Below are positions 1-64,000 of a DNA stretch of 64,000 nt, one piece after another (position 1 is the stretch's first letter; the number at the start of each line of letters is the position of its first letter). Source of the stretch: Lepraria neglecta. Taxonomy: Eukaryota > Ascomycota > Lecanoromycetes > Lecanorales > Stereocaulaceae. The DNA lies in assembly GCA_033220425.1 (NCBI GenBank), contig CM065647.1, positions 2,294,001-2,358,000 of the forward strand. Direction: 5' to 3'. A model generated the notes under the pieces. It did not search any database. It was not told the origin of the DNA and saw only the letters and a list, made by a program, of their open reading frames with translations. The translations under genes and the position numbers were made by a program.

Positions 1-3000
1 AAAGGAAACATTAAGCCATGTGCTGAATCATTGAAACTTCTCCTGTTGAAGCATTTATGGTGCCAACACTGCCTTCAGCTTCTCAAGGATTGCGATGAAG
101 GTTTTCTTCTATTGAGTTTGGCCTTGGCTGTGTATTGAGAGGATGTCTGCTGATAGGCTTGACGACCACGTGGCGCAGAGTGAAAGAAGGCCCAGGCCTC
201 TCGCCCCGGGCCTATATTCCTAAAGAGCGACGCGTATTTTCAACTTTGAAAGACGTTGCATACCATGGAACACCAACCACAGCTTAGATAAATCACGTGA
301 CATGTCAAAAACGGCTCGTCTTACCTTGCTGGAATGGGTTCCTTCAAGGCAGTTTCTGTCGAGCTTCAGTTTTGGATCCAATTGTAGCAATTGGCTACTT
401 GTTAATGTGGCAAAAGAGTATTGTCTCGCCTCTCACAATGCTGTGGAGTCTCAGCCTCTCAGGACGCGGTGATGGCGGGGTGCAGTAGTTAAGGTATGCA
501 TGCTTCCTCAATGCTGCATGGTCGGCGCTTGAGTGTATAAACCGCCTGCCAATCGTGAACCGTCTCTGAAGATTCGAGAAACCTGCACCTGGTGTTGGAC
601 AGCTTCTTGGCCGATGTTGCTTTCTCTGTTGCATTGTCACTACACCCTCACTGGATTTGGAGCTTGCATTAGCCGAATGCCGGTTGTCATCCAATCAGTT
701 GTGCTTTAGTGAGATGATAGTTGCCGTTATCACCTCCAATCGTCCCTCTCTTACATGAAGCAGGATCTAAAACATGATAAGCCTGCCCTGTATTAGACCT
801 TGAGGGTTAATATTGCGTCTGCCCAGAGTCTTAGGTGACATGATAGTCTATTTTCAGATTGGATGTCGAGTGATCAGCAACGCGCCACAGTATTGAGCTC
901 GCTCCAGGGCTTAGTCTTGTACAAATTGGGATAGCCAAGGCTGGTAAAAAGCAACGACATGGCCGAAAAGGATAATCACCCTGTACATCGTTTTGACAGT
1001 CCCAGGCTGCATTTTAAGTTTGTAGATTGAATTTGCACCGCCTTCCCCTATTGGGCCGAAGATGCGAAGATCTTATTCAGCTTCATCTTTGACAGGACCG
1101 TTGGCTTCAGATCACTCTCTCTTAGAAGTTTCATGACCGCCGCTGTTACCCGAGACGATTTGTTGAGGTCTGATTGGAGGACCCTTCGAGGATCCGATCT
1201 GCATACTGAAGTTCCTTCTTTGGTCAATCCTCAAAATCTCGCAGCGGTCCGCCGCCCGCATCCTGTTAGTATTACGGGATGGCGGCCTATAGGAAGAGAT
1301 ACCTGATAGATCCATCACCCGTCCTTAGCCCAGTGCTGACCTTAGATGCGTGAATGGAATGATCCGCTCCGCCCGGAGGGCAAACATTTTGGGACAGTAG
1401 TGGAGGATCAATCAAGTGGCCTTGGCGAACCTTGAGGAAAGCAAAACGATGTTCGATGTGGGTAACAGTAAAGATAGGAAGATAGCAGCAGCCTTCAGAA
1501 TCCGTCAATTGAAAACTTTGAACACGGAGTCGACAAAAGCGGGAGAAAGCCAACAAATGAGAGGACACTATTGAAAGCTTTTCCCTATGCCACCGTGCAT
1601 ATCTGTATCTGCATCTAAAGTACCGTCCTCATCAGAATTGATGCTGGCTGATCCGCGGATCGTGGGTGGATCTGGGGAAACCTTGAATGCATGACGATAT
1701 CAACCATCTTAGGGGGTCTGGCGGCAGCATCGATTACCGGATTCATTTCTGGTGATGGCCGCTGGAGCGCAACCGAGGAGACGCAAAAGCCAATGGAAAC
1801 GGCAGAAACGGTGCTGAGGTGCATGTGAATGTGCACGCGATGGCCTGCAACCACTCAAAGCTTCTGATGATGTTCCTCGTGTGCAGGAAGATCCTGCGCG
1901 TTGGTGCTAAGAGATCTGTAGCAGGGATATTGGCCTGCTAGCAACGATCCTCTAGCGCGGAATTCGTCTCGTCTCGGGGAACCGGTATTTGCAGAGGCGC
2001 TCTCAGCGTTTCTAACGATCCTCAAATTGGTCTGAACGTACTTCTCCACAATCTCACCATCAGTCACCACCAGATCTGAGTGACGCAGTGCTCGATCTGG
2101 AATCGTGGAAGCCCTGAAAGCGAGTTTGTTTCTCAAAAGGAGTTGTTTCTGAAAAGAGCAGCAAGTTCATGCGAAGCTTATGCACGGGCGGCATCGCGCA
2201 GATGTCAAAAAATGCATTGGGAGCCCAAGGGACGTGAGAGTCCATGGGAGTAGTGGCGGCCTTGGACCAATAAGGAAGTACCGAGTCCCGGCAATTAATT
2301 TCCATTAGCCCGAAAGTGTAGATCGCCCCCAAGGTTGAAAGGTTTGATGGTGGGCAAGCGAGGCAAGATAGCTGAAGATAGGGCCGGTCTAACGCTCTCG
2401 GCCCCGTTCAGACTTTTTCTTTGCCCAGAGCAGTTACTTCCGTAGCGTACGCTATGCAGCAGCAGCCCCCTCTGTCACAGTTCACTCTGTGATCACACCA
2501 GACCACAGCGTAATTCCAACCAAACTTTGTGAAATGAGCAGCCGACTTCTTTCGTGCTTCACTCTCCAACCTTGGCGGAGTCCAAGTAAAAGTATATCTC
2601 TTCTGTTGGATGTTCTATAAATGCAAGAACAAATAAAAAACCTTTTATAGAATCGACCCTTCCTCTCGTCGTCACTGCGAACATTCATTTCAATTGCCAA
2701 CACCTTCCCATGTGGTGAAACAATCCAACCCATGATCAAAAAGCCCCCGACGTTCCTTCCCCGGGCCCAATTAGACTTATTCCCACATCTCTGCGTAAGT
2801 GGGCGGGAGCTAGGAGAATAGGGCACAAGCCATCATTGTTGACTTGGAGCTTAAACATTCGATCAACGGCACCCCTGTATCCGTCAGTCTGCTAACCCCC
2901 GGACTTTGGCACTTTGCAAAGCTGCACCACAACTCGAAAATCCGTCAATCCGTTTGTCACCCACTCTCCCATCTCGACAGCGCACTGACAGCCTCATCAG

Positions 3001-3617
3001 TCATCGCCTTCCACCCGTTCCTCCTCCGCCTCCTCGATAAGCACACCGTTCTCCTTGCTTAAAGCGCCCTTCGTCACGACCCGAAAATTCTCCTTTGCTC
3101 GAAAAACACGGTCCTTGCATACCACTGTCACTTCTCCTAGGCCAATTGGAAGGCTGTTGATGCGATCGCAGCTAGATCTCTACGAATAGACTCGAATAGA
3201 CATTGGAGTCTGGCTTTCACTCTTTAGTCCCGCCTACCTAACAGCACCATGGGACTGCTGTAAAACCACCCTACCAACGACACCAGCACGAAGAATACTA
3301 GCATGATCCCTACGAGCTAATTATATCAGACATTGATACACAGTGTTCCAAGGGTATGCAAGTTGCCTGCTCTGCATTCCTCGCGCTGTTGTCATTCCTC
3401 GCCTGAAAACATCGTCGAACCTCAATACTCAGGCTGACCTTGGCTCGACTCCAGTCCACTCCATGGTACAATCGAATTCAGAGTGTTTAGGAATTGGAGG
3501 AGCTTACCTATTTCCCGTCAATTGCAGGCTTCTGTGCAGCGTCGACGCCGGCAGGAAGAACCGGCTGGCTGCCGCTATTCGTCGTATGACACCCTCCGTG
3601 CCGTGAGATCGAGCGCA
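1..3617. other. Gene-poor stretch upstream of the RasGEF gene
   Basis: No open frame here has the length, composition or recognisable motif of a conserved gene. All frames are shorter than about 115 codons. A group of overlapping minus-strand frames between 1112 and 2332 is described separately. The last part, roughly 2830-3617, is pyrimidine-rich and probably holds the promoter and 5' leader of the RasGEF gene. It contains short upstream ATGs, so the leader may have its own intron or upstream ORFs. I saw no tRNA, terminal repeat or transposon signature. Confidence 0.5.
1112..2332 (-). other. Unassigned overlapping minus-strand ORFs, possible decayed or intron-containing gene
   Basis: Several minus-strand frames overlap here: 2060-2332, 1855-2136, 1615-1854 and 1112-1568. 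The first two read like protein, with a Trp/Pro-containing stretch (PYWSKAATTPMDSHVPWAP) followed in another frame by ALRHSDLVVTDGEIVEKYV. I could not find GT-AG introns that join them cleanly, and I do not recognise a family. It may be a degraded gene, a lineage-specific gene with unusual structure, or chance. No function is proposed. Confidence 0.2.
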
Positions 3618-6600
3618 ATGGACAAATCGTCACATTCGAGTATCTACGTGGCCCCTCTTCAAATTGCCAAAGACGTGTCACGCGCAACAAGCAGAGCATC
3701 AGATCGGCCACAGACTTCATTCACCACATATGGGAGCGCATACGCACCGTCTCAGACAGGTCAAATGACCCCGCCTCTGACGCCTTCTGAAGCGAGCTTT
3801 GAACCCCCTACTCACTTCCAGAGCTACCTGCGTGCCTCTCACCCTTACCATCCTAACTGCGATGACAACACCTCAACTGTTACCTTACCACTGAACACTG
3901 GAGACATCATCCTTGTTCACTCTGTCCACACCAACGGATGGGCAGATGGTACTTTACTAACGTCAGGCGCTCGAGGATGGCTTCCCACAAATTACTGCGA
4001 GGGGTATGAGAATGAAAGGATTCGTAGCCTCATGAAAGCATTGACCCTTTTCTGGGACCTGGTCAAAGGAAGCAGTGTGGGTCTGCGCGTTTTCCGCCAT
4101 GCAGATTATGTTCGGGGTCTTATTGCGGGTGTGCGATGCTTACTGGTTGGTCTTTCATTTTCCAGGCTGTGGCGGGGAGCCTGCATGTTTATCAGCGCCA
4201 CTAACAGATTCGTAGGACAAAACCAATTGCCTCAACAGGGATTCGAGTCTAGTCCAGTCCCAAGAGGCGCTGCGCAAGTATCGTAAAGCCCTACTTTCAG
4301 ACCTCACATCGTTTGTCCGGATTGCCAAAGGCTTGGAGAGCCTTTTGGATAATGCTTCTGGAAAATTGGAGGTTGTGATTGATCTGGATGAAATGGTGAT
4401 GAAGGCATTTAAGATGGTGACACGGGCAGTCAAATTTCTAGACATCTGGGAAGACCTTGTGCGCAACACTAACGGATCTGCGGCTATTGCTCAAAACATG
4501 CATGTCCCGCCTACGCCTCCTGCAGACCACACCGAATTTGGAATCCCAGAAAACAACCACGAAATTACTTCGGTTGCGGCCGGTCGTATTTCACAGGCAA
4601 ACACGTACAATGCAAGAGACCACGAAGAGCAAACATGGGTCCGACCGCGCTATAATCGTGCATCACAATCATACGTACGACCTGGAAGCTCTAATTCATG
4701 CAGGCAATCTTACATACCGCCTTCTATGCAAGCGAAGCGAGGGTCCGTCTCTCACCGGGTCTCCTGCAACATACATACAGGATCTCGAAATCTAGCATCT
4801 GAGAAGCTTGGCGAATCGCACAACAACTTTCTCACGTGCCTCGGGTACTTCATCGGCCTGCATATACAGTCACGGTCGTCAGCAGAAATCCTCCTCATTG
4901 CAAAGCGATCTGTTATCTCATGTCGGGACCTCCTAGAGCTTGTTGGAGAAATATGGGAACGTGATTGGAGGCGTTCTGCAGCGCTTCAGGAAGCGCGAGA
5001 CGACATGTACAGCAAGATCACCGATCTCGCCGAAGCCGCTCGAGACGGCTTCAAACCTCTCCGCTCGGAAGACGACGATGAGAGTCTAATGCCCGCGGAA
5101 GGCAAACCACTCGTGGAAGCCGCTACAGCATGTGTACGGGCTGCTGGTGAATGCGTCGCTGAATCACGCTTCGTCATCGACCGGATTGGAGACTTTGATT
5201 TCGAGCACCCGGGGGTTAGTGCATCGGATATTGAAAAGGACACACTCGCGGCGGGCGATGCTGTCGCCGCCGTCGAGGAAGAGCAGCATGCTGTCACTAC
5301 AGAAAGCTTTCCGGTACCACCGGAGCCCTCGAATCAGCCCCCACCACCACCTCCCCATCTACCCAACTCGGATTTGCCCATAGCATCGGCTATACTTTCG
5401 ACACCACCTTCAGCTGAATTGACATCAAGTGCTGCTGTCAGTGACGTAGCTTCTTACCAAGCAACCGCAGATCAACTACTCCAACCAGTAGTTCCGAATA
5501 CGGACTTGTCGCTATCCCAAGGAGATAGCACCCTGCCACAACTATACATTCCTACCGGGGTTGAGAATCAGGCCAGGAGCCGTGGGCGAACAGACAGCCT
5601 CGACGCTTCCAGTGCAGGTGACAGCAGCACATACATCGGCAGCATACCTGATTCAGAACATAGCTCTGGCTCGACCCGTGGAACATCCCCAGATGCGACC
5701 CTCGTCAGCCGTTTGGCTGGAACGTCGTTCTGCAATATTTCTACTGACAGCCAGTCTACGCTCTATGAAGAGGCGGAGGACGACGAGGCTAAGGTGCTGG
5801 AAAAGACCTTCGCTCACGAGCTGGTCTATAACAAGGAGGGTTTGATCACTGGTGGTACATTACCCGCTCTCATCGAGCGCCTTACTACCCCTGATTCAAC
5901 CCCGGACGCTACCTTCGTGTCAACCTTCTACTTAACATTTCGGCTCTTCGCAACGCCTTCTGCATTCGCTCAGGCATTGATCGACCGATTCCAGTATGTT
6001 GCCGAAAGCCCACGAATCGCTAGCCCAGTCCGACTACGTGTGTACAACGTATTCAAGGGTTGGCTGGAATCGCATTGGCGCAATGACTGCGATAGCCCTG
6101 CGCTCGATTTAATAGTGCCTTTCGCGACTCGTCAGCTACAGATCATCTTACCTACGGCCGGCAAGCGTCTTGCTACCTTGGCAGCGAAAGTGACTGCCGC
6201 CAATGGACCCTTGGTCCCTAGGTTAATATCTTCCATGGGAAAGACGAATACCTCAATAGGGCAGTATATATCTCCAGATACGCCCTTCCCAGCGCCAATC
6301 CTCACGAAGAGCCAAATGGCAGCGTTGAAGCATTGGAAGCAAGGTGGCGCCTGCATCAGCATCTTAGATTTTGATCCTCTCGAACTTGCTCGTCAATTCA
6401 CGATCAAGGAATCACAGATCTTCTGTTCAATCTTGCCAGAGGAACTCCTCGCAACGGAGTGGGTGAAGAAGTCCGGCTCAATGGCTGTCAATGTTCGAGC
6501 CATGTCGCGGTTGTCAACCGACCTCACGAACCTGGTCGCAGACTGCATCCTGCAGCTGGAAGATCCCAAGAAGCGCGCTATCATCATCAAGCAATGGGTC

Positions 6601-7227
6601 AAAATTGCCAACAAATTCTTGGAGTTGGCCAATTATGACTCGCTCATGGCTATCATCTGTGCCCTTGACTCTTCCACCATACTTCGCCTCAAGCGCACTT
6701 GGGAGCTGGTGTCCACGAAGACAAAGGCCACCTTGGAGCACCTCAAGAGCGTAGTTGACGTCTCAAGGAACTACACTGTTCTTCGTCAAAGACTTCAAAA
6801 CCACGTGCCCCCATGCCTGCCATTCGTTGGCACTTACCTCACCGATCTGACCTTCGTCGATGTTGGCAACCAAACGACTCGCCAACTTCCAAGCGAAGGC
6901 GTCGAAGCAAGCAGGTCAGTGATTAACTTCGACAAGCATGTGAAGACGGCGAAGATCATCAGCGAACTCCAAAGGTTCCAGATTCCATATCGTTTCACCG
7001 AAATACCCGAGCTCCAAACCTGGATGCAAGACCAACTTGTCCGAATTCGAACATCAGACGAGTGTAACATGACAACCAACCTTTACCGACGTTCATTACT
7101 TCTCGAGCCACGGGAACAGATGCAGAATAAGCAATCACCCATCGAGTCTCACTCCTCAGCAACTTCTCTCTTCGGCTTGGGCTGGACTCATCATTCTCGA
7201 GAAAAGCTTGTTCCTACACCATTATGA
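3618..7227 (+). CDS. CDC25: SH3-RasGEF guanine nucleotide exchange factor (Cdc25 type)
   Basis: Exons 3618-4145 and 4216-7227 are separated by a 70-nt phase-0 intron (GTTGGT...CGTAG, CTAAC branch site), giving about 1179 aa. An SH3 domain lies near residues 72-130 (VTLPLNTGDIILVHS, then GARGWLPTNYCE). A helical region follows the intron, then a long low-complexity linker with a proline run. The RasGEF N-terminal (REM) module is near 700-830 (EGLITGGTLPALIERL). The catalytic CDC25 homology domain is near 896-1140, with the ANYDSLMAIICAL and VPPCLPFVGTYLTDL motifs. Cdc25-family proteins load GTP onto Ras at the plasma membrane upstream of adenylate cyclase and MAPK signalling. The start is the first ATG in the SH3 frame; the open frame continues upstream without another ATG, so a longer N-terminus through a 5' intron is possible. 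Family assignment is very secure. Confidence 0.95.
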
Positions 7228-8047
7228 CAAACTCAATCATTACCTCGGTTTCCTTATCTACTAACATCGTTTTCAGGCGTACGGGACGGCGGATAAAAAT
7301 GATACCCAGTACAAAGGCAGAGCCCCAACTGCATCACTAGGTGTTTTATGTCTTCTTGTACATCATTCATGTGTATAGAAGTTTTGTGTGTATCTTACAT
7401 CACCGGTTATATCCTAGATGATGCATTTTTGGTGTCTATTCTAAAGGGGGACGGCCCGAGGCCCGGAAAAGTTGCTAAGAGGCGTTGCATACCCTACAAG
7501 AGGAGCAGAGGATTTGATGATGAGACGCATTGTTCAGTTTGCTCGAGAGTGAGCAATGCAAGTTTTAATGATCTATGCCCTTGGGGAACAGCTTAGAGCT
7601 TTTGGGGCACATTGCCAGACCATACTCTGGGTTGTTGATAGCATTACGAATTAAAAGATTCTCTGCAGAGCTTCGTAACTTTGATTTGATTTGACATGGC
7701 ATGGCATGGCAAATGACAAACAAAATTCAAATGACAGGGCCATTGACGTAACTGGCATAAGAATTGCCTTCAAAAGGCAATTGACCTTGCATTGTTTCAG
7801 AGTTTACAGGGAATAATTATCTATACCCATAATCAAAAGCTAATGCATCTTCACTGAAATGGCAGTCGAGTCCTCCTTGCATGAGATCCCAAGTGTATTA
7901 CATGGTACTTTGACATGATATGACCTGACCTCACGACAAATGAGAAATGAAACGCCTCAATGTGAAATGTTGGACTCGTGGGCCATTCGCAGGATCTGGT
8001 CTTATGTATACGATGCTCTATTTATCTGTACAGTAATATGACAGCAA
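7228..8047. other. Intergenic, shared 3' side of two convergent genes
   Basis: This lies between the stops of the RasGEF gene (+) and the uL24m gene (-), so it should hold both 3' UTRs. It contains a short triplication of CATGG near 7696-7711. A small perfect hairpin sits at 7762-7782: 9-bp arms around a 3-nt loop, starting AATTGCCTT. No gene is seen. An 82-codon frame at 7348-7596 looks like chance. Confidence 0.5.
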
Positions 8048-9498
8048 TTATACACGCGGCCCATCCCTCCTCGACGGCGCCTCCTCCTCACCAACCCCAA
8101 CCTCATCAACGCCCAACCTCCCGAACTCCCCCATCATCCCCTCCTCATCCATCTCCTCAACCTCCTCCCTCTCCCTCGCCCTCATCTCCTTCATCCTTCG
8201 CTCCTCCGCCATCCTAAAAGGCCCCAGCACCCCTTCTCCCTCCCTCTCCAAATTCCTCTCCACCTCCCTCCTCCTCTCCTCCGTCAACTCAATTCCCTTC
8301 CCAGCCATAACCTCACCAATCCTCTCGAGCACCTCCTCTCCCAACACCGGCTTCCCCTTCTCAGCCATCTCAGCCCTCTCTTTAAGTCGAGCTTCACGCG
8401 CCGGAGTCATCAACATTCCCCCCCCACTCTTCGCCCACGCCTTATACTCCGCCTTCCTCTTCTCCCGATTCTCCATAGCAAGTAGATATCCAGGCTCATG
8501 TCGCGTTCTGTGCTCGGAGTATTTATTCCGTAGTTCATCAATAACCCCCCCGGGCATCGGCGCCCTCAACAGCGTAGGCGTCCACGTCTGCTCCTCAACC
8601 TCAAACCTCAACGTGTCAGAATCATGATCCTTCTTATCCATCTCCTCGTCCTTCTTCCCCCGAACCGGCACCTCGATGAATTCGCCTGCAGCTTTATCGC
8701 TGTTGGCTATGAAGCGCCTGTTTTTGTTTTCGTGGCCGGGGAGGCGGATGAGTTTTTCGATGATGCAATCGCGTTGGACGCCGTCGATTGTTAGGGGGTA
8801 GACGAGGCGGATGGAGGAGAGGGGAATGGGGAGGGGGATGGTACGGATGGGGGGGAGGAGGGCTCGGAGGCGAGGATGTAGGGGGGGACTTTTATGTCGG
8901 CCTGTAAATATCATGTTAGCATGCATATAGATAGATACCAGCATAGTAGACCTGTAGCGCCTTTCTCCATGGTTGAGGGTTTTTCGAGGTGGAATAGCAA
9001 TGCAAGGCAACCTCAAGAAACAAACATGCAAGCAGGACTCACCAAATTCAAATCCTCAACTATGACCTCCCTCTGCTTCTGCCTAACCTCAGTAACCGTC
9101 CCAATCCTCCCCCTATCCCTACTCTCAGGCCCATTCCTCGCAACAATAACAACCCGATCCCTCTCTTCAATCAAACTCTCCTCCCAACTCATCCGCCCCC
9201 TCGCTCGATCTTCCGTTCTCCGTCCCTTAACCCCCGTCATCTCCCTAACACTCACACACCCAAACTCTTCATCCCCCATATCCCTCCTAGGCGCCAGCGG
9301 ACCTAATGTCCACTCCTCGCGTCTAGCAGTACGTGCAGAGCGAACACGGGTGCGGAGCGTGGAGCGAAGGTCGGCGAGTTCCATTTCGCGCTCTTGGCGG
9401 GCGGTGGAGGTTTTGCGGGATTTGGCGCTTGCGTGGCGGCATTGCTGCGTGGAGAGGTAGGTGACTAGTCGTTGGGGAGGGCGGTGTAAGGCTTTCAT
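8048..9498 (-). CDS. MRPL40: Mitochondrial ribosomal protein uL24m (MRPL40-like), with a frame conflict
   Basis: Exon 1 runs 9498-9043. It encodes a basic, Arg/Ser-rich N-terminus (LVTYLSTQQCRHASAK) like a mitochondrial presequence, then a KOW segment (DRVVIVARNGPESRDRGRIG...VIVEDLNL). A GTGAGT donor at 9042 and a TTTACAG acceptor ending at 8902 define a 141-nt intron with a GCTAAC branch site. Exon 2 (from 8901) continues with the uL24m-like ADIKVPPYIL and later IPLSSIRLVYPLT, TWTPTLLRAPMP and VIDELRNKY. The two halves of exon 2 are in different frames: the splice gives ADIKVPPY, but the long conserved part to the stop at 8048 lies in another frame. Two runs of seven G (8849-8855, 8881-8887) lie just where the frame must change. 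Role: large-subunit protein of the mitoribosome near the exit tunnel. Identity is secure, the exact reading is not. Confidence 0.85.
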
Positions 9499-10266
9499 TG
9501 TGGGGTGTGTGTGGTTGGAATGGAGGAATCGAAGGTGATCGAGTGCTTTGAAGATCAGGAAAATATTCAGCCCTGTGAGAGTTGTATGGCTTGGCAATGG
9601 TGCCATTATGAATTCATAGCAAAGGATCTCACGACCGCCCAAATTAACAGCAGGGCAATTAGACAGTCTTATTTTGAGAAGGTCAGATCATGGGAATTTT
9701 CATCAAATCAAATCAGGTATCATTTGTCAAAGCCCCTCAGGGTATTCAATTATCTGTCACCAGTCATATCTCAAGTTGATCAAAGATGACATTATCTCTT
9801 CCTCAGGTCTGAAAATTTTCTACCATGCCCATCCTCCCTCTTCCTCGATAGCTTCATCAGCCAATGCTGTAGCTGCTCCAGCAGCCATCGATCAACCACC
9901 CTTCCATACATCGCCTCGCGGCTTCCGCATCTCTCATACATCCCATAGGCATTGCGCCATCTCCGTATAAATCTTATACCATCTAATTCTGAACCAGCCA
10001 GTTCCAGGGGTATCAAATCGTAGTTGTGCTGGCTCGTTTGCCGTAGTCTTTTGAGCGCCGAAAATCGTAAAGTAAAGCAAATAGGAAGAAATGAAATTCA
10101 TTGATACAAATGAATGTCGTCGATGGATCGTAAGCAACGTCGTTAAGGATCGTGGTGGGTTTATCGCGGATCTAAAGTCACGAATCCCCTGTACAAGTCG
10201 TCGTGATTGTCGTGATAGTCGTTAGGAATGGTAGGTAGAGTACAGGTCGGTCATGATGAGCTGTCA
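9499..10266. other. Intergenic region upstream of uL24m
   Basis: This is probably the promoter of uL24m on the 9.5-kb side and the 3' region of the minus-strand gene ending at 10267. Several 60-98 codon frames overlap on both strands, but none has a motif or coding-like composition. Near 10190-10230 there is a short imperfect CGT/TCGTGAT-rich repeat. Confidence 0.4.
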
Positions 10267-11963
10267 TCATGGACCCGAAGAAGACCTTCTCCCTAGCACG
10301 CCCGCACCGGCAGGCCATACACCCTGCATCCATCGTATAAAGCCCAGCTTTCTCTTCTTTCGATGAGGTTGTTGAGCCAGACTGGGGATCTGCTCCATTG
10401 GCCCCACTATGCCCTCGTCGCCAATGGTCGGGAATTTCCCTTCGCTCTTTGGCCCATTTAGGGATGGCATCTTCATCAGTGGGGTCGGCTCGGGAAGCAT
10501 GTCATCTTTGGTGGAAGAGACTGCAGGGTCGCTGCGACGTTCCGGTGGGAGACGTGAGTGACATGCTTCCACGTTGCGCTTCCACGTGCCGTCGATCTCG
10601 GCCCACTTTTCTTCGGTAAGGCGGTGGATCTTTGATGTCGTGCCGTAGTGTTCGCCTATCCGCATAAGCTGTTTCATATAGTTGAAGCGAGCGGCGTCCC
10701 ATTCAACGCGTAGTTGTTTGCACGTCTCAAGGGTGGACTCTTCGGGAACGTAAGGCTCGGGAGTGATGGTGAAGTTCGCATGGCCAAGCTCGTTAGCCCA
10801 GCGGTCATTGGGGTTGGTGATGAGGAGGGGCGGGATCTCCGAAGACGGTGAGATGGGGATGATGCCCCGCTGACGGTGGAAGGAGGATATTGAGGGTTTC
10901 GAAGACAGTGGAGGAGAAGGCAGCCCAGCTATTCGAGGTGTAGGCAGAGGAGTGTTGAGTACCGAAGAAGCCTCAGGGTCGGCGACAGTAGGCGATTGTA
11001 ATGGAGACTGGTAGGGTACTTCCCTGATGTGGTCAGGGAATTGGGTAAGGATGGGTGGCAGGAGCGGGGTCGTCGGCTTTGCTTCGCGATCGACGACATC
11101 ATCCTGTGAGGCATTCGCGCTGTAAGTGTCGATGGTACTGAGATGTGAATCCTCAAGCCCGTGATCAAAGGCGGTCCGTGCGGGAGTAGGCGGGAGCTGG
11201 ACTCCTTTCGAATCTCCAGCCTCAACGGCCGAGCCGGCTAACGATGGTGCTCGGGTGGAGTTAGCACGTGACAGACTTTGTTCCTGAGATCGATCGGGCA
11301 TTGCAATCGTAGGTGTTGCTTTCCTCGATCGCCATTTGCGAGACAGCGACCGAGAAAACGAGGGGATACGCGACTTGATGCCGTCCATGGGGCTCAGTGG
11401 TGAGTCATCGTCGCGTCGCCTTTTGGTGCGAGGGTTCGGCGCAAAGTCACTGTCCAATGCATCATCTGGGAAATCATACGCAGAAGAGAGATCGAGAGCA
11501 GTGGGTTGGTAAAGGATCCATTCAGGTTCAGGTGTCTTGGGAGGAGCTTCTTCTATCATACGGTCAGTCGCAAGATCAACCAGAGATTTAGGCGTATTTG
11601 TTTACCTTCGCGTTCGCCAGATTCCTCAAAGCCATTGATCATCTGGTGGTCTTCATCTTTGTCATGCGGCTCTTCTTTGACATCGGTCAATGTTCTGTAT
11701 CCAGAACCGAACCCATCAAGTGACGAACGCATCGTTGGTGACGACGCAATTGAAGAAGTTGAGCTTGGAAGTCTTGAGTGTCCGCGCAGAGAGAAGGTTG
11801 GTGTGGTCGGTGAAGGTAGGTCAGATATTGTCGAAGAGCGCGAAGGATGATGTACGTGGTCCAGCGATGTTGGAGACACCGGCCTCATGTCGTCTTCTTC
11901 TTGATTCCTTCGCGCTTCTACCACCTGAGGTAGTATGAACGTCTTGAGTTCGCGGCCGCGCAT
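10267..11963 (-). CDS. Disordered fungal protein of unknown function
   Basis: Exon 1 is 11963-11606 and exon 2 is 11552-10267, joined across a 53-nt phase-1 intron (GTAAAC...GATAG with a CTGAC branch site), giving about 547 aa. The N-terminal two thirds is Ser/Pro-rich and likely disordered, with basic patches (TKRRRDD, SRKWRSRK). The best ordered part is near the C-terminus: a predicted helical segment LRVEWDAARFNYMKQLMRIGEHYG and LTEEKWAEIDGTWKRN, which looks like a conserved core. It is followed by a basic tail (PHRKKRKLGFIRWMQGVW). Basic patches suggest nuclear targeting, but that is inference. The start is the first ATG in a frame that stays open through a well-formed intron. I do not recognise a named family. 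Confidence 0.75.
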
Positions 11964-13958
11964 GATTCCCGCGATTATGGAGATGTGCGTGGTTTTCGGA
12001 CGCTTTATGGCAACGCAACAACCATGGTGGTAAGCTTGTTTATAGTATTGGCCGTAGTCGCCGAATTGCCTAGTTCGTCCGAATCACTATGCACCAGTGG
12101 ACCCTGATTCTGCGCGAACCGGAAGTTGCGCTGGCCTGTGTGAGGCAGCAGGTCAGTCGTCGGCTATATTCGTTCGGAACCGCGTCCAATCGCCAAAACA
12201 CATGGCTTGACAGGTCAGGTACCACGTTGGATTCAAGACTCACTAGAAAATGTCTTGGCCGAATTGAGAATGATGTTATCGATAGTGGAGAGAGTGATCC
12301 AGAAAGGAAGCGAAGGCGAGACTGATTAAGAGTGTAGAGGTACACGTATGGCAGGTAAACAGAGGAAAACGGATAGGTACATGAGAAAGGGTGAGGTGTC
12401 ACGGCCTGATGCGCCTAACGCTGGCCTTTTGTTTCTCTGAGAGGTGCGCAGAGCGGTTTGAGTTTTCACGGCTCGAATTTTCACTCGCTGCAACGTTCGT
12501 GCCTTAGCACTCCCTTAGCCCCCTGTTCGGCCCTGGCAGCTCCCGGTAGGGCACACCCCATTGGCTGAAGCCACAAAACGGCCCAGTAAACTTGGCTTGC
12601 AACTCACTAAAAATTCTCTAGCGTCACTGGCTAGAAGAGCTAGATGTTAGCGAGGCAAACATCTGCCGTCTTCTTTTTCCTGTTCCTGAAAGCCCATGCG
12701 ATGAACCGGCATGCGTATCCTTGCCCGAAAACCGGAGTCCCTCCGCAAGACCCGCCAATTTGAGATCCCTCCCGCGATAAAATGCCCAACAGTCCTCAGA
12801 AGCTCAGAATTCAATCACTGGAATAGGCAAAAGGTGGGAATTCGCTGCCCCATTGTGCTTTGTGCTGTATGTCGGACAGATGCGCTCCACGGAGCCACGT
12901 AGAAGGATGTCTCGCATATCGACAGCTCATCACTCTTGCAGGAAAAAGGAAACTTGATTTGTCAAAAGTACACAGGTACCTTTCTGTCAGAGACTGACAC
13001 TTTTAGGCAAGGAGAATTTTTACCAGTACGATAACAGCGCAAGGAGCGACTTCTCTTACGTTACTGCTAAGACTGCGAGCAGGGCCGCGGCCCCACAAAC
13101 CACCGAACTGGAGACGAGGTGGACCATCCCTCACTGGCGGCAAAGAAGAAAAGAAAATCGTTGGGGGGAATCGGATGCCAAGTCAGGCCCTTGCTGCGAT
13201 CCACTTCGGATAACAGAGTTCCTTCCATCGGGAAACTCAAAGCGAGAACCCTGGGCCCGATTTGCGATTGGCCAGACCGCTTCTCCCATGGTCTTTTTCC
13301 CAATGATGAAAGACTTCGATGCAACACTGCAACGAATCAGTCTTCAGCGAAACTTTTTAAGCTTAATTGCTCAGATGTTGTGCAAATTGTGAATTTCTCG
13401 TTGCGTCCCAATCAATTTCGGCATATATGCGGGTCAATACGACAGCGACCAGCAACGGCGTGGTGGCCGAATGACACCGAAGGCGGAGGGACTTTGATAA
13501 GTTCATTATTCTCTTGGGCCAAAGCGCGCGTCTTTGGCAAGCATTGAGAGCATTGTGTCATCTCTGATAGGATAGACGTTAGGCGTTGTTACGTAGCTAA
13601 TATCGAAGGTGTGTCATTTTCGCCCAAGTGCTTTTTCTTCCGACTTCTTCCTACCTGTTTTCGTTTAATAGCAGCTGTGACGAAATTTGTACAGCTAGAA
13701 AAGATGTGCAGACATCTTGGCATCTTATTAATAATTATGACTCGCATGGAATGAGCGTTGCAGAACTTGCTTAACGAGATCGGACTCGAAAGTCCGGTAC
13801 TTTTGACTTCGTGGCTTGCTGCACTCCTCAATGTCTAAAGATATCAATCTAATCAGATTCAGCCTTGGTCACTTGCACATCATTCTCTGTACTTACTATT
13901 TGTGAAGATGGAGCTATTCTCGTATAATCTATAGACCTGCATGCCATCTTGGCTAGCT
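11964..13958. other. 2-kb intergenic region
   Basis: This contains the promoter of the minus-strand disordered protein at its left edge and the 3' end of the PNKP gene at its right edge. Frames here are at most 142 codons (13119-13547, +). They lack motifs, and the middle is of mixed composition with no strong repeat. I see no gene that I can defend. Confidence 0.45.
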
Positions 13959-15762
13959 TCATATCCAGTACTGACTCCAGATTCGGCGTTGTTCGTCGGT
14001 ACCCTGAAACTAAAAATGGAAGAACTGTTAGCTCATTTGCATGGTATACGAATTCAGTCATGTGGTACCTGGAACTCCTCAGTGACAATGTCTTGGAAAC
14101 CTTCTTTGAGCTCCGGCTCTCTGAATCTGGCTGCAAAGCCAGCGAAGGCTGAATGAGGAAGGATTGTGCGTTTCTCGGGATTGAAATTGCCGCTGGTCAG
14201 TGCTCTGACCGTGTCGTTATGCTCGCAGAGTTTGATGGAGGCAGTGAAGTGGACACAACGAATGGATACGCCGAACTTCTGTGCAAGCTGTACCCAGACT
14301 GCTCTAGTCTCTGGGTCGGAGTTGGTATTATCTATTATCAAGGCTTGAGTTCTTTGCTCTGATGACCGCGCGTAGAGAAAGCCTACCAATGGCAACCGAG
14401 TCCTTCTCGGCGAGTAGGTTTGATGCTACCTTCACACATTTGTCACGCTGTTGAGACTTTCTGTTAGCGTTGCAACATGGAGAAGAGAATTCGGAACCTA
14501 CGGTTTTGAGTGTGTCCTGATTGATGCGTTCATAGCCTAGTGGTTTCAACTTCGTCCAGTAAAATGTCGATTTTCCAGAACCTGGGCTACCACAGAGGAG
14601 GACAATATCCAGAGCATTCCTCTTCTCGATGATGATAGGAGCTGTTGAAGGTGAGCAAGATGGTCACTCTTTGGAGGTAGAGCACATGGTGTCTTACTCG
14701 CGTCCGTCGAGGTAGTCAATGCTGGATCGAGGAAGGTACCGGGCTCGAATGTCCTTGTGAATGGCAATGGTTCCTCATGAAGAAAGTATTCCTCTGGTGT
14801 CTTGAACTCTATGCCGACATTGCTAGCAAAATCTCTGAGAGCTAGTGAGTCTCTATCGTTAAGCCAAACATACCACGATCCTTACCTGTCGGAACAAGCG
14901 TGATCAGCTTTGGCTCCGTTTCTTGCTGTACGTCCTGCAGCATCACCCACAAAGAACGAGGATTGCAGATCAGGTGCATCGCCTTCGTCAAGGTCCATGT
15001 CTTCAAGCAGCTCAATCCACATTCCAGTCCGGGGCTTCCTGTAAAGGTCTCGAGCACAGGCCGCCAGAAGGACTATGGGGAAGTCAAAGTGATTGAAGAT
15101 GTTGGAAACCTTTGATCTGAAAGCGGCGAGACTTCTCTGATCGGCCTTGATTGTTTTGGGATTGTCCTTGAGACTGACGCTGCCTTGATTGGTGAGAACA
15201 GCCACCGCAAAGCTAGAAAAGATATCGATCAGTGGGAATCCACAACACCGGGAAAGCATGGACACATGATGTCCTTAGAGGGGACATACCCATCTGCGTG
15301 TAGTTGTTTGAGAACACTGGGTATGCTCGGATGCCACCATCGCCAATCCGTAGGATCTTTGGCGAAGACATTGCCAGACGATGTTTGAATTAGCGTAGAG
15401 TCCTGTGTTTTGATGGCCATATATTAGGCTGATTTCGTCGAGGCAGGCTTCAGCGCTGTGATGACCTACGAGATCGAATGCTGCAATCTTTCGCCTTTTC
15501 ACTGGCGGCCTGTTGGCCTCTCTGGCGGGATCATATCTGGCAATCAGTAGGCCTTCATTGATGATTGCCCAGGCTATCTTCTCTGGTTCTTTCTTCGATG
15601 CAGGGGTAAAGAAATTAGCTACGGCCTTCTCTGATGGAAGGGGTTGTTAGCCGTATCCATAAAATGTTTACATTCCAAGCACTTACTTGTGGTCGTTGAT
15701 TCGAATTTACGTTTCTTCGAAGGCGGGGGAGAGAGCGACCCCTCTCTCTTGGGTGCGTCCAT
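13959..15762 (-). CDS. pnk1: Bifunctional polynucleotide 3'-phosphatase / 5'-kinase (PNKP)
   Basis: Nine exons (15762-15687, 15630-15470, 15402-15290, 15212-14886, 14834-14698, 14641-14502, 14447-14387, 14331-14069, 14009-13959) with eight introns of 51-77 nt give 442 aa; all phases agree. The HAD-type phosphatase begins at about residue 77 with FDLDSTL (catalytic DxDST), followed by VAVLTNQG and RKPRTGMW. The kinase carries a Walker A motif [10 protein letters not shown] near 288, ERINQDTL and DNTNSD. The end, [15 protein letters not shown], is typical of the family. The enzyme removes 3' phosphates and phosphorylates 5' hydroxyls at DNA breaks in the nucleus, preparing ends for ligation. 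A Lys/Arg run (SKKRKFE) near the N-terminus may be a nuclear signal. There is no FHA domain, as in fission yeast Pnk1. An alternative ATG at 15810 would add 16 residues. Confidence 0.95.
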
Positions 15763-16367
15763 CTCGAAAATACAGAACCTTTGGGTTGCTGTCAGGCGAG
15801 TAAAGATCAAATCATCAGAAGGTTAGAATTATCGTGGTTCGTTTGACCATAAGTTCGTGTTGGTCGTGCCTTCTATCAACTTGTGGCTAGATCGTGCCGC
15901 TCCCAGAAGTAACATATACTCCCATTGAGACAATGAACCCGTTAAAAAGATGACACTTGAAGGAATACCCTACTACAAACATCCAGCATTAGGCACGCAA
16001 TGCCTTTCTTTAACAGTGCATAGATATTACTAATTTTCAATGCTACTCTCGGGCACACAATAATATGCTTGCTGTTACTTTACTATGTTGTCTAGATTGA
16101 TTACATCTGGCCAACTCAACGGCAGAAGCCTGTTCAATGAAGCCGAGATATCTAGATAGTTATGAGGAGCAGGAAAAGAGAGACACCAAGCATATATACT
16201 TTAGCAACGCCGGGGTATCGCTGGTTACTAAAGCATATTTAATTCATTCCATCCAAACACCACATCATTACCACTTCGTAAGCTCCGAGTCACTCATCCT
16301 GTCAATCCATCCCGGCCATGTTTGTAGCCATTCTTCATTATCTTGTATAGCTCATTCGCCCGTTTGG
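15763..16367. other. Intergenic region between PNKP promoter and a minus-strand 3' end
   Basis: About 600 bp, A/T-richer than its surroundings. It should contain the PNKP promoter (minus strand, right of 15762) and the 3' UTR of the gene ending at 16368. An 85-codon plus frame at 16137-16394 overlaps the end of that gene and looks like chance. Confidence 0.4.
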
Positions 16368-17780
16368 CTAATCATCGCGTTTCTTTCCGATTGAGCCTTG
16401 ATCGTTGCCATCCTTATCATCCTCCTCTTCATTGACCTCTCCCCATCCTGAATTTCTTCTGCTAATTCGACCTTGCACTGGCGCCTCTTTCGGGCTAGCG
16501 AGAGGGCTGTCCGTGCTAGCTAGTCCAGTGATGCTCCTAGTAATACTGTCGGTCCTTCCATGGCCAACCAGTCCACTCCTGACACTTCCGCCGTCTCCAG
16601 GATTGTTTTGCTTCCCTGCATAATAGCTGTTCCGTTCGCTGGGCAAAGCGGGCGCAATGCCAGAGGATGAGTACACACTAGCGCGTTCAGCGTTTGCAAG
16701 CCCCACACTTACCTGGCGGCCTTGATGATGACCCGTTGTGCTGGCTTGATCGTGGGTTGAGCTGAGAACGCTGAGTGGCAATGATTCTCTACTCCCTCCA
16801 AACAATGAAGAGGGAGCAAGCGCGCGTACGGAGGCATTGGTGTCCAACGAGTTCCGACGTCGACGTTTTGAAGACGATGCCAGAGTCATGATTGAAGCAT
16901 TATCGGTGAGGCGGTCATTTGCCGTAGCAGTAGTGTAGGTTGCTGGGTGGCCGCCACTCGTATTGACAACATGGAATGGAACAGCAGAGGCGGGAGAGGA
17001 CGGAAACTGATGTGAGAATTGTTGACCGGAGTTTTGATGACTGTGATGTGACTGGGGCACAGCTAAGGGAGCTTGTAGGCCCTGGTTGTTGCCGTTGAGG
17101 AGATTTGATGGTGCGGTTGATTGCATTGTGGTCAAAGTTGTAGTGAGTGACCTGACTGAGGGTGCGGGAGACGAAAAAGTGCTTCCTTCTCCACCACCCA
17201 TTCCATTAGAGCTTACAGCTCCACCGGCCGTAGCCGTAGTTCCAGCCTTCGAGTTGGCGGCATCCGAAAGGGTATCGTTGTTTGTAGATATTGTAGGTGC
17301 TATCGACTTTTTACCGATTGTTGGGGGTTGCTGACCATCACTAGAAGCCGGGATGGATGTTTTACTCTGCGACGGCGAAACATAGCTGATGCTCCTCCCG
17401 GATGGCGGCGTGCAGAAGGAAAGGTGACCATTGCCGCTGTTCGGTAGTGAGGTATCGAGCTGTGGCTTTCCTGAGATTGGGTAGGGATTGTTCTTGACAG
17501 CGTTTGTTTTCTTGCTCTTCGAGTATGTGGTATTCTGATTCCGCTTACTCGTACTATTGGGGGCCGAATCAGATGATGGATACTTCAAATTTGCAAGTCG
17601 TTTCATCCAATTCGAGAAGGGACGCCGTCGGGAGTGTCTGTCTGAACCGGCTATTAGCATGGATACTATGAAGAGAAGGCGGGGTGTAAAGGGATACATG
17701 TGGCCATCCAGAACGGCGTGGGAAGATAAGGAGCTTGAGAGCGTACCTGGAGGTCTTGCAGCAGCTTCCACCATGGCCAT
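16368..17780 (-). CDS. Ser-rich conserved fungal protein of unknown function
   Basis: The frame is open over 470 codons, but a 96-nt phase-1 intron (17746-17651, GTACGC...CTAATAG) very likely interrupts it. Removing it joins MAMVEAAARPP to AGSDRHSRRRPFSNWMKRL and gives about 438 aa. The rest is Ser/Thr/Asn/Gly-rich and probably disordered. There are two compact blocks I regard as the conserved core: SSKRRRRNSLDTNASVRALAPSS-type sequence in the middle, and ERASVYSSSGIAPALPSERN followed by SVRSG. The C-terminus is acidic then basic. I recall similar proteins across filamentous ascomycetes without a defined function; that recollection is not verified. Because the intron is a multiple of three with no stop, its retention would also be translatable. 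Confidence 0.8.
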   Translation of the reverse strand: MAMVEAAARPPGTLSSSLSSHAVLDGHMYPFTPRLLFIVSMLIAGSDRHSRRRPFSNWMKRLANLKYPSSDSAPNSTSKRNQNTTYSKSKKTNAVKNNPYPISGKPQLDTSLPNSGNGHLSFCTPPSGRSISYVSPSQSKTSIPASSDGQQPPTIGKKSIAPTISTNNDTLSDAANSKAGTTATAGGAVSSNGMGGGEGSTFSSPAPSVRSLTTTLTTMQSTAPSNLLNGNNQGLQAPLAVPQSHHSHQNSGQQFSHQFPSSPASAVPFHVVNTSGGHPATYTTATANDRLTDNASIMTLASSSKRRRRNSLDTNASVRALAPSSLFGGSRESLPLSVLSSTHDQASTTGHHQGRQVSVGLANAERASVYSSSGIAPALPSERNSYYAGKQNNPGDGGSVRSGLVGHGRTDSITRSITGLASTDSPLASPKEAPVQGRISRRNSGWGEVNEEEDDKDGNDQGSIGKKRDD

Positions 17781-18499
17781 TTTGATTATGCTGCGGAGAG
17801 ACTGAGTGTTGGTCGATGTGAGCTTCAGGGAAGAGGAGAAAGGTATGCTCTTTCAAAGTCGGGACGTGCAGAAATGAAGTATCCAGTAGGTAGCATTGTT
17901 ATTAGTCAGAATGTTGAGAAGGAGTTATCATGAGCAAGGTCGAGCCGAAGGCTGAAGCTTCTGGTAGGCTCACCATCAGCCTTAGAAGGGTTCACCCCCT
18001 GAGTTGTCAAACCCCCTGAGTTGTCAGTTAGGCCCTAAAGAGGCTCCTTTGGGGAGCCGCATTTGGCCCCGAGACGAACTAAATCCGAAATCTCCGGCGG
18101 CGATTGCCATCCCCCAGACGACCAGCTTTAGACTCTGTTTAAGGGCGGCCCGGGCGGGTGACAACTCAGGGGGTGAACCCTTCTATGGCCCTCAAACCGC
18201 GAGCATGCTTCCGCCTTCTCGGTGACTGTCAACCGTTGGTTGATTTTCTCTTAACGACGCTGGGCTTTGATCTCGAGCATCTGGCCTGCACCGTGTTGCC
18301 AGCAATTCTTCTTCCTCAAGCCTGGCTCCGGAACCCCTCCATTCCAGATGCGCCTGCCGGGTTCTGGAGGCTACTCTATGGGGAAGTGGCACCCACCTTG
18401 AGCTGGTCTTTGGCTGCTCCTATAGAATTCAATAGGCTTTGGGGACATATATTACCAAAGTTGCCATCCAATGCTGTCCGACTTTCACAATTCTGCGAC
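17781..18499. other. Divergent promoter region of the Ser-rich gene and MLH3
   Basis: The minus-strand gene starts at 17780 and MLH3 at 18500, so this 719-bp gap should hold both promoters. The MITE-like element occupies 17985-18183. The remaining right part (18190-18499) is open in the MLH3 frame for 114 codons without an ATG close to the conserved start, and I treat it as leader. Confidence 0.5.
17985..18183. mobile_element. 199-bp MITE-like inverted-repeat element with TA borders
   Basis: Bases 17983-18009 and 18159-18185 are perfect inverted copies of each other over 27 nt, including a TA at each outer end. This is read as a TA target duplication plus 25-bp terminal inverted repeats beginning GAAGGGTTCACCCCC. 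The termini enclose about 150 bp of GC-rich noncoding sequence, and weaker complementarity continues inward. The left side carries a second copy of the inner 16 nt (17994-18009 repeated at 18011-18026). TA duplication and short length fit a nonautonomous Tc1/mariner-type DNA element; no transposase is present. The perfect termini suggest a recent insertion. It sits about 320 bp before the MLH3 start codon. Confidence 0.8.
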
Positions 18500-21288
18500 A
18501 TGCCGGACAATTTCCCTTCGATTCTGCCCTTACCTCCAGATGTGGCCGCCCAGATCAAATCGTCTACTGCTATACCATCGCTCACAAGCATTGTCCTTGG
18601 ATTGATAGCCAACTCATTGGATGCAAAGGCGCACAAGATCGATGTCAGCGTGGATTTCCGCAGAGGCGCCGCATCAGTGGAGGATGATGGTCATGGGATA
18701 CCTCCCAATGAGTTTACTGAAACCGGCGGTCTGGGAAAGCCACATCGTGAGCAATTTGGGGAGGTCGTCAAAAACGAAGCTGATGGTAGCCAGACACATC
18801 TAAGAATAAAAGCCCGAACGCTTCGTATGGGAGGAATGGGACCTTCTTGACTTCTGTGGCCGCCTTATCGATTCTAACGATCACATCCCACCATTGTGCT
18901 CACGCACAGCACGCTACTCTGATCTTACATCGCTCCAGGCCAGCTGCGAGATTGGTTCCAGCGCCCTCCCACCATAATCTGTCCCATCGTGAACATGGCA
19001 CACGGGTCACCGTTCACGATCTTTTCGGAAACATGCCTGTGAGGGTGAAGCAACGTGCTATTGGGTCGGAGAACGGAGAGGACGAGAAGCAGCTTCAGGT
19101 GTTGAAGAGACAAGTTGTTGGACTGCTTTTGGCCTGGCACACACCTGTCTCGGTTTCCCTGAAGAGCGCGGAGGGCGGCGGGAAGCTACAAATACGTGAC
19201 AACAAGGATCTAAATACGAAGATAGAGGCGAGTGAGAGCTCCTCTCGGGCTTTTGATCTCTCACTGGTCCGTCGTACTTTTTCTCAAGCTGGATTCATCG
19301 AACCTTCAAACTGGGATGATTGGATCAAGACGTCTGCTCGAACTCCCTTCATCACGATGAAAGGTGCAATCTCCCTACAACCTGCTCCATCAAAACAAGT
19401 TCAATTCATCTCCTTGGGCATTCACCCAGTCAGTACGGCTGTGGCCAACAATGTCCTTTACGATGAAGTCAACCGGCTCTTTGCTTCATCAAGCTTTGGC
19501 AATCAAGAGATTTCTGATACTGAACAAGCCGCCACGATAAACAAAAGTAAGGACCGACGCTTCAAACAGGACGGCTTTACCAACAAGCAACTCAAAGGTG
19601 GCGGAAAGGGGGTGGACAGATGGCCGATGTTTTGCATTCGTATCGAGCTACATGAACATGCAAAACAAGAAATCGAAAGCAATACCGAAAGACTCAGAGA
19701 GGGTACCTTGTCGAGCGTACTGAAGGTGCTTGGCGCTATGACCACCAGCTTCCTCAGGGAAAACCACTTCAGACCACGAGCTAGACTGGAAAGGCGCGAG
19801 CAAGATGCGCCTAGGAAGCCGGAAGCTCGTAGAAGTAGTCCAAGGCTTCAACAACTGGGCGGGAAGCTCCAATCATCAAAGTCTAGCAGCGACCGGTATC
19901 AATACTCCAATTTCGGCGCCTGGAGCCGCATCAAGGTTGGGACAGCTGTAATTCGTCCGGCCGCATGCCCGTCTTCCAGCTCCCCTCAAGGTCAATCGGC
20001 CCCTACAAATTGCGACGGAAGAGGAGCTGCAGAGCCATGTCCAGAGCCAAAGATAGCGCCTGAGCCTCAAAAGTCTGCTGATACTGGATGTTCAGACCCT
20101 CCCACCAGCCAAGATTGCGAGCAGACACTTGAATGGAAGAATCCCATATCTGGGGCTACAATCCTCATAAATGCTCGGACGGGTCTGGTAGTTAATCCAC
20201 AACTTCCGAAGAGACCGGCAACGGCCCCTTCAGAATTTGGCATATCAACTCCACCTTCTCTTGTCCGCGCATACACCACGCCAGCTCCTAACCACGCCAG
20301 GAGACTTACTCGTAGCATCTCCTCACCCTTTGACATACCCAAGGCAGGATCGTGGTCCAGCGACCTTCTTGCCAAATGGGAGAACCCCGTCTTCGATACG
20401 ACAGAGGAGGACATACCCCAAGTTTCCCTCGACGGTCCTAATATTGAAATCTCGGATATTATACATGGCCGACGGCGTTGTTGCTCAGATCTTGATATCC
20501 AGAAGACTTTTACACAATCGTCTTCAGCTTTCTCTGCTAGACTGTCGAAATTAGCTCTTAAGGACGCGAAAATCATCTCGCAGGTTGACAAGAAGTTTAT
20601 TCTCATTTGCATGAGTGACCGTTCGCAAACTGATGTCCCTAAAGGGGGTGAGCTCCTAGTGCTCGTCGACCAACATGCAGCAGACGAGCGAGTCCGAGTC
20701 GAAGGTCTTCTGAGAGATCTAAGCTCAATTCCGATATCACTGGCGAAACCCATCATCTTTGAGACCCAGGCGCGTGAGCAGGAGATTTTGGCTCGCCAGG
20801 CCACCTATTTTGCGGACTGGGGTATTCTCTATGACGTGATCGTTCCGCCTGGTACTAAAAAATGTAGAGTAAGCGTCAGAGCCTTACCGACAGCCGTTGC
20901 AGAGAGATGCAGGATCGAACCCAAAGTCCTCATCGAATTACTGAGAGCCGAAGCCTGGAAGCGCGAAGAAAACGGCGGCTTAAGGTCCACGAGGCAATGC
21001 CCCCAAGGGCTTCTCGATATGCTCAACTCGCGTGCCTGCCGGAGCGCTATCATGTTCAACGATGAGCTTACCCACGAAGAAGCCCAGACATTGATACAAC
21101 GACTTGGAGATTGTGCTTTTCCGTTTCAGTGTGCACACGGGAGACCCAGCATGATCCCGCTTGTTGACCTAGGCTCCAGCTCGTGTTTTGGTATGGGAGA
21201 AAAGGCCTTTGGAGCGCCTAAGGGTGGGGAAGCAAAAGAGGAGAAGGGCTTTGGGGAGGCTTGGAAAACGTGGAAGCCGAGCGTCTAG
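18500..21288 (+). CDS. MLH3: MutL-family mismatch repair / meiotic crossover protein MLH3
   Basis: Exons 18500-18746 and 18794-21288 are joined across a 47-nt phase-1 intron (GTGAGC...GCCAG), giving 913 aa. The GHL ATPase starts at once with ILPLPPDVAAQIKSSTAI and has ANSLDA and the nucleotide-binding EDDGHGI near residue 62. Next come the spliced segment GKPHHTSK, YGRNGTFLTSVAAL, and HGTRVTVHDLFGNMPVRVKQR. A variable linker follows. The C-terminal endonuclease domain shows DQHAADERVRVE near residue 708 (the DQHA-x2-E-x4-E metal site), ACRSAIMF, and CAHGRP near 862. MLH3 pairs with MLH1 and nicks DNA during mismatch repair and crossover resolution. Both catalytic motifs are intact, so an active nuclease is expected. 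The start fits the usual MLH3 N-terminus closely. Confidence 0.95.
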
Positions 21289-22408
21289 CGAACGAGATGA
21301 TCTTCTTTCGGAGAGTACTTTATAGATTGATAGTAAAATATATTTAACAACTGATTGAACCAATACCTCGGCGCATACTGAAGATCATGCGGTGTGGTCG
21401 AGACATTGTGATCATATCTGTAGAGACTAACCGAGATGTTAAATGAATGGGGAATCTAAATCGCAGCCAATGGCTGTTCAGTCCTTGCTCTCCTTCTTCG
21501 CTGTATTCTAATTGTCTCAACCCCTTGAAATAATGTCCATCCCCTCCCTCTCAGCCCCTGGCTGGGCTCTAGCAATCATGGCCACCCCCATTCTTGTACA
21601 ACAGATTGGGACGCTGTATGATCCGTCTGCGTTCATTAAAAAAAATTCAGATACCCGATCAGAAGACTGCGAGGGGTTTTCCATGGTCATGTTGGACAGA
21701 TCCAGAAACAGTACTTCAGATTCACTCGACCCAAGCAAAATTTGGGTTCTGTTCCCCAACTCGAAGACATCCATAGGGACTTTAGCCCTTCAGACCGCTT
21801 GTATTTCCATAAAGTACCCCGAACGAAAGTCTCTTTCTTAGTCCTGTTCCATGAACACGGCTAACTTAACATTTCACAGGATTCACACATCTGCATCAAC
21901 CTCTACGGTTCCCTAGGCGCCTTGCAAGACAATTGGGGGTTTTCTGGCTTTCTCTTGCAGAGAAAGCGCTCGCAAGTGGCTTGTTTGGGAGTTGGGTCCT
22001 GGGCCGTGGAGGGGTATTGCTGTTAGGGAAGCTGTAACGGGGGCGGTTCTTGGAGAATCCATGGCGTTTAGTGCAAAGGCTTAAGGAGGGTTCGGATGGC
22101 GGGTGAAAATTTTAGTATTTTGTGTTCTAGGCGCTTTTGGTTTATCCAAGTATAGATACGAATAAAAGGTACCGGCCCTTTAATCCTCATGGTCTCAATT
22201 ATTAGGACTCTGAGTCGGCCAAAATCGAGCTCTTCCTGCCCCTTGGTTCCCTCTTTCCCACCGGAAAGGGTCCTTCAGGCGTCAAGGCAGCGTGTGTATT
22301 CAATCTACGCTGGATAGCGCACTCGAGTTGTTGCCCCAAGCTGGGTGCGAAATGCCCTTGATTCGAACTAGACGCTTCGCGTACGTGGTTGATAGGAGGT
22401 CTATTCGT
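21289..22408. other. Intergenic region after MLH3
   Basis: No clear gene. The frame at 21512-21841 (+) and the antisense frame 21517-21774 (-) overlap and neither has a motif. Around 21900-22080 the sequence is pyrimidine then G-rich, with stop-rich frames. The region is bordered on the right by a decayed F-box gene, so more gene remnants may be hidden here. Confidence 0.4.
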
Positions 22409-23841
22409 TCATGTGCGGCGATAGTTGCGTAGGAGCTCTATGCCCAGTTGGCGGGAAGTAACTGTGGTTTGTTTGAGATCATCATCGGAGAACATGTCCA
22501 GGGACCAGCCAAGCGCAACTTCAGGATCACTCGTTGAATCGAGGCATGGATGGCGAATGTTGTAGAACCTGCCATAGACCACATAGAATTCGGTCTCTTC
22601 GAGAAGCTCTGGCTCAGTGTCATGATCCCGCGCTCCTGTCCCTACTGGTCTGAATATGGCTCCTACACGGTGAGTGGGCTTGCTCAGTAGCCTTAATTTG
22701 AACAAGCATTAATACCGCAATCCTTCGATGAACCCATTCCCAAGTACCACTGAAGCTCAATTCCAGAAAGCATTTTTTCCCGAATTAGTTCAAGGCCTTC
22801 GATAGCAAGCCCTGAGATTCGAAGTTCTGTCAGATTTGGCCAACAGGTTATGCGTGGAAAGACTTGTCCAAACCGATAATATGATGTTATGAAATTGCCG
22901 AAACTCTCTTTTTTAAGGTGCAAATCCAATCGATGAACGCCAGACATCTTCTCTAGGAGTCTCGTGAGTAGTGGAAGAGAGTGACTATGAGCTCAAAACT
23001 TGTTAAACGAGAATAGGCGTTCTGCATGTGTTCCACCATATCAAGCGCCGCAATTGGCCTCCACAACGCCTTGGAGGGAAAGCCAGCCCCTTTATTGAAT
23101 GGAAGCTCAAAGTTCGTGATACTCTTGCCGGTCGTGGAAATGGTGCGGTTGAGGGTGTGAAAATGATCTGCCATCTCTGAAAAGTTCCCATCGAATTCTT
23201 CACTGCGCAACGTTGGATGTAGATAGTAGGGATTCCAGCTACGCATGAGCGGAGAACCTTTATCAGGGTTTTGATCGATGTCGTGATCCCAGAGGCTATC
23301 GCTAAGCTTGACAGAATGTAAATTGTGGAGTCGATAGAGACCGGAACATAGATCCGAGTAAAACGTGCCACTCTGGAAAGAGTGCTGTTCGTACTTGGTG
23401 TGTGCACTGTGCTTTTTAAAGCCCTCGATCACAAATTTATCGTTCTCATGCATTTGGCAGAATTCAGAATAGCTGAGGACCCTTCGGACCTTTGCTAATT
23501 GACCTCGTGCGTAGCACTTGATCTCGATGTCCGAAATCATCGATATAGGATCCCCCCCACGCATCGAGATCCCGAGCACCGGACAATATAGCTTTCCATG
23601 TTAATCTTCGATATCGTCGTACAAAGGAAATTGGGAAGCATCGTTGACAAGGTTCTTGACCGCAGAGCTCAGCACAAGGTCTCTTGTTATCCTTTCAAAG
23701 ACCTCAATATCCTTAGGCCGCGGCGATATGTAGATCTTGTCAAACAAAGGAGTTGTCGCAAGCAAGTACCATTCTTTTGAGACGAGTCTCACGCTCTTCA
23801 AGTCACGTTTCTAGGATATAGATTCGTAACTCGACCGGTAG
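22409..23841 (-). pseudogene. Decayed F-box / LRR-like protein gene
   Basis: The minus strand carries pieces of a fungal F-box protein. An F-box start LPVELRIYILE lies at 23841-23809. DLKSVRLVSKEWYLLATTPL follows in a frame displaced by one nucleotide. Then comes VKNLVNDASQFPLYDDIED ending at an in-frame TAA (about 23600), after which the same frame continues for over 200 codons (GDPISMISDIEIKCYARGQ ... ALWRPIAALDMVEHM). Another frame change near 22960 leads to KMSGVHRLDLHLKKE and WPNLTELRISGLAIEG. A normal 53-nt intron (GTATTA...TGTAG) then joins to GAIFRPVGTGARDHD. I found no introns that would remove the stop or either shift. F-box proteins recruit substrates to SCF ubiquitin ligases; they are numerous and fast-evolving in fungi. 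Sequencing error or very unusual splicing are alternatives. Confidence 0.65.
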
Positions 23842-25164
23842 GTAGGCGGCATTGGGAGGTGATGGACTTGTACACGATGACAGGCCTTGAATACGCCGCG
23901 AGGATCTTCTTTCAGCGGTTGCGCCGCCTGTTTGAAGGCTCTTTCTGCTCGGCATGGCGCGTCAGTGTCGCATTGAGTCCGTTCATCAAGGTGTTATGGA
24001 AGCCAATTAATGTCTCGACCAATGGGTCCTGTGTCGGACTCGTCAGCAGGGTCGGAGCCTTATGCAATACGACTCACAGAATTGACATTATTCAGAGTAA
24101 CGGGACGCATTTATTATTGGCAATAGTTGCCTGAGATTTTCGTGCAGGAGAGGATATTGGTAAACACCAAGCGGGACTTCCCGATATGGACTTGGCGCCG
24201 TATTCACCAATGTCTCAATTACACTGCATTTTGTATCAATACTGCAGCACGCGTGCGATGTTGTAGGTTTTAATTCTTGTGAGGCTATCTAAATCAACCC
24301 TCCATCTCATCCCGAAATAGCCACCTCGAAAGGGTATCTAAGCACAGATATCCTAGCTTGCTCAACAAGGAGCTTCGCCCAGAAATCTCAGAGTGGCAAG
24401 CTAATGTAATGTCGAGAGCACTTATCCCCTATCTTGGATCCACGACCGTTGGCCAGGGACTTGGCACCACACGACATGCTCAATCAGGCTTATCAGCACA
24501 CATTCACTGCGAGAAACTTCGGGCATTTCTCCATACACTCTGCCCAACCACACTCATCAACACGTAGACTTCTGCCAGACCGTCTGTCATTCAACCGTGA
24601 GAACGTTCACTTGGCGCTCGAAATTCCTACGCTCAAGCCTATCATATTTCAGTATATAATTCACTCATGTCCCTCTCTAATTGGTGAATTCTGAGGCTTA
24701 GCACCCAATAGCTGAGCATATACCCCGCCCCACTGACTTTCTGATGGGTGACTTCTGAGGCTTGACCCCTGAAGTTGAGCATACAGTCTGCTCCACCGTC
24801 TTTCTGATTACCCACCTCTCAGGCTTGGTCCCCAGGTAGTTGCGCAGATGCCCTGCTCCACTTTCTTTCCGAATGGTCAGACTATGGGCTCAATCCTATC
24901 CGATTTGCGAAGGACTGGGGACAATTCCCAGCGATTTCCTACAAATGAGGGTGGTTCCAACGTAAATATCAACGCCTTGTTGGAGAACAGTCTTACCATG
25001 GAGACTATGTAAGTGTCAACGCGGGTCTGGTTGAATCATAATAATGTTCATACTTCATATTTGAGCATGATATGCACTGATGAGACGATCTTCTAATCAA
25101 TTTAGCTTGCAGAGTTTTGACTATACAGAACATGTTGTCTCCTGAGCAGTGATATACACAGAGA
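23842..25164. other. Intergenic region with a degenerate minisatellite
   Basis: No gene is supported. Short plus-strand frames at 23859-24134, 24358-24567 and 24434-24694 have no motif. A degenerate ~64-bp tandem repeat occupies about 24684-24880 and is listed separately. The right edge should contain the 3' UTR of the minus-strand helicase. Confidence 0.45.
24684..24880. repeat. Degenerate tandem repeat, three ~64-bp units
   Basis: Three consecutive units start near 24684, 24748 and 24811. Each contains a GAGGCTT/CAGGCTT core, then a CCC-rich stretch, then AGTTGAGCA (variants AGCTGAGCA, AGTTGCGCA), then CTGCTCCAC and TTTCTGAT. Units differ at many positions, so the array is old. A related repeat with the same period and core appears in reverse orientation near 46140-46440. 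Confidence 0.7.
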
Positions 25165-28100
25165 TCACTCTATCAATGACTCCAGTTCCTGTTCGTACGT
25201 CAGTGACAATTCGGAGTGAGAGTAAAGTGTTCCTACATTGATGCCATCGCCCTCATTAGCATCATCGCCTGTTGACGTAGAAAGCTTTGCCAGCCAAATC
25301 TTGCGTCTTTGCCGTGCCTTGATCAACTGGAAAGGATTATTAGTCTCAGGTGGAGGACGACAGCAGTCATCAACTTACCTCTTCGATTGAATCTTTCACA
25401 ATGTAGCGCATGATGACAACATCCTTGTTCTGGTCGATTCTATCAACGCGTGCCGCAGCTTGAGCCTCGACCATAGGGTTCCATTGAGGTTCCACGATAT
25501 GCACGTGGGTGGCAGCCGTCAGGTTCAGACTGCTGTATGTCAGTCTGTAATCTTTCATGGCAGCTTGAGCAATGTGAAAAGACTTGCCCTACGGAGCCAC
25601 TTCCGAATGAAAGTAGCATGATCTGCAATTCTGGCTCGGTCTGGAATCTTTCTATAGCTTTTTTCCTTTGGTCAAGAGCCAGACTGCCATCGATACGGGA
25701 ATATTGCATATTGCATCTTGATAGAGCCGCTTCTAGTGCATCTAGTGTCGTGGTCCAGCATGAGAAAACCAGGCTACAAGCAGTGAGCAACTGGGGGTGG
25801 GGCTGATGACAAAATAAGTGTCTCACCTCTTGATCGGCTTGTCATCGCTGTGTCGCTTTTGATCAAGCTGAAGAAGATTACACATGATGCTGTCAATCTT
25901 TGAGGACGATTCTGCTCCTGATTGTAGTACATCATCTAGCTCCATGTTGACGTCGTTGTTACCGGCATATCTGGACACCTGATCATCAATCTGAGACACC
26001 AGGGTATCCATGCCCTCACAGACACCATTCTTCAGCAATGTTGAATCTGTTGCCAGACCTAAAGAAGCATCCTCCTCGAAGGCGCATTCTGGACAGTACT
26101 GGGGCCCACCGGTTGCATTCGAGGTCGACCGAGAGAGTTGAGACGATGGTAAGACGTCCGCACACCTGCTGCAGACATACTGTCTGTGCTGGGACTGACG
26201 AGTGGCGACTATGTCAGGTCTGGAGATTTGGTCCCGTAGTCCATGGCTGCAGACTTGCCTCATCTGGAGTATGTATGAGAGCAAAGTATGGGAAGACGAG
26301 CTCTTTCCGGTACGGGTGATCGTCTTTCGAGCCTGGGCGCGTATAGAACTGTATTTTTCGCGCTCAGCTCGAGAGAGTTCAACGGGTTCCTCGGTCTCTG
26401 AGCGGCCGCAATGGGTCTCGGAAGACGTGGATCTTTTCAAGGCAACGGTCCTCATAAGTAATCGGAGGTTATTCAGTCCATTTACGTCCTTACTTCCCAG
26501 GGGGTCCAAGATCCAGCGTCGAGTATTTGAACGATTTTCGACAGGATGAAAACGTAAGAATTCAGTGAGCGTAAAGAGATCCTCTAGCCTGTTCTGGACA
26601 GGTGTCCCGGTAAGACACCATCTCCTCTCAGCCTTAAGGTTCATAGTGGCTTGGAATGCTTTAGTGCGGTTCCGTATATGATGTGCTATCATATAGAAAG
26701 CACCAATCAGTATTAAATTTGGGAGACTGTTGGAGAGAGATGGGTGGAGTGTACCTTCATCTAGCACGACACGGTACCATGGTGTTGCTTGGAGGTTGTT
26801 TGATCTATTCGCATCGGAATAGACTGTCTCGTAAGTCGTAAACACGATATCATGTTCTGCAAGACTTCTAGGGTCAATGTTAGTCCCTTGACCGTAATAA
26901 AAGAGCTTTTTGAGCTCTGATGAAGTATGCCTAAGGAGATTTAGCAGAAGACAGCAAGCTCCCAATCTGCTGTTCACGGACCTGTGCAACTCCTGTTCCC
27001 AGCTATATAGGGCTTTTACTATGTTAGCAAGCGGTGGAATGTTAGCAAGCAAAAGTGTTACGGGATTCAGTACTAGACTTGGGTGTAATGACAAGCGTCG
27101 CTCCTGAGACACTCGTGCCTTGCCCTTCTCCAACTCGGATCTCTTCACACCGCCGGCGAGAAGAGCGTGCATGGTCTAGAGTATGCATAATTAGTGCAAG
27201 GAGTGACAGCGATTTGCCCATCCCCATGTTGTCTCCCAATATCCCCCCACGGGAACCCTGCGGCTTTCTATATCGCTTCTCCTTGGTGATCTTATGTATA
27301 AAACTATGAGTAGTTAATTAGATAGTATTCGAATGTGATGCACCAATGTCCTCACCCATCTCTATAATTGATAGTAGTTGGCTCCCATAGCGAAAGCATA
27401 TTCTCTTCTTCATCCTCACGAGCGATCATAAATTGCACAGCGCTTAGCTGATGCCTAGAACCATGATGAAAGTGAGTTAGCAAATGCTGCTGGCTGATGT
27501 CCTGAAGTCGAACCTTTTAAGCACTGTCCTAATCCGCGCATCCTGTTCGAATCCACAAGGCTCTACGACATCGTTGGAGGAATCCAATATCTCTTCAACC
27601 TCCGTTGCAAAGTCCATCTTGGGAGCATTTTGCGTGGTGATAAGTAGAGGGGTGGTCGAGATATCGTCCCAGGTGAGGAAGTGGGGGTTTCGATAGGTGG
27701 TTTTGCTGTCGAGACAGGTTGGCTCCTGTAGGAACATGCCAGCATCCGATAACATTGACCCAACTTCATCGAGGTATTGATCAGACCCAAATACATTGAT
27801 CTGCAGCGGTGTTATGGAAGAGGACTTCTTTTGCTGAGGACCGCAATCCATCTGCTCTTCTTCATGCCCCAAGAATACCTCGAACTTAACGGAAGTATCA
27901 ATCTCTTTCAGCCGCTTCAGGTGCACGGCAGTCTTGGTATCAACAATCCCAATCTCTTCAGATGTAGGCAGCAATACGGTAGTCGCATCGGTTCTAAATC
28001 GGAGGCTGAGGGCAATGGGATGTTTCGTAGAAGTAATCCGATTCTTTGGCTGCCCAAGGGCTCGGAACGGCTTGATCCTGCCATCGAGGAGCTGTTGAGT

Positions 28101-28473
28101 TTGTTCAGCCCGAATCGAAGCTCGGAAAGGTGCTTGACCTTACCGTACCAAAACATACGATCCTTTGTAGAGAACCTACATCCATCCTATCTGACTCGGC
28201 TCCTGCCGGGCTCATGCATCTCAGCGGAGATGAAGATATACTGCGCACGTTGAGTACAGCACTTGAGGCTGTGGACGTGGTCTGAATTCCCGTACTGGCG
28301 GTGGCCCCATCGCTGGTCGTGACCTGCGATGACACGTCGGCTTCGTCTTCATCATTGAGAATCAGTTGAAGTAATGGATTGATGGCCTGATTGGTTCGTC
28401 TCTTGACATGAGGCGGTTCGCATTCCACGGCCGTAGATCCAAGATTATGGCGAGACCTCTTGAGGCTCGACAT
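25165..28473 (-). CDS. SNF2-family DNA helicase/translocase, HLTF/Rad5-Rad16-like
   Basis: Eleven exons (28473-28144, 28091-27514, 27454-27356, 27303-27074, 27018-26982, 26930-26755, 26685-25827, 25773-25588, 25529-25379, 25326-25237, 25188-25165) give about 919 aa with consistent phases. Residues ~100-190 (RIVCFGT ... EIGIVDTKTAVHLKRL) resemble a HIRAN-like module. SNF2 motifs follow: GGILGDNMGMGKS near 359, DEAHHIRN near 484 (split by an intron), and RRWCLTGTPVQN. The C-terminal helicase domain has SLVFSCWTTTLDAL, YSRIDGSL, LLSFGSGSVGLNLTAA and QAAARVDRIDQNKDV. Between the lobes only two CxxC pairs remain (YVCSRC, YCPEC), short of a full RING. Such proteins remodel stalled forks or chromatin in the nucleus. 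The eighth intron uses a GC donor (25587-25530). The last intron is 48 nt and in frame, so its removal is likely but not certain. Exact subfamily is open. Confidence 0.9.
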
Positions 28474-28821
28474 TGCTGGTATTTAGGAATTTGCACGATG
28501 TGCAGGAGGCCATCTCCTCATCGGCAGAGCGAAGTCCTGGATTGCGCTCCAAGCCGCGAAAGTCTTGCTCTCGAGTACTGGCTAACGATTCGTTTGGCTA
28601 GCGGTCATTGGTTGGGCATCATGCAGTCCAGACGGGAGCAGCTAGCCCTGGCTGAAGACACAGCCTTGCACACCAGGCAGCCATGGGGCGCAAGGCACCT
28701 TGCCCATCGGAAGAGCTTCTTGCTGGTAACATGTTTTCGCAAGAGCTATAAGAATTGGGCTCCGTCTGCTGCTGTCTGCAAGGTAAAACTTGACGTCTTT
28801 GTTCGCGGGGGTCGATTCAGA
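28474..28821. promoter_or_regulatory. Divergent promoter region between SNF2 helicase and NLR-like gene
   Basis: The start codons of the two genes are 348 bp apart and point away from each other. The interval therefore probably holds both promoters and leaders. It is partly open in the NLR frame (from 28408), but the first ATG in that frame is at 28822. I see no clear TATA box. I cannot say whether the two genes are co-regulated. Confidence 0.45.
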
Positions 28822-31800
28822 ATGGCTGCTGCACCTGCTTTTCGTCAAAGCCTAACGGCCTTCAAGTTGCGGCTCTCGACACCGGACGAGGAGAAATTCG
28901 TGCTGACAACCTTCGAGGACCTCAAAACTGCCGTGAAGGAGATCCAGCAGGAACAAGCTCAACGACGAGGGTATCGGAACTTGACCAAGATCAAACCTTT
29001 TCTGGTCACCTTACAGCAGTACGCGCTTGTCATTGAACAATTCGTCAACGCCAAATCCGACTTTCTAGCATTCATATGGGTCCGTGACTACATCCCCCCA
29101 TCTAGGTTGTCCAATTTTGACTGACCGAGTCCAAACAAAGGGGCCCATAAAATTATGTCTCCAAGTATGATGAATTAGGCGTGTACTTTGTGAAAGATTC
29201 CTGTCACTAATGAATGGTGACATTGTAGATTGCCTCAAGGCTGACAGAGGCATTCGATTGGCTTCTGGATGCCTATGCACGGATCGGAGAGTCCTTGCCA
29301 GTCTTCTCGGCAGTTGACAATCTCTTCTCCTCTCATCGGCATGATTACGTCCAGCAAATCTTGGCCAATGTCTACGAAGATATTTTATGCTTTCACCAAC
29401 GCGCAATTGTTTTCTTCAAGCAGTCAAGTGGGTGCTTTGTCATCTATATAGATCCCGTACTGACATAACGCAGCATGGACCCTAGCTTTCAAGACCACTT
29501 TTCGAACGTTCAGCGTCATGTTTGGAGACGTGGCCAAGAATCTTCAAAGATCCAAAGAGCTTCTCATTCAAAGTGCAAGTGTTGCCCACTTCCAAGAGGC
29601 ACAGGAAGCTAGGTTGCTCCTCACTCAAGAGTTCAACGCTCAGAAAGAAAGACACGAACAGCATCAAAGACTAGCTGTAGTCGGTTGGCTTTCGCACATC
29701 TCTTGCGATCTCCTGCATGCGGAGCTTCAGGAAACGCGTCAAAGATTCCCGGATACCACTCGTTGGATATTTGATACGGCTCAGATGTGTGAATGGCTGC
29801 GCAAAGATAACTCAAGCAGCCTCATCCTTTGGCTTTGTGGCGTTCCTGGAGCAGGTGAATCCCACAATACGACACAAAATTTTGACGTGCTGACTGTTCT
29901 TTTAAAGGGAAAACGGTATTGTTCAGCTCTGTTACTGACCATATAAAGGCAAATTACCCAAACTCTCAAGTCATTTTCTTCTATTGCAAAGAGAGTGACC
30001 CTTTACGGAGAAGCTTTGTTGATGTTGCCAGATCCTTGATCACCCAAATCTTGGAGTTGAATCCAGTCTGTACACGCTATCTCTACGACAAGGCACTGAG
30101 TAGTGTTGAACAAAACCTTAGTTCCATGTCCACATGTATAGAGATACTGGAGAGCCTTGCTTTGCATCACAGTCAGCTGTTCATTGGGATTGATGGTTTG
30201 GACGAGTGCGGAAAGCTGGAAAGAAGCAGGATACTAGCCATGCTCCATCGCATTCTAGGATCGTCTAAAGCAAAAGTGAATGTGAGAATATTCTTGGCAA
30301 GTCGCAAGGAGGGGGACATAGAGAAGTCTTTGGAGTCTGCGAACAGGCTCGAGATCAGGCCTTTCCACCTCAAAAAGGACATTAGCAGCTATGTCCGTGT
30401 GCAAGTCTTGGAGCTAGGCAAGAAATTCGATCTTTCTGCCGAGCGCCAGAAGCACACCACAATAGAAATTACAACGCGCGTAGATGGTATGTGGGCATCA
30501 CCGTCGGCTGATTACCTCAATTAATTTCTTTCGCTCAGGTATGTTTCTCCTGGCTCGACTCATTATGGACAACCTTTTGGATCAAATCTGCCATGAGGAT
30601 CTGGAAGAGGAGTTGAGAAGCGAAATATTGCCTAAGGGCATCGAGCAAGCGTAAGTCCCAGTGTCTGGCGCGCTAAAGGATACAAACTAAGTGCTATAGA
30701 TATGGACGTATTCTGTTCCGAATGCAGAAGAGACACCATTCGCCAATACGATGGGAACGCTCAAAGCTCGGCTTAGATGTTCTCACAATGGCCAAAAGGC
30801 CCTTGAAAGTCCACGAGATTCAAGCAGCGCTTTCTATCCGCATACAGGACAACAGCATCGACTTTAGAGAGCGAAGATCACTGATAACCGTTGAGGAGCT
30901 TTTAGGTCCCATTGTCGAAGTCCATGCTGATACTAACGTGAGCTTCATTCATTCCACGGCTAGGGAGTGAGCACACTGATATTTAACCTCAATAGCAAAG
31001 CTGATATGATCCAGTTATCTTCTCCAGTATCATAGCGATCATTTTATTGATCCTGGTGCTGCCGAATTGAGGTTGGCACGACTGTGCACCTCTTACCTCA
31101 CATTCAAGTGCTTCAGTCCTTTCCTCAATGATTCGGGTATCAAAGATGCTGTTCATAGAGGAGACTACGCTTTCCAGGAATATGCAACATTCAATTGGAT
31201 ACGCCATGTGGACTCCCTAGGGAGTTATAGCAATTTAGGGACCCATGGCGAGATCTCAAGCATGGGAGACTCGATTGCACATCTACATTCGCATCATCTC
31301 GAAGAACATGCGGAAGAAATCTCATTCTCAGACAGTGACAGGACTAATCGTGACGAGCCAGACTTCACGGAAAGACTTGAAGATCTCCGAAGCATCTATG
31401 ACTCAGCAGATACTATCCACTGCAATGAAGATCTACCAGGTAAAGTTACTCCATTGTCGTGCCTACACCACGTCTACTTATTGACACCATTCTTACCTCG
31501 CAGACTTGAAATCATATCTGCTACTTCGACTTGTCAAAGTTCGGGCTGTGCTAGAAGAACTTTCGCCTGAAGAGTTGGAGGCATCGCCCCTATTGACCGA
31601 GGCTTACGGCGAATCGCTGTACAAATGTCCTATGGTAAATTGTAATCGTTTCTGTCAAGGCTTCGCGAATCGACATGGTCGAGATGAGCATGTTAAGAGG
31701 CACAAACGAGCACACAAATGCACGTACGAAGGGTGTGACTATATGGAGCTGGGCTTTTCCACCGCCGCTGAACTCAACAGACATCTTCAGCTTTGCCATT

Positions 31801-34349
31801 CCACATCATCTGAAGGCTTCACATTCCCGAACGTCAAGTCTGTCTCGACAAGTAAGGCTCTCAACGATGCCATAGATGGTGATGACGCCTTAGCTGTCCG
31901 GGATATTTGCATTGCGCTCTTGAAGCAGCCGCATGTAGAGAATGGATTCCTACTGAGAGCCATCAGACAGAAGAGCGTGAAAGCGGCGTTGGCAGTGGTG
32001 GAGTTGTTAGGAACCAAAAAGGAAGTGGACCACAAGGACAGAAACGGGAAGCTGGCATTACATGAGGCAGTAAGGTTGCAGCATGAGGAGTTACTAAAGC
32101 GAATTTTGGACACGGAGGTTGATGTCAACGCTGAAGACAGAAGCGCCAAAGTTCCCTTTTTGATAGCTCTAGAAGATCGCTTTTTTCATGCCGCGGAACT
32201 GCTACTGAATCACGATAGATTCGAGCTCAAGCCCAGTGCCTGGACGTCAGAAGTCTTTCACAAAAGCATTATACAGACTGCATCTAGCGGTCGCAACAAT
32301 ATCCTACGAGCCATTTTCGAAAGCTCCGCTGAGGCGTTCGCGCAAAAACCTATGCCAATATCGAGGATGATCCTTCGATCACTGGCTGAAGCTGGTTCAA
32401 ATAACCACGAATCAACTGTCACCTTACTCCTTACCTCGGCTCTCGACCTAGGATTGAGGTCATACTTAGGTGAAGAGCTCATCAAGGAACTACCGAGGGG
32501 CATAGAAGCCGTTACGAAGCTGCTTATAGATGGTTCTCTGAACCTCAGACTTGGTGTGGACAAAAGTGGAAAGACTAGAGGCAATGCCCTTGCACGTGCT
32601 GCCAAGACAGATGACAAGGAGACAATTCTGCGTCTTCTAAAAAGTGGAGCCGACATCAATTTCAGCTCCGGTCTGAGGTATAATGCATTGGGAGCTGCTG
32701 CGAGGGACGGCAAACTGTCAATGGTACAATTTCTACTAGAGAAGGGGGCAGATGTCAATGCAAAGGGTGGCGAAGCTGGCAATGCGCTGTATCTGGCTTG
32801 TGTGAAAGGCGAGCTGGCAATCGTCCAGACGCTTCTTTCAGCAGGAGCAAATGTTAATACACACGGCAAACATCATGAGACTGCACTAGGGTTGGCATCG
32901 AACAACAAGCACGAGGATATTGTTCGGTTACTACTTGAGAAGGGAGCGGATGTCAATATTCAGGGTAATATATACGGCACAGCGCTAAGCCGTGCTTTCT
33001 CGGGAGGCTCTGATGCTATTATCCGGCTACTGCTTGAAAAAGGCGCTGATTTCATTGCTCCTGGTGGGTCTTATGGTACTGCGTTGATTTTAGCTTGCGC
33101 CAAAGGAGAAGAAGCTAAAGTTCAGCTTTTACTTGAAAAGGGAGCAGATGTTAATCTACAGGACCAAAATCAACGGACTGCGCTTCACGAAGCTTTCAGA
33201 TATGGGAACAAGAGCATTGTTCAGCTTTTACTTGAAAAGGGAGCAGATGTTAATCTACAGGACCAAAATCAACGGACTGCGCTTCACGAAGCTTCCTCCA
33301 GATATGAGAACAAGAGCATCGTTCAGCTTTTACTTGAAAAGGGAGCAGATATTCATCTACAGGACCAAAATCAACGGACTGCGCTTCACCTAGCTTCCAG
33401 ATCTGGGGATAAGAACATCGTTCAGCTTTTACTTGAAAAGGGAGCAGATGTTGATCTACAGGACCAAATTCAACGGACTGCGCTTCACGAAGCTTCCAAA
33501 TCTGGAAACAAGAACATCGTTCAGCTTTTACTTGAAAAGGGAGCAGATGTTAATCTACAGGACCAAATTCAACGGACTGCGCTTCACGAAGCTTCCAAAT
33601 CTGGAAACAAGAACATCGTTCAGCTTTTACTTGAAAAGGGAGCAGATGTTAATCTACAGGACCAAAATCAACGGACTGCGCTTCACGAAGCTTCCTCCAG
33701 ATATGGGAACAAGAGCATCGTTCAGCTTTTACTTGAAAAGGGAGCAGATGTTGATCTACAGGACCAAAATCAACGGACTGCGCTTCACGAAGCTTCCAAA
33801 TCTGGAAACAAGAACATCGTTCAGCTTTTACTTGAAAAGGGAGCAGATATTCATCTGCAGGGCAGCGGGCAACGGACTGCGCTTCACGAAGCTTCCGGAT
33901 CTGGGGACGAGAACATCGTTCAGCTTTTACTTGAGAAGGGAGCAGATGTTAATCCACGGGACCAAAATCAATGGACTGCGCTTCACGAAGCTTCCAGATC
34001 TGGGAATAAGAACATCGTTCAGCTTTTACTTGATAAGGGAGCAGATATTCATCTGCAGGACAGCGGGCAACTGACTGCGCTTCACATAGCTTCCGTATTT
34101 GGGAACAAGAGCATCGTTCAGCTTTTACTTGAAAAGGGAGCAGATGTTAATCTACAGGACAAAAATCAAGGGACTGCGCTTCACGAAGCTTCCAGATCTG
34201 GGGATAAGAACATCGTTCAGCTTTTACTTGAAAAGGGAGCAGATATTAATCTACGGGACCAAAATCAAGGGACTGCGCTTCACGAAGCTTCCAGATATGG
34301 GAATAAGAATATCGTTCAGCTTTTACTTGAAAAGGGAGCAGAAGGATAG
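28822..34349 (+). CDS. NLR-like STAND receptor: fungal N-domain, NACHT, C2H2 fingers, ankyrin repeats
   Basis: Nine exons (28822-29079, 29141-29164, 29229-29427, 29474-29854, 29908-30486, 30539-30650, 30700-30966, 31015-31439, 31504-34349) encode about 1696 aa; all eight introns (46-64 nt) keep frame. Residues 1-210 match the helical N-terminal domain (DUF7708-like, to be verified) that often precedes NACHT in fungi (LPFLNALQQ-like KPFLVTLQQYALVIEQF, then FIWGPIKLCLQ). NACHT: Walker A GVPGAGKT near 286, split by an intron, and Walker B LFIGIDGLDEC near 378. Two C2H2 fingers follow near 788-846 (CPMVNC...H...H and CTYEGC...H...H). Ankyrins fill ~850-1696; the last 12 units, from 33159, are nearly identical. 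The frame ends EKGAEG-stop inside a unit, leaving three further ankyrin-like units out of frame. By family, such proteins sense ligands and trigger nonself or heterokaryon-type responses; ligand and effector here are unknown. Confidence 0.9.
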
Positions 34350-34365
34350 CCTGCAACGGACTGCG
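33120..34365 (+). repeat. In-frame tandem array of ~99-bp ankyrin-coding units
   Basis: Twelve units follow each other, each starting around CAGGACCAAAATCAACGG and coding QDQNQRTALHEAS...NIVQLLLEKGAD. Ten are 99 nt; two (near 33258 and 33657) are 102 nt because of an extra Ser codon. The neighbouring units starting near 33459 and 33558 are identical over 99 nt. Variation is concentrated at a few codons: the DQNQ/DQIQ/GSGQ/DSGQ position, the residues after EAS, and VNL/VDL/IHL at the unit end. The earlier ankyrins (32590-33120) are much more diverged. This pattern means recent unit duplication or continuing homogenisation. Confidence 0.95.
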
Positions 34366-34635
34366 CTTCACGAAGCTTGCGAATCTAAGAGCAAGACTAC
34401 AGTCGAGCTCCTCTTCAAGAATGGGGCAGATATGACGCTGCAGGATAAGAATCAAAGGAACGCGCTTTATATAGCCTCTTTTCGTGGGAAAGAGGACATT
34501 TTCCAGCTACTACTTGCAAATGGGACTGACCTCTTCGTACCTGGTGGAGCTTACGACGTTGCACTTAATATGGCTTGCGCTGCAAATTGGCTCGATGACA
34601 TCCTGATACTGCTCGAACAAGGGGCCAGCATTTGA
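34350..34635 (+). pseudogene. Out-of-frame ankyrin tail of the NLR-like gene
   Basis: After the stop at 34347-34349 the plus strand continues to encode ankyrin sequence in a different frame: LQRTALHEACESKSKTTVELL, DKNQRNALYIASFRGKEDIFQLL and a final AYDVALNMACAANWLDDILILL ending at a TGA at 34633-34635. Compared with a normal unit, about 11 nt are missing just before (around 34340-34352). These three diverged ankyrins look like the original C-terminus. As read here they are not translated with the rest of the protein. No GT-AG intron spanning the break was found. Confidence 0.7.
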
Positions 34636-36312
34636 AGTACCGCCTGAGATATACAACAGAGCAATTAAGGCAATAAAAAACAACAAGGTAATACCATCCA
34701 AAAGCTGCGAGGCTATGGTCCAGATACTGCACGCGATAGGAGCGATGTCGAAGGAGTAAGAAGATCAGATGAGACCAAGGCTTTATTGTGTCTATCCACT
34801 TTCTATACCGCATTTCTCGATTATACCCTTTCACAGCACAATTTGAGATGGCTGCTTCTGATCGTCAGAACTATCCAGAAACAATATCACTAAGGTCTGT
34901 AGCCCTCACGCAAACGATCCATATTGCTTCTCGCTAACAAGGAGAAGTAGAAAAGAGCTTCCCCTCTTCATAATGCACAGCCAAACGGTTGAATTCCAGA
35001 CCCCAAAGTCTTGAGCCATGTTCGCTCGGAGCTACTGCCGACCTTTGCAAACGCGATAATGGCTAGACGAACCCACTCAGCCTGCAACAGGCACGTAGCA
35101 AATAAGAAGACGCTAAGATGGTGGGACAAAGGGGCCAGGGCTGTAAGCATGAGAAAGGCCGCGTGCATGCCTAGAAATCATGTTGGTGATACTGTTGCAG
35201 GACAAGTGATATCTAACACGATTTTGCAAGAATGGTTGAAGTTTGGGCAGATAGATGGAGATAAGGCAATCACATCTTGGAGCATCTTCTGCATCATGAG
35301 TCTGATGTCCATGCTTGTACGATAGAATTGTTGGCGATTGGCAATTCGCTCGACTCGTGCCCTTCGTCTATGCGTAGATATCAGAGGCATCATAGAAAGT
35401 GATGTTGTTTCCGCGAGGTGTCCCCTATTCTTTGTGACTATCGTCAAAGCTTTGGTGCTATGCAATTCCCAAATCTTCATTGCATTCACAGCCTCACGAG
35501 ATACCATGTCGATACAACCTGTGCGGAAGCGCATCATCAGACGTGCAAGAATCACGATGTTGGTTCAGGGGTGCACGGCTTTGCCGCTTCGAGAACCAGG
35601 CTACGTAAGTGGACGTATCGTCCAGACTTGAGCTCGTGTCCCGTCCCTGTGGCGTGGCTTGTCAATAGCTCAAAAAGCTAACGAACAGTAGCACGTGGAG
35701 ACACGGCACAATAGACTTTTGAACTTGCAAAGCGTAAATACGGTAACGCCACGTGAAAGATAGTAAGTTCGACCAATATGCTTTAAAATGGCGGTCTGGA
35801 ACGTGGGGGCTTAGTGTAATGAGCGAGCTTTAGCTCTTGGAGACTTGGATATAGCGGCATCAAAGGCTTTGATGATGCCCATGTGGTGAACTACGTGGTC
35901 TGCTCAATTGACGAGGTTCTTTGAGTAGTAGAGGAGTGCGTGCAGCCAAGCGAGAATATCTGCTTTGCTTTTGCCCATACTTATTGCCCATACCTATTGC
36001 CCTTCCTTTCAACGTGAGGGTGGGCGAAATGAAGAGGTGGATTTGATGATGAGAAAACAACATTGAGAAGGAAAAGGAAGGAACTTGAAGCTATTATTTG
36101 CCCTATCTGGGTATCTCATTGCATTTCAAGCAGGAGATGGTTGGAGCTAGAAAGTTGCACCGACAACAAGCTGAAGCTTCCATATACAGTGCTTCTCCAA
36201 GCATAGACTCCAAATCTTCGTAGAAAAGCAAAATACACTTCTCGATGTACACATTTCTTTTAAGCTAGCCCTTATGTAGTCATGATTGCCATACCTGACC
36301 CATCTTCTTTTA
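34636..36312. other. Intergenic region downstream of the NLR-like gene
   Basis: About 1.7 kb with short overlapping frames on both strands (for example 35178-35555 minus and 35338-35631 plus), none with a motif. The right end holds the 3' UTR of the minus-strand gene that stops at 36313. I see no terminal repeats or transposon coding. Confidence 0.4.
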
Positions 36313-38535
36313 TCAAATATACAAATTCGCCCTGAAAATATCCTCAATAGCCCTCTGCTTGACTGGCTGACCGAGGCCGAATGCCCTGTCAACCTGCTCA
36401 TTTCTGAACCACGACCGTCTCTTCTCCGCTGCACTTTGGGAGACACCTTGTCCAAGCCTGGCGCGTGCCTCTGTACTTGTCTGACTCATTTGCCTCCCAA
36501 CTCGTTCGTCGCTCTTTTGTGGTGGTGCGAATTGGCCTCTGTAGGTTGGGAAGAGTGCTGGTATTGAGGGAGCGTCTATTCTTAAGACGGGTATGGGGGT
36601 GGGTAGTTTGCCGGGTACGGTTTCTGAGTAAAGGATAGCTTTGATGGGTGCCTGTGGGCGTGAGAATAACATTGAGGATATTGATTTTCTAGACTTCTTG
36701 GGCGTTGGTGGTGGTTTGTCGTGAGGCGTGGGACTATTGGGAACACGACGAATAGGTGGAGGGACAGCAGAGTCGAAAGAGGAGGAACGGGAAGACATGG
36801 GCCTCTCCTCTACTGGGGGAGCATGGCGGTAGATAGCTGGACCGGAGTTGACATTCTCCCAAGGAATGATGTCTAAATCCAAGATGGTGGATGGCAGAGA
36901 CTCGAGATCTGCATCGTCGTCTACCAACGCCCTTGATGGCATGGATGAAGTCCTTGAGAGGACTGGAGGAAAGGTGGTTGCGTTCAGGGAGGACGTCCGT
37001 GTAGTGATGGAGAATGAAGGTGAGTGGTGGCCATTGGATGTTCTTGGTCTGAGAGGCTCATGGTGGAATTGCAGCTTTGGCGATGTAGGAGGTTGGCCGG
37101 AGGATGACTGCGTAGAGATGGAGAAGTTCGGAAAGCGGAGACTTTTAGATGTTATGGGCTTGGTGGGTTTGATGGGTTCGGACTGGGGTTGTGACGTCGG
37201 AGCGGTACCCGATGGACGAGATGATAACTGTGTAGTCACGGAAAAGGTAGATTGAAGGCTTCTGGATGTGTTTGGCCTCATGAGCTCGGGCTGGAATTCT
37301 AAAGTAGGCAATCTGGCCGATTGGCGAGAGGATGACTTGGTAAATATGGAGAAAGTATGTGAGCGAACGGGTTTGGCTGTTTTAGGCTTTATGGGGTCTG
37401 GCTGGGGTTGTGACGCTGGCGACCTTGAACGTTGACTGCTGGGTGATGACTTTGGTGGTGTGCGACGTGGGCTACGATCTGGCACAGGAGGTGGTGATTT
37501 CGTTCCTTCTAGGTGGCCCAATTGAGTCTCAAGCCTAAAGCTTTGGGCAGATTCTGGCGTTGCGGCGGCCTGTGATCTCCTTTTCTCGAGGCGGTCCAAG
37601 TGGGACTCGAGATCAAAGCTTTTGTGAGATTTTGATGTCAAGGCAACTGCTGACTTCGTCTTGTCAAGGCTGTCCAAATGCGTCCCCAGACCAAAGCTCT
37701 TTCCAGAATCTGGTGTCGCTGGGGGTGAGGGTGGGCATGTTGGAATGGAAGGCTGTGCCTCCGTTGGAGCATTCTCATGATGCGCGTGTGTCAACGAGGG
37801 CGATTGTGGATTGTTTCTTCCAGGTCTCTTGGGCCATTTGTCCCTGCTCCCTGGTCTAGATGCATTGGGTGATGACACTTGTGAAGCACGCCTTCGGGCC
37901 TTGACCTCGGAGCTGCTCCGCCAATTTGTCTGAGATGTAAATGATTGCAGACGTAGAGGGTCTTTGTCCCTGCTTCCTGGCCGGGACCCACTGGGTCGTG
38001 ACGCATGTGAAGCACACCTTCGTGCCTTAACCTCAGAGCTGCTCTGCCAATTTGTCGGAGATGTAGGTGACTCCGGAGGCTGAGGGTCGTAGATCTGTGT
38101 CTCAATTGAAGGTCTGCTGTTGCCTTCCTCTCTATGTATAGATGGTGATCGCTGACGAGGAGCAGGGTATCGAGTCTCGGAATTGGAGGACGTCTGAGGG
38201 TCTTGTGGAGGAGGGGAGGGCAGGTCTTTCGGAGCGTAAATTTGTGTCTCGGCCGAAGAGCTATTGCGAAGGAGCGGTGGTGGTAGTGTACGGGAAGGGG
38301 GTTCATCTGAGGAATCGATACGGAGCCTGTTCGAAGGCTTGGACTGCGGTGCGGTGTTGTTCAATCTGATGAATTGAGCAGAGGACCTTGGTGACCTGTC
38401 AGTAGGCTTGACAGATCTAGAAGCACCAGTCCGTGATGCTTGAGGGCGATCGCAGTTGATGAGACCACAAGACTCATAGTGAGAGAGAACAAGTGCGTGA
38501 GAGTACTTGTTGGGCATGGCGACACAATGAGACAA
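36313..38535 (-). CDS. Ser/Pro-rich disordered protein with internal repeats
   Basis: A single exon of 740 codons. The composition is dominated by Ser, Pro, Arg and Thr, so most of the chain is likely disordered. Three kinds of diverged internal repeat are visible: two copies of TNWxSSSEVKARRxAS...SRPGSRDK, three copies of KSFxLxxHLDxLxK-type sequence, and four copies of an xFSIxTxSSS...PxxSxxLQFxPEPxRPxTS unit. The C-terminus seems more conserved-like: SDERVGRQMSQTSTEARARLGQ, then EKRRSWFRNEQVDRAFGLGQ, then QRAIEDIFRANLYI. The N-terminus has three Cys within the first 30 residues. I do not recognise a family. The first Met is used; the second, six residues later, is an alternative. Confidence 0.75.
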   Translation of the reverse strand: MSHCVAMPNKYSHALVLSHYESCGLINCDRPQASRTGASRSVKPTDRSPRSSAQFIRLNNTAPQSKPSNRLRIDSSDEPPSRTLPPPLLRNSSSAETQIYAPKDLPSPPPQDPQTSSNSETRYPAPRQRSPSIHREEGNSRPSIETQIYDPQPPESPTSPTNWQSSSEVKARRCASHASRPSGSRPGSRDKDPLRLQSFTSQTNWRSSSEVKARRRASQVSSPNASRPGSRDKWPKRPGRNNPQSPSLTHAHHENAPTEAQPSIPTCPPSPPATPDSGKSFGLGTHLDSLDKTKSAVALTSKSHKSFDLESHLDRLEKRRSQAAATPESAQSFRLETQLGHLEGTKSPPPVPDRSPRRTPPKSSPSSQRSRSPASQPQPDPIKPKTAKPVRSHTFSIFTKSSSRQSARLPTLEFQPELMRPNTSRSLQSTFSVTTQLSSRPSGTAPTSQPQSEPIKPTKPITSKSLRFPNFSISTQSSSGQPPTSPKLQFHHEPLRPRTSNGHHSPSFSITTRTSSLNATTFPPVLSRTSSMPSRALVDDDADLESLPSTILDLDIIPWENVNSGPAIYRHAPPVEERPMSSRSSSFDSAVPPPIRRVPNSPTPHDKPPPTPKKSRKSISSMLFSRPQAPIKAILYSETVPGKLPTPIPVLRIDAPSIPALFPTYRGQFAPPQKSDERVGRQMSQTSTEARARLGQGVSQSAAEKRRSWFRNEQVDRAFGLGQPVKQRAIEDIFRANLYI

Positions 38536-39132
38536 TAGGAGAGCAACGAGAGTCCGGGGAGATCAAACGAAAAAGAGTTGTTTCAAACCTGTAGCATTAT
38601 GGTGGTAAACACAGTGAAGTGCCGGAAGACGTGAGCAGCAGCAGGGCACTTGTCGGCGACCTGCTTTCATGACCTGTCAATTTCCACCCCCTAGTCTTGG
38701 TATTGAAGTTAACCGCACGATGCTTGGCTTGCCAATTGCCGACACGTGGGGTGTGAAGAATATCTTCAGGGTCTCGTCGACCGAAACGGCGATGAAAAAG
38801 AGTTTGGACAAGGACATGGGATGCAAGTAATGACGCTTCTTGATCGTTACAACGCCACGGACCGAGTCTCTGATCTCAAGGCCAATCATTCTTCTTCATT
38901 ACTTGGCAATGGCATAGATCATCGCATCATTTGCTTCGTTTTGAACCTTGAAACATTCGTGTCGTCGTTGTCCCCACGAGGCCGAGATTAACAGTCGTTG
39001 TTTGTTCTCTAAGCGTGCCAGCCCAGCTCTTGGGTTCCGCCATAGCCCTTGGCGCTATAACCTTCCTAGAGATTGTGCCATTTTGTCACAATTGCGTGGT
39101 CTAGAACGTCCCTCCATTGTTATTTTGTCAGG
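38536..39132. other. Divergent promoter region before the RUS-family gene
   Basis: Start codons at 38535 (minus) and 39133 (plus) face away from each other, so both promoters should lie here. Short frames on both strands have no motif. Confidence 0.45.
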
Positions 39133-41413
39133 ATGGAAGATCACATCATTGAGACGGACGAGGCTGGCATTGAGACAGCTACATACGTCTGCTCCGATGG
39201 AGACCGCAGGATTGACATTATCGTAAATGCACCTCTTGCTGCACCTCACGCGTGACAAAAAAAAAAGTCGGAATGGGCAAGATCATATCAGGGGTCCGCC
39301 AGTCAAAGTTCTGTGGCACTTCTATCGACGCCAGAGTCGAGAATGTCATGGGTTCGAATGGGAATCCAACATCGTGGCTCAATTCCGGCTTGTTTTGCCA
39401 TTCGCGAGGTGCATCTTGCTCGAACTTGGCTTACGATGTATACAGAGACCAGAGAAGAAAAGTAGTCTATGGGCCCAATTACTCGCAATCTTCTTGCCTG
39501 CAGGTTATCCGAACAGCGTGACTGATGATTATATGTGGTATGACCTTTTCTACGAGCTATCGTTCAGACCATGATCTGGCTTTTTTGGACTGACTCACAG
39601 CAATTAGGTATCAGATCTATGTAAGACCATCTATACAAAACCACGTCCTCATCCTTCCCGCCAATGCATTTCCCAGGACTCCTTGCAAGCATTCTCGAGC
39701 TCAATTGCAGGCCTACTGTCTTCTAGAGCTGTCCTCGAAGGTATCTCTTTCTTCCCCAGAAAACTGAGGCGGACCTGACTTATAAGACCTGCAGGAGTTG
39801 GCGTCGGCGATGCATCCGCTTCACCTACCGCTGCACTCCTCCTTTCTGTGCTCCAAGACAGCATGGGTAGGATAGCCACGATCCTCTTCGCACATAGGCT
39901 TGGCACCTCGCTGGAGCCTGAGTGTAAGATGTATAGACTTGCTGCAGACGTCTTCAACGACACGGCTATGGTCCTCGATTGCTTGTCACCAGCATTCCCT
40001 AAAGTGCCAAGGGTAATCCTGCTCAGCTTCTCGAGTGTCCTTCGAGCCTTGTGCGGTGTTGCAGCTGGCAGTTCTAAAGCTAGTCTTAGCGCTCATTTTG
40101 CGAAATGGGGGAACCTAGGGGAACTGAATGCTGTAAGTAACTCTCTCTTTGTCACTGGTATTTGTTGTTGGTGGAGAAGATTCTTGTTTGTCGGTCTTTG
40201 CCCTCGGCAGCCCGTTTGGAAATACAGCAGGAAAGCTGCCAAGCTACATGGCAATTTCGCGTGACGATACCCTCGAAGCTCGGCAGATAGCAGCTTTCGG
40301 AAGCAGACTTCAGGTCAGTCTATGCTCTACTGCAGCATGGCTACAGCCTAACTTTTCGGCATTACAACCCAGAATGTGGCAGATCGCAGCTTTGAGTAGC
40401 AGACTACTGTTCATTCTGTGCTCTGCCGAAGTACGTTAGCAGCCGACTATGCGCCAAGAAACCTGTACCTGTGCTTAATTGCAAACACTCCAGCGGCTGA
40501 GATTGCCTCCTTTTTGACAATTTGCCCGACAAATGGCAGAGCTTGCTCGCATTTGCATAGCTGATGGAACTTTACACTGATTGTTGAACAGAAGGACTCG
40601 AGCCAGGAAACAGTAATTTCGCTACTGGGTATGTTGGTAAGTTACTTGCGGTATTTCAAGGATGTGATGCTGAAGGCTGTGCAGGCAGGAAGCCTTCTTG
40701 TCGCATACGTCTCATCCCCAATGGCTACGTGGACATGTCTCGTGATGCTCATTTCCATCCATTTGGCGACGAACCATGCTGCGGTTAGATCCGTCAAAAT
40801 GCATAGCCTGAACCGGCAAAGAGCCAATATTGTTCTGTCAAACTTATTGCATGATAAGAAAGCACTGACACCGGCGAAGGTATGCCTTGAAGAGCGCATC
40901 TTTGAGTGGGATGGTGTACTGCGATGGCGAGGCTCGGTTCCCATTGCAAAAGCAAGAATAGGGGTATCTCTGCGGAGTCTTTTGAGTAGCCTGGAGCCAG
41001 CGCATGATGTGACAGGCGCCATTAGTGATATCAATTTCGTTCTCCAGCGCTTGACAAGGATTTACGAACGGGAGGATTTCCTCATGTGGTATGATGCAAG
41101 CAGAAAAATGGCATACATCGTCCTCAAAGAGCAAGCTTCACCCCGAACTCAGCTGAAGGCTTGGGCCCTTGCCTTGTGGGTCGCTAACCGCCTGGAGGAT
41201 GGAGATGCGACAAGCGCAACAGTTGATAAGATTCTTGAATTGATTGAATCATCATTGATGGAGATATCTAATCAATGGGCTGAACTCACCGAGCGTATTA
41301 AAGCTGCTGGATGGGAAATTGACATCGCGAATCTGGAGACCACCTCGGCAACACGAATTCGCCTTCATGCAGAAGGCAAAAGTCAAATAATTAAGCATGA
41401 TAGAGCCGCTTGA
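39133..41413 (+). CDS. RUS (root UVB sensitive / DUF647) family protein
   Basis: Seven exons (39133-39222, 39446-39537, 39608-39620, 39677-39740, 39795-40132, 40592-40636, 40685-41413) give 456 aa with consistent phases. Diagnostic blocks: FLPAGYPNSVTDDYMWYQIYD, SLQAFSSSIAGLLSSRAVLEG, FAHRLGTSLEPECKMYRL, FNDTAMVLDCLSPAFPK, SSVLRALCGVAAGSSKASL, WGNLGELNAKDSSQET, and later NRQRANIVLS and EWDGVLRW. The glycine-rich middle with hydrophobic stretches (GSLLVAYVSSPMATW, MLISIHLATN) suggests membrane association. In plants RUS proteins act in vitamin B6 and auxin-related signalling; the fungal role is not known to me. The third exon is only 13 nt. The first intron (223 nt) and fifth intron (459 nt) are far longer than others in the window. 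Confidence 0.92.
40133..40591 (+). other. Unusually long RUS-gene intron with internal repeat
   Basis: The intron starts GTAAGT and ends TGAACAG. It contains two diverged direct copies of about 58 nt, starting near 40282 and 40378 (GGCAGATAGCAGCTTTCGG and GGCAGATCGCAGCTTTGAG). The copies are about 96 nt apart. No ORF of note or convincing snoRNA boxes were found in it. Confidence 0.55.
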
Positions 41414-43182
41414 GAGAGGGACATTAGCTTGAAGACTGATCTACGGTTGGACCACGGCTCAACCAACACCGAGAGACAGCGGCATCCCATGGCCCAAAGT
41501 CTAGGACCACCACTTTCGGACATGATGATCGTCATCGCGGCAATGTTATCACAAATTTATAAGCGACCTTGATGAGACGTGGGAGGACAAGGGTGTGCCT
41601 TCTCAAAGAGGAAGGATTCGAGAAGTCGGTCTAGAAGTTTTTGGCTCGGAAGCCCGACGGTAATTGGTTTAGATCACTGAGGCAAACAAAACCTTAGATG
41701 AAATGACGTAAGTGCGGCGAAAGTGGCAGCGGTACTGTCTATCCAGACCGCACAAAGCCCACAGGCGCGCGTGGTTGGCACTATCTTGTCGTACATTTAT
41801 GCGCAGGAATTGGGTATCGTGGATCTACCGATCTAAGGGAGCCAGACTCGCATGAGTCGCAAGCCGCCAGGCTCGCTCTTCCAATCTAGCGGGCCTGTAA
41901 AAGCGGCGCACTCAAAATACCCTTAATCCGCCAATCCTGGTAATCCTGCCTGACTCAGGAGAGAGTGGGGTTTTCGGCTCGAGCCTGGCGTAGGTCCACA
42001 AATTCTCCGAGAAAACGTCTCGAAAGAGAATTTTCGTTTGGAGTTGGCGGAGCCGTTTGAGGACCAGTATCATTGATCAACTTCTCGTGTCGCCAATAGT
42101 ACAGGCTCTTTGCCGAAGGGTACATAGATGGTGGTGGCTTGTGCTTCTGACAACTGGAGCGATTCGAGTCATTCGCGGCCTTTCCTAGGCAGCTGCCCTT
42201 GGATCTTCACCGTGACTAGCGCTGCTTTCAAGGTTTGCTCCAGAGAAGACTAGGAATAATAATCAATTTCTGTTGCCGCCAACGGCCAGTGTCGCTAAGA
42301 GTAGAATCGGGAAGTGATGGCGTTTGCTGGGATTATGTTGAGTGCAGGCCCCATAGTGATCCAAGCAGTTGGGCCGTAGTGAACTCATGTGATTTGAGTC
42401 GGAGGTACAGCCAGCAGGGCTCCTCACAAGCGGTGATTTGTTACTTAAATGTTGTTAGCGCTTTTCCAAAGCTTCTAGCGGCCTTCTACGCCTTCGAGAA
42501 GCCCAGGGTTCCCACTCGCCGTCCACTATAATATTAGTCAGTCTCTGCCCTTCTCCTCACACCGTCACCTGAGTCGCATTCACGACTCATTCCTCTCCAG
42601 TACATACCTCTCTTTCTGGATTACCAATAATACATTGAGCGATTTCTTACGCTCCTTCTACCCTCGTTGCATACAAATATCCATTCTTCCGCCTTGCAGC
42701 AAATTTGCCCGTTTCCAACCAAACGTACGCCACCAAAATCGCCTACCTTCCTTACAATCAGATCCTGATTCACATTCTGCAGCCTTCCGCCTTTCCCGCC
42801 TGCCTATGACATCTTAACTTCCCAGTGAAAGAGAAGGGTACACCCGACAACGGCACCCCAGGATACCTGCTGAATGTGATCAAGCACAAGTTGACCAGGC
42901 CAACGTTGCAAGATTACCAACCCAAGATTGAGCAGCAATAAAGCGCGCAAACACCAATTCTGCTCGGGTCTCTCCTGCCAGTACCTTGACGTCTCGTGGC
43001 CGACGACCTATGAGGTACTCTCTAACTCTAAAAAACTTTCCTCGACAACTTCGAGGTATCCCGGCATCGTGGCTCGACCGGACATACCCATATCATACCG
43101 TCGGGTTCGAAGCTTTTCGCAGAAAAGAAAGGCATCAGGACACGAACGAACAGGGTCCAGAATACGGGATTGGAAGCGCGCC
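41414..43182. other. Intergenic region upstream of the RGS gene
   Basis: 1.8 kb. The left half has almost no open frames. The right half, about 42540-43182, is rich in C/T, as is usual for fungal leaders. It is open in the RGS frame from 42928 without an ATG, so a 5' intron or long leader is likely. No repeats or RNA genes were recognised. Confidence 0.45.
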
Positions 43183-44235
43183 ATGATCCGCCGGAAACCT
43201 GAGACAGCCCGACCATCGTATCTCTCTACACCTCCACCGGAAACTTCACCTCGTTCTTCTGTCGTCGTCTCAGACTGGGACGCTGACGACGAAGAGACGA
43301 TGTCAATGGAAGACGTTAGATCTTCACGACCACCTAGCGTTGCTGTCGATGACTGCAACGAAGGACAATATTACCCGCAACGGCCCACCCTCCCCGATGT
43401 CCTCTCAAACTCTGCACCGCCGCCATGGACACTCAGTGCATTTACTGCCTACCTCTCTCAGAACCACTGCTTAGAAAATCTCGAGTTCACCATGGATGCT
43501 GAGCGATACCGGGAAAAATACGAGTCATCGAACAAAGGATCGAGACAACCAACCCTCGAAGAAGCTAGATACACCAGAATGCTCTGGCAGCGCCTCATTG
43601 ACGCCTACATAATACCAGACGGGCCACGGGAAATCAACATTCCCAGCAATGTACGCGACACACTACTATCACTACCTAACAACACCACCCCACCAGAACC
43701 GGAAGAGTTGGAGAGCGCGGTTAAAATAATCTACAACCTCATGGAGGAGTCTGTATTGATATCTTTTCTCAATGAGGTTCCACCGTCAGGGCATCACAAC
43801 TCAAGTCAGAGTCGACAGAAGTCGTCGGGGGTAAAATCCCGAAGAAGAGGCGACTCCGACAGCTCGAACGAGAAACCTTCAGGGAGGAGCAAGTCTCGCA
43901 GACGGGCATCCCCTACATCTTCTCTCGACGTCCCGTACTCAGGAGACCGATCCGACCCAACAGGCCGCCTGACGCCAATGCCTGGCTATGCACGGGGCAC
44001 TCGAGCATCTAGTCATACTTCAGGTGGAGATCCGGAATCAATGACAGATGACTCAAACAGTGCCTCGAGTCCGGGCAGAGAGCCCATGACACCACCCAAT
44101 ACACCTCCCTCAAGCGATTTTGGCGGGCACAGCCCCAGAAGTCGAAATGACAATACGTGGAAGAAGATGCTAGGGTGGAAGAAGAGGTCGAGCAACGGAA
44201 TGAGGGACAGTCGATTTCCAACCATTGAGGACTGA
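43183..44235 (+). CDS. RGS-domain protein (RgsB-like regulator of G-protein signalling)
   Basis: One exon of 350 aa from the first ATG in frame (MIRRKPETARPSYLSTPPPE). The RGS domain covers about residues 67-205: PTLPDVLSNSAPPPWTLSAF, TAYLSQNHCLENLEFTMDAERY, RMLWQRLIDAYIIPDGPREI, and ELESAVKIIYNLMEESVLISFL. The C-terminal third is Ser/Arg-rich and ends with a basic WKKMLGWKKR motif before RFPTIED, which may aid membrane contact (inference). RGS proteins speed GTP hydrolysis by G-alpha subunits and so damp GPCR signalling that controls growth, conidiation and nutrient sensing. The subgroup name is from memory and should be checked by phylogeny. Confidence 0.9.
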   Translation: MIRRKPETARPSYLSTPPPETSPRSSVVVSDWDADDEETMSMEDVRSSRPPSVAVDDCNEGQYYPQRPTLPDVLSNSAPPPWTLSAFTAYLSQNHCLENLEFTMDAERYREKYESSNKGSRQPTLEEARYTRMLWQRLIDAYIIPDGPREINIPSNVRDTLLSLPNNTTPPEPEELESAVKIIYNLMEESVLISFLNEVPPSGHHNSSQSRQKSSGVKSRRRGDSDSSNEKPSGRSKSRRRASPTSSLDVPYSGDRSDPTGRLTPMPGYARGTRASSHTSGGDPESMTDDSNSASSPGREPMTPPNTPPSSDFGGHSPRSRNDNTWKKMLGWKKRSSNGMRDSRFPTIED

Positions 44236-44704
44236 AACGACAACCTACGTCCCGCCTTCTCCCGCTCTCTTACTCCGCCACAACACCGCCGCCATCAACA
44301 TCACCAATCACCATAACCCCACACAAACACCATTAAACTCCTTACACGACCTGCGTTTGCCTTCGTTCATAGCGGCATAGGTTCTCTCATGTCCCGTATT
44401 GCATAGCACACAGCGAATGTGCAAAAGGCGTTAGAATGAGTCAAATCTTATGCATCAACGGCTGCAGAACTCTCGACGGGATGCACCTTAGGTCCTATGT
44501 TCCGCCATCGCGCTGGTCGCCTCTACACTAAGGTTCGCATTGGGCATCCATGCAGCATGGCATTGCATTAGCTTACGATATACCATTTGGTTTGCTGCAG
44601 CGCTTCATTGTACATATTACCCGATATACTTAACTCTCACGACCTGCTACGAAATATAGACATTTAAGATACCTCAATCCTTCTACCAAGCTACTATACT
44701 CTTT

Positions 44705-44728
44705 CCTCTCTCTCTCTCTCTCTCTCAC
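44705..44728. repeat. (CT)n microsatellite
   Basis: A run of CT dinucleotides, about eleven units, lies 470 bp after the RGS stop codon. No function is apparent. Confidence 0.85.
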
Positions 44729-46139
44729 TGCTATCATTTCATGTTTTGACTACTCACCGCTTCTCTGACATCACGTACCCCCACTGTCTGGATCATCATC
44801 TACCCAATTCCGCATCTAGTCATCTCGTAATCTAATCCAGCAGATCCATGTCAGTGACTGCGGCTCGGAGAATAAGATGCTTAGATTAATATCGATCGGC
44901 GTCACCATGCGTCTTTGACACCTTTTAGGGCAGCGAGCACCGGTGGCGCCGCTACACTGGTGCATCCCAGGACGCGGGGTCAGAGGTCTGACCGTCGAGG
45001 GAACCGTCTGGTTACCAGCAGATCAGCCCGTGGTGCGGCTTCTATATCCTTGCAGTCCGCTTGATCTACTGTTCCTCGGTCCCGAGTTGGTGAGCATAAA
45101 TATTATACAAGAACCCAAGGCCATGACTGTCCAAAGCTTGATGCTATTCGCAGGTCAGAAACCCTCAATCGATAATGCTCTACATGATGCGATGTAACGC
45201 ACTACGACGAAACATAGTTTACGCGACCCGGAGAGTTTCGTTGAGACTTTGTCGCTTGTACGGGCTTGTTACTCGATGTGGATGAACGATTCTTACGCGC
45301 ACCACTGAATTTGCATTATTGGATATAGGGATGCATATAGACTTAAATGCTCCGTGGATGATTACGATATCTCGGGGATGGATCGTCAATGGAGATGGTA
45401 CCTGAGGTGATGATTCGCCTTATTCTTCCGACAGCTTTTGGGTTGTGGGTGGACCTGCCTGCCGTTATCTAGGGTGTTGTGTCCATGTATTCTCCGAACA
45501 CTCGGTACATCTTACTCTACAAGTTGGTGCTTTAGCTCTCTGAGAGCTTTTGACGAGGCAGTTCAATGAGGTCCTGAGCGTCTATACTTTGTTCACCGTG
45601 AGGCCTCGGACATTAAAGGTGATGGAGATGAGTATGCCTTGTCGTCGTAAGAATGCATGCCGCTGGTACCTACCAGGGGATATCCATGAATCAGGTTATG
45701 TGCATGTGTAGGCGATTGAATCTCTTGACCGTAGAGGGCAAAATTGACAGTCAGATGCGATTTGAGGCATAAACAGAACCCCACTGGTTCTTCATTGGAT
45801 CTTCCACTGGCTGACTTTCTACGCATGTGTGTCAGTCCTTATGGGATGGCACCCTTTGACAACTTGCTCTATCCTACAGTCAAGCACGTCTGCGACAGAA
45901 ACCCCCACATATCACGGTCAGGTACTTCCAAGATCCATTTAGCACGATGCCTATCATAATAAAAGGTCCGTGCGGCTGGGCTACTAGTTCTATGTGGACA
46001 TTGACCTCTCTCAAAATGATACCCAGATCCGAGCTGCAGCCGCATCGAATGGCTTCTGCCCTGCGAACAGACAGACACACAATTGACACACTCAATCCAT
46101 GATAACACGCGTACCGAAGGGGCTATTGATCGCAAGACA

Positions 46140-46440
46140 AGGCCAGTCCTGACTCAACCACTCAGCATGTTGACGCATTCCAGCTCGACAGCTCATGGAA
46201 TCAACACAGTCTCCGCGTCAAGAGCTGAGAATTTTGGCGGAGTTCCAGCTCAACTGCCCCTGGACTCGTTAAATCTCCCGTTCAACCATTCGGTATTTTC
46301 ACGCACTTTCTGCTCAACTGCCCGTCACGTCGGCATGTTTCAGACTCATTTCCCCTCTACAATGGCCTACTTTGAGCTCAGCTGACAACGAAAGTTCACT
46401 AATTTATGCTCAACTAAGCTTGACATTAACACTGTCTTAA
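46140..46440. repeat. Degenerate ~64-bp tandem repeat, reverse orientation to the 24.7-kb copy
   Basis: Read on the minus strand, the units begin near CAGTTGAGC and recur with a period of about 64-65 bp (starts near 46321, 46257 and 46192 going down). They share GTTGAGC, CCGAATGGT and GTCCAGGGG-like blocks with each other and with the array at 24684-24880. Divergence is high. Confidence 0.5.
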
Positions 46441-46807
46441 CTCAGCCCTCTCAATATGTAACACGCTCCTCACTCTCATTACCAACAAACCAATCGCCTT
46501 TGTAAGTATGCTAGGGTTTACACACCGCCGATTCCCATTCTATGTACCTTTGAATTGGCTCTGGCACAGGATGAATGAATACCCGACTCTTCAGCCGCGA
46601 AGCAGTTACTGCGATACTTGACCGATATTTTGTGGCATTTGTAGCTCAACGACAGCTTTTCTACCAACCCTCTAAAAATAGAGAATCTCACCATCCACGA
46701 CGCTGATCTATCTGCGCTATCGTATACATGTCTTCACCATACCACATCACGTCTCATCTATCCGTCTACGCATAGAGGCACGCATCAAGGATTCGAAGCC
46801 CAAAGAG

Positions 46808-47131
46808 GTGATCGACCTTGTGAATCGATATGGGAAGGTGAAATACAAAATATCCGACTCTCTCGAATTGGCAGCAATCAGAGATGCCCTTCCGTACCTG
46901 ATAGCGAAGACCAATGGACTCTTGTCACAATTACTTGCTTACATTGAGGGTGTAAGCATTATATGGGAGTCTTGGAAAGGGCGACTAGGAGTCGGAAACG
47001 GTGTGAGAGCGCGGCATCGTTTTTACATAAGGACCGTTAAAAGAAAGCTTGTGGCACGAATCGTCTTTTATCATTTGATTTTGGTCTATACAATGCCGTT
47101 ATTAAGCCTGCCCAAAGAAACTGCAACTTGA
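46808..47131 (+). other. Small unassigned ORF
   Basis: A 107-codon plus-strand frame that begins with a coding-like stretch (MIDLVNRYGKVKYKISDSLE, then LAAIRDALPYLIAKTNGLL) and is open further upstream for about 15 codons (LRIEARIKDSKPKEV). The second half loses coding character. It could be an exon of a small gene or a gene fragment. No family is recognised and no intron model was convincing. Confidence 0.25.
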
Positions 47132-47224
47132 AAATGAACATTGTCCGCTACTTCCCTGCCTTCTGCCAAAGCCACTGCCTCCAGTACCCAACACCGACAA
47201 CAGTCCTGCCTCTCATTCAATCCG

Positions 47225-50200
47225 TTAAGCACTTATCCTCTCCATAAGCCCCAACGCCCTCTCTCTAGCCAGTCCCTCATGCTCCTCCAAACTCTTCTTG
47301 AAGTCCAGCGTTGATGCTCTCAACTCACTTGACCCTGATTCCTCAGCCTGACGAGCCTTTGCATCCTTTGGGCCCGCAGCTACCGAATCCTTTGGTCCAT
47401 CCTCCGCGCTGACCCTTTTAGACCGGGTACTGGTAGGCGAAGTACTAAACACGCCTGGTGGTGATGGAACGACGCAGTCTTCGTAGAGCTTGGACCACTG
47501 CTTTGCGTCCTGGTCTGCTTCTGAGTTAGGAGGTGCAACACACCTTGATCCTCCAGCTTTTGCTTCAATCTCACTCCTTATGATCTCCTCAAGCTCATTC
47601 TTAGTATCAATGTCAGGACTTGGCATCGGCGGACTAAGGCTCCCTAGCATCTCCAACTCAGGATACTCAAGCACACCTCCCTCTGAGATACTGCTGCGAT
47701 GGCCTCTCGCTTCATTAGCCAGCATCCTCTGCAGTTCCTGGCTTCGAGATTTGTAGAGTCGGGTCAATGAGCTGATCATGTTTTTACCGAAGCTCATGCT
47801 TTTCTTTCTTTTACTCTTATCCAGCTTTGAGCCCTGGCGTGTTGGAGAAGATCCGAGTGTATTGCCGGGCGTCATGTCTGCAAAGTCCCTGGTGAAGACT
47901 TGATCTTGTAAGCGTGCAGGTGACGAGGACCGTTCTGGGCGAGAGTGCGAAGGGTAGCGAGCCCATGATCCTATGGGATATGCGGAAGTAGAGCGTTTAG
48001 TTTCGTCGAGTAGGGGTCGCTTCTTAGGCGTTTGGACGTAGGTAGGTAGCTTGTACGCGGCCAGCCGCGCTTGTAGATTGGAACCCTGGGCCGCCCCTAC
48101 GGAAATATGGTCTTGTCCACGATACAGCGGTGGACGAGTTGAAGTCCTGCTGCTACTTGGTGCTTCGTTTTTCGGACCAAAATCCATTGGTCCAAGCCTG
48201 TCAGGGTCTGGGGAGTAGCTTCCGGGCCTTGTGTGCGAGAGAGCAGCATCCTCTCGAGAATGTTCGCGCAGAGTCTTCTCCCAGACTGATGTTGCTTCGC
48301 CGCTGCCGTCTAGGTTGCTGAACCTGCGTCGCGGTGGGTTTGTGAGTGCAAGCTCCGCAGAGATTTGCTCCAGTTCTTCTTTGAATCGACTGTTCTTCGG
48401 TAGGGTATTCGCTCTTGGCAGAGACGAGATGCGTCTATCAGACGCTGCAAGATCCTTATTGGTAAGACTCTCATTGCTGGAGTGGAAGCTAGTGCTTCCT
48501 GTGCGACGTTCGAGTCTATCCAGATCAACAGATTTCATCCGCTTCGGGGAGACGCTGATGATGTTTGCGCTCGTCTGATGATCCTTAAATTGCTGTACCC
48601 GATCTTGCAGACTGGTGATACGCAGCACTGAGTTTCGCCGGCTTGGATATAGACTCTCAGGCTGTGAGCTGTAGACAGAAGATGTAGCACGGCGTCCAGG
48701 GTTATCCCATGCCATTGGGATTTTCGAGGTCACAATTTCGGGGGTAGATACTTGACGTCGTGGCTTCGTCGAGAAATCCGAGCTGTCTCCACATGTATAG
48801 CTTCGCTTGCGTTGAGGCTCCTGTAGCTGAGGAAGTGAAGCCGATAGTAGGAGTGTTTTCGAGGCTAGACGTTGGGGAATATGCATATTGTAAAGATGGC
48901 CAGCCTCGCTTTCTTCTGAATGGTTCCTTGTTCTTGCAATTACGTACGCAGACTCTGGAGGGCTGTCATCCTCTCCATCAATACCACCGAAGCCCATCTC
49001 TTCACTACTGGGGTCGCAGTGGTGTGACTCTTTGTTGCTATCCGCGTTGTGCTCGTGAGATATTTGCCTTTGGTGGATCTTAGGGCTTAACAACCCGGAA
49101 GCTCCATGAAGCCATTGTTCGCTCGCAGGCTGTACCTTGGTGCCGTATACAACTGGCAGTGGTGCACCGGCTGTTGGCTTGTGGAACCTGCTCAGCTTCA
49201 CCGGTAACACGCCTTTGCATCTTTCTGAGAAAGACAGACACCAATCTCCTCCAGCTACTGAGTCACTAATGCTCTCGAGACGTGTAGGCATAAGATCTGG
49301 TGGTGATGGTGGTGCTTCTAGTGTGTCGACAAACGTTAGTTTTGTGAAGCTTTTCTCTAACGGCTTTGCAGAAGGTGTTACTCGAATTACAGTGTTTGCT
49401 CGAGTAAGTGGTGACGGTGTGCGAGTTTCAGGGACTTTCTTTGGTGTGTCTTCATCATCGAAGATGTACTTCTTAGAGCTTCTCTTTCTCTTGGGGCTCT
49501 CAGTCAACGTGTTGGCGACCTGGTCGTCGGACTCTCCCGAGAGGTGGCTGGCTCTCTGTGTCAACATCCGAGACAGAGCTACTGCCATGCTCTTCGGAGC
49601 GTAGGCTTGCGAGAGATCACGCTGTTTGAGCTCTGTGTAAGATGGGCGGGACGGTTCATCCGATCTCCTGAGGGCCTTGCTGAGGTGCTTCGGGCTGATT
49701 TGTATAGTACCTTCATGTCGACCCCAGGTAGTCCCAGGAGTCTTAATGGGCACAGCATCTTCGTCATAGCTGTTGTCGCTAGCAGTGAGGTCCTCGAGTA
49801 TATCATCCTCTACTCTCTTCTGAAGAGCTCGCTTTAGCTCATTTCGTCTCTCGATGTCTTCAGTACTTAGACTGCTCCTGAGCGTTTTCTTCGAGCTTCT
49901 CTTCGACATGCCAGAGTCACGGGACATCCTTTTCCGAACCTTGCTCGCAGCTTCGTGGAGACGGCGGCTGCTTTCGCTGCGGTGGATACCTGGTCTTACC
50001 TCGCGTTGTTTGGGTAGATCGTGTGCAGATTCTGCAGGTGTTTCGTAGGAGCTTTCGTCTTTGGAAGCTGAAGCAAATATCTCGCGGACAGGGCGTACAT
50101 CGGTCATTTCAGTCGATGACGCATGGCTTGATAGAGCGAATCTGCGCCTTGTCGTCTGTGAAGACTCAACCAATCGAACGGGTTCTGGTTCTGGCGTTAG

Positions 50201-50236
50201 GGACCTTCGGAAGCCGCAACAGCGGAGGGGAGCCAT
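47225..50236 (-). CDS. Large disordered fungal protein of unknown function
   Basis: A single open frame of 1003 codons from the ATG at 50236 (MAPLRCCGFRRSLTPEPEP). An upstream in-frame ATG at 50299 would add 21 residues and is less likely. The chain is Ser/Arg/Pro-rich with many short basic runs. Features that stand out are the cysteine pair right at the N-terminus (RCCGFRR, possible palmitoylation, inference only), a helical basic/acidic segment ELKRALQKRVEDDILEDL, KKSMSFGKNMISSLTRLYKSR, an acidic ELEEIIRSEIEAKAG, and a C-terminal helix LDFKKSLEEHEGLARERALG. No catalytic motif or named domain is seen. Confidence 0.75.
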   Translation of the reverse strand: MAPLRCCGFRRSLTPEPEPVRLVESSQTTRRRFALSSHASSTEMTDVRPVREIFASASKDESSYETPAESAHDLPKQREVRPGIHRSESSRRLHEAASKVRKRMSRDSGMSKRSSKKTLRSSLSTEDIERRNELKRALQKRVEDDILEDLTASDNSYDEDAVPIKTPGTTWGRHEGTIQISPKHLSKALRRSDEPSRPSYTELKQRDLSQAYAPKSMAVALSRMLTQRASHLSGESDDQVANTLTESPKRKRSSKKYIFDDEDTPKKVPETRTPSPLTRANTVIRVTPSAKPLEKSFTKLTFVDTLEAPPSPPDLMPTRLESISDSVAGGDWCLSFSERCKGVLPVKLSRFHKPTAGAPLPVVYGTKVQPASEQWLHGASGLLSPKIHQRQISHEHNADSNKESHHCDPSSEEMGFGGIDGEDDSPPESAYVIARTRNHSEESEAGHLYNMHIPQRLASKTLLLSASLPQLQEPQRKRSYTCGDSSDFSTKPRRQVSTPEIVTSKIPMAWDNPGRRATSSVYSSQPESLYPSRRNSVLRITSLQDRVQQFKDHQTSANIISVSPKRMKSVDLDRLERRTGSTSFHSSNESLTNKDLAASDRRISSLPRANTLPKNSRFKEELEQISAELALTNPPRRRFSNLDGSGEATSVWEKTLREHSREDAALSHTRPGSYSPDPDRLGPMDFGPKNEAPSSSRTSTRPPLYRGQDHISVGAAQGSNLQARLAAYKLPTYVQTPKKRPLLDETKRSTSAYPIGSWARYPSHSRPERSSSPARLQDQVFTRDFADMTPGNTLGSSPTRQGSKLDKSKRKKSMSFGKNMISSLTRLYKSRSQELQRMLANEARGHRSSISEGGVLEYPELEMLGSLSPPMPSPDIDTKNELEEIIRSEIEAKAGGSRCVAPPNSEADQDAKQWSKLYEDCVVPSPPGVFSTSPTSTRSKRVSAEDGPKDSVAAGPKDAKARQAEESGSSELRASTLDFKKSLEEHEGLARERALGLMERISA

Positions 50237-50988
50237 GGTGTGGAGTGTGTCTCTTCGTAGAGCTGGAGAGTAAGGAAGACTGCAATGGTAAGCGTGCAAT
50301 GGTTATTCTGCTAGTTATCGCTGCTGCTGGCGCTGCATAGTCAATGCTAGAATCAAGCGTTGGACAACAAAAAGGGACGGATGAGATCAAGAAACTTTTA
50401 AAGAAGCACAATTACCTTGCCTTCGTTCTTTCCCACCGTGGAATTTTCCAAGATTGCTCTTCAACGATCAGATGCCACATAGGGGTGGACAACGGAAGGT
50501 GCGACTTAAGGCAATTTGGATACATCATATAAGAATGAGAATGGAATGCTGAGCCTGCCAACAATCTATAATTCAAACCACTCGTTTCGCGTGCTGATTG
50601 TGAAGGCGAGGTTTGGATTAGTATTTGAAAAGTCCAAGACCAGCGAAAGCTTAACAGCTAGTCACACTTGCCGAGCATCCTGCAACGTAGCTGAACGAGT
50701 GCAAGTCATGGGTATCACTTTGTTGAGTCTAGCTAGTCGTGATGCTGATTTACACCCTTCTTGTTCAAAGACACCCCGTTGAGTTGGGTATCATAACCAC
50801 AGACCCGCTATGCCATGTTGAAAGCTGCAGGTCTATGTCGCTTTTGAAAGGTTGAAAGCATGTTTACCATCGCTCGTATCCAACGCCAATGCTGAGATCG
50901 TTGAGATCATCGCAATCTAAAACCCGCAATATTTTCATCAAGTCATGTTGTTGAACATTTCGTTTAAGGTATCATCATCTATAAGCAC
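50237..50988. other. Intergenic region between a minus-strand 5' end and the Met6 3' end
   Basis: About 750 bp with the promoter of the large disordered protein on its left side and the Met6 3' UTR on the right. No gene is supported; the frame at 50516-50782 has no motif. Confidence 0.45.
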
Positions 50989-53487
50989 TTAGGAGGACTT
51001 GGCATATTTCTGTCGGTAGAACTTGGCAGCGTTGACCATGTTGGTCAGAGCTGCCTTCGTCTCCTTCCATTGACGGGTCTTCAGACCACAATCGGGGTCA
51101 ACCCAGAGTTGATCGGGGCTGAGGTATGTGAGCATCTCCTGGATTCGTTCCTTGATTTCCTCCTCACTTGGGATGCGGGGAGAGTGAATATCGTAGACAC
51201 CGGGTCCAATGTGTCGTGGGTAGGCTTCGTCAACGAAGACTTTGAGGAGCTTAGCATCGCTCTTGCTGTTCTCAATACTGAGAACATCGGCGTCCAGCGC
51301 GGCGATAGCATGGAAGAAGTCCTGGAATTCGGAGTAGCAGAAGTGAGAGTGGATCTGCGTAGAGTCTTGAACACCGGCGACCGAAAGACGGAAGGACTTG
51401 ACTGCCCAGTCTAGGTAATTCTGACGTTCCAGGCCTTGTCGTAGAGGCAGACCTTCACGTAGAGCTGGCTCATCGACTTGGATGACATAGACGCCAGCAG
51501 ACTCAAGGTCGACGACCTCATCTCGTAGGGCAAGAGCTAGTTGCTGAGCTTGCACTGATTGGTGGATATCGTCACGAGGGTAAGACCATCGAAGGCAGGT
51601 GATTGGTCCAGTAAGCATGCCCTTCATGGGCTTTTTCGAGATTGATGCTGCGTACTTCGACTCCTTGACAGTCATAGGCGCAGGACGTGAGATATCCCCA
51701 ACAATGATGGGCGGTCGTACACAGCGAGAGCCGTAGCTCTGGACCCAGGCATGTGTGGTGAACTCGTAACCAGTGAGACGTTCGCCGAAGTATTGGACCA
51801 TGTCGTTACGTTCCGGTTCGCCGTGCACGTAGACATCGAGGTCGAGTTCATCCTGGATCTTTACAACATCTTGAATTTCCTTCTCGATGAATTCTTCATA
51901 CTCCTTCTCTGTGATCTCGCCCTTAGTGAGTTTGTTTCTCTGAACCCGAATTTCCTTGGTCTGGGGGAAAGAACCAATGGTAGTCGTTGGGAACATGGGA
52001 AGTTTGAGCTTCTGCTGCTGTTGAGCAATTCGAGTTGGGAAGGCAGATTTCCGGTTAAACATCTCTTCGGTAATCTTCGACTGGCGTTCTTTGACCTTGG
52101 GGTCATTGGTTCGCTTCGACGTCGCTCGCGACTCCATTGATTTGGCGTTGGCTTGGAGTTGTTCACGCACACTGGCAGGGCCATCTGTCACAGCTTTTGC
52201 GATGATGGCAAGCTCCTTTGTCTTCTCGACGGCGAAGCTGAACCAATCTCTGACTTCCTCATCGAGCTTCTTCTCGCTCGCTAAGGTGTGAGGTGTATGT
52301 AGCAAGGAACTTGATGAGGCCACAATGACTCGGTCTTTGCCGAGCTTTTGAACAGCGTGCTCAACGGTCTCGATAGCTCGCTTGAAGTTGGTCTTCCAAA
52401 TGTTTCGGCCGTCGACGACGCCGACGGAAAGAACTTGTTTCTCACCAAGGGCACCCATGACGGTGTCGAGCTGCTCCGGATTCCTGACGACGTCAATGTG
52501 TAGGCCATAGAGACTCGACATCGACGGGAGGACATCCTGGTTATGAACGATATCACCGAAATAAGTAGCAACGACGAGCTGAGGGATCTTGCTGCCAAGG
52601 CTGGTGAGTCTGTCGTAGGCTGGCTTGAAGGCGTTCTTGACCTTGGGAGGTAGGTCGAAAACAAGGCAAGGCTCATCAATCTGAACGTTTTCGGCACCTG
52701 CTTCCTTGAGCTTGGTCAAGAGCTCTTCGTATATAGGCAAAAGCTTGTGTAGCAGACTGATGGGGACGACATTCTGGCCTCGGTCGGCTTTACCAAGAGC
52801 AAGAAAGGACACTGGGCCGACAAGGACTGGACGGGTGATGATGCCAGCCTCCTTGGCCTCAAGGAATTCGACCACGGGTTTTGGGTTTGCTGCCAGCTTG
52901 AATTCTTGTCCATCTTGTAGTGTTGGCTTGACATAATGGTAGTTTGAGTCGAACCATTTCACCATTTCCTATAGAACAGTAAGCAAGTTGCTCTTTACTG
53001 AAGTCAGGATTGGGGTTGCATACTAAGGCTGGGACATCGACGGCAGCAGCATCAGGAGAATGAGGCTTCTGGAGTCCTCTGCCCATGGCAAAGAACTCAT
53101 CAATTGGGTCGAGCTTATATTTTGAGTACCTCTCGGGTATGGCCTGCATTAACTAGTCAGCATCAGGTTCTTTGAGATACTTGTTCTCTAGACCACTGGC
53201 TCACCCCGAAAAGTTGGATGTGGTCAAGGACATGGTCGTAATAGGAGAAGTCATTGCTTGGAATGACATCGACGCCAGCATCCTTCTGTATTTTCCAGTG
53301 CTCTTGCCGGAGACGCTTGCCTTCTGCGAGAAGGTCTTTCTGTGACAGCTTTCCACCCCAGTAGGCTTCTGTGGCTTTCTTGAGGTCTCGGTTGACTCCC
53401 TGGCGAGGGAAACCAAGTACTGAACTGGTATTTAGGTGAGTTGTGGTCAATTGAGGGGTATTCTTCTTGTGCTTACGATTGAACCAT
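50989..53487 (-). CDS. MET6: Cobalamin-independent methionine synthase (MetE/Met6)
   Basis: Four exons: 53487-53477 (only 11 nt, MVQ plus two bases), 53424-53205, 53143-53024 and 52968-50989. Introns are 52, 61 and 55 nt and all phases agree; the protein is 776 aa, the normal length. The N-terminal half begins SSVLGFPRQGVNRDLKKATE. The catalytic half carries the zinc ligands in IHSHFCYSEF (His, Cys), SIENSKSD (Glu) and WVDPDCGLKTR (Cys), plus YVHGEPERNDMVQYFGE and VIQVDEPALREGLPLR. It transfers the methyl group of 5-methyltetrahydrofolate (polyglutamate) to homocysteine in the cytosol, the last step of methionine synthesis. Nothing is missing. Confidence 0.98.
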
Positions 53488-53880
53488 TTTGGCGGTGAGC
53501 CTTCGATATAGTGTCAATGTAGTATGAAGTCAGTTAGATGTGTGTGAGAGAGAGTAATAATGATACCAGAAGTGTATGAGGAGAGGATAATGGGAGATGG
53601 AGATTAGGTAGATGGGTGTAGTGGGAGAGGATGATTGAGAGTTGTCCGGAGTAGAGTGGAGTGGAGTTGATCGGATTCCGAAAAAATTCGTGTTCGCTGA
53701 TGTTTCGCCGAGCTCGCTTGTAGCGAGACGGCTTAGCCTTGCTCTGATTCGCAATCGATTGCAGGGATGTTTGCAGATCCTATGGTGATCTCATTCATCG
53801 CGCTAATGGTGGAGTTGAATACGAGAAAATACCATGCCTCAAGAAGTCATCTTGTTACACCATCTACACCATAAAAAGCC
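53488..53880. promoter_or_regulatory. Divergent promoter region of MET6 and the steroid-reductase-like gene
   Basis: A 393-bp gap between start codons that point away from each other. It contains CT/GA-rich and AT-rich patches on the MET6 side. I see no certain binding sites and make no claim of co-regulation. Confidence 0.45.
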
Positions 53881-54887
53881 ATGGCTATTATAGAGACTTG
53901 GTGTCCGCCCTCGCGCGAGCATTGGGAGCTCCTCATCTTCCTCTGGCAATTCTTCCCCATCGTATGTCCATATATTCTGAGAGGAAAGACTTGCCAATCA
54001 TTCACTAATTCTGGTTACACAGTTCACACTCTACCAATGGCTATTCTCCTACTATCCTATGGGCAAGACCTCCACAGAGTCTCGCTTCAACGTGCCGGGG
54101 AAGATCGGATGGGCTACAATGGAGGCACCTGGGTTCATTACTCTGTTGTACTTGATGTACTCGCTGCCGAGGCAGGAAGGAATTGAGAGCCTTCCGACTG
54201 TCAATTGGGTCATGGCTGGATGCTTTGTAGGTCATTATCGTTGAGCGATGACCAATACCCATAGGCTTGAGCAACGACGCTAATTGTCATTGTGGTGCGA
54301 AGACGGTCCACTACATCTACCGCGCCCTCTTAGCACCCTTATTCCTAAACCCATCGATTTCACCAATTCACATTGCAGTCTGGGCGTCGGCTCTGGGCTT
54401 CCAATTGATCAATGCCACATGCATTGGAGGCTGGCTCGCCGGCTATGGTCCCACCACAAAAGCAGACTGGGTTGGCCAGGCTCCGAGGATAGAAGTGGGT
54501 CTGATGATTTTTGCAATCGGCATGTTGGGTAACATATATCATGATGATGAGCTGCGTGAGATCAGGAGGGCGGCAGCGCGGGAGCAGAAGAAGAAACAGG
54601 AAGTAGAAAACAAGAAGGGTGGAGGGAAGGATGTGAGCAAGGTATACAGGATACCTGAGAATGGGTTATTTAGGGTGGTGCTCTTCCCGCATTATCTGTG
54701 CGAATGGATTGAGTGGTGCGGCTTCTGGATGGTTGGAGGGTTGGCCTGTGTTCCTGCAAGACAATTTGTGATCAATGAGGTAACCACTATGCTGCCGAGA
54801 GCTGTTCAAGGCAAGAAGTGGTATGTCGAGCGATTTGGGCAAGCAAAAGTTGGCAATAGGAAAGCTGTAATACCAGGCTTGATTTAA
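53881..54887 (+). CDS. Steroid 5-alpha-reductase (SRD5A1/DET2)-like membrane enzyme
   Basis: Exons 53881-53961, 54023-54226 and 54303-54887, with introns of 61 and 76 nt in phase 0, give 289 aa. The family signature KTSTESRFNVPGKIGWATME is followed by EAPGFITLLYLMYSLP, then TVHYIYRALLAPLFLNPSIS. After a charged loop (EIRRAAAREQKKKQEVENKK) comes RIPENGLFRVVLFPHYLCEW with IEWCGFWMVGG. The last residues include WYVERFG. Several hydrophobic segments predict a polytopic ER membrane protein. Family members reduce delta-4 bonds of 3-oxo steroids with NADPH; the fungal substrate is uncertain. The length is slightly above the usual 255-270 aa because of the charged loop. Confidence 0.9.
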
Positions 54888-57502
54888 TTAGTCTTCATAT
54901 CAATCGATTGCATGCAATGATAGTAGCTGCGGCACATTGCCTAACGTAGCCAGCATTACTAACTTTGGGTAGTATGAATAGTGCTGGTTTTTAGGGCAAA
55001 GAACCCGACGTCAGCTGCTGCGTATGGGTACGGGCACGCGAGCCTCGTATGCAAAATCATGAGATGCATGTGTAGAAACTTGTAATAAAAATACTAATCA
55101 AGTGTGTGGATGAGGGCCGAGCACATGAGGAGTAGGCAGCCATCTTCGTTGCGGGTCCGGCTCATCACGTGAAGGTCCTGTAGCAGCCCTACCGAACTAC
55201 AATGTTACTGTTGATAGTAGACGTATGTATTGTCTTTAGATAGTGGCAAAGAGGAAGACTGAAGTGACTGCTACATGAGCACATTAGCCGCGTCATGTAG
55301 ATGAAATACATATATTCGAATAGAAGTGTGTGTGGATCAGAAAAGCAGAGCATCCAATGGTCATCCAACCATCAAGTGCGAAAGCCAAGGCGAGCCTTAT
55401 GAGATTTATTCCTTAGCTGTCACGCAACGGGTGCGATGAAACAATAATGAGGACGAGCATAACGTGAGAATGGTGGTTTGGATAAGGAGTACAGTGCTGA
55501 CAAAAGACCCTGCGTTTACACTTCGGACGAACCTCCGCTTTGGAGGCACCCTAAACCGTCGCAGGAATGTGGTCCCTGGTACGGTAAGCCATAGAAAGGA
55601 AGGTGATCTGAGTGATGAATCATGGCTGTCGCATTTTCAAATAAAGAAGACAAATAGACTTGGTAATAGGCGTCTTCTACCCCTCCTACGGGATGCATTC
55701 AATAATGTACCACTGGCAAATCAAATGGCTTCTAGGCCTTTGTTCTATGACAACCTTGCAGTAAGGCACTCTCGAATTGTCAATATCTACGATCGACGCA
55801 TAATCGTTGACTCGTCAGGGGAAGGCTGGGCAACAGGCGTCTTCATCGAGATCTCGCACTACAAAAAACAAATACTGGCTGGCTATGAAAATGCGCTCAG
55901 TCGCATGTGGGGTCGTTGGACTAGGCTCGTTCCTTTTCCAGCCTGCTGCATAACTAGTAGGGACACTTAACGCACAGGCCACCAATGCCATTTTCCGCTC
56001 GCTTCGGTTCAGGTACCTTTGCAAGGTTCCATTGAAGCGAGTGTAACAGAAGTGGAAACCAACAAGTCTGGGGATTTCTTCTCGCTCAAGGAGGGTTGGC
56101 TGCAGTCATGATAGGCTTAAGGCTCGTCCTAATAGACTTGCCGTAAAACCTGGGGTAATAGTTTGCCCTTGTGATTAGCTAGGAGTGGCGAGATTTAGCA
56201 ACACTACGAATCTGAGCTGGAAAGTGTCTCAGTGTGGCATAGCTGCATGAATGGGCTTGAGCAGGCTTGAGCAGGCTTGAGTAGGCTTGAGTAGTGGCGG
56301 GTCTAAGTCTCCAAGAGCATGCCGGACGTCTTCGAGACGGGCCAATTCGTGGCTGTTGCTCAGAACTAGACGAGAGCTCACATGGCATGTTGAGCAGCAG
56401 TGGACGGATGTATTTGCCGTTTTATATTTCCCCTCCTGTAAACTTTCACAAGGCCATCCGCCACAGTCCGCTGAAGCCAAATTTATTCTGAGAGAAAAGT
56501 TTGAAGGAGTGGAAAATCGGCCACGGCTAAGGGGTCGCAATTCGCAATTGAAGATAGGCGTGAAAGCCACGGTATTTTGGCAAGCGATGACAGTGGTTGG
56601 TGCCAAAAATGATATGCATCGTCTCTGTCTAGGTCGCCTAGGGCGCTCCTACAAACCCTATCCAGCCAATACCCTGCCTAACCGAAATTTCGTCGAGGGG
56701 GCTAAATAAGCAGTCCCGTTTGTGGGGTGTTCATACTTCCGCAGATCTGCTGCTAAATTTTTCCCCTTGAGTGTAAACCTTCTCCTCCACCTCCACCACG
56801 ATTCTTTTTCAGGATTGCAGTCTCTCCAAGGAACGAGGCTTTACTTTGCCTCCTGTTCAATTCACAATTGACTCGCCCCTATAGCCGTGGTGGCTTATCA
56901 ACGGCAACACGTCATTAAAGTGGGGATAAAGCTTGCATCGTCGACTCGTCTTTTTCTTGGAACCTCAACAATAGCCACAACAGCCCTGGGACATCAGTTG
57001 GTCAATCGGTGTTCTCCTTACATTGTGGGTTTCTCCCCTGGGACATTCGTGGCGACCCGGAGTGAAACTGACGCCTTATCGGTTCGTAGCTCTTGAACCG
57101 TAACGCCCGGTCGCGCCTACTCTCCTTCTCCTCGTCTACTGAGTGATATTACACCTGTGTGAAAGACTTGGGCGGAAACTTCATTGTACTTGACATATAT
57201 TGGAATATCATAGAGATCTTGCGCTGCTCTTGGACGGGCCTCCGGAACAGCTCGCAGCTCAAAAGGAAACAGCCCCCAGCGACACGAAACAGAGATAGAA
57301 AGAGATAGTACATACCACGTCGATTTGCTCGCTCTGAGGCATACCCAGGTCTGCTGCTAGATTTTTGGGCAAACATGACAGCCGGAAGGAAGTGGACCTT
57401 TCTCAGACCTCGATGACATTCGATTGGTAGTTGTGGCCAGCCTTTGCGGATAACATCGAGCCTCCAAAGAGGGTGCATCACCATAAGAGCCGAGAACGGA
57501 TA
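54888..57502. other. 2.6-kb intergenic region upstream of the kinase gene
   Basis: No conserved gene is seen. A 168-codon plus frame at 55464-55970 and a 140-codon frame at 56287-56709 lack motifs and are probably chance or leader sequence. A four-fold 10-bp tandem repeat lies at 56254-56293. The part from about 56720 on is pyrimidine-rich and probably belongs to the promoter and long 5' leader of the kinase gene. Confidence 0.45.
56254..56293. repeat. Four tandem 10-bp units
   Basis: The unit GGCTTGAGCA is repeated twice exactly and then twice as GGCTTGAGTA. Too short to suggest a function. Confidence 0.85.
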
Positions 57503-60500
57503 ATGGCTGCTCCGAGTGGAGAAGCCAGCGTGGGCGAGCACGCTGGCATGGGGATTCCAGTCGGAGGACGGATGCTTATAGGTCCACCGCCATCAACGGA
57601 AAATATGCACCCAAATGGCGCAGGAAATGTGGAGATGGAACCTCTAAGCGAAGATCACAACATTGAAATGAAAGACATAAATAGTACGTCATCGCCGGAG
57701 ACAGATGATCACACACCAAAGTCAGAGCAACCCCAGCTGGCGCAAGCAAACTTGTCTGAAGATGTGCAAGATACATCCAAGCAAGCCTCTCACACAGAAG
57801 GAGATACCGTTGCCCTCCCAGCTGGAAGTGGTGACTATTTCGCTGCAACGGTCCCTCGAGGTTCAACTGTCACCGACTTTGCCCAAAAGACATCCTCAAC
57901 AGCAATACCAACCTCTACCCAGGACTGCAGGCCTCCCTCACAACATGGTGACACTTTGACCCTCGACCATCAAGAGGACTCTGAGACTTCCTGGAGGGAC
58001 TTTTCCACACGGACCGTCATTGGTCCAACATTCATTCCTGGAAGTACCAGGCCGACTTCTGTTCCCAATTTTCAAAGCACAACGCGGCGACGTGACGGGC
58101 CTGAATATCCAACTTACCCAGATCAATCTTTCCAAGCCCTGCAACGCCAAGTTTATCCTCCACCCTACTCGCCCGGCTCACCACACCCACTCAGAACTCG
58201 AAGCTCCCATCCGTCTCAGGATTACTCTGTTTCTTCAACAGATGTACAGGCGATCAAAGAATTCCCTCAAACCAGCTCAGGAGCCAAGACCGTAGGCAAT
58301 ACACCCGCACAAAGTCCTGGCTTATTCTCTCCAATGTTCCCTACCAAAAGGCAATGGCCCGCCGGGTCGGATGATGGACGTTCTGCTACCCCCATGCTCC
58401 ATCCTAGTCATCACAAAGCACCGAAGGAGTAAGCCCGAAATTTCCTAGCTCCTTAAGGTTTACATGTATAGACTACGAAGACGACTTTATATTTATTAAC
58501 GTGTTACAGGACGCACAAGCTACTCAAAGACATCGATCCAATATCTGGCAGAAAGACTATCAATCACTACGAAATCCTACAGAAGCTCGGCAGTGGTCAA
58601 CATGGCACTGTCAAGCAAGGCAGGGACCTCGACGCTGGCGAAATGGTGGCTATCAAAATTGTGCGACGCTTCTCAAAGAAGTTGCGGCTGGGCAGGTCGG
58701 GAGATCCTAATGACATGATCAAGAAAGAAGTCGCTATTCTCAAGAAGGCTCGTCATCCGCACGTCGTTAGCTTGATTGAAGTTATCGACGACGATGAATT
58801 TGGCAAAGTCTACTTGGTCCTTGAATATGTCGAGCGAGGAGAGATCATCTGGCGCAAACAAACCGACAAGTACATCGCACTGTTTGAGATGGAGCGCACA
58901 AAGCGTGAAATTAGCGGTGAGCTCAACGAAGAATCCGAGCGGGCAGCGGTTGAGCGGTTTAACATGGGTGCACCCGCAAGACGTCTTGAGAAAGCTCGTC
59001 TGCTAGAGAAGCAGAAACGTCAAGCCAAAGAACACCTTGAGGCCGAGAGATCTAGTGTTCAGGGACAACGTTTAAGCCTCGATCCTTACTGGTCACTCGA
59101 ATTTGCTGGCGAATCTGATAACGACTATGGATCCGACAATCTGAATCAAGTCGAGCCTCAGCACGGCGATGATATGCAGCCAGGCCATAGCCTTCCGCCA
59201 GCAGACAAGAATGATGCCTCGCCTCAAAGTGACACCCCAAGCCACACACCAAAGCCGCTACCATACCCGATTGACCCTGATCATACACCTGCCAATACAT
59301 CCCGTCCCCACACGCCAGCAAACCTCGAAGGTACGATGTGGGGCCCCTGCCTTGAAGAGAGCGCTTCAGACCTTGCCTTGCAAGCAACACTCAACCAGAT
59401 CATCGCTGCTCAGACTCAATGGACTGCAGAGGAAGAGGACTTCCGTTATGTTCCTTGTCTCACCCTATCTCAAGCCCTAGACGCTTTTCGCGATACTGTA
59501 CTCGGTCTGGAATATCTACACTATCAGGGCATCATACATCGCGATATCAAGCCTGCAAATCTCTTATGGACTCAGGATTATCGTGTCAAGATATCAGACT
59601 TTGGAGTCTCCTACCTTGGCAAACCTATCAGAGAAGATGACAATCATGAGGAGATCCCTGAAGCTGACGCTGCCATACTTGATGAAGCTATCGAGCTTGC
59701 CAAGACAGTCGGTACTCCAGCGTTTTATGCTCCTGAGCTCTGCGATGCTCAATACTTTGAGCTTGGGAGGCAGCTGGATCGCCCAGCGATCACTGGCCAA
59801 ATTGATGTATGGGCCCTTGGGGTCACGCTCTACGCCATGATCTTTGGTCGCCTGCCATTCGTTCATAGCAATGAATTCCAGATGTATGAGAAGATCGCGC
59901 GAGAGGACGTCTTCATTCCTAAAGTGCGCCTTCGCGGTGTCGAACATACAGACAGGACGCCTTCCAACCACAACAAGAGACTGGACGATATCATCGAGTA
60001 CGAAGAAGTTGACGACGAACTACGTGATTTGCTGAAGCGTCTACTCCACAAACACCCAACCAAGCGCATGACTTTGAAGGAAGTCAAATATCATCCATGG
60101 GTGCTCCGAGGAATTGCAAACAAGAATGCTTGGCTCGACGAAACAGATCCGTCACGCCAAAGCCAAGGCAAGAAGATCGAGGTCTCCACACAAGAAGTTC
60201 AAGACGCCGTTGTCGGACTCACCGTTTTCGACCGTGTCAAGGCCGGCTTCCAGAGAGTTGGCTCTGTGCTTCGAGGCCGTGGTTCTCGTAAGAGGGCTGA
60301 CAGCAGTCCTAAGCATCCTGAAGTTTCAAGCTCTGCCCCTGCGCCTAAGGCCAGCCCTAAAGAACAGAGGAGGTCCAGCCTAAGAGGAGACGAGCAAATC
60401 TACTCAGCTCTACGGGCCTCACGCGAAGGCTCCGAGCACCCACTTGCACAAAGCGTCGCCGCCAGCCCCGAACCCGAGGCCGCTCAATCCTCGTATTTTG

Positions 60501-61471
60501 AAGACAGCAACCTGAGGCCTGCTAGCGAGCCACAAGCACATCGACCAAAACTTCCTGACCGCGCTTTATCCACCGCTGATTCAATGAAGACGATCCGTGC
60601 GCCTGGCCATGCCACTGCCAGAGAGAATGTTTCACCACCGACCACTTCGGCCCCCAATGAAGAGTTCTCATCCTTAACCCCTATCGTCGAACCAAATTCC
60701 TCTTCATCATCAAGTCTAGGTGGCATATTTGGCGGAGCAGGCCGCCGCTTTGTGAACAGCATGCGCAGCAGGGAGCGAGGAATCGGTCGCCAGAGTCCAT
60801 CCCAGTCCAGCAGGTCGTCATCTGTAGATACCAACATCGAGGATCCCCATGCTTCACCAAGCCTTGCACTCTCGTCAGCAATAGCTGCTGGGCACGTTGA
60901 CCAGCCATCCACTCTTCGGGAAGAGCCTGAGACCCACGCTTGGCCGAATGAATCCAGCAGTGACAGTTTTCAGCGTGCTCAAGAGCAGAACTACCGCCGT
61001 GCGACCCTCGAGCATGCGCGTACGGGTCGTCGTTCCACTGTTTCACACGCAGTCGACATTCCTTGCCCTCCATCACCAGACGATGAGACGTTTTTCGCAC
61101 AACAACGGCCCGTATCCGAAGCAGGCAGTACCTCAGCATTCCCCATTTCGTCATCCTCGGATCAGATCGTCTCCGGAGAGTCAACAGCTCATTCCCGCAT
61201 TCCATCTGTGATCAGTGGGGCTTCTTCACTGTCTGCGGCTATCGAAGAAGACAACGGCTTCCATGCGCATGCGTTTGCTCTCGAAAAGTCAATCTCACCT
61301 CTTACCATCGGTAGGAGGAGTGGATCACGCTCACGTCAGCATGACGAGGAAGAAGATCTCAACCCCACGCCTGCTCTCGCAAAAGCTGCTGCAGACGACG
61401 AAGCAGGCTATAACGGGGAAGGCGAGCAGGACGACTCGGACAGCGAGGACGAAGGACTAGCTATGGCTTGA
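57503..61471 (+). CDS. CaMKK-like Ser/Thr kinase (Ssp1/Sak1/Elm1 group)
   Basis: Exons 57503-58428 and 58510-61471 flank an 81-nt phase-2 intron; 1295 aa. Residues 1-320 are disordered. The kinase starts near 330 (NHYEILQKLGSGQHGTVKQG), with the VAIK lysine near 358, HRDIKPANLL near 652, DFGVS near 672, GTPAFYAPEL, DVWALGVTLYAMIFGRLPF and HPWV. Between LVLEYVERGEIIW and the C-lobe helix (SQALDAFRDTVLGLEYLH) there is an insertion of about 220 residues, partly charged coiled-coil-like (ARRLEKARLLEKQKRQAKEH), partly disordered. A 400-residue Ser-rich tail follows. Kinases of this group phosphorylate the activation loop of AMPK/Snf1 and related kinases and act in stress, nutrient and growth control. 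All catalytic residues are present. The start is the first ATG in frame; an upstream intron cannot be excluded. Confidence 0.93.
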
Positions 61472-61972
61472 TCATGAATACAGCGATGGGATTCGATTTA
61501 CATTGACGACTAAGGCACGATAGATACGATTCAGCAACGGCGCAACACCGGGGGATACCATTTCTTGTAATGCTCTTGAGCAGGAATTTAATTTTTATCA
61601 TGAAGCGATAAGGGGGAAACAGCACCTTGTCTTTCAATTTTACCACTAGGGTTTGGGGGAATACCATAGACTTCGCTTCTTCTTTTTTCGTCACGATCCA
61701 CACTATTTCCTTTTCTTTTCTTGAATCTCTCTACTCAAACGCCACTGGAGAAAAGGCGGCTGTATCAAAAAGTATTACTTAGCGAGCAGAAAAACAACGT
61801 TTTTATCGCTCTATTAGCTTGAATTAGCGAGCAAATGGTCATTGAAAGGCTAGGTGAATATGTCTTAGGGTCGATACCCCGTATATAGACCAAGTGGCTA
61901 GCAACGTCAATGGACGGAAGTTCTCTAATCAGGTTGCTTCATGCGTGGGGTGTCATGCTGCTAATGTAAATG
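61472..61972. other. Intergenic region between two convergent genes
   Basis: 500 bp, AT-rich, holding the 3' UTRs of the kinase gene (+) and ALG14 (-). No gene is seen; the 80-codon minus frame at 61461-61703 lacks motifs. Confidence 0.5.
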
Positions 61973-62867
61973 CTACCGAACCAACACCCCCCTATACTCC
62001 CCCCACCCTCTCGTCTCCAAACCCTTCCACTGCACCAACACCCGATCACAAAGCCCACACCACACAATAATCCTCCCACTCAAACTCGGCCTTTTCACTC
62101 TCGCCCAAGATTCTACGTAAATCACACGCATCTTCCCCGCAGCCCCAAACCTCGAAAAGCTGGGCAAGAAGGAGAAGTAACGCAGTATAGTAGATGCAAG
62201 AATCATGATGAGCGCTGTAGCGGGCCCATTAGTCAGAATCAGATCCGGCAATCCTTTATGGTGGGAAAGGAGAAGTGAAAGGCACGTGCCCAGGCAGTAG
62301 TATGAGCTTAGGGGAGTGGTGAGGAGGGATTGGTGTATCCGTCTTGCGCGGGGGACAGTGTGGATGCTGTAGCCTTGTCGGCGAATGTAGCCGTGGATAC
62401 AGCTTCTTGAGAATCTTGTTTCTCTCTTCCGTGGGTCATCGACGAAGCGCTTCCCTCGACCCGTAGCTTTGGCGGCAAGATCATCCTCGAACTCTTCGGC
62501 TTTCCCAGAGCTGAAGTCATCACCGCTGCTAACTACATAGCTCCGGTGCGTATAGCTCTTTGGATCGATATCTGCGAGGAGAGAGAGCATTTCTGCTGTG
62601 TGGCCTCCGCTGCCGAGGACGATGAGGAGGTGCGTGGCCTTGCCGCGCTTTCGGGGCGGGGGGCGCGTGCGGTGGATGGCGAGGAGGATGTAGAGGAGGC
62701 GGAGCTGTGAGGAGTAAAGGTTAGTTAGTAAGGGGGGTTTGAGTGGGTGCGGAGCTTACGAAGGCGAGGGTTAGGGTTATGAGGAGGAAGGCGTAGACGT
62801 AGGGGAGGTCTGCCTTTGCGGCCGGCGAGATAGGGTTCAGCGCGGTGAGGATGGATGTGATCGACAT
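61973..62867 (-). CDS. ALG14: UDP-GlcNAc transferase subunit ALG14
   Basis: Exon 1 62867-62760 and exon 2 62704-61973 flank a 55-nt phase-0 intron with a CTAAC branch site; 279 aa. A hydrophobic segment near residues 22-45 (YVYAFLLITLTLAFLRLLYI) is the membrane anchor. It is followed by a basic stretch and HLLIVLGSGGHTAEMLSLL, the family motif. Next come YTHRSYVVSSGD, PRARRIHQS, LPDLILTNGPATALIM and VIYVESWARVKRPSLSG, with LVQWKGL near the end. ALG14 anchors the catalytic ALG13 at the ER membrane and together they add the second GlcNAc to dolichol-PP-GlcNAc in N-glycan assembly. Length is a little above the usual 200-240 aa. The exon 1 start fits the anchor. Confidence 0.95.
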
Positions 62868-63323
62868 GTTGGGTTTTGGGGTGGTGGATGGGAAGGCGAC
62901 ATGTTTATTGAGGCATGGCTTCAGATTTGAGGATTAGATGGGCGGTTGGATGAAGTGAATGTGCTATCAGACATAAGCCTAATACGTTTCGCAATTGACA
63001 TGAAATGCAAATAACAATGGGCAGCATGCGGAACTTTTATTGAAACACTGGAAGAGTGAATGTGTTGCTATTGTCAATGCTTCCAGGAGGTGTTGAAGCG
63101 GATTCTGCCATTGAGAAGGAGACAGTGTCGAGACAATTAGTCTTACCACGCATTATATCTTCTCACTTCCTCTTTCTGCAGTCCTACAACCTTTTTCCTC
63201 CATCTTTCGTTTTCGTCCACAACATTTTGGGTATATTGTGCAGAGAAAGTTTTGAGAGAAGTCCGGGCAACTTTTCTAAACTCCGAAGAACCATTTCCTC
63301 GAGCCCCCCAAGTTCTTTTCGAT
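62868..63323. promoter_or_regulatory. Divergent promoter region of ALG14 and the Ima1-like gene
   Basis: 456 bp between start codons pointing away from each other. The right half (63150-63323) is C/T-rich leader-type sequence. Open frames here are extensions of the Ima1 frame without a matching conserved start. Confidence 0.45.
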
Positions 63324-64000
63324 ATGTTCAGCGCAATGGCCTCTTCATTTCGAAAGCGCCTACAATGCTTCTATTGCGGCTGCAAGTCAGCGCAGCGATG
63401 GAGTGCTGGTCTCAAGAAATGGCAATGTGGGAAGTGCGAAGCTGTCAACCACTTGGACGAGGTAAGTCTATTTACATTCTGAACATTCTGTGTGCCATAT
63501 AGCTGACAATGCTCGACAGAAAGGCGAGATCGCAGACCCGTCTCCCATGGCGAAAGATAAATTCGCCCCTATCCAGTATGCGCAGCCAGTCCCAAGATCG
63601 TCCTCCCGTCTCTTCGACGTGCCCGAGGATTCACCCTTTTGCAACACCTGTCTTAAGAACCAGCATATGTACAACCAGACGCTGGCCGAATACTTTCCAT
63701 CTGCAGACACCCCGGACTACGACGAGTACGAAAAAGAGTATCCTCGCTTCCTGAACCGTCTTCAAGAACAATACCCACAGCTCTGCGAAGACTGCGAGCC
63801 GAAGGTTCAAGGACGCTTACGAGCGACTAATTATGCGGCGAAGACCGATCACCTGAGAAGAATGATGGATAAGACGAGAGGACGAAGGATTCCGCATAAC
63901 GGGTCGAGCTGGAAGAGCTTTGTCATTCTCTTGGGAGGCCTACTTTGGGCTGCAAGTTGGGCTGGACAAGCTCTATGGAACGGCGTCGGCCTCTGGATGT
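63324..64000 (+). CDS. IMA1: Ima1-like inner nuclear membrane protein (N-terminal part, cut by window end)
   Basis: Exon 1 63324-63461 and exon 2 from 63520, with a 58-nt phase-0 intron; the frame runs off the window end. The N-terminal Ima1 domain is clear, with CxxC pairs typical of its zinc sites: CFYCGCKS, WQCGKCEAVNHLDE, FCNTCLKNQHMYNQTLAEYFP and LCEDCEPKVQGRL. These are followed by TDHLRRMMDKTRGR. A first transmembrane segment begins at the end (FVILLGGLLWAASWAGQAL). Ima1 (Samp1/NET5 relatives) links heterochromatin and the nuclear envelope with cytoskeletal force systems in fission yeast. A second ATG four codons in (63336) is an equally possible start. Confidence 0.92.

Follow-up and report, generated by a model that had tools for sequence, protein, structure and literature searches.

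The question raised by this locus is whether the run of nearly identical ankyrin units at the end of an NLR-like gene is a sensor that changes its specificity by turnover of its units, or whether drift, a broken gene or a faulty assembly would account for it just as well. The window (the whole stretch of DNA analyzed, 64,000 nt without any N) holds the complete gene model, together with a SNF2-related helicase open frame that adjoins it on the opposite strand and open frames of ordinary neighbors with RasGEF, MutL C-terminal, RGS and protein kinase domains (Table 1).

Table 1. Positions within the window of the receptor gene, its parts, the sequence beyond its stop and the neighboring open frames.
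Feature	Position	Strand	Basis or remark
NLR-like gene	28822-34349	+	nine exons, 1696 codons plus stop; exons placed by eye
Exons 1-5	28822-29079, 29141-29164, 29229-29427, 29474-29854, 29908-30486	+	
Exons 6-9	30539-30650, 30700-30966, 31015-31439, 31504-34349	+	
DUF7708 (PF24809), residues 60-202, split by introns	28999-29598	+	Pfam E 6.6e-15
NPHP3_N/NACHT nucleotide-binding domain, residues 255-451	29755-30398	+	Pfam E 9.5e-36 / 9.5e-9, both above cut-off
Winged-helix domain (GPIID_WHD), residues 545-611	30779-31027	+	Pfam E 1.1e-6
Two C2H2-like fingers between NOD and ankyrins	31626-31799	+	invariant ligand columns
Diverged ankyrin region, start approximate	31866-33119	+	Pfam Ank_2
Last four diverged ankyrin units, in register	32724-33119	+	pairwise DNA identity 0.53
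Near-identical ankyrin array, 12 full units plus stub	33120-34346	+	TRF, anchor count, identity
Array unit starts 1-6	33120, 33219, 33321, 33420, 33519, 33618	+	
Array unit starts 7-12	33720, 33819, 33918, 34017, 34116, 34215	+	stub from 34314
Frame break: 11 bp missing by comparison with the other units, at the junction 34342/34343	34343-34349	+	pairwise unit alignment
Stop TAG after the deletion	34347-34349	+	
Out-of-frame ankyrin tail, 93 codons	34354-34632	+	Ank_2 E 5.3e-12
Possible vestige of the family C-terminus, third frame	34631-34756	+	weak sequence matches
SNF2-related helicase open frame	25826-27172	-	adjoins receptor gene
RasGEF open frame	4333-7224		
MutL C-terminal domain open frame	18847-21285		
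RGS domain open frame	42928-44232		
Protein kinase open frame	58643-61468		

Anatomy of the receptor and its double-finger linker

The frame is unbroken across the joined exons, and the eight introns are all GT-AG and 46-64 bp long. Pfam gives the domain order DUF7708, NPHP3_N/NACHT, winged helix and ankyrins, which bears out the proposal of an NLR-like receptor made in an earlier note on this DNA. The NACHT domain contains GVPGAGKT and GIDGLDEC, which we take to be the P-loop and the Walker B motif, and its core motif columns are invariant across 18 relatives (alignment A2, the first 18 of 48 matches). The ankyrins (Ank_2, E 1.1e-157) form the superstructure-forming repeats on the C-terminal side, and neither a HET domain nor WD40 repeats are among the Pfam matches of the gene. 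Judged by this anatomy, the gene encodes a predicted fungal NOD-like receptor (STAND), of which DUF7708 is presumed to be the N-terminal effector or signaling domain. A phmmer search of DUF7708 against the PDB returned just two matches, both at E 0.2, and thus no convincing solved relative; its assignment as a HeLo-like domain was rejected on this sequence search. A full-text search of a limited literature collection found no paper on DUF7708.

The linker between the NOD and the ankyrins, on which the earlier note is silent, carries two C2H2-like patterns, C-x4-C-x15-H-x3-H and C-x4-C-x15-H-x4-H, whose ligand columns are invariant in all 25 rows of alignment A1 (the window plus 24 proteins chosen from the first 39 search matches). 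The double pattern is present in 15 of the 18 rows of A2, reaching Fonsecaea, Xylaria, Pestalotiopsis and Fusarium, and is missing from P0127 (a partial protein), P0133 and P0136. Pfam places no family above its cut-off on this linker, and one source annotates the relative P0031 as a C2H2-type protein. The best-scoring named relatives belong to Letharia, Lecanora, Lasallia and Letrouitia, all of them lichen-forming, and to Halenospora, Rhexocercosporidium, Oculimacula and Bisporella; the genome may accordingly be that of a lichen-forming lecanoromycete. Passages of a survey of Sordariales NLRs report C2H2 fingers in 34 NLRs and describe the fingers adjoining canonical repeats as all of the treble clef type (PMC12258605). 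From its sequence features, the combination DUF7708-NACHT-double finger-ankyrin may be an undescribed NLR class.

Silent sites, probable turnover and variable positions of the array units

TRF reported the array at 33120-34342, with a period of 99 and 12.3 copies; ten units have 33 codons and two have 34, and an 11-codon stub (VQLLL[E/D/Q] anchor) precedes the stop. The earlier note had extended this feature from 33120 to 34365, of which the array part stands, whereas 34350-34365 lies past the stop. With one codon removed from each of the 34-codon units before pairwise comparison, mean identity over the 66 pairs of the 12 units is 0.901 for DNA (0.788-0.990) and 0.806 for amino acids, and as protein sequences all 12 units differ from one another. 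Where units share a degenerate amino acid, the codon is identical in 95.1% of comparisons (1670 of 1756); codons drawn at random from the gene's own usage agree in 34.8% +/- 1.1% (300 simulations). The four preceding ankyrin units have a DNA identity of 0.529 and share the codon in 32 of 94 comparisons (34%), about what their own null gives (28.7% +/- 5.0%). The array had been described as near-identical down to synonymous sites and the preceding ankyrins as strongly diverged from it, and both descriptions are confirmed; the same-codon excess also upholds the argument that protein selection alone is insufficient to produce such silent-site identity.

The suggestion of recent unit duplication or homogenization is supported by this excess together with comparison with the best-matching protein, P0001 (93% identical in the search table and 90% in pairwise alignment). 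P0001 has three full array units, versus 12 in the window, and its units show fixed differences from those of the window at positions 17 and 33, as is predicted by concerted evolution. Before the last ankyrins (to residue 386 of the exon-9 frame), 13 of 372 residues differ between the two proteins, compared with 24 of 154 in the last ankyrins ahead of the array (contrast p 5e-6); the sensor thus changes faster than the upstream parts, and does so already ahead of the array. Over residues 386-540 of the window 31506-34346 frame, divergence from P0001 climbs toward the array, from 1-5% upstream to 8% and then 24%.

Among the array units, 31 of 91 pairs are four-gamete pairs, suggesting exchange; when clonal descent was simulated and only the sites seen to vary could mutate, 34% of runs reached this fraction, as did 1.7% and 6% under two other rate settings. 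Exchange between units of the array is, from these patterns, likely. Exchange with other arrays of the genome was rejected: a DNA search of the genome found the array at no second locus (its two overlapping matches both lie at this one), which leaves no indication at DNA level of a second locus as its source, although such an absence of DNA matches is no proof that the array is rare. RIP as the source of unit variation was likewise unsupported, the indices of the array differing little from those found elsewhere in the gene (TA/AT 0.62 vs 0.66; (CA+TG)/(AC+GT) 1.51 vs 1.43).

The genome contains at least eight ankyrin arrays, including that of the window, with 83-93% matches between copies (TRF, 63 loci), and seven of the eight have an NPHP3_N match within about 5 kb upstream, none being listed near the array L016; the further array-bearing NACHT genes that the earlier note had proposed to search for were therefore found. 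NPHP3_N matches number at least 150 (150 of 197 candidates scored), some being two pieces of one gene and several carrying stops. Arrays of 126-bp units adjoin five of the eight best NACHT matches (L001, L002, L003, L005 and L006) and translate as WD40-like units, and these are predicted HNWD-like sensors in the same genome. One ankyrin locus, L063 (1971-4612; G000:C7:2485970-2488611), has an open frame of 1601 codons without internal stop that contains NPHP3_N and about 26 similar ankyrin units, mostly of 34 residues. Two related loci are larger: L061 (2354-6411; G000:C7:26353-30410), with about 41 ankyrin units, lies 26 kb from the contig start, and L062 (1834-6886; G000:C9:23333-28385), with about 51, lies on a contig of just 102 kb. 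Each stands behind an NPHP3_N match with stops and has in-frame stops in its array too, and they look like decaying giant-array receptors.

The GADVNA motif, residues 27-32 of the repeat in PMC8683736, served to place the units on ankyrin numbering, and their variation was compared with positions 2, 3, 5, 10, 13 and 14, which PMC3308923 gives as randomized on one surface in an artificial library. Over the 12 array units, mean entropy at these positions is 1.23 bits, versus 0.27 elsewhere, an excess reached in 0 of 20000 permutations, and the true register is the best of 33 shifts; positions 11, 12, 30 and 32 are variable as well. Variable codons had been said to cluster at a few positions per unit, and this is so, at positions that match the binding surface by mapping and by the entropy test. 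In five other arrays of the genome the same test gave p 0.001-0.027 (uncorrected), with the true register ranking first in four and second in L016; since L061 and L062 are homologous, these five represent four independent arrays. The test was confined to 33-codon units (in the window all 12, one codon being cut from two; 11 of 12 spacings in L016, 9 of 11 in L029, 9 of 10 in L031, 37 of 40 in L061 and 49 of 50 in L062) and left out L011 (3 of 11 spacings of 33 codons) and L063 (1 of 23). Variability profiles correlate weakly between independent arrays (Spearman 0.15-0.46) and at 0.91 between L061 and L062.

The original DARPin positions, which we take to be 2, 3, 5, 13, 14 and 33, gave p 0.0001 for the variation of the array. 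Position 33 is not directly in the ankyrin binding surface, according to part of PMC3308923. Distinct changes among the units amount to 30 nonsynonymous and 6 synonymous (one-sided p 0.05-0.21, by transition rate), and at the DARPin positions to 16 and 0 (p 0.003-0.014), with pN/pS of about 1.25 across the whole unit and 6.2 at those positions. The excess of nonsynonymous change predicted for such a surface is hence seen in the binding-face subset but not clearly overall, and diversifying selection at the binding face of the array is modestly supported, from few events. Were the units merely to duplicate by slippage or unequal crossing-over and then drift, the variable positions would be those that the fold tolerates; the overall ratio is compatible with such neutrality, and fold constraint alone would put tolerated changes on the surface, in other arrays too. 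Some silent changes would, however, then be expected at the DARPin positions, where all 16 are nonsynonymous, an argument drawn from a small sample of units that are not independent, and we regard neutral turnover as possible but doubtful.

We consider it probable instead that this is a receptor with an ankyrin solenoid sensor that changes specificity by gain, loss and homogenization of near-identical units. This reading draws on the domain order, the same-codon fraction of 95.1% against 34.8%, the entropy at the face positions and the difference in unit number from P0001, and receptors of this type had already been shown to vary in unit number and to be under positive selection (Dyrka et al. 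2014; PMC4986451). Points that count against it are the frame break described below, the overall ratio of nonsynonymous to synonymous changes, the outcome of the clonal simulations, the weak agreement between variability profiles of independent arrays, the placing of position 33 in PMC3308923 and the small number of family members with such high internal identity. Framework residues of the ankyrin unit would be held constant and a few variable residues placed on its partner-binding face, and each rearrangement of the array would reshape the binding surface while keeping the fold, and units would turn over through gene conversion or unequal crossing-over more than through slippage. A bound ligand would free the NACHT ATPase to oligomerize, which would bring the N-terminal DUF7708 domains together for a cell-death or defense output.

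The frame break in the last unit

A feature absent from the earlier note is an 11-bp deletion in the last unit, which creates the TAG stop (34347-34349) and leaves the ankyrins that follow out of frame. The out-of-frame tail is 40% identical to the relative P0004 over 90 residues. Beyond it, a second frame break near 34631 is possible: the best match of the piece in the third frame (36% identity across 33 residues, with E 5e-5 among 167 proteins) and its match to a tail profile (9.7 bits, E 0.0056 with Z set to 100) are weak, and 11 of its 13 matches stop no more than 40 residues short of the C-terminus of the relative. The tail profile itself matches 18 of 65 family members, in several of which the position given is another, internal stretch. 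Splicing across the break is unlikely; five GT-AG pairs of 40-130 nt within 34150-34430 could on paper restore the ankyrin frame, but each of these candidate introns would start at GTTCAG, a piece of the repeat unit that does not resemble the donors used elsewhere in the gene (GTAAGT, GTATGT and similar). A tie between a near-identical array and loss of the C-terminal tail was rejected, since P0021 has both array and tail.

A further possibility is that the unit number was inflated or collapsed in the assembly and that the 11-bp gap is an error. Near-identical repeats disturb short-read assemblies, as a portion of PMC12222747 reports. The genome, however, consists of 11 contigs, 42 Mb in all, suggesting long reads, and 12 different unit proteins are unlike the outcome of a simple false duplication. 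The gap, to our knowledge, is also not a typical single-base assembly error, and we think an artefact of this kind very improbable.

It is a serious possibility, somewhat short of even, that the gene is an inactive allele in which the array expanded and the gene then broke. The deletion and stop in the last unit, the out-of-frame tail and the possible second break would all be expected of such an allele, and in the parts examined four of the eight ankyrin arrays of the genome (L011, L031, L061 and L062) have stops in the array's frame. Against this, the first eight exons and their splice sites are undamaged, the reading frame runs on unbroken for 5088 coding bases until the deletion, and the P0001 protein likewise ends right after LLLEKGA, so that an end there may be an older shared state; moreover, the tail profile has no match in 47 of the 65 family members, though these include many uncurated predictions of exon length, whose ends may be artefacts. 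Inactive alleles are described as common for het-d and het-e in part of PMC12222747. The frame break and out-of-frame tail are equally compatible with truncation and with inactivation: this copy would be a working receptor that has been shortened, or else an inactive or decaying allele, its probable ancestral C-terminal end lost.

Known receptors and the meaning of the array

Ankyrin versions of such sensors had been presented as less studied; a gap in knowledge here is not supported, since passages of Dyrka et al. (2014; PMC4986451) cover conservation, length polymorphism and selection: high internal conservation marks 10% of the ankyrin repeats of fungal NLRs, the unit number of Podospora anserina ankyrin NLRs is polymorphic between isolates, and positively selected sites of such ankyrins lie, with one exception, on the concave face. 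The array is a further case of this published diversification of fungal NLRs and is not new in kind. Highly conserved repeats are defined in that text as sharing more than 85% internal identity across 100 aa or more (PMC4986451), and by our own measure the longest lag-33 run of the array with >85% internal identity is 111 aa, narrowly above that length. Such a run is present in three of 66 family members, the window included (the 66 being the window and proteins chosen by the finger motif from 271 proteins).

The closest published parallels, the P. anserina PNP_UDP/NACHT/ANK genes Pa_3_8560 and Pa_2_8180, likewise join a NACHT to highly conserved ankyrin units, and in Pa_3_8560 the positively selected or variable sites are mostly on the concave face, as the position mapping suggests for the binding face here; the N-terminal domain is PNP_UDP there versus DUF7708 here, variation was followed there across isolates and here against one relative, P0001, and the text on the P. 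anserina genes mentions no frame break (parts of PMC4986451). The HNWD receptors HET-D, HET-E and HET-R of Podospora are also STAND proteins with near-identical, rapidly changing sensor units, with WD40 repeats and a HET domain where the window gene has ankyrins and DUF7708. In the NACHT-ANK superfamily of Tuber melanosporum the ankyrin sensor of a fungal NLR is diversified as well, by alternative splicing with 3-bp mini-exons according to a passage of PMC9815663, as against DNA-level unit turnover inside one exon in the window. Letharia lupina HO133_005979 (P0031) and Lecanora helva ACLMJK_000545 (P0121) share the DUF7708-NACHT-double finger-ankyrin order (52% and 49% identity, each over 99% of the 920 residues searched), but, unlike the window array, their ankyrin units lack a 100-residue run of 85% identity. 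The array also matches PDB 6ne1 chain B, named Pfs, NACHT and Ankyrin domain protein, and the designed repeat binders 6ndz, 6ne2 and 6ne4 (E 1e-35 to 1e-36, the solved chains being short, 192-200 residues).

A wider reading, which we offer tentatively, is that DUF7708-NACHT-winged helix-double C2H2-ankyrin proteins form a separate and widely conserved class, in which the fingers would serve as a fixed second contact (with nucleic acid or protein) or as a hinge while the array behind them turns over fast; with the capping end lost, the array would now be the C-terminus, an open-ended sensor free to grow and shrink with no cap to keep in frame. If a double-finger class with an open-ended array is real, it would provide a defined family in which to ask about ligands and the control of sensor length. 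As it stands, the locus is a clear ankyrin example, in an array-rich genome, of the published rule that near-identical sensor units vary mainly on their binding face.
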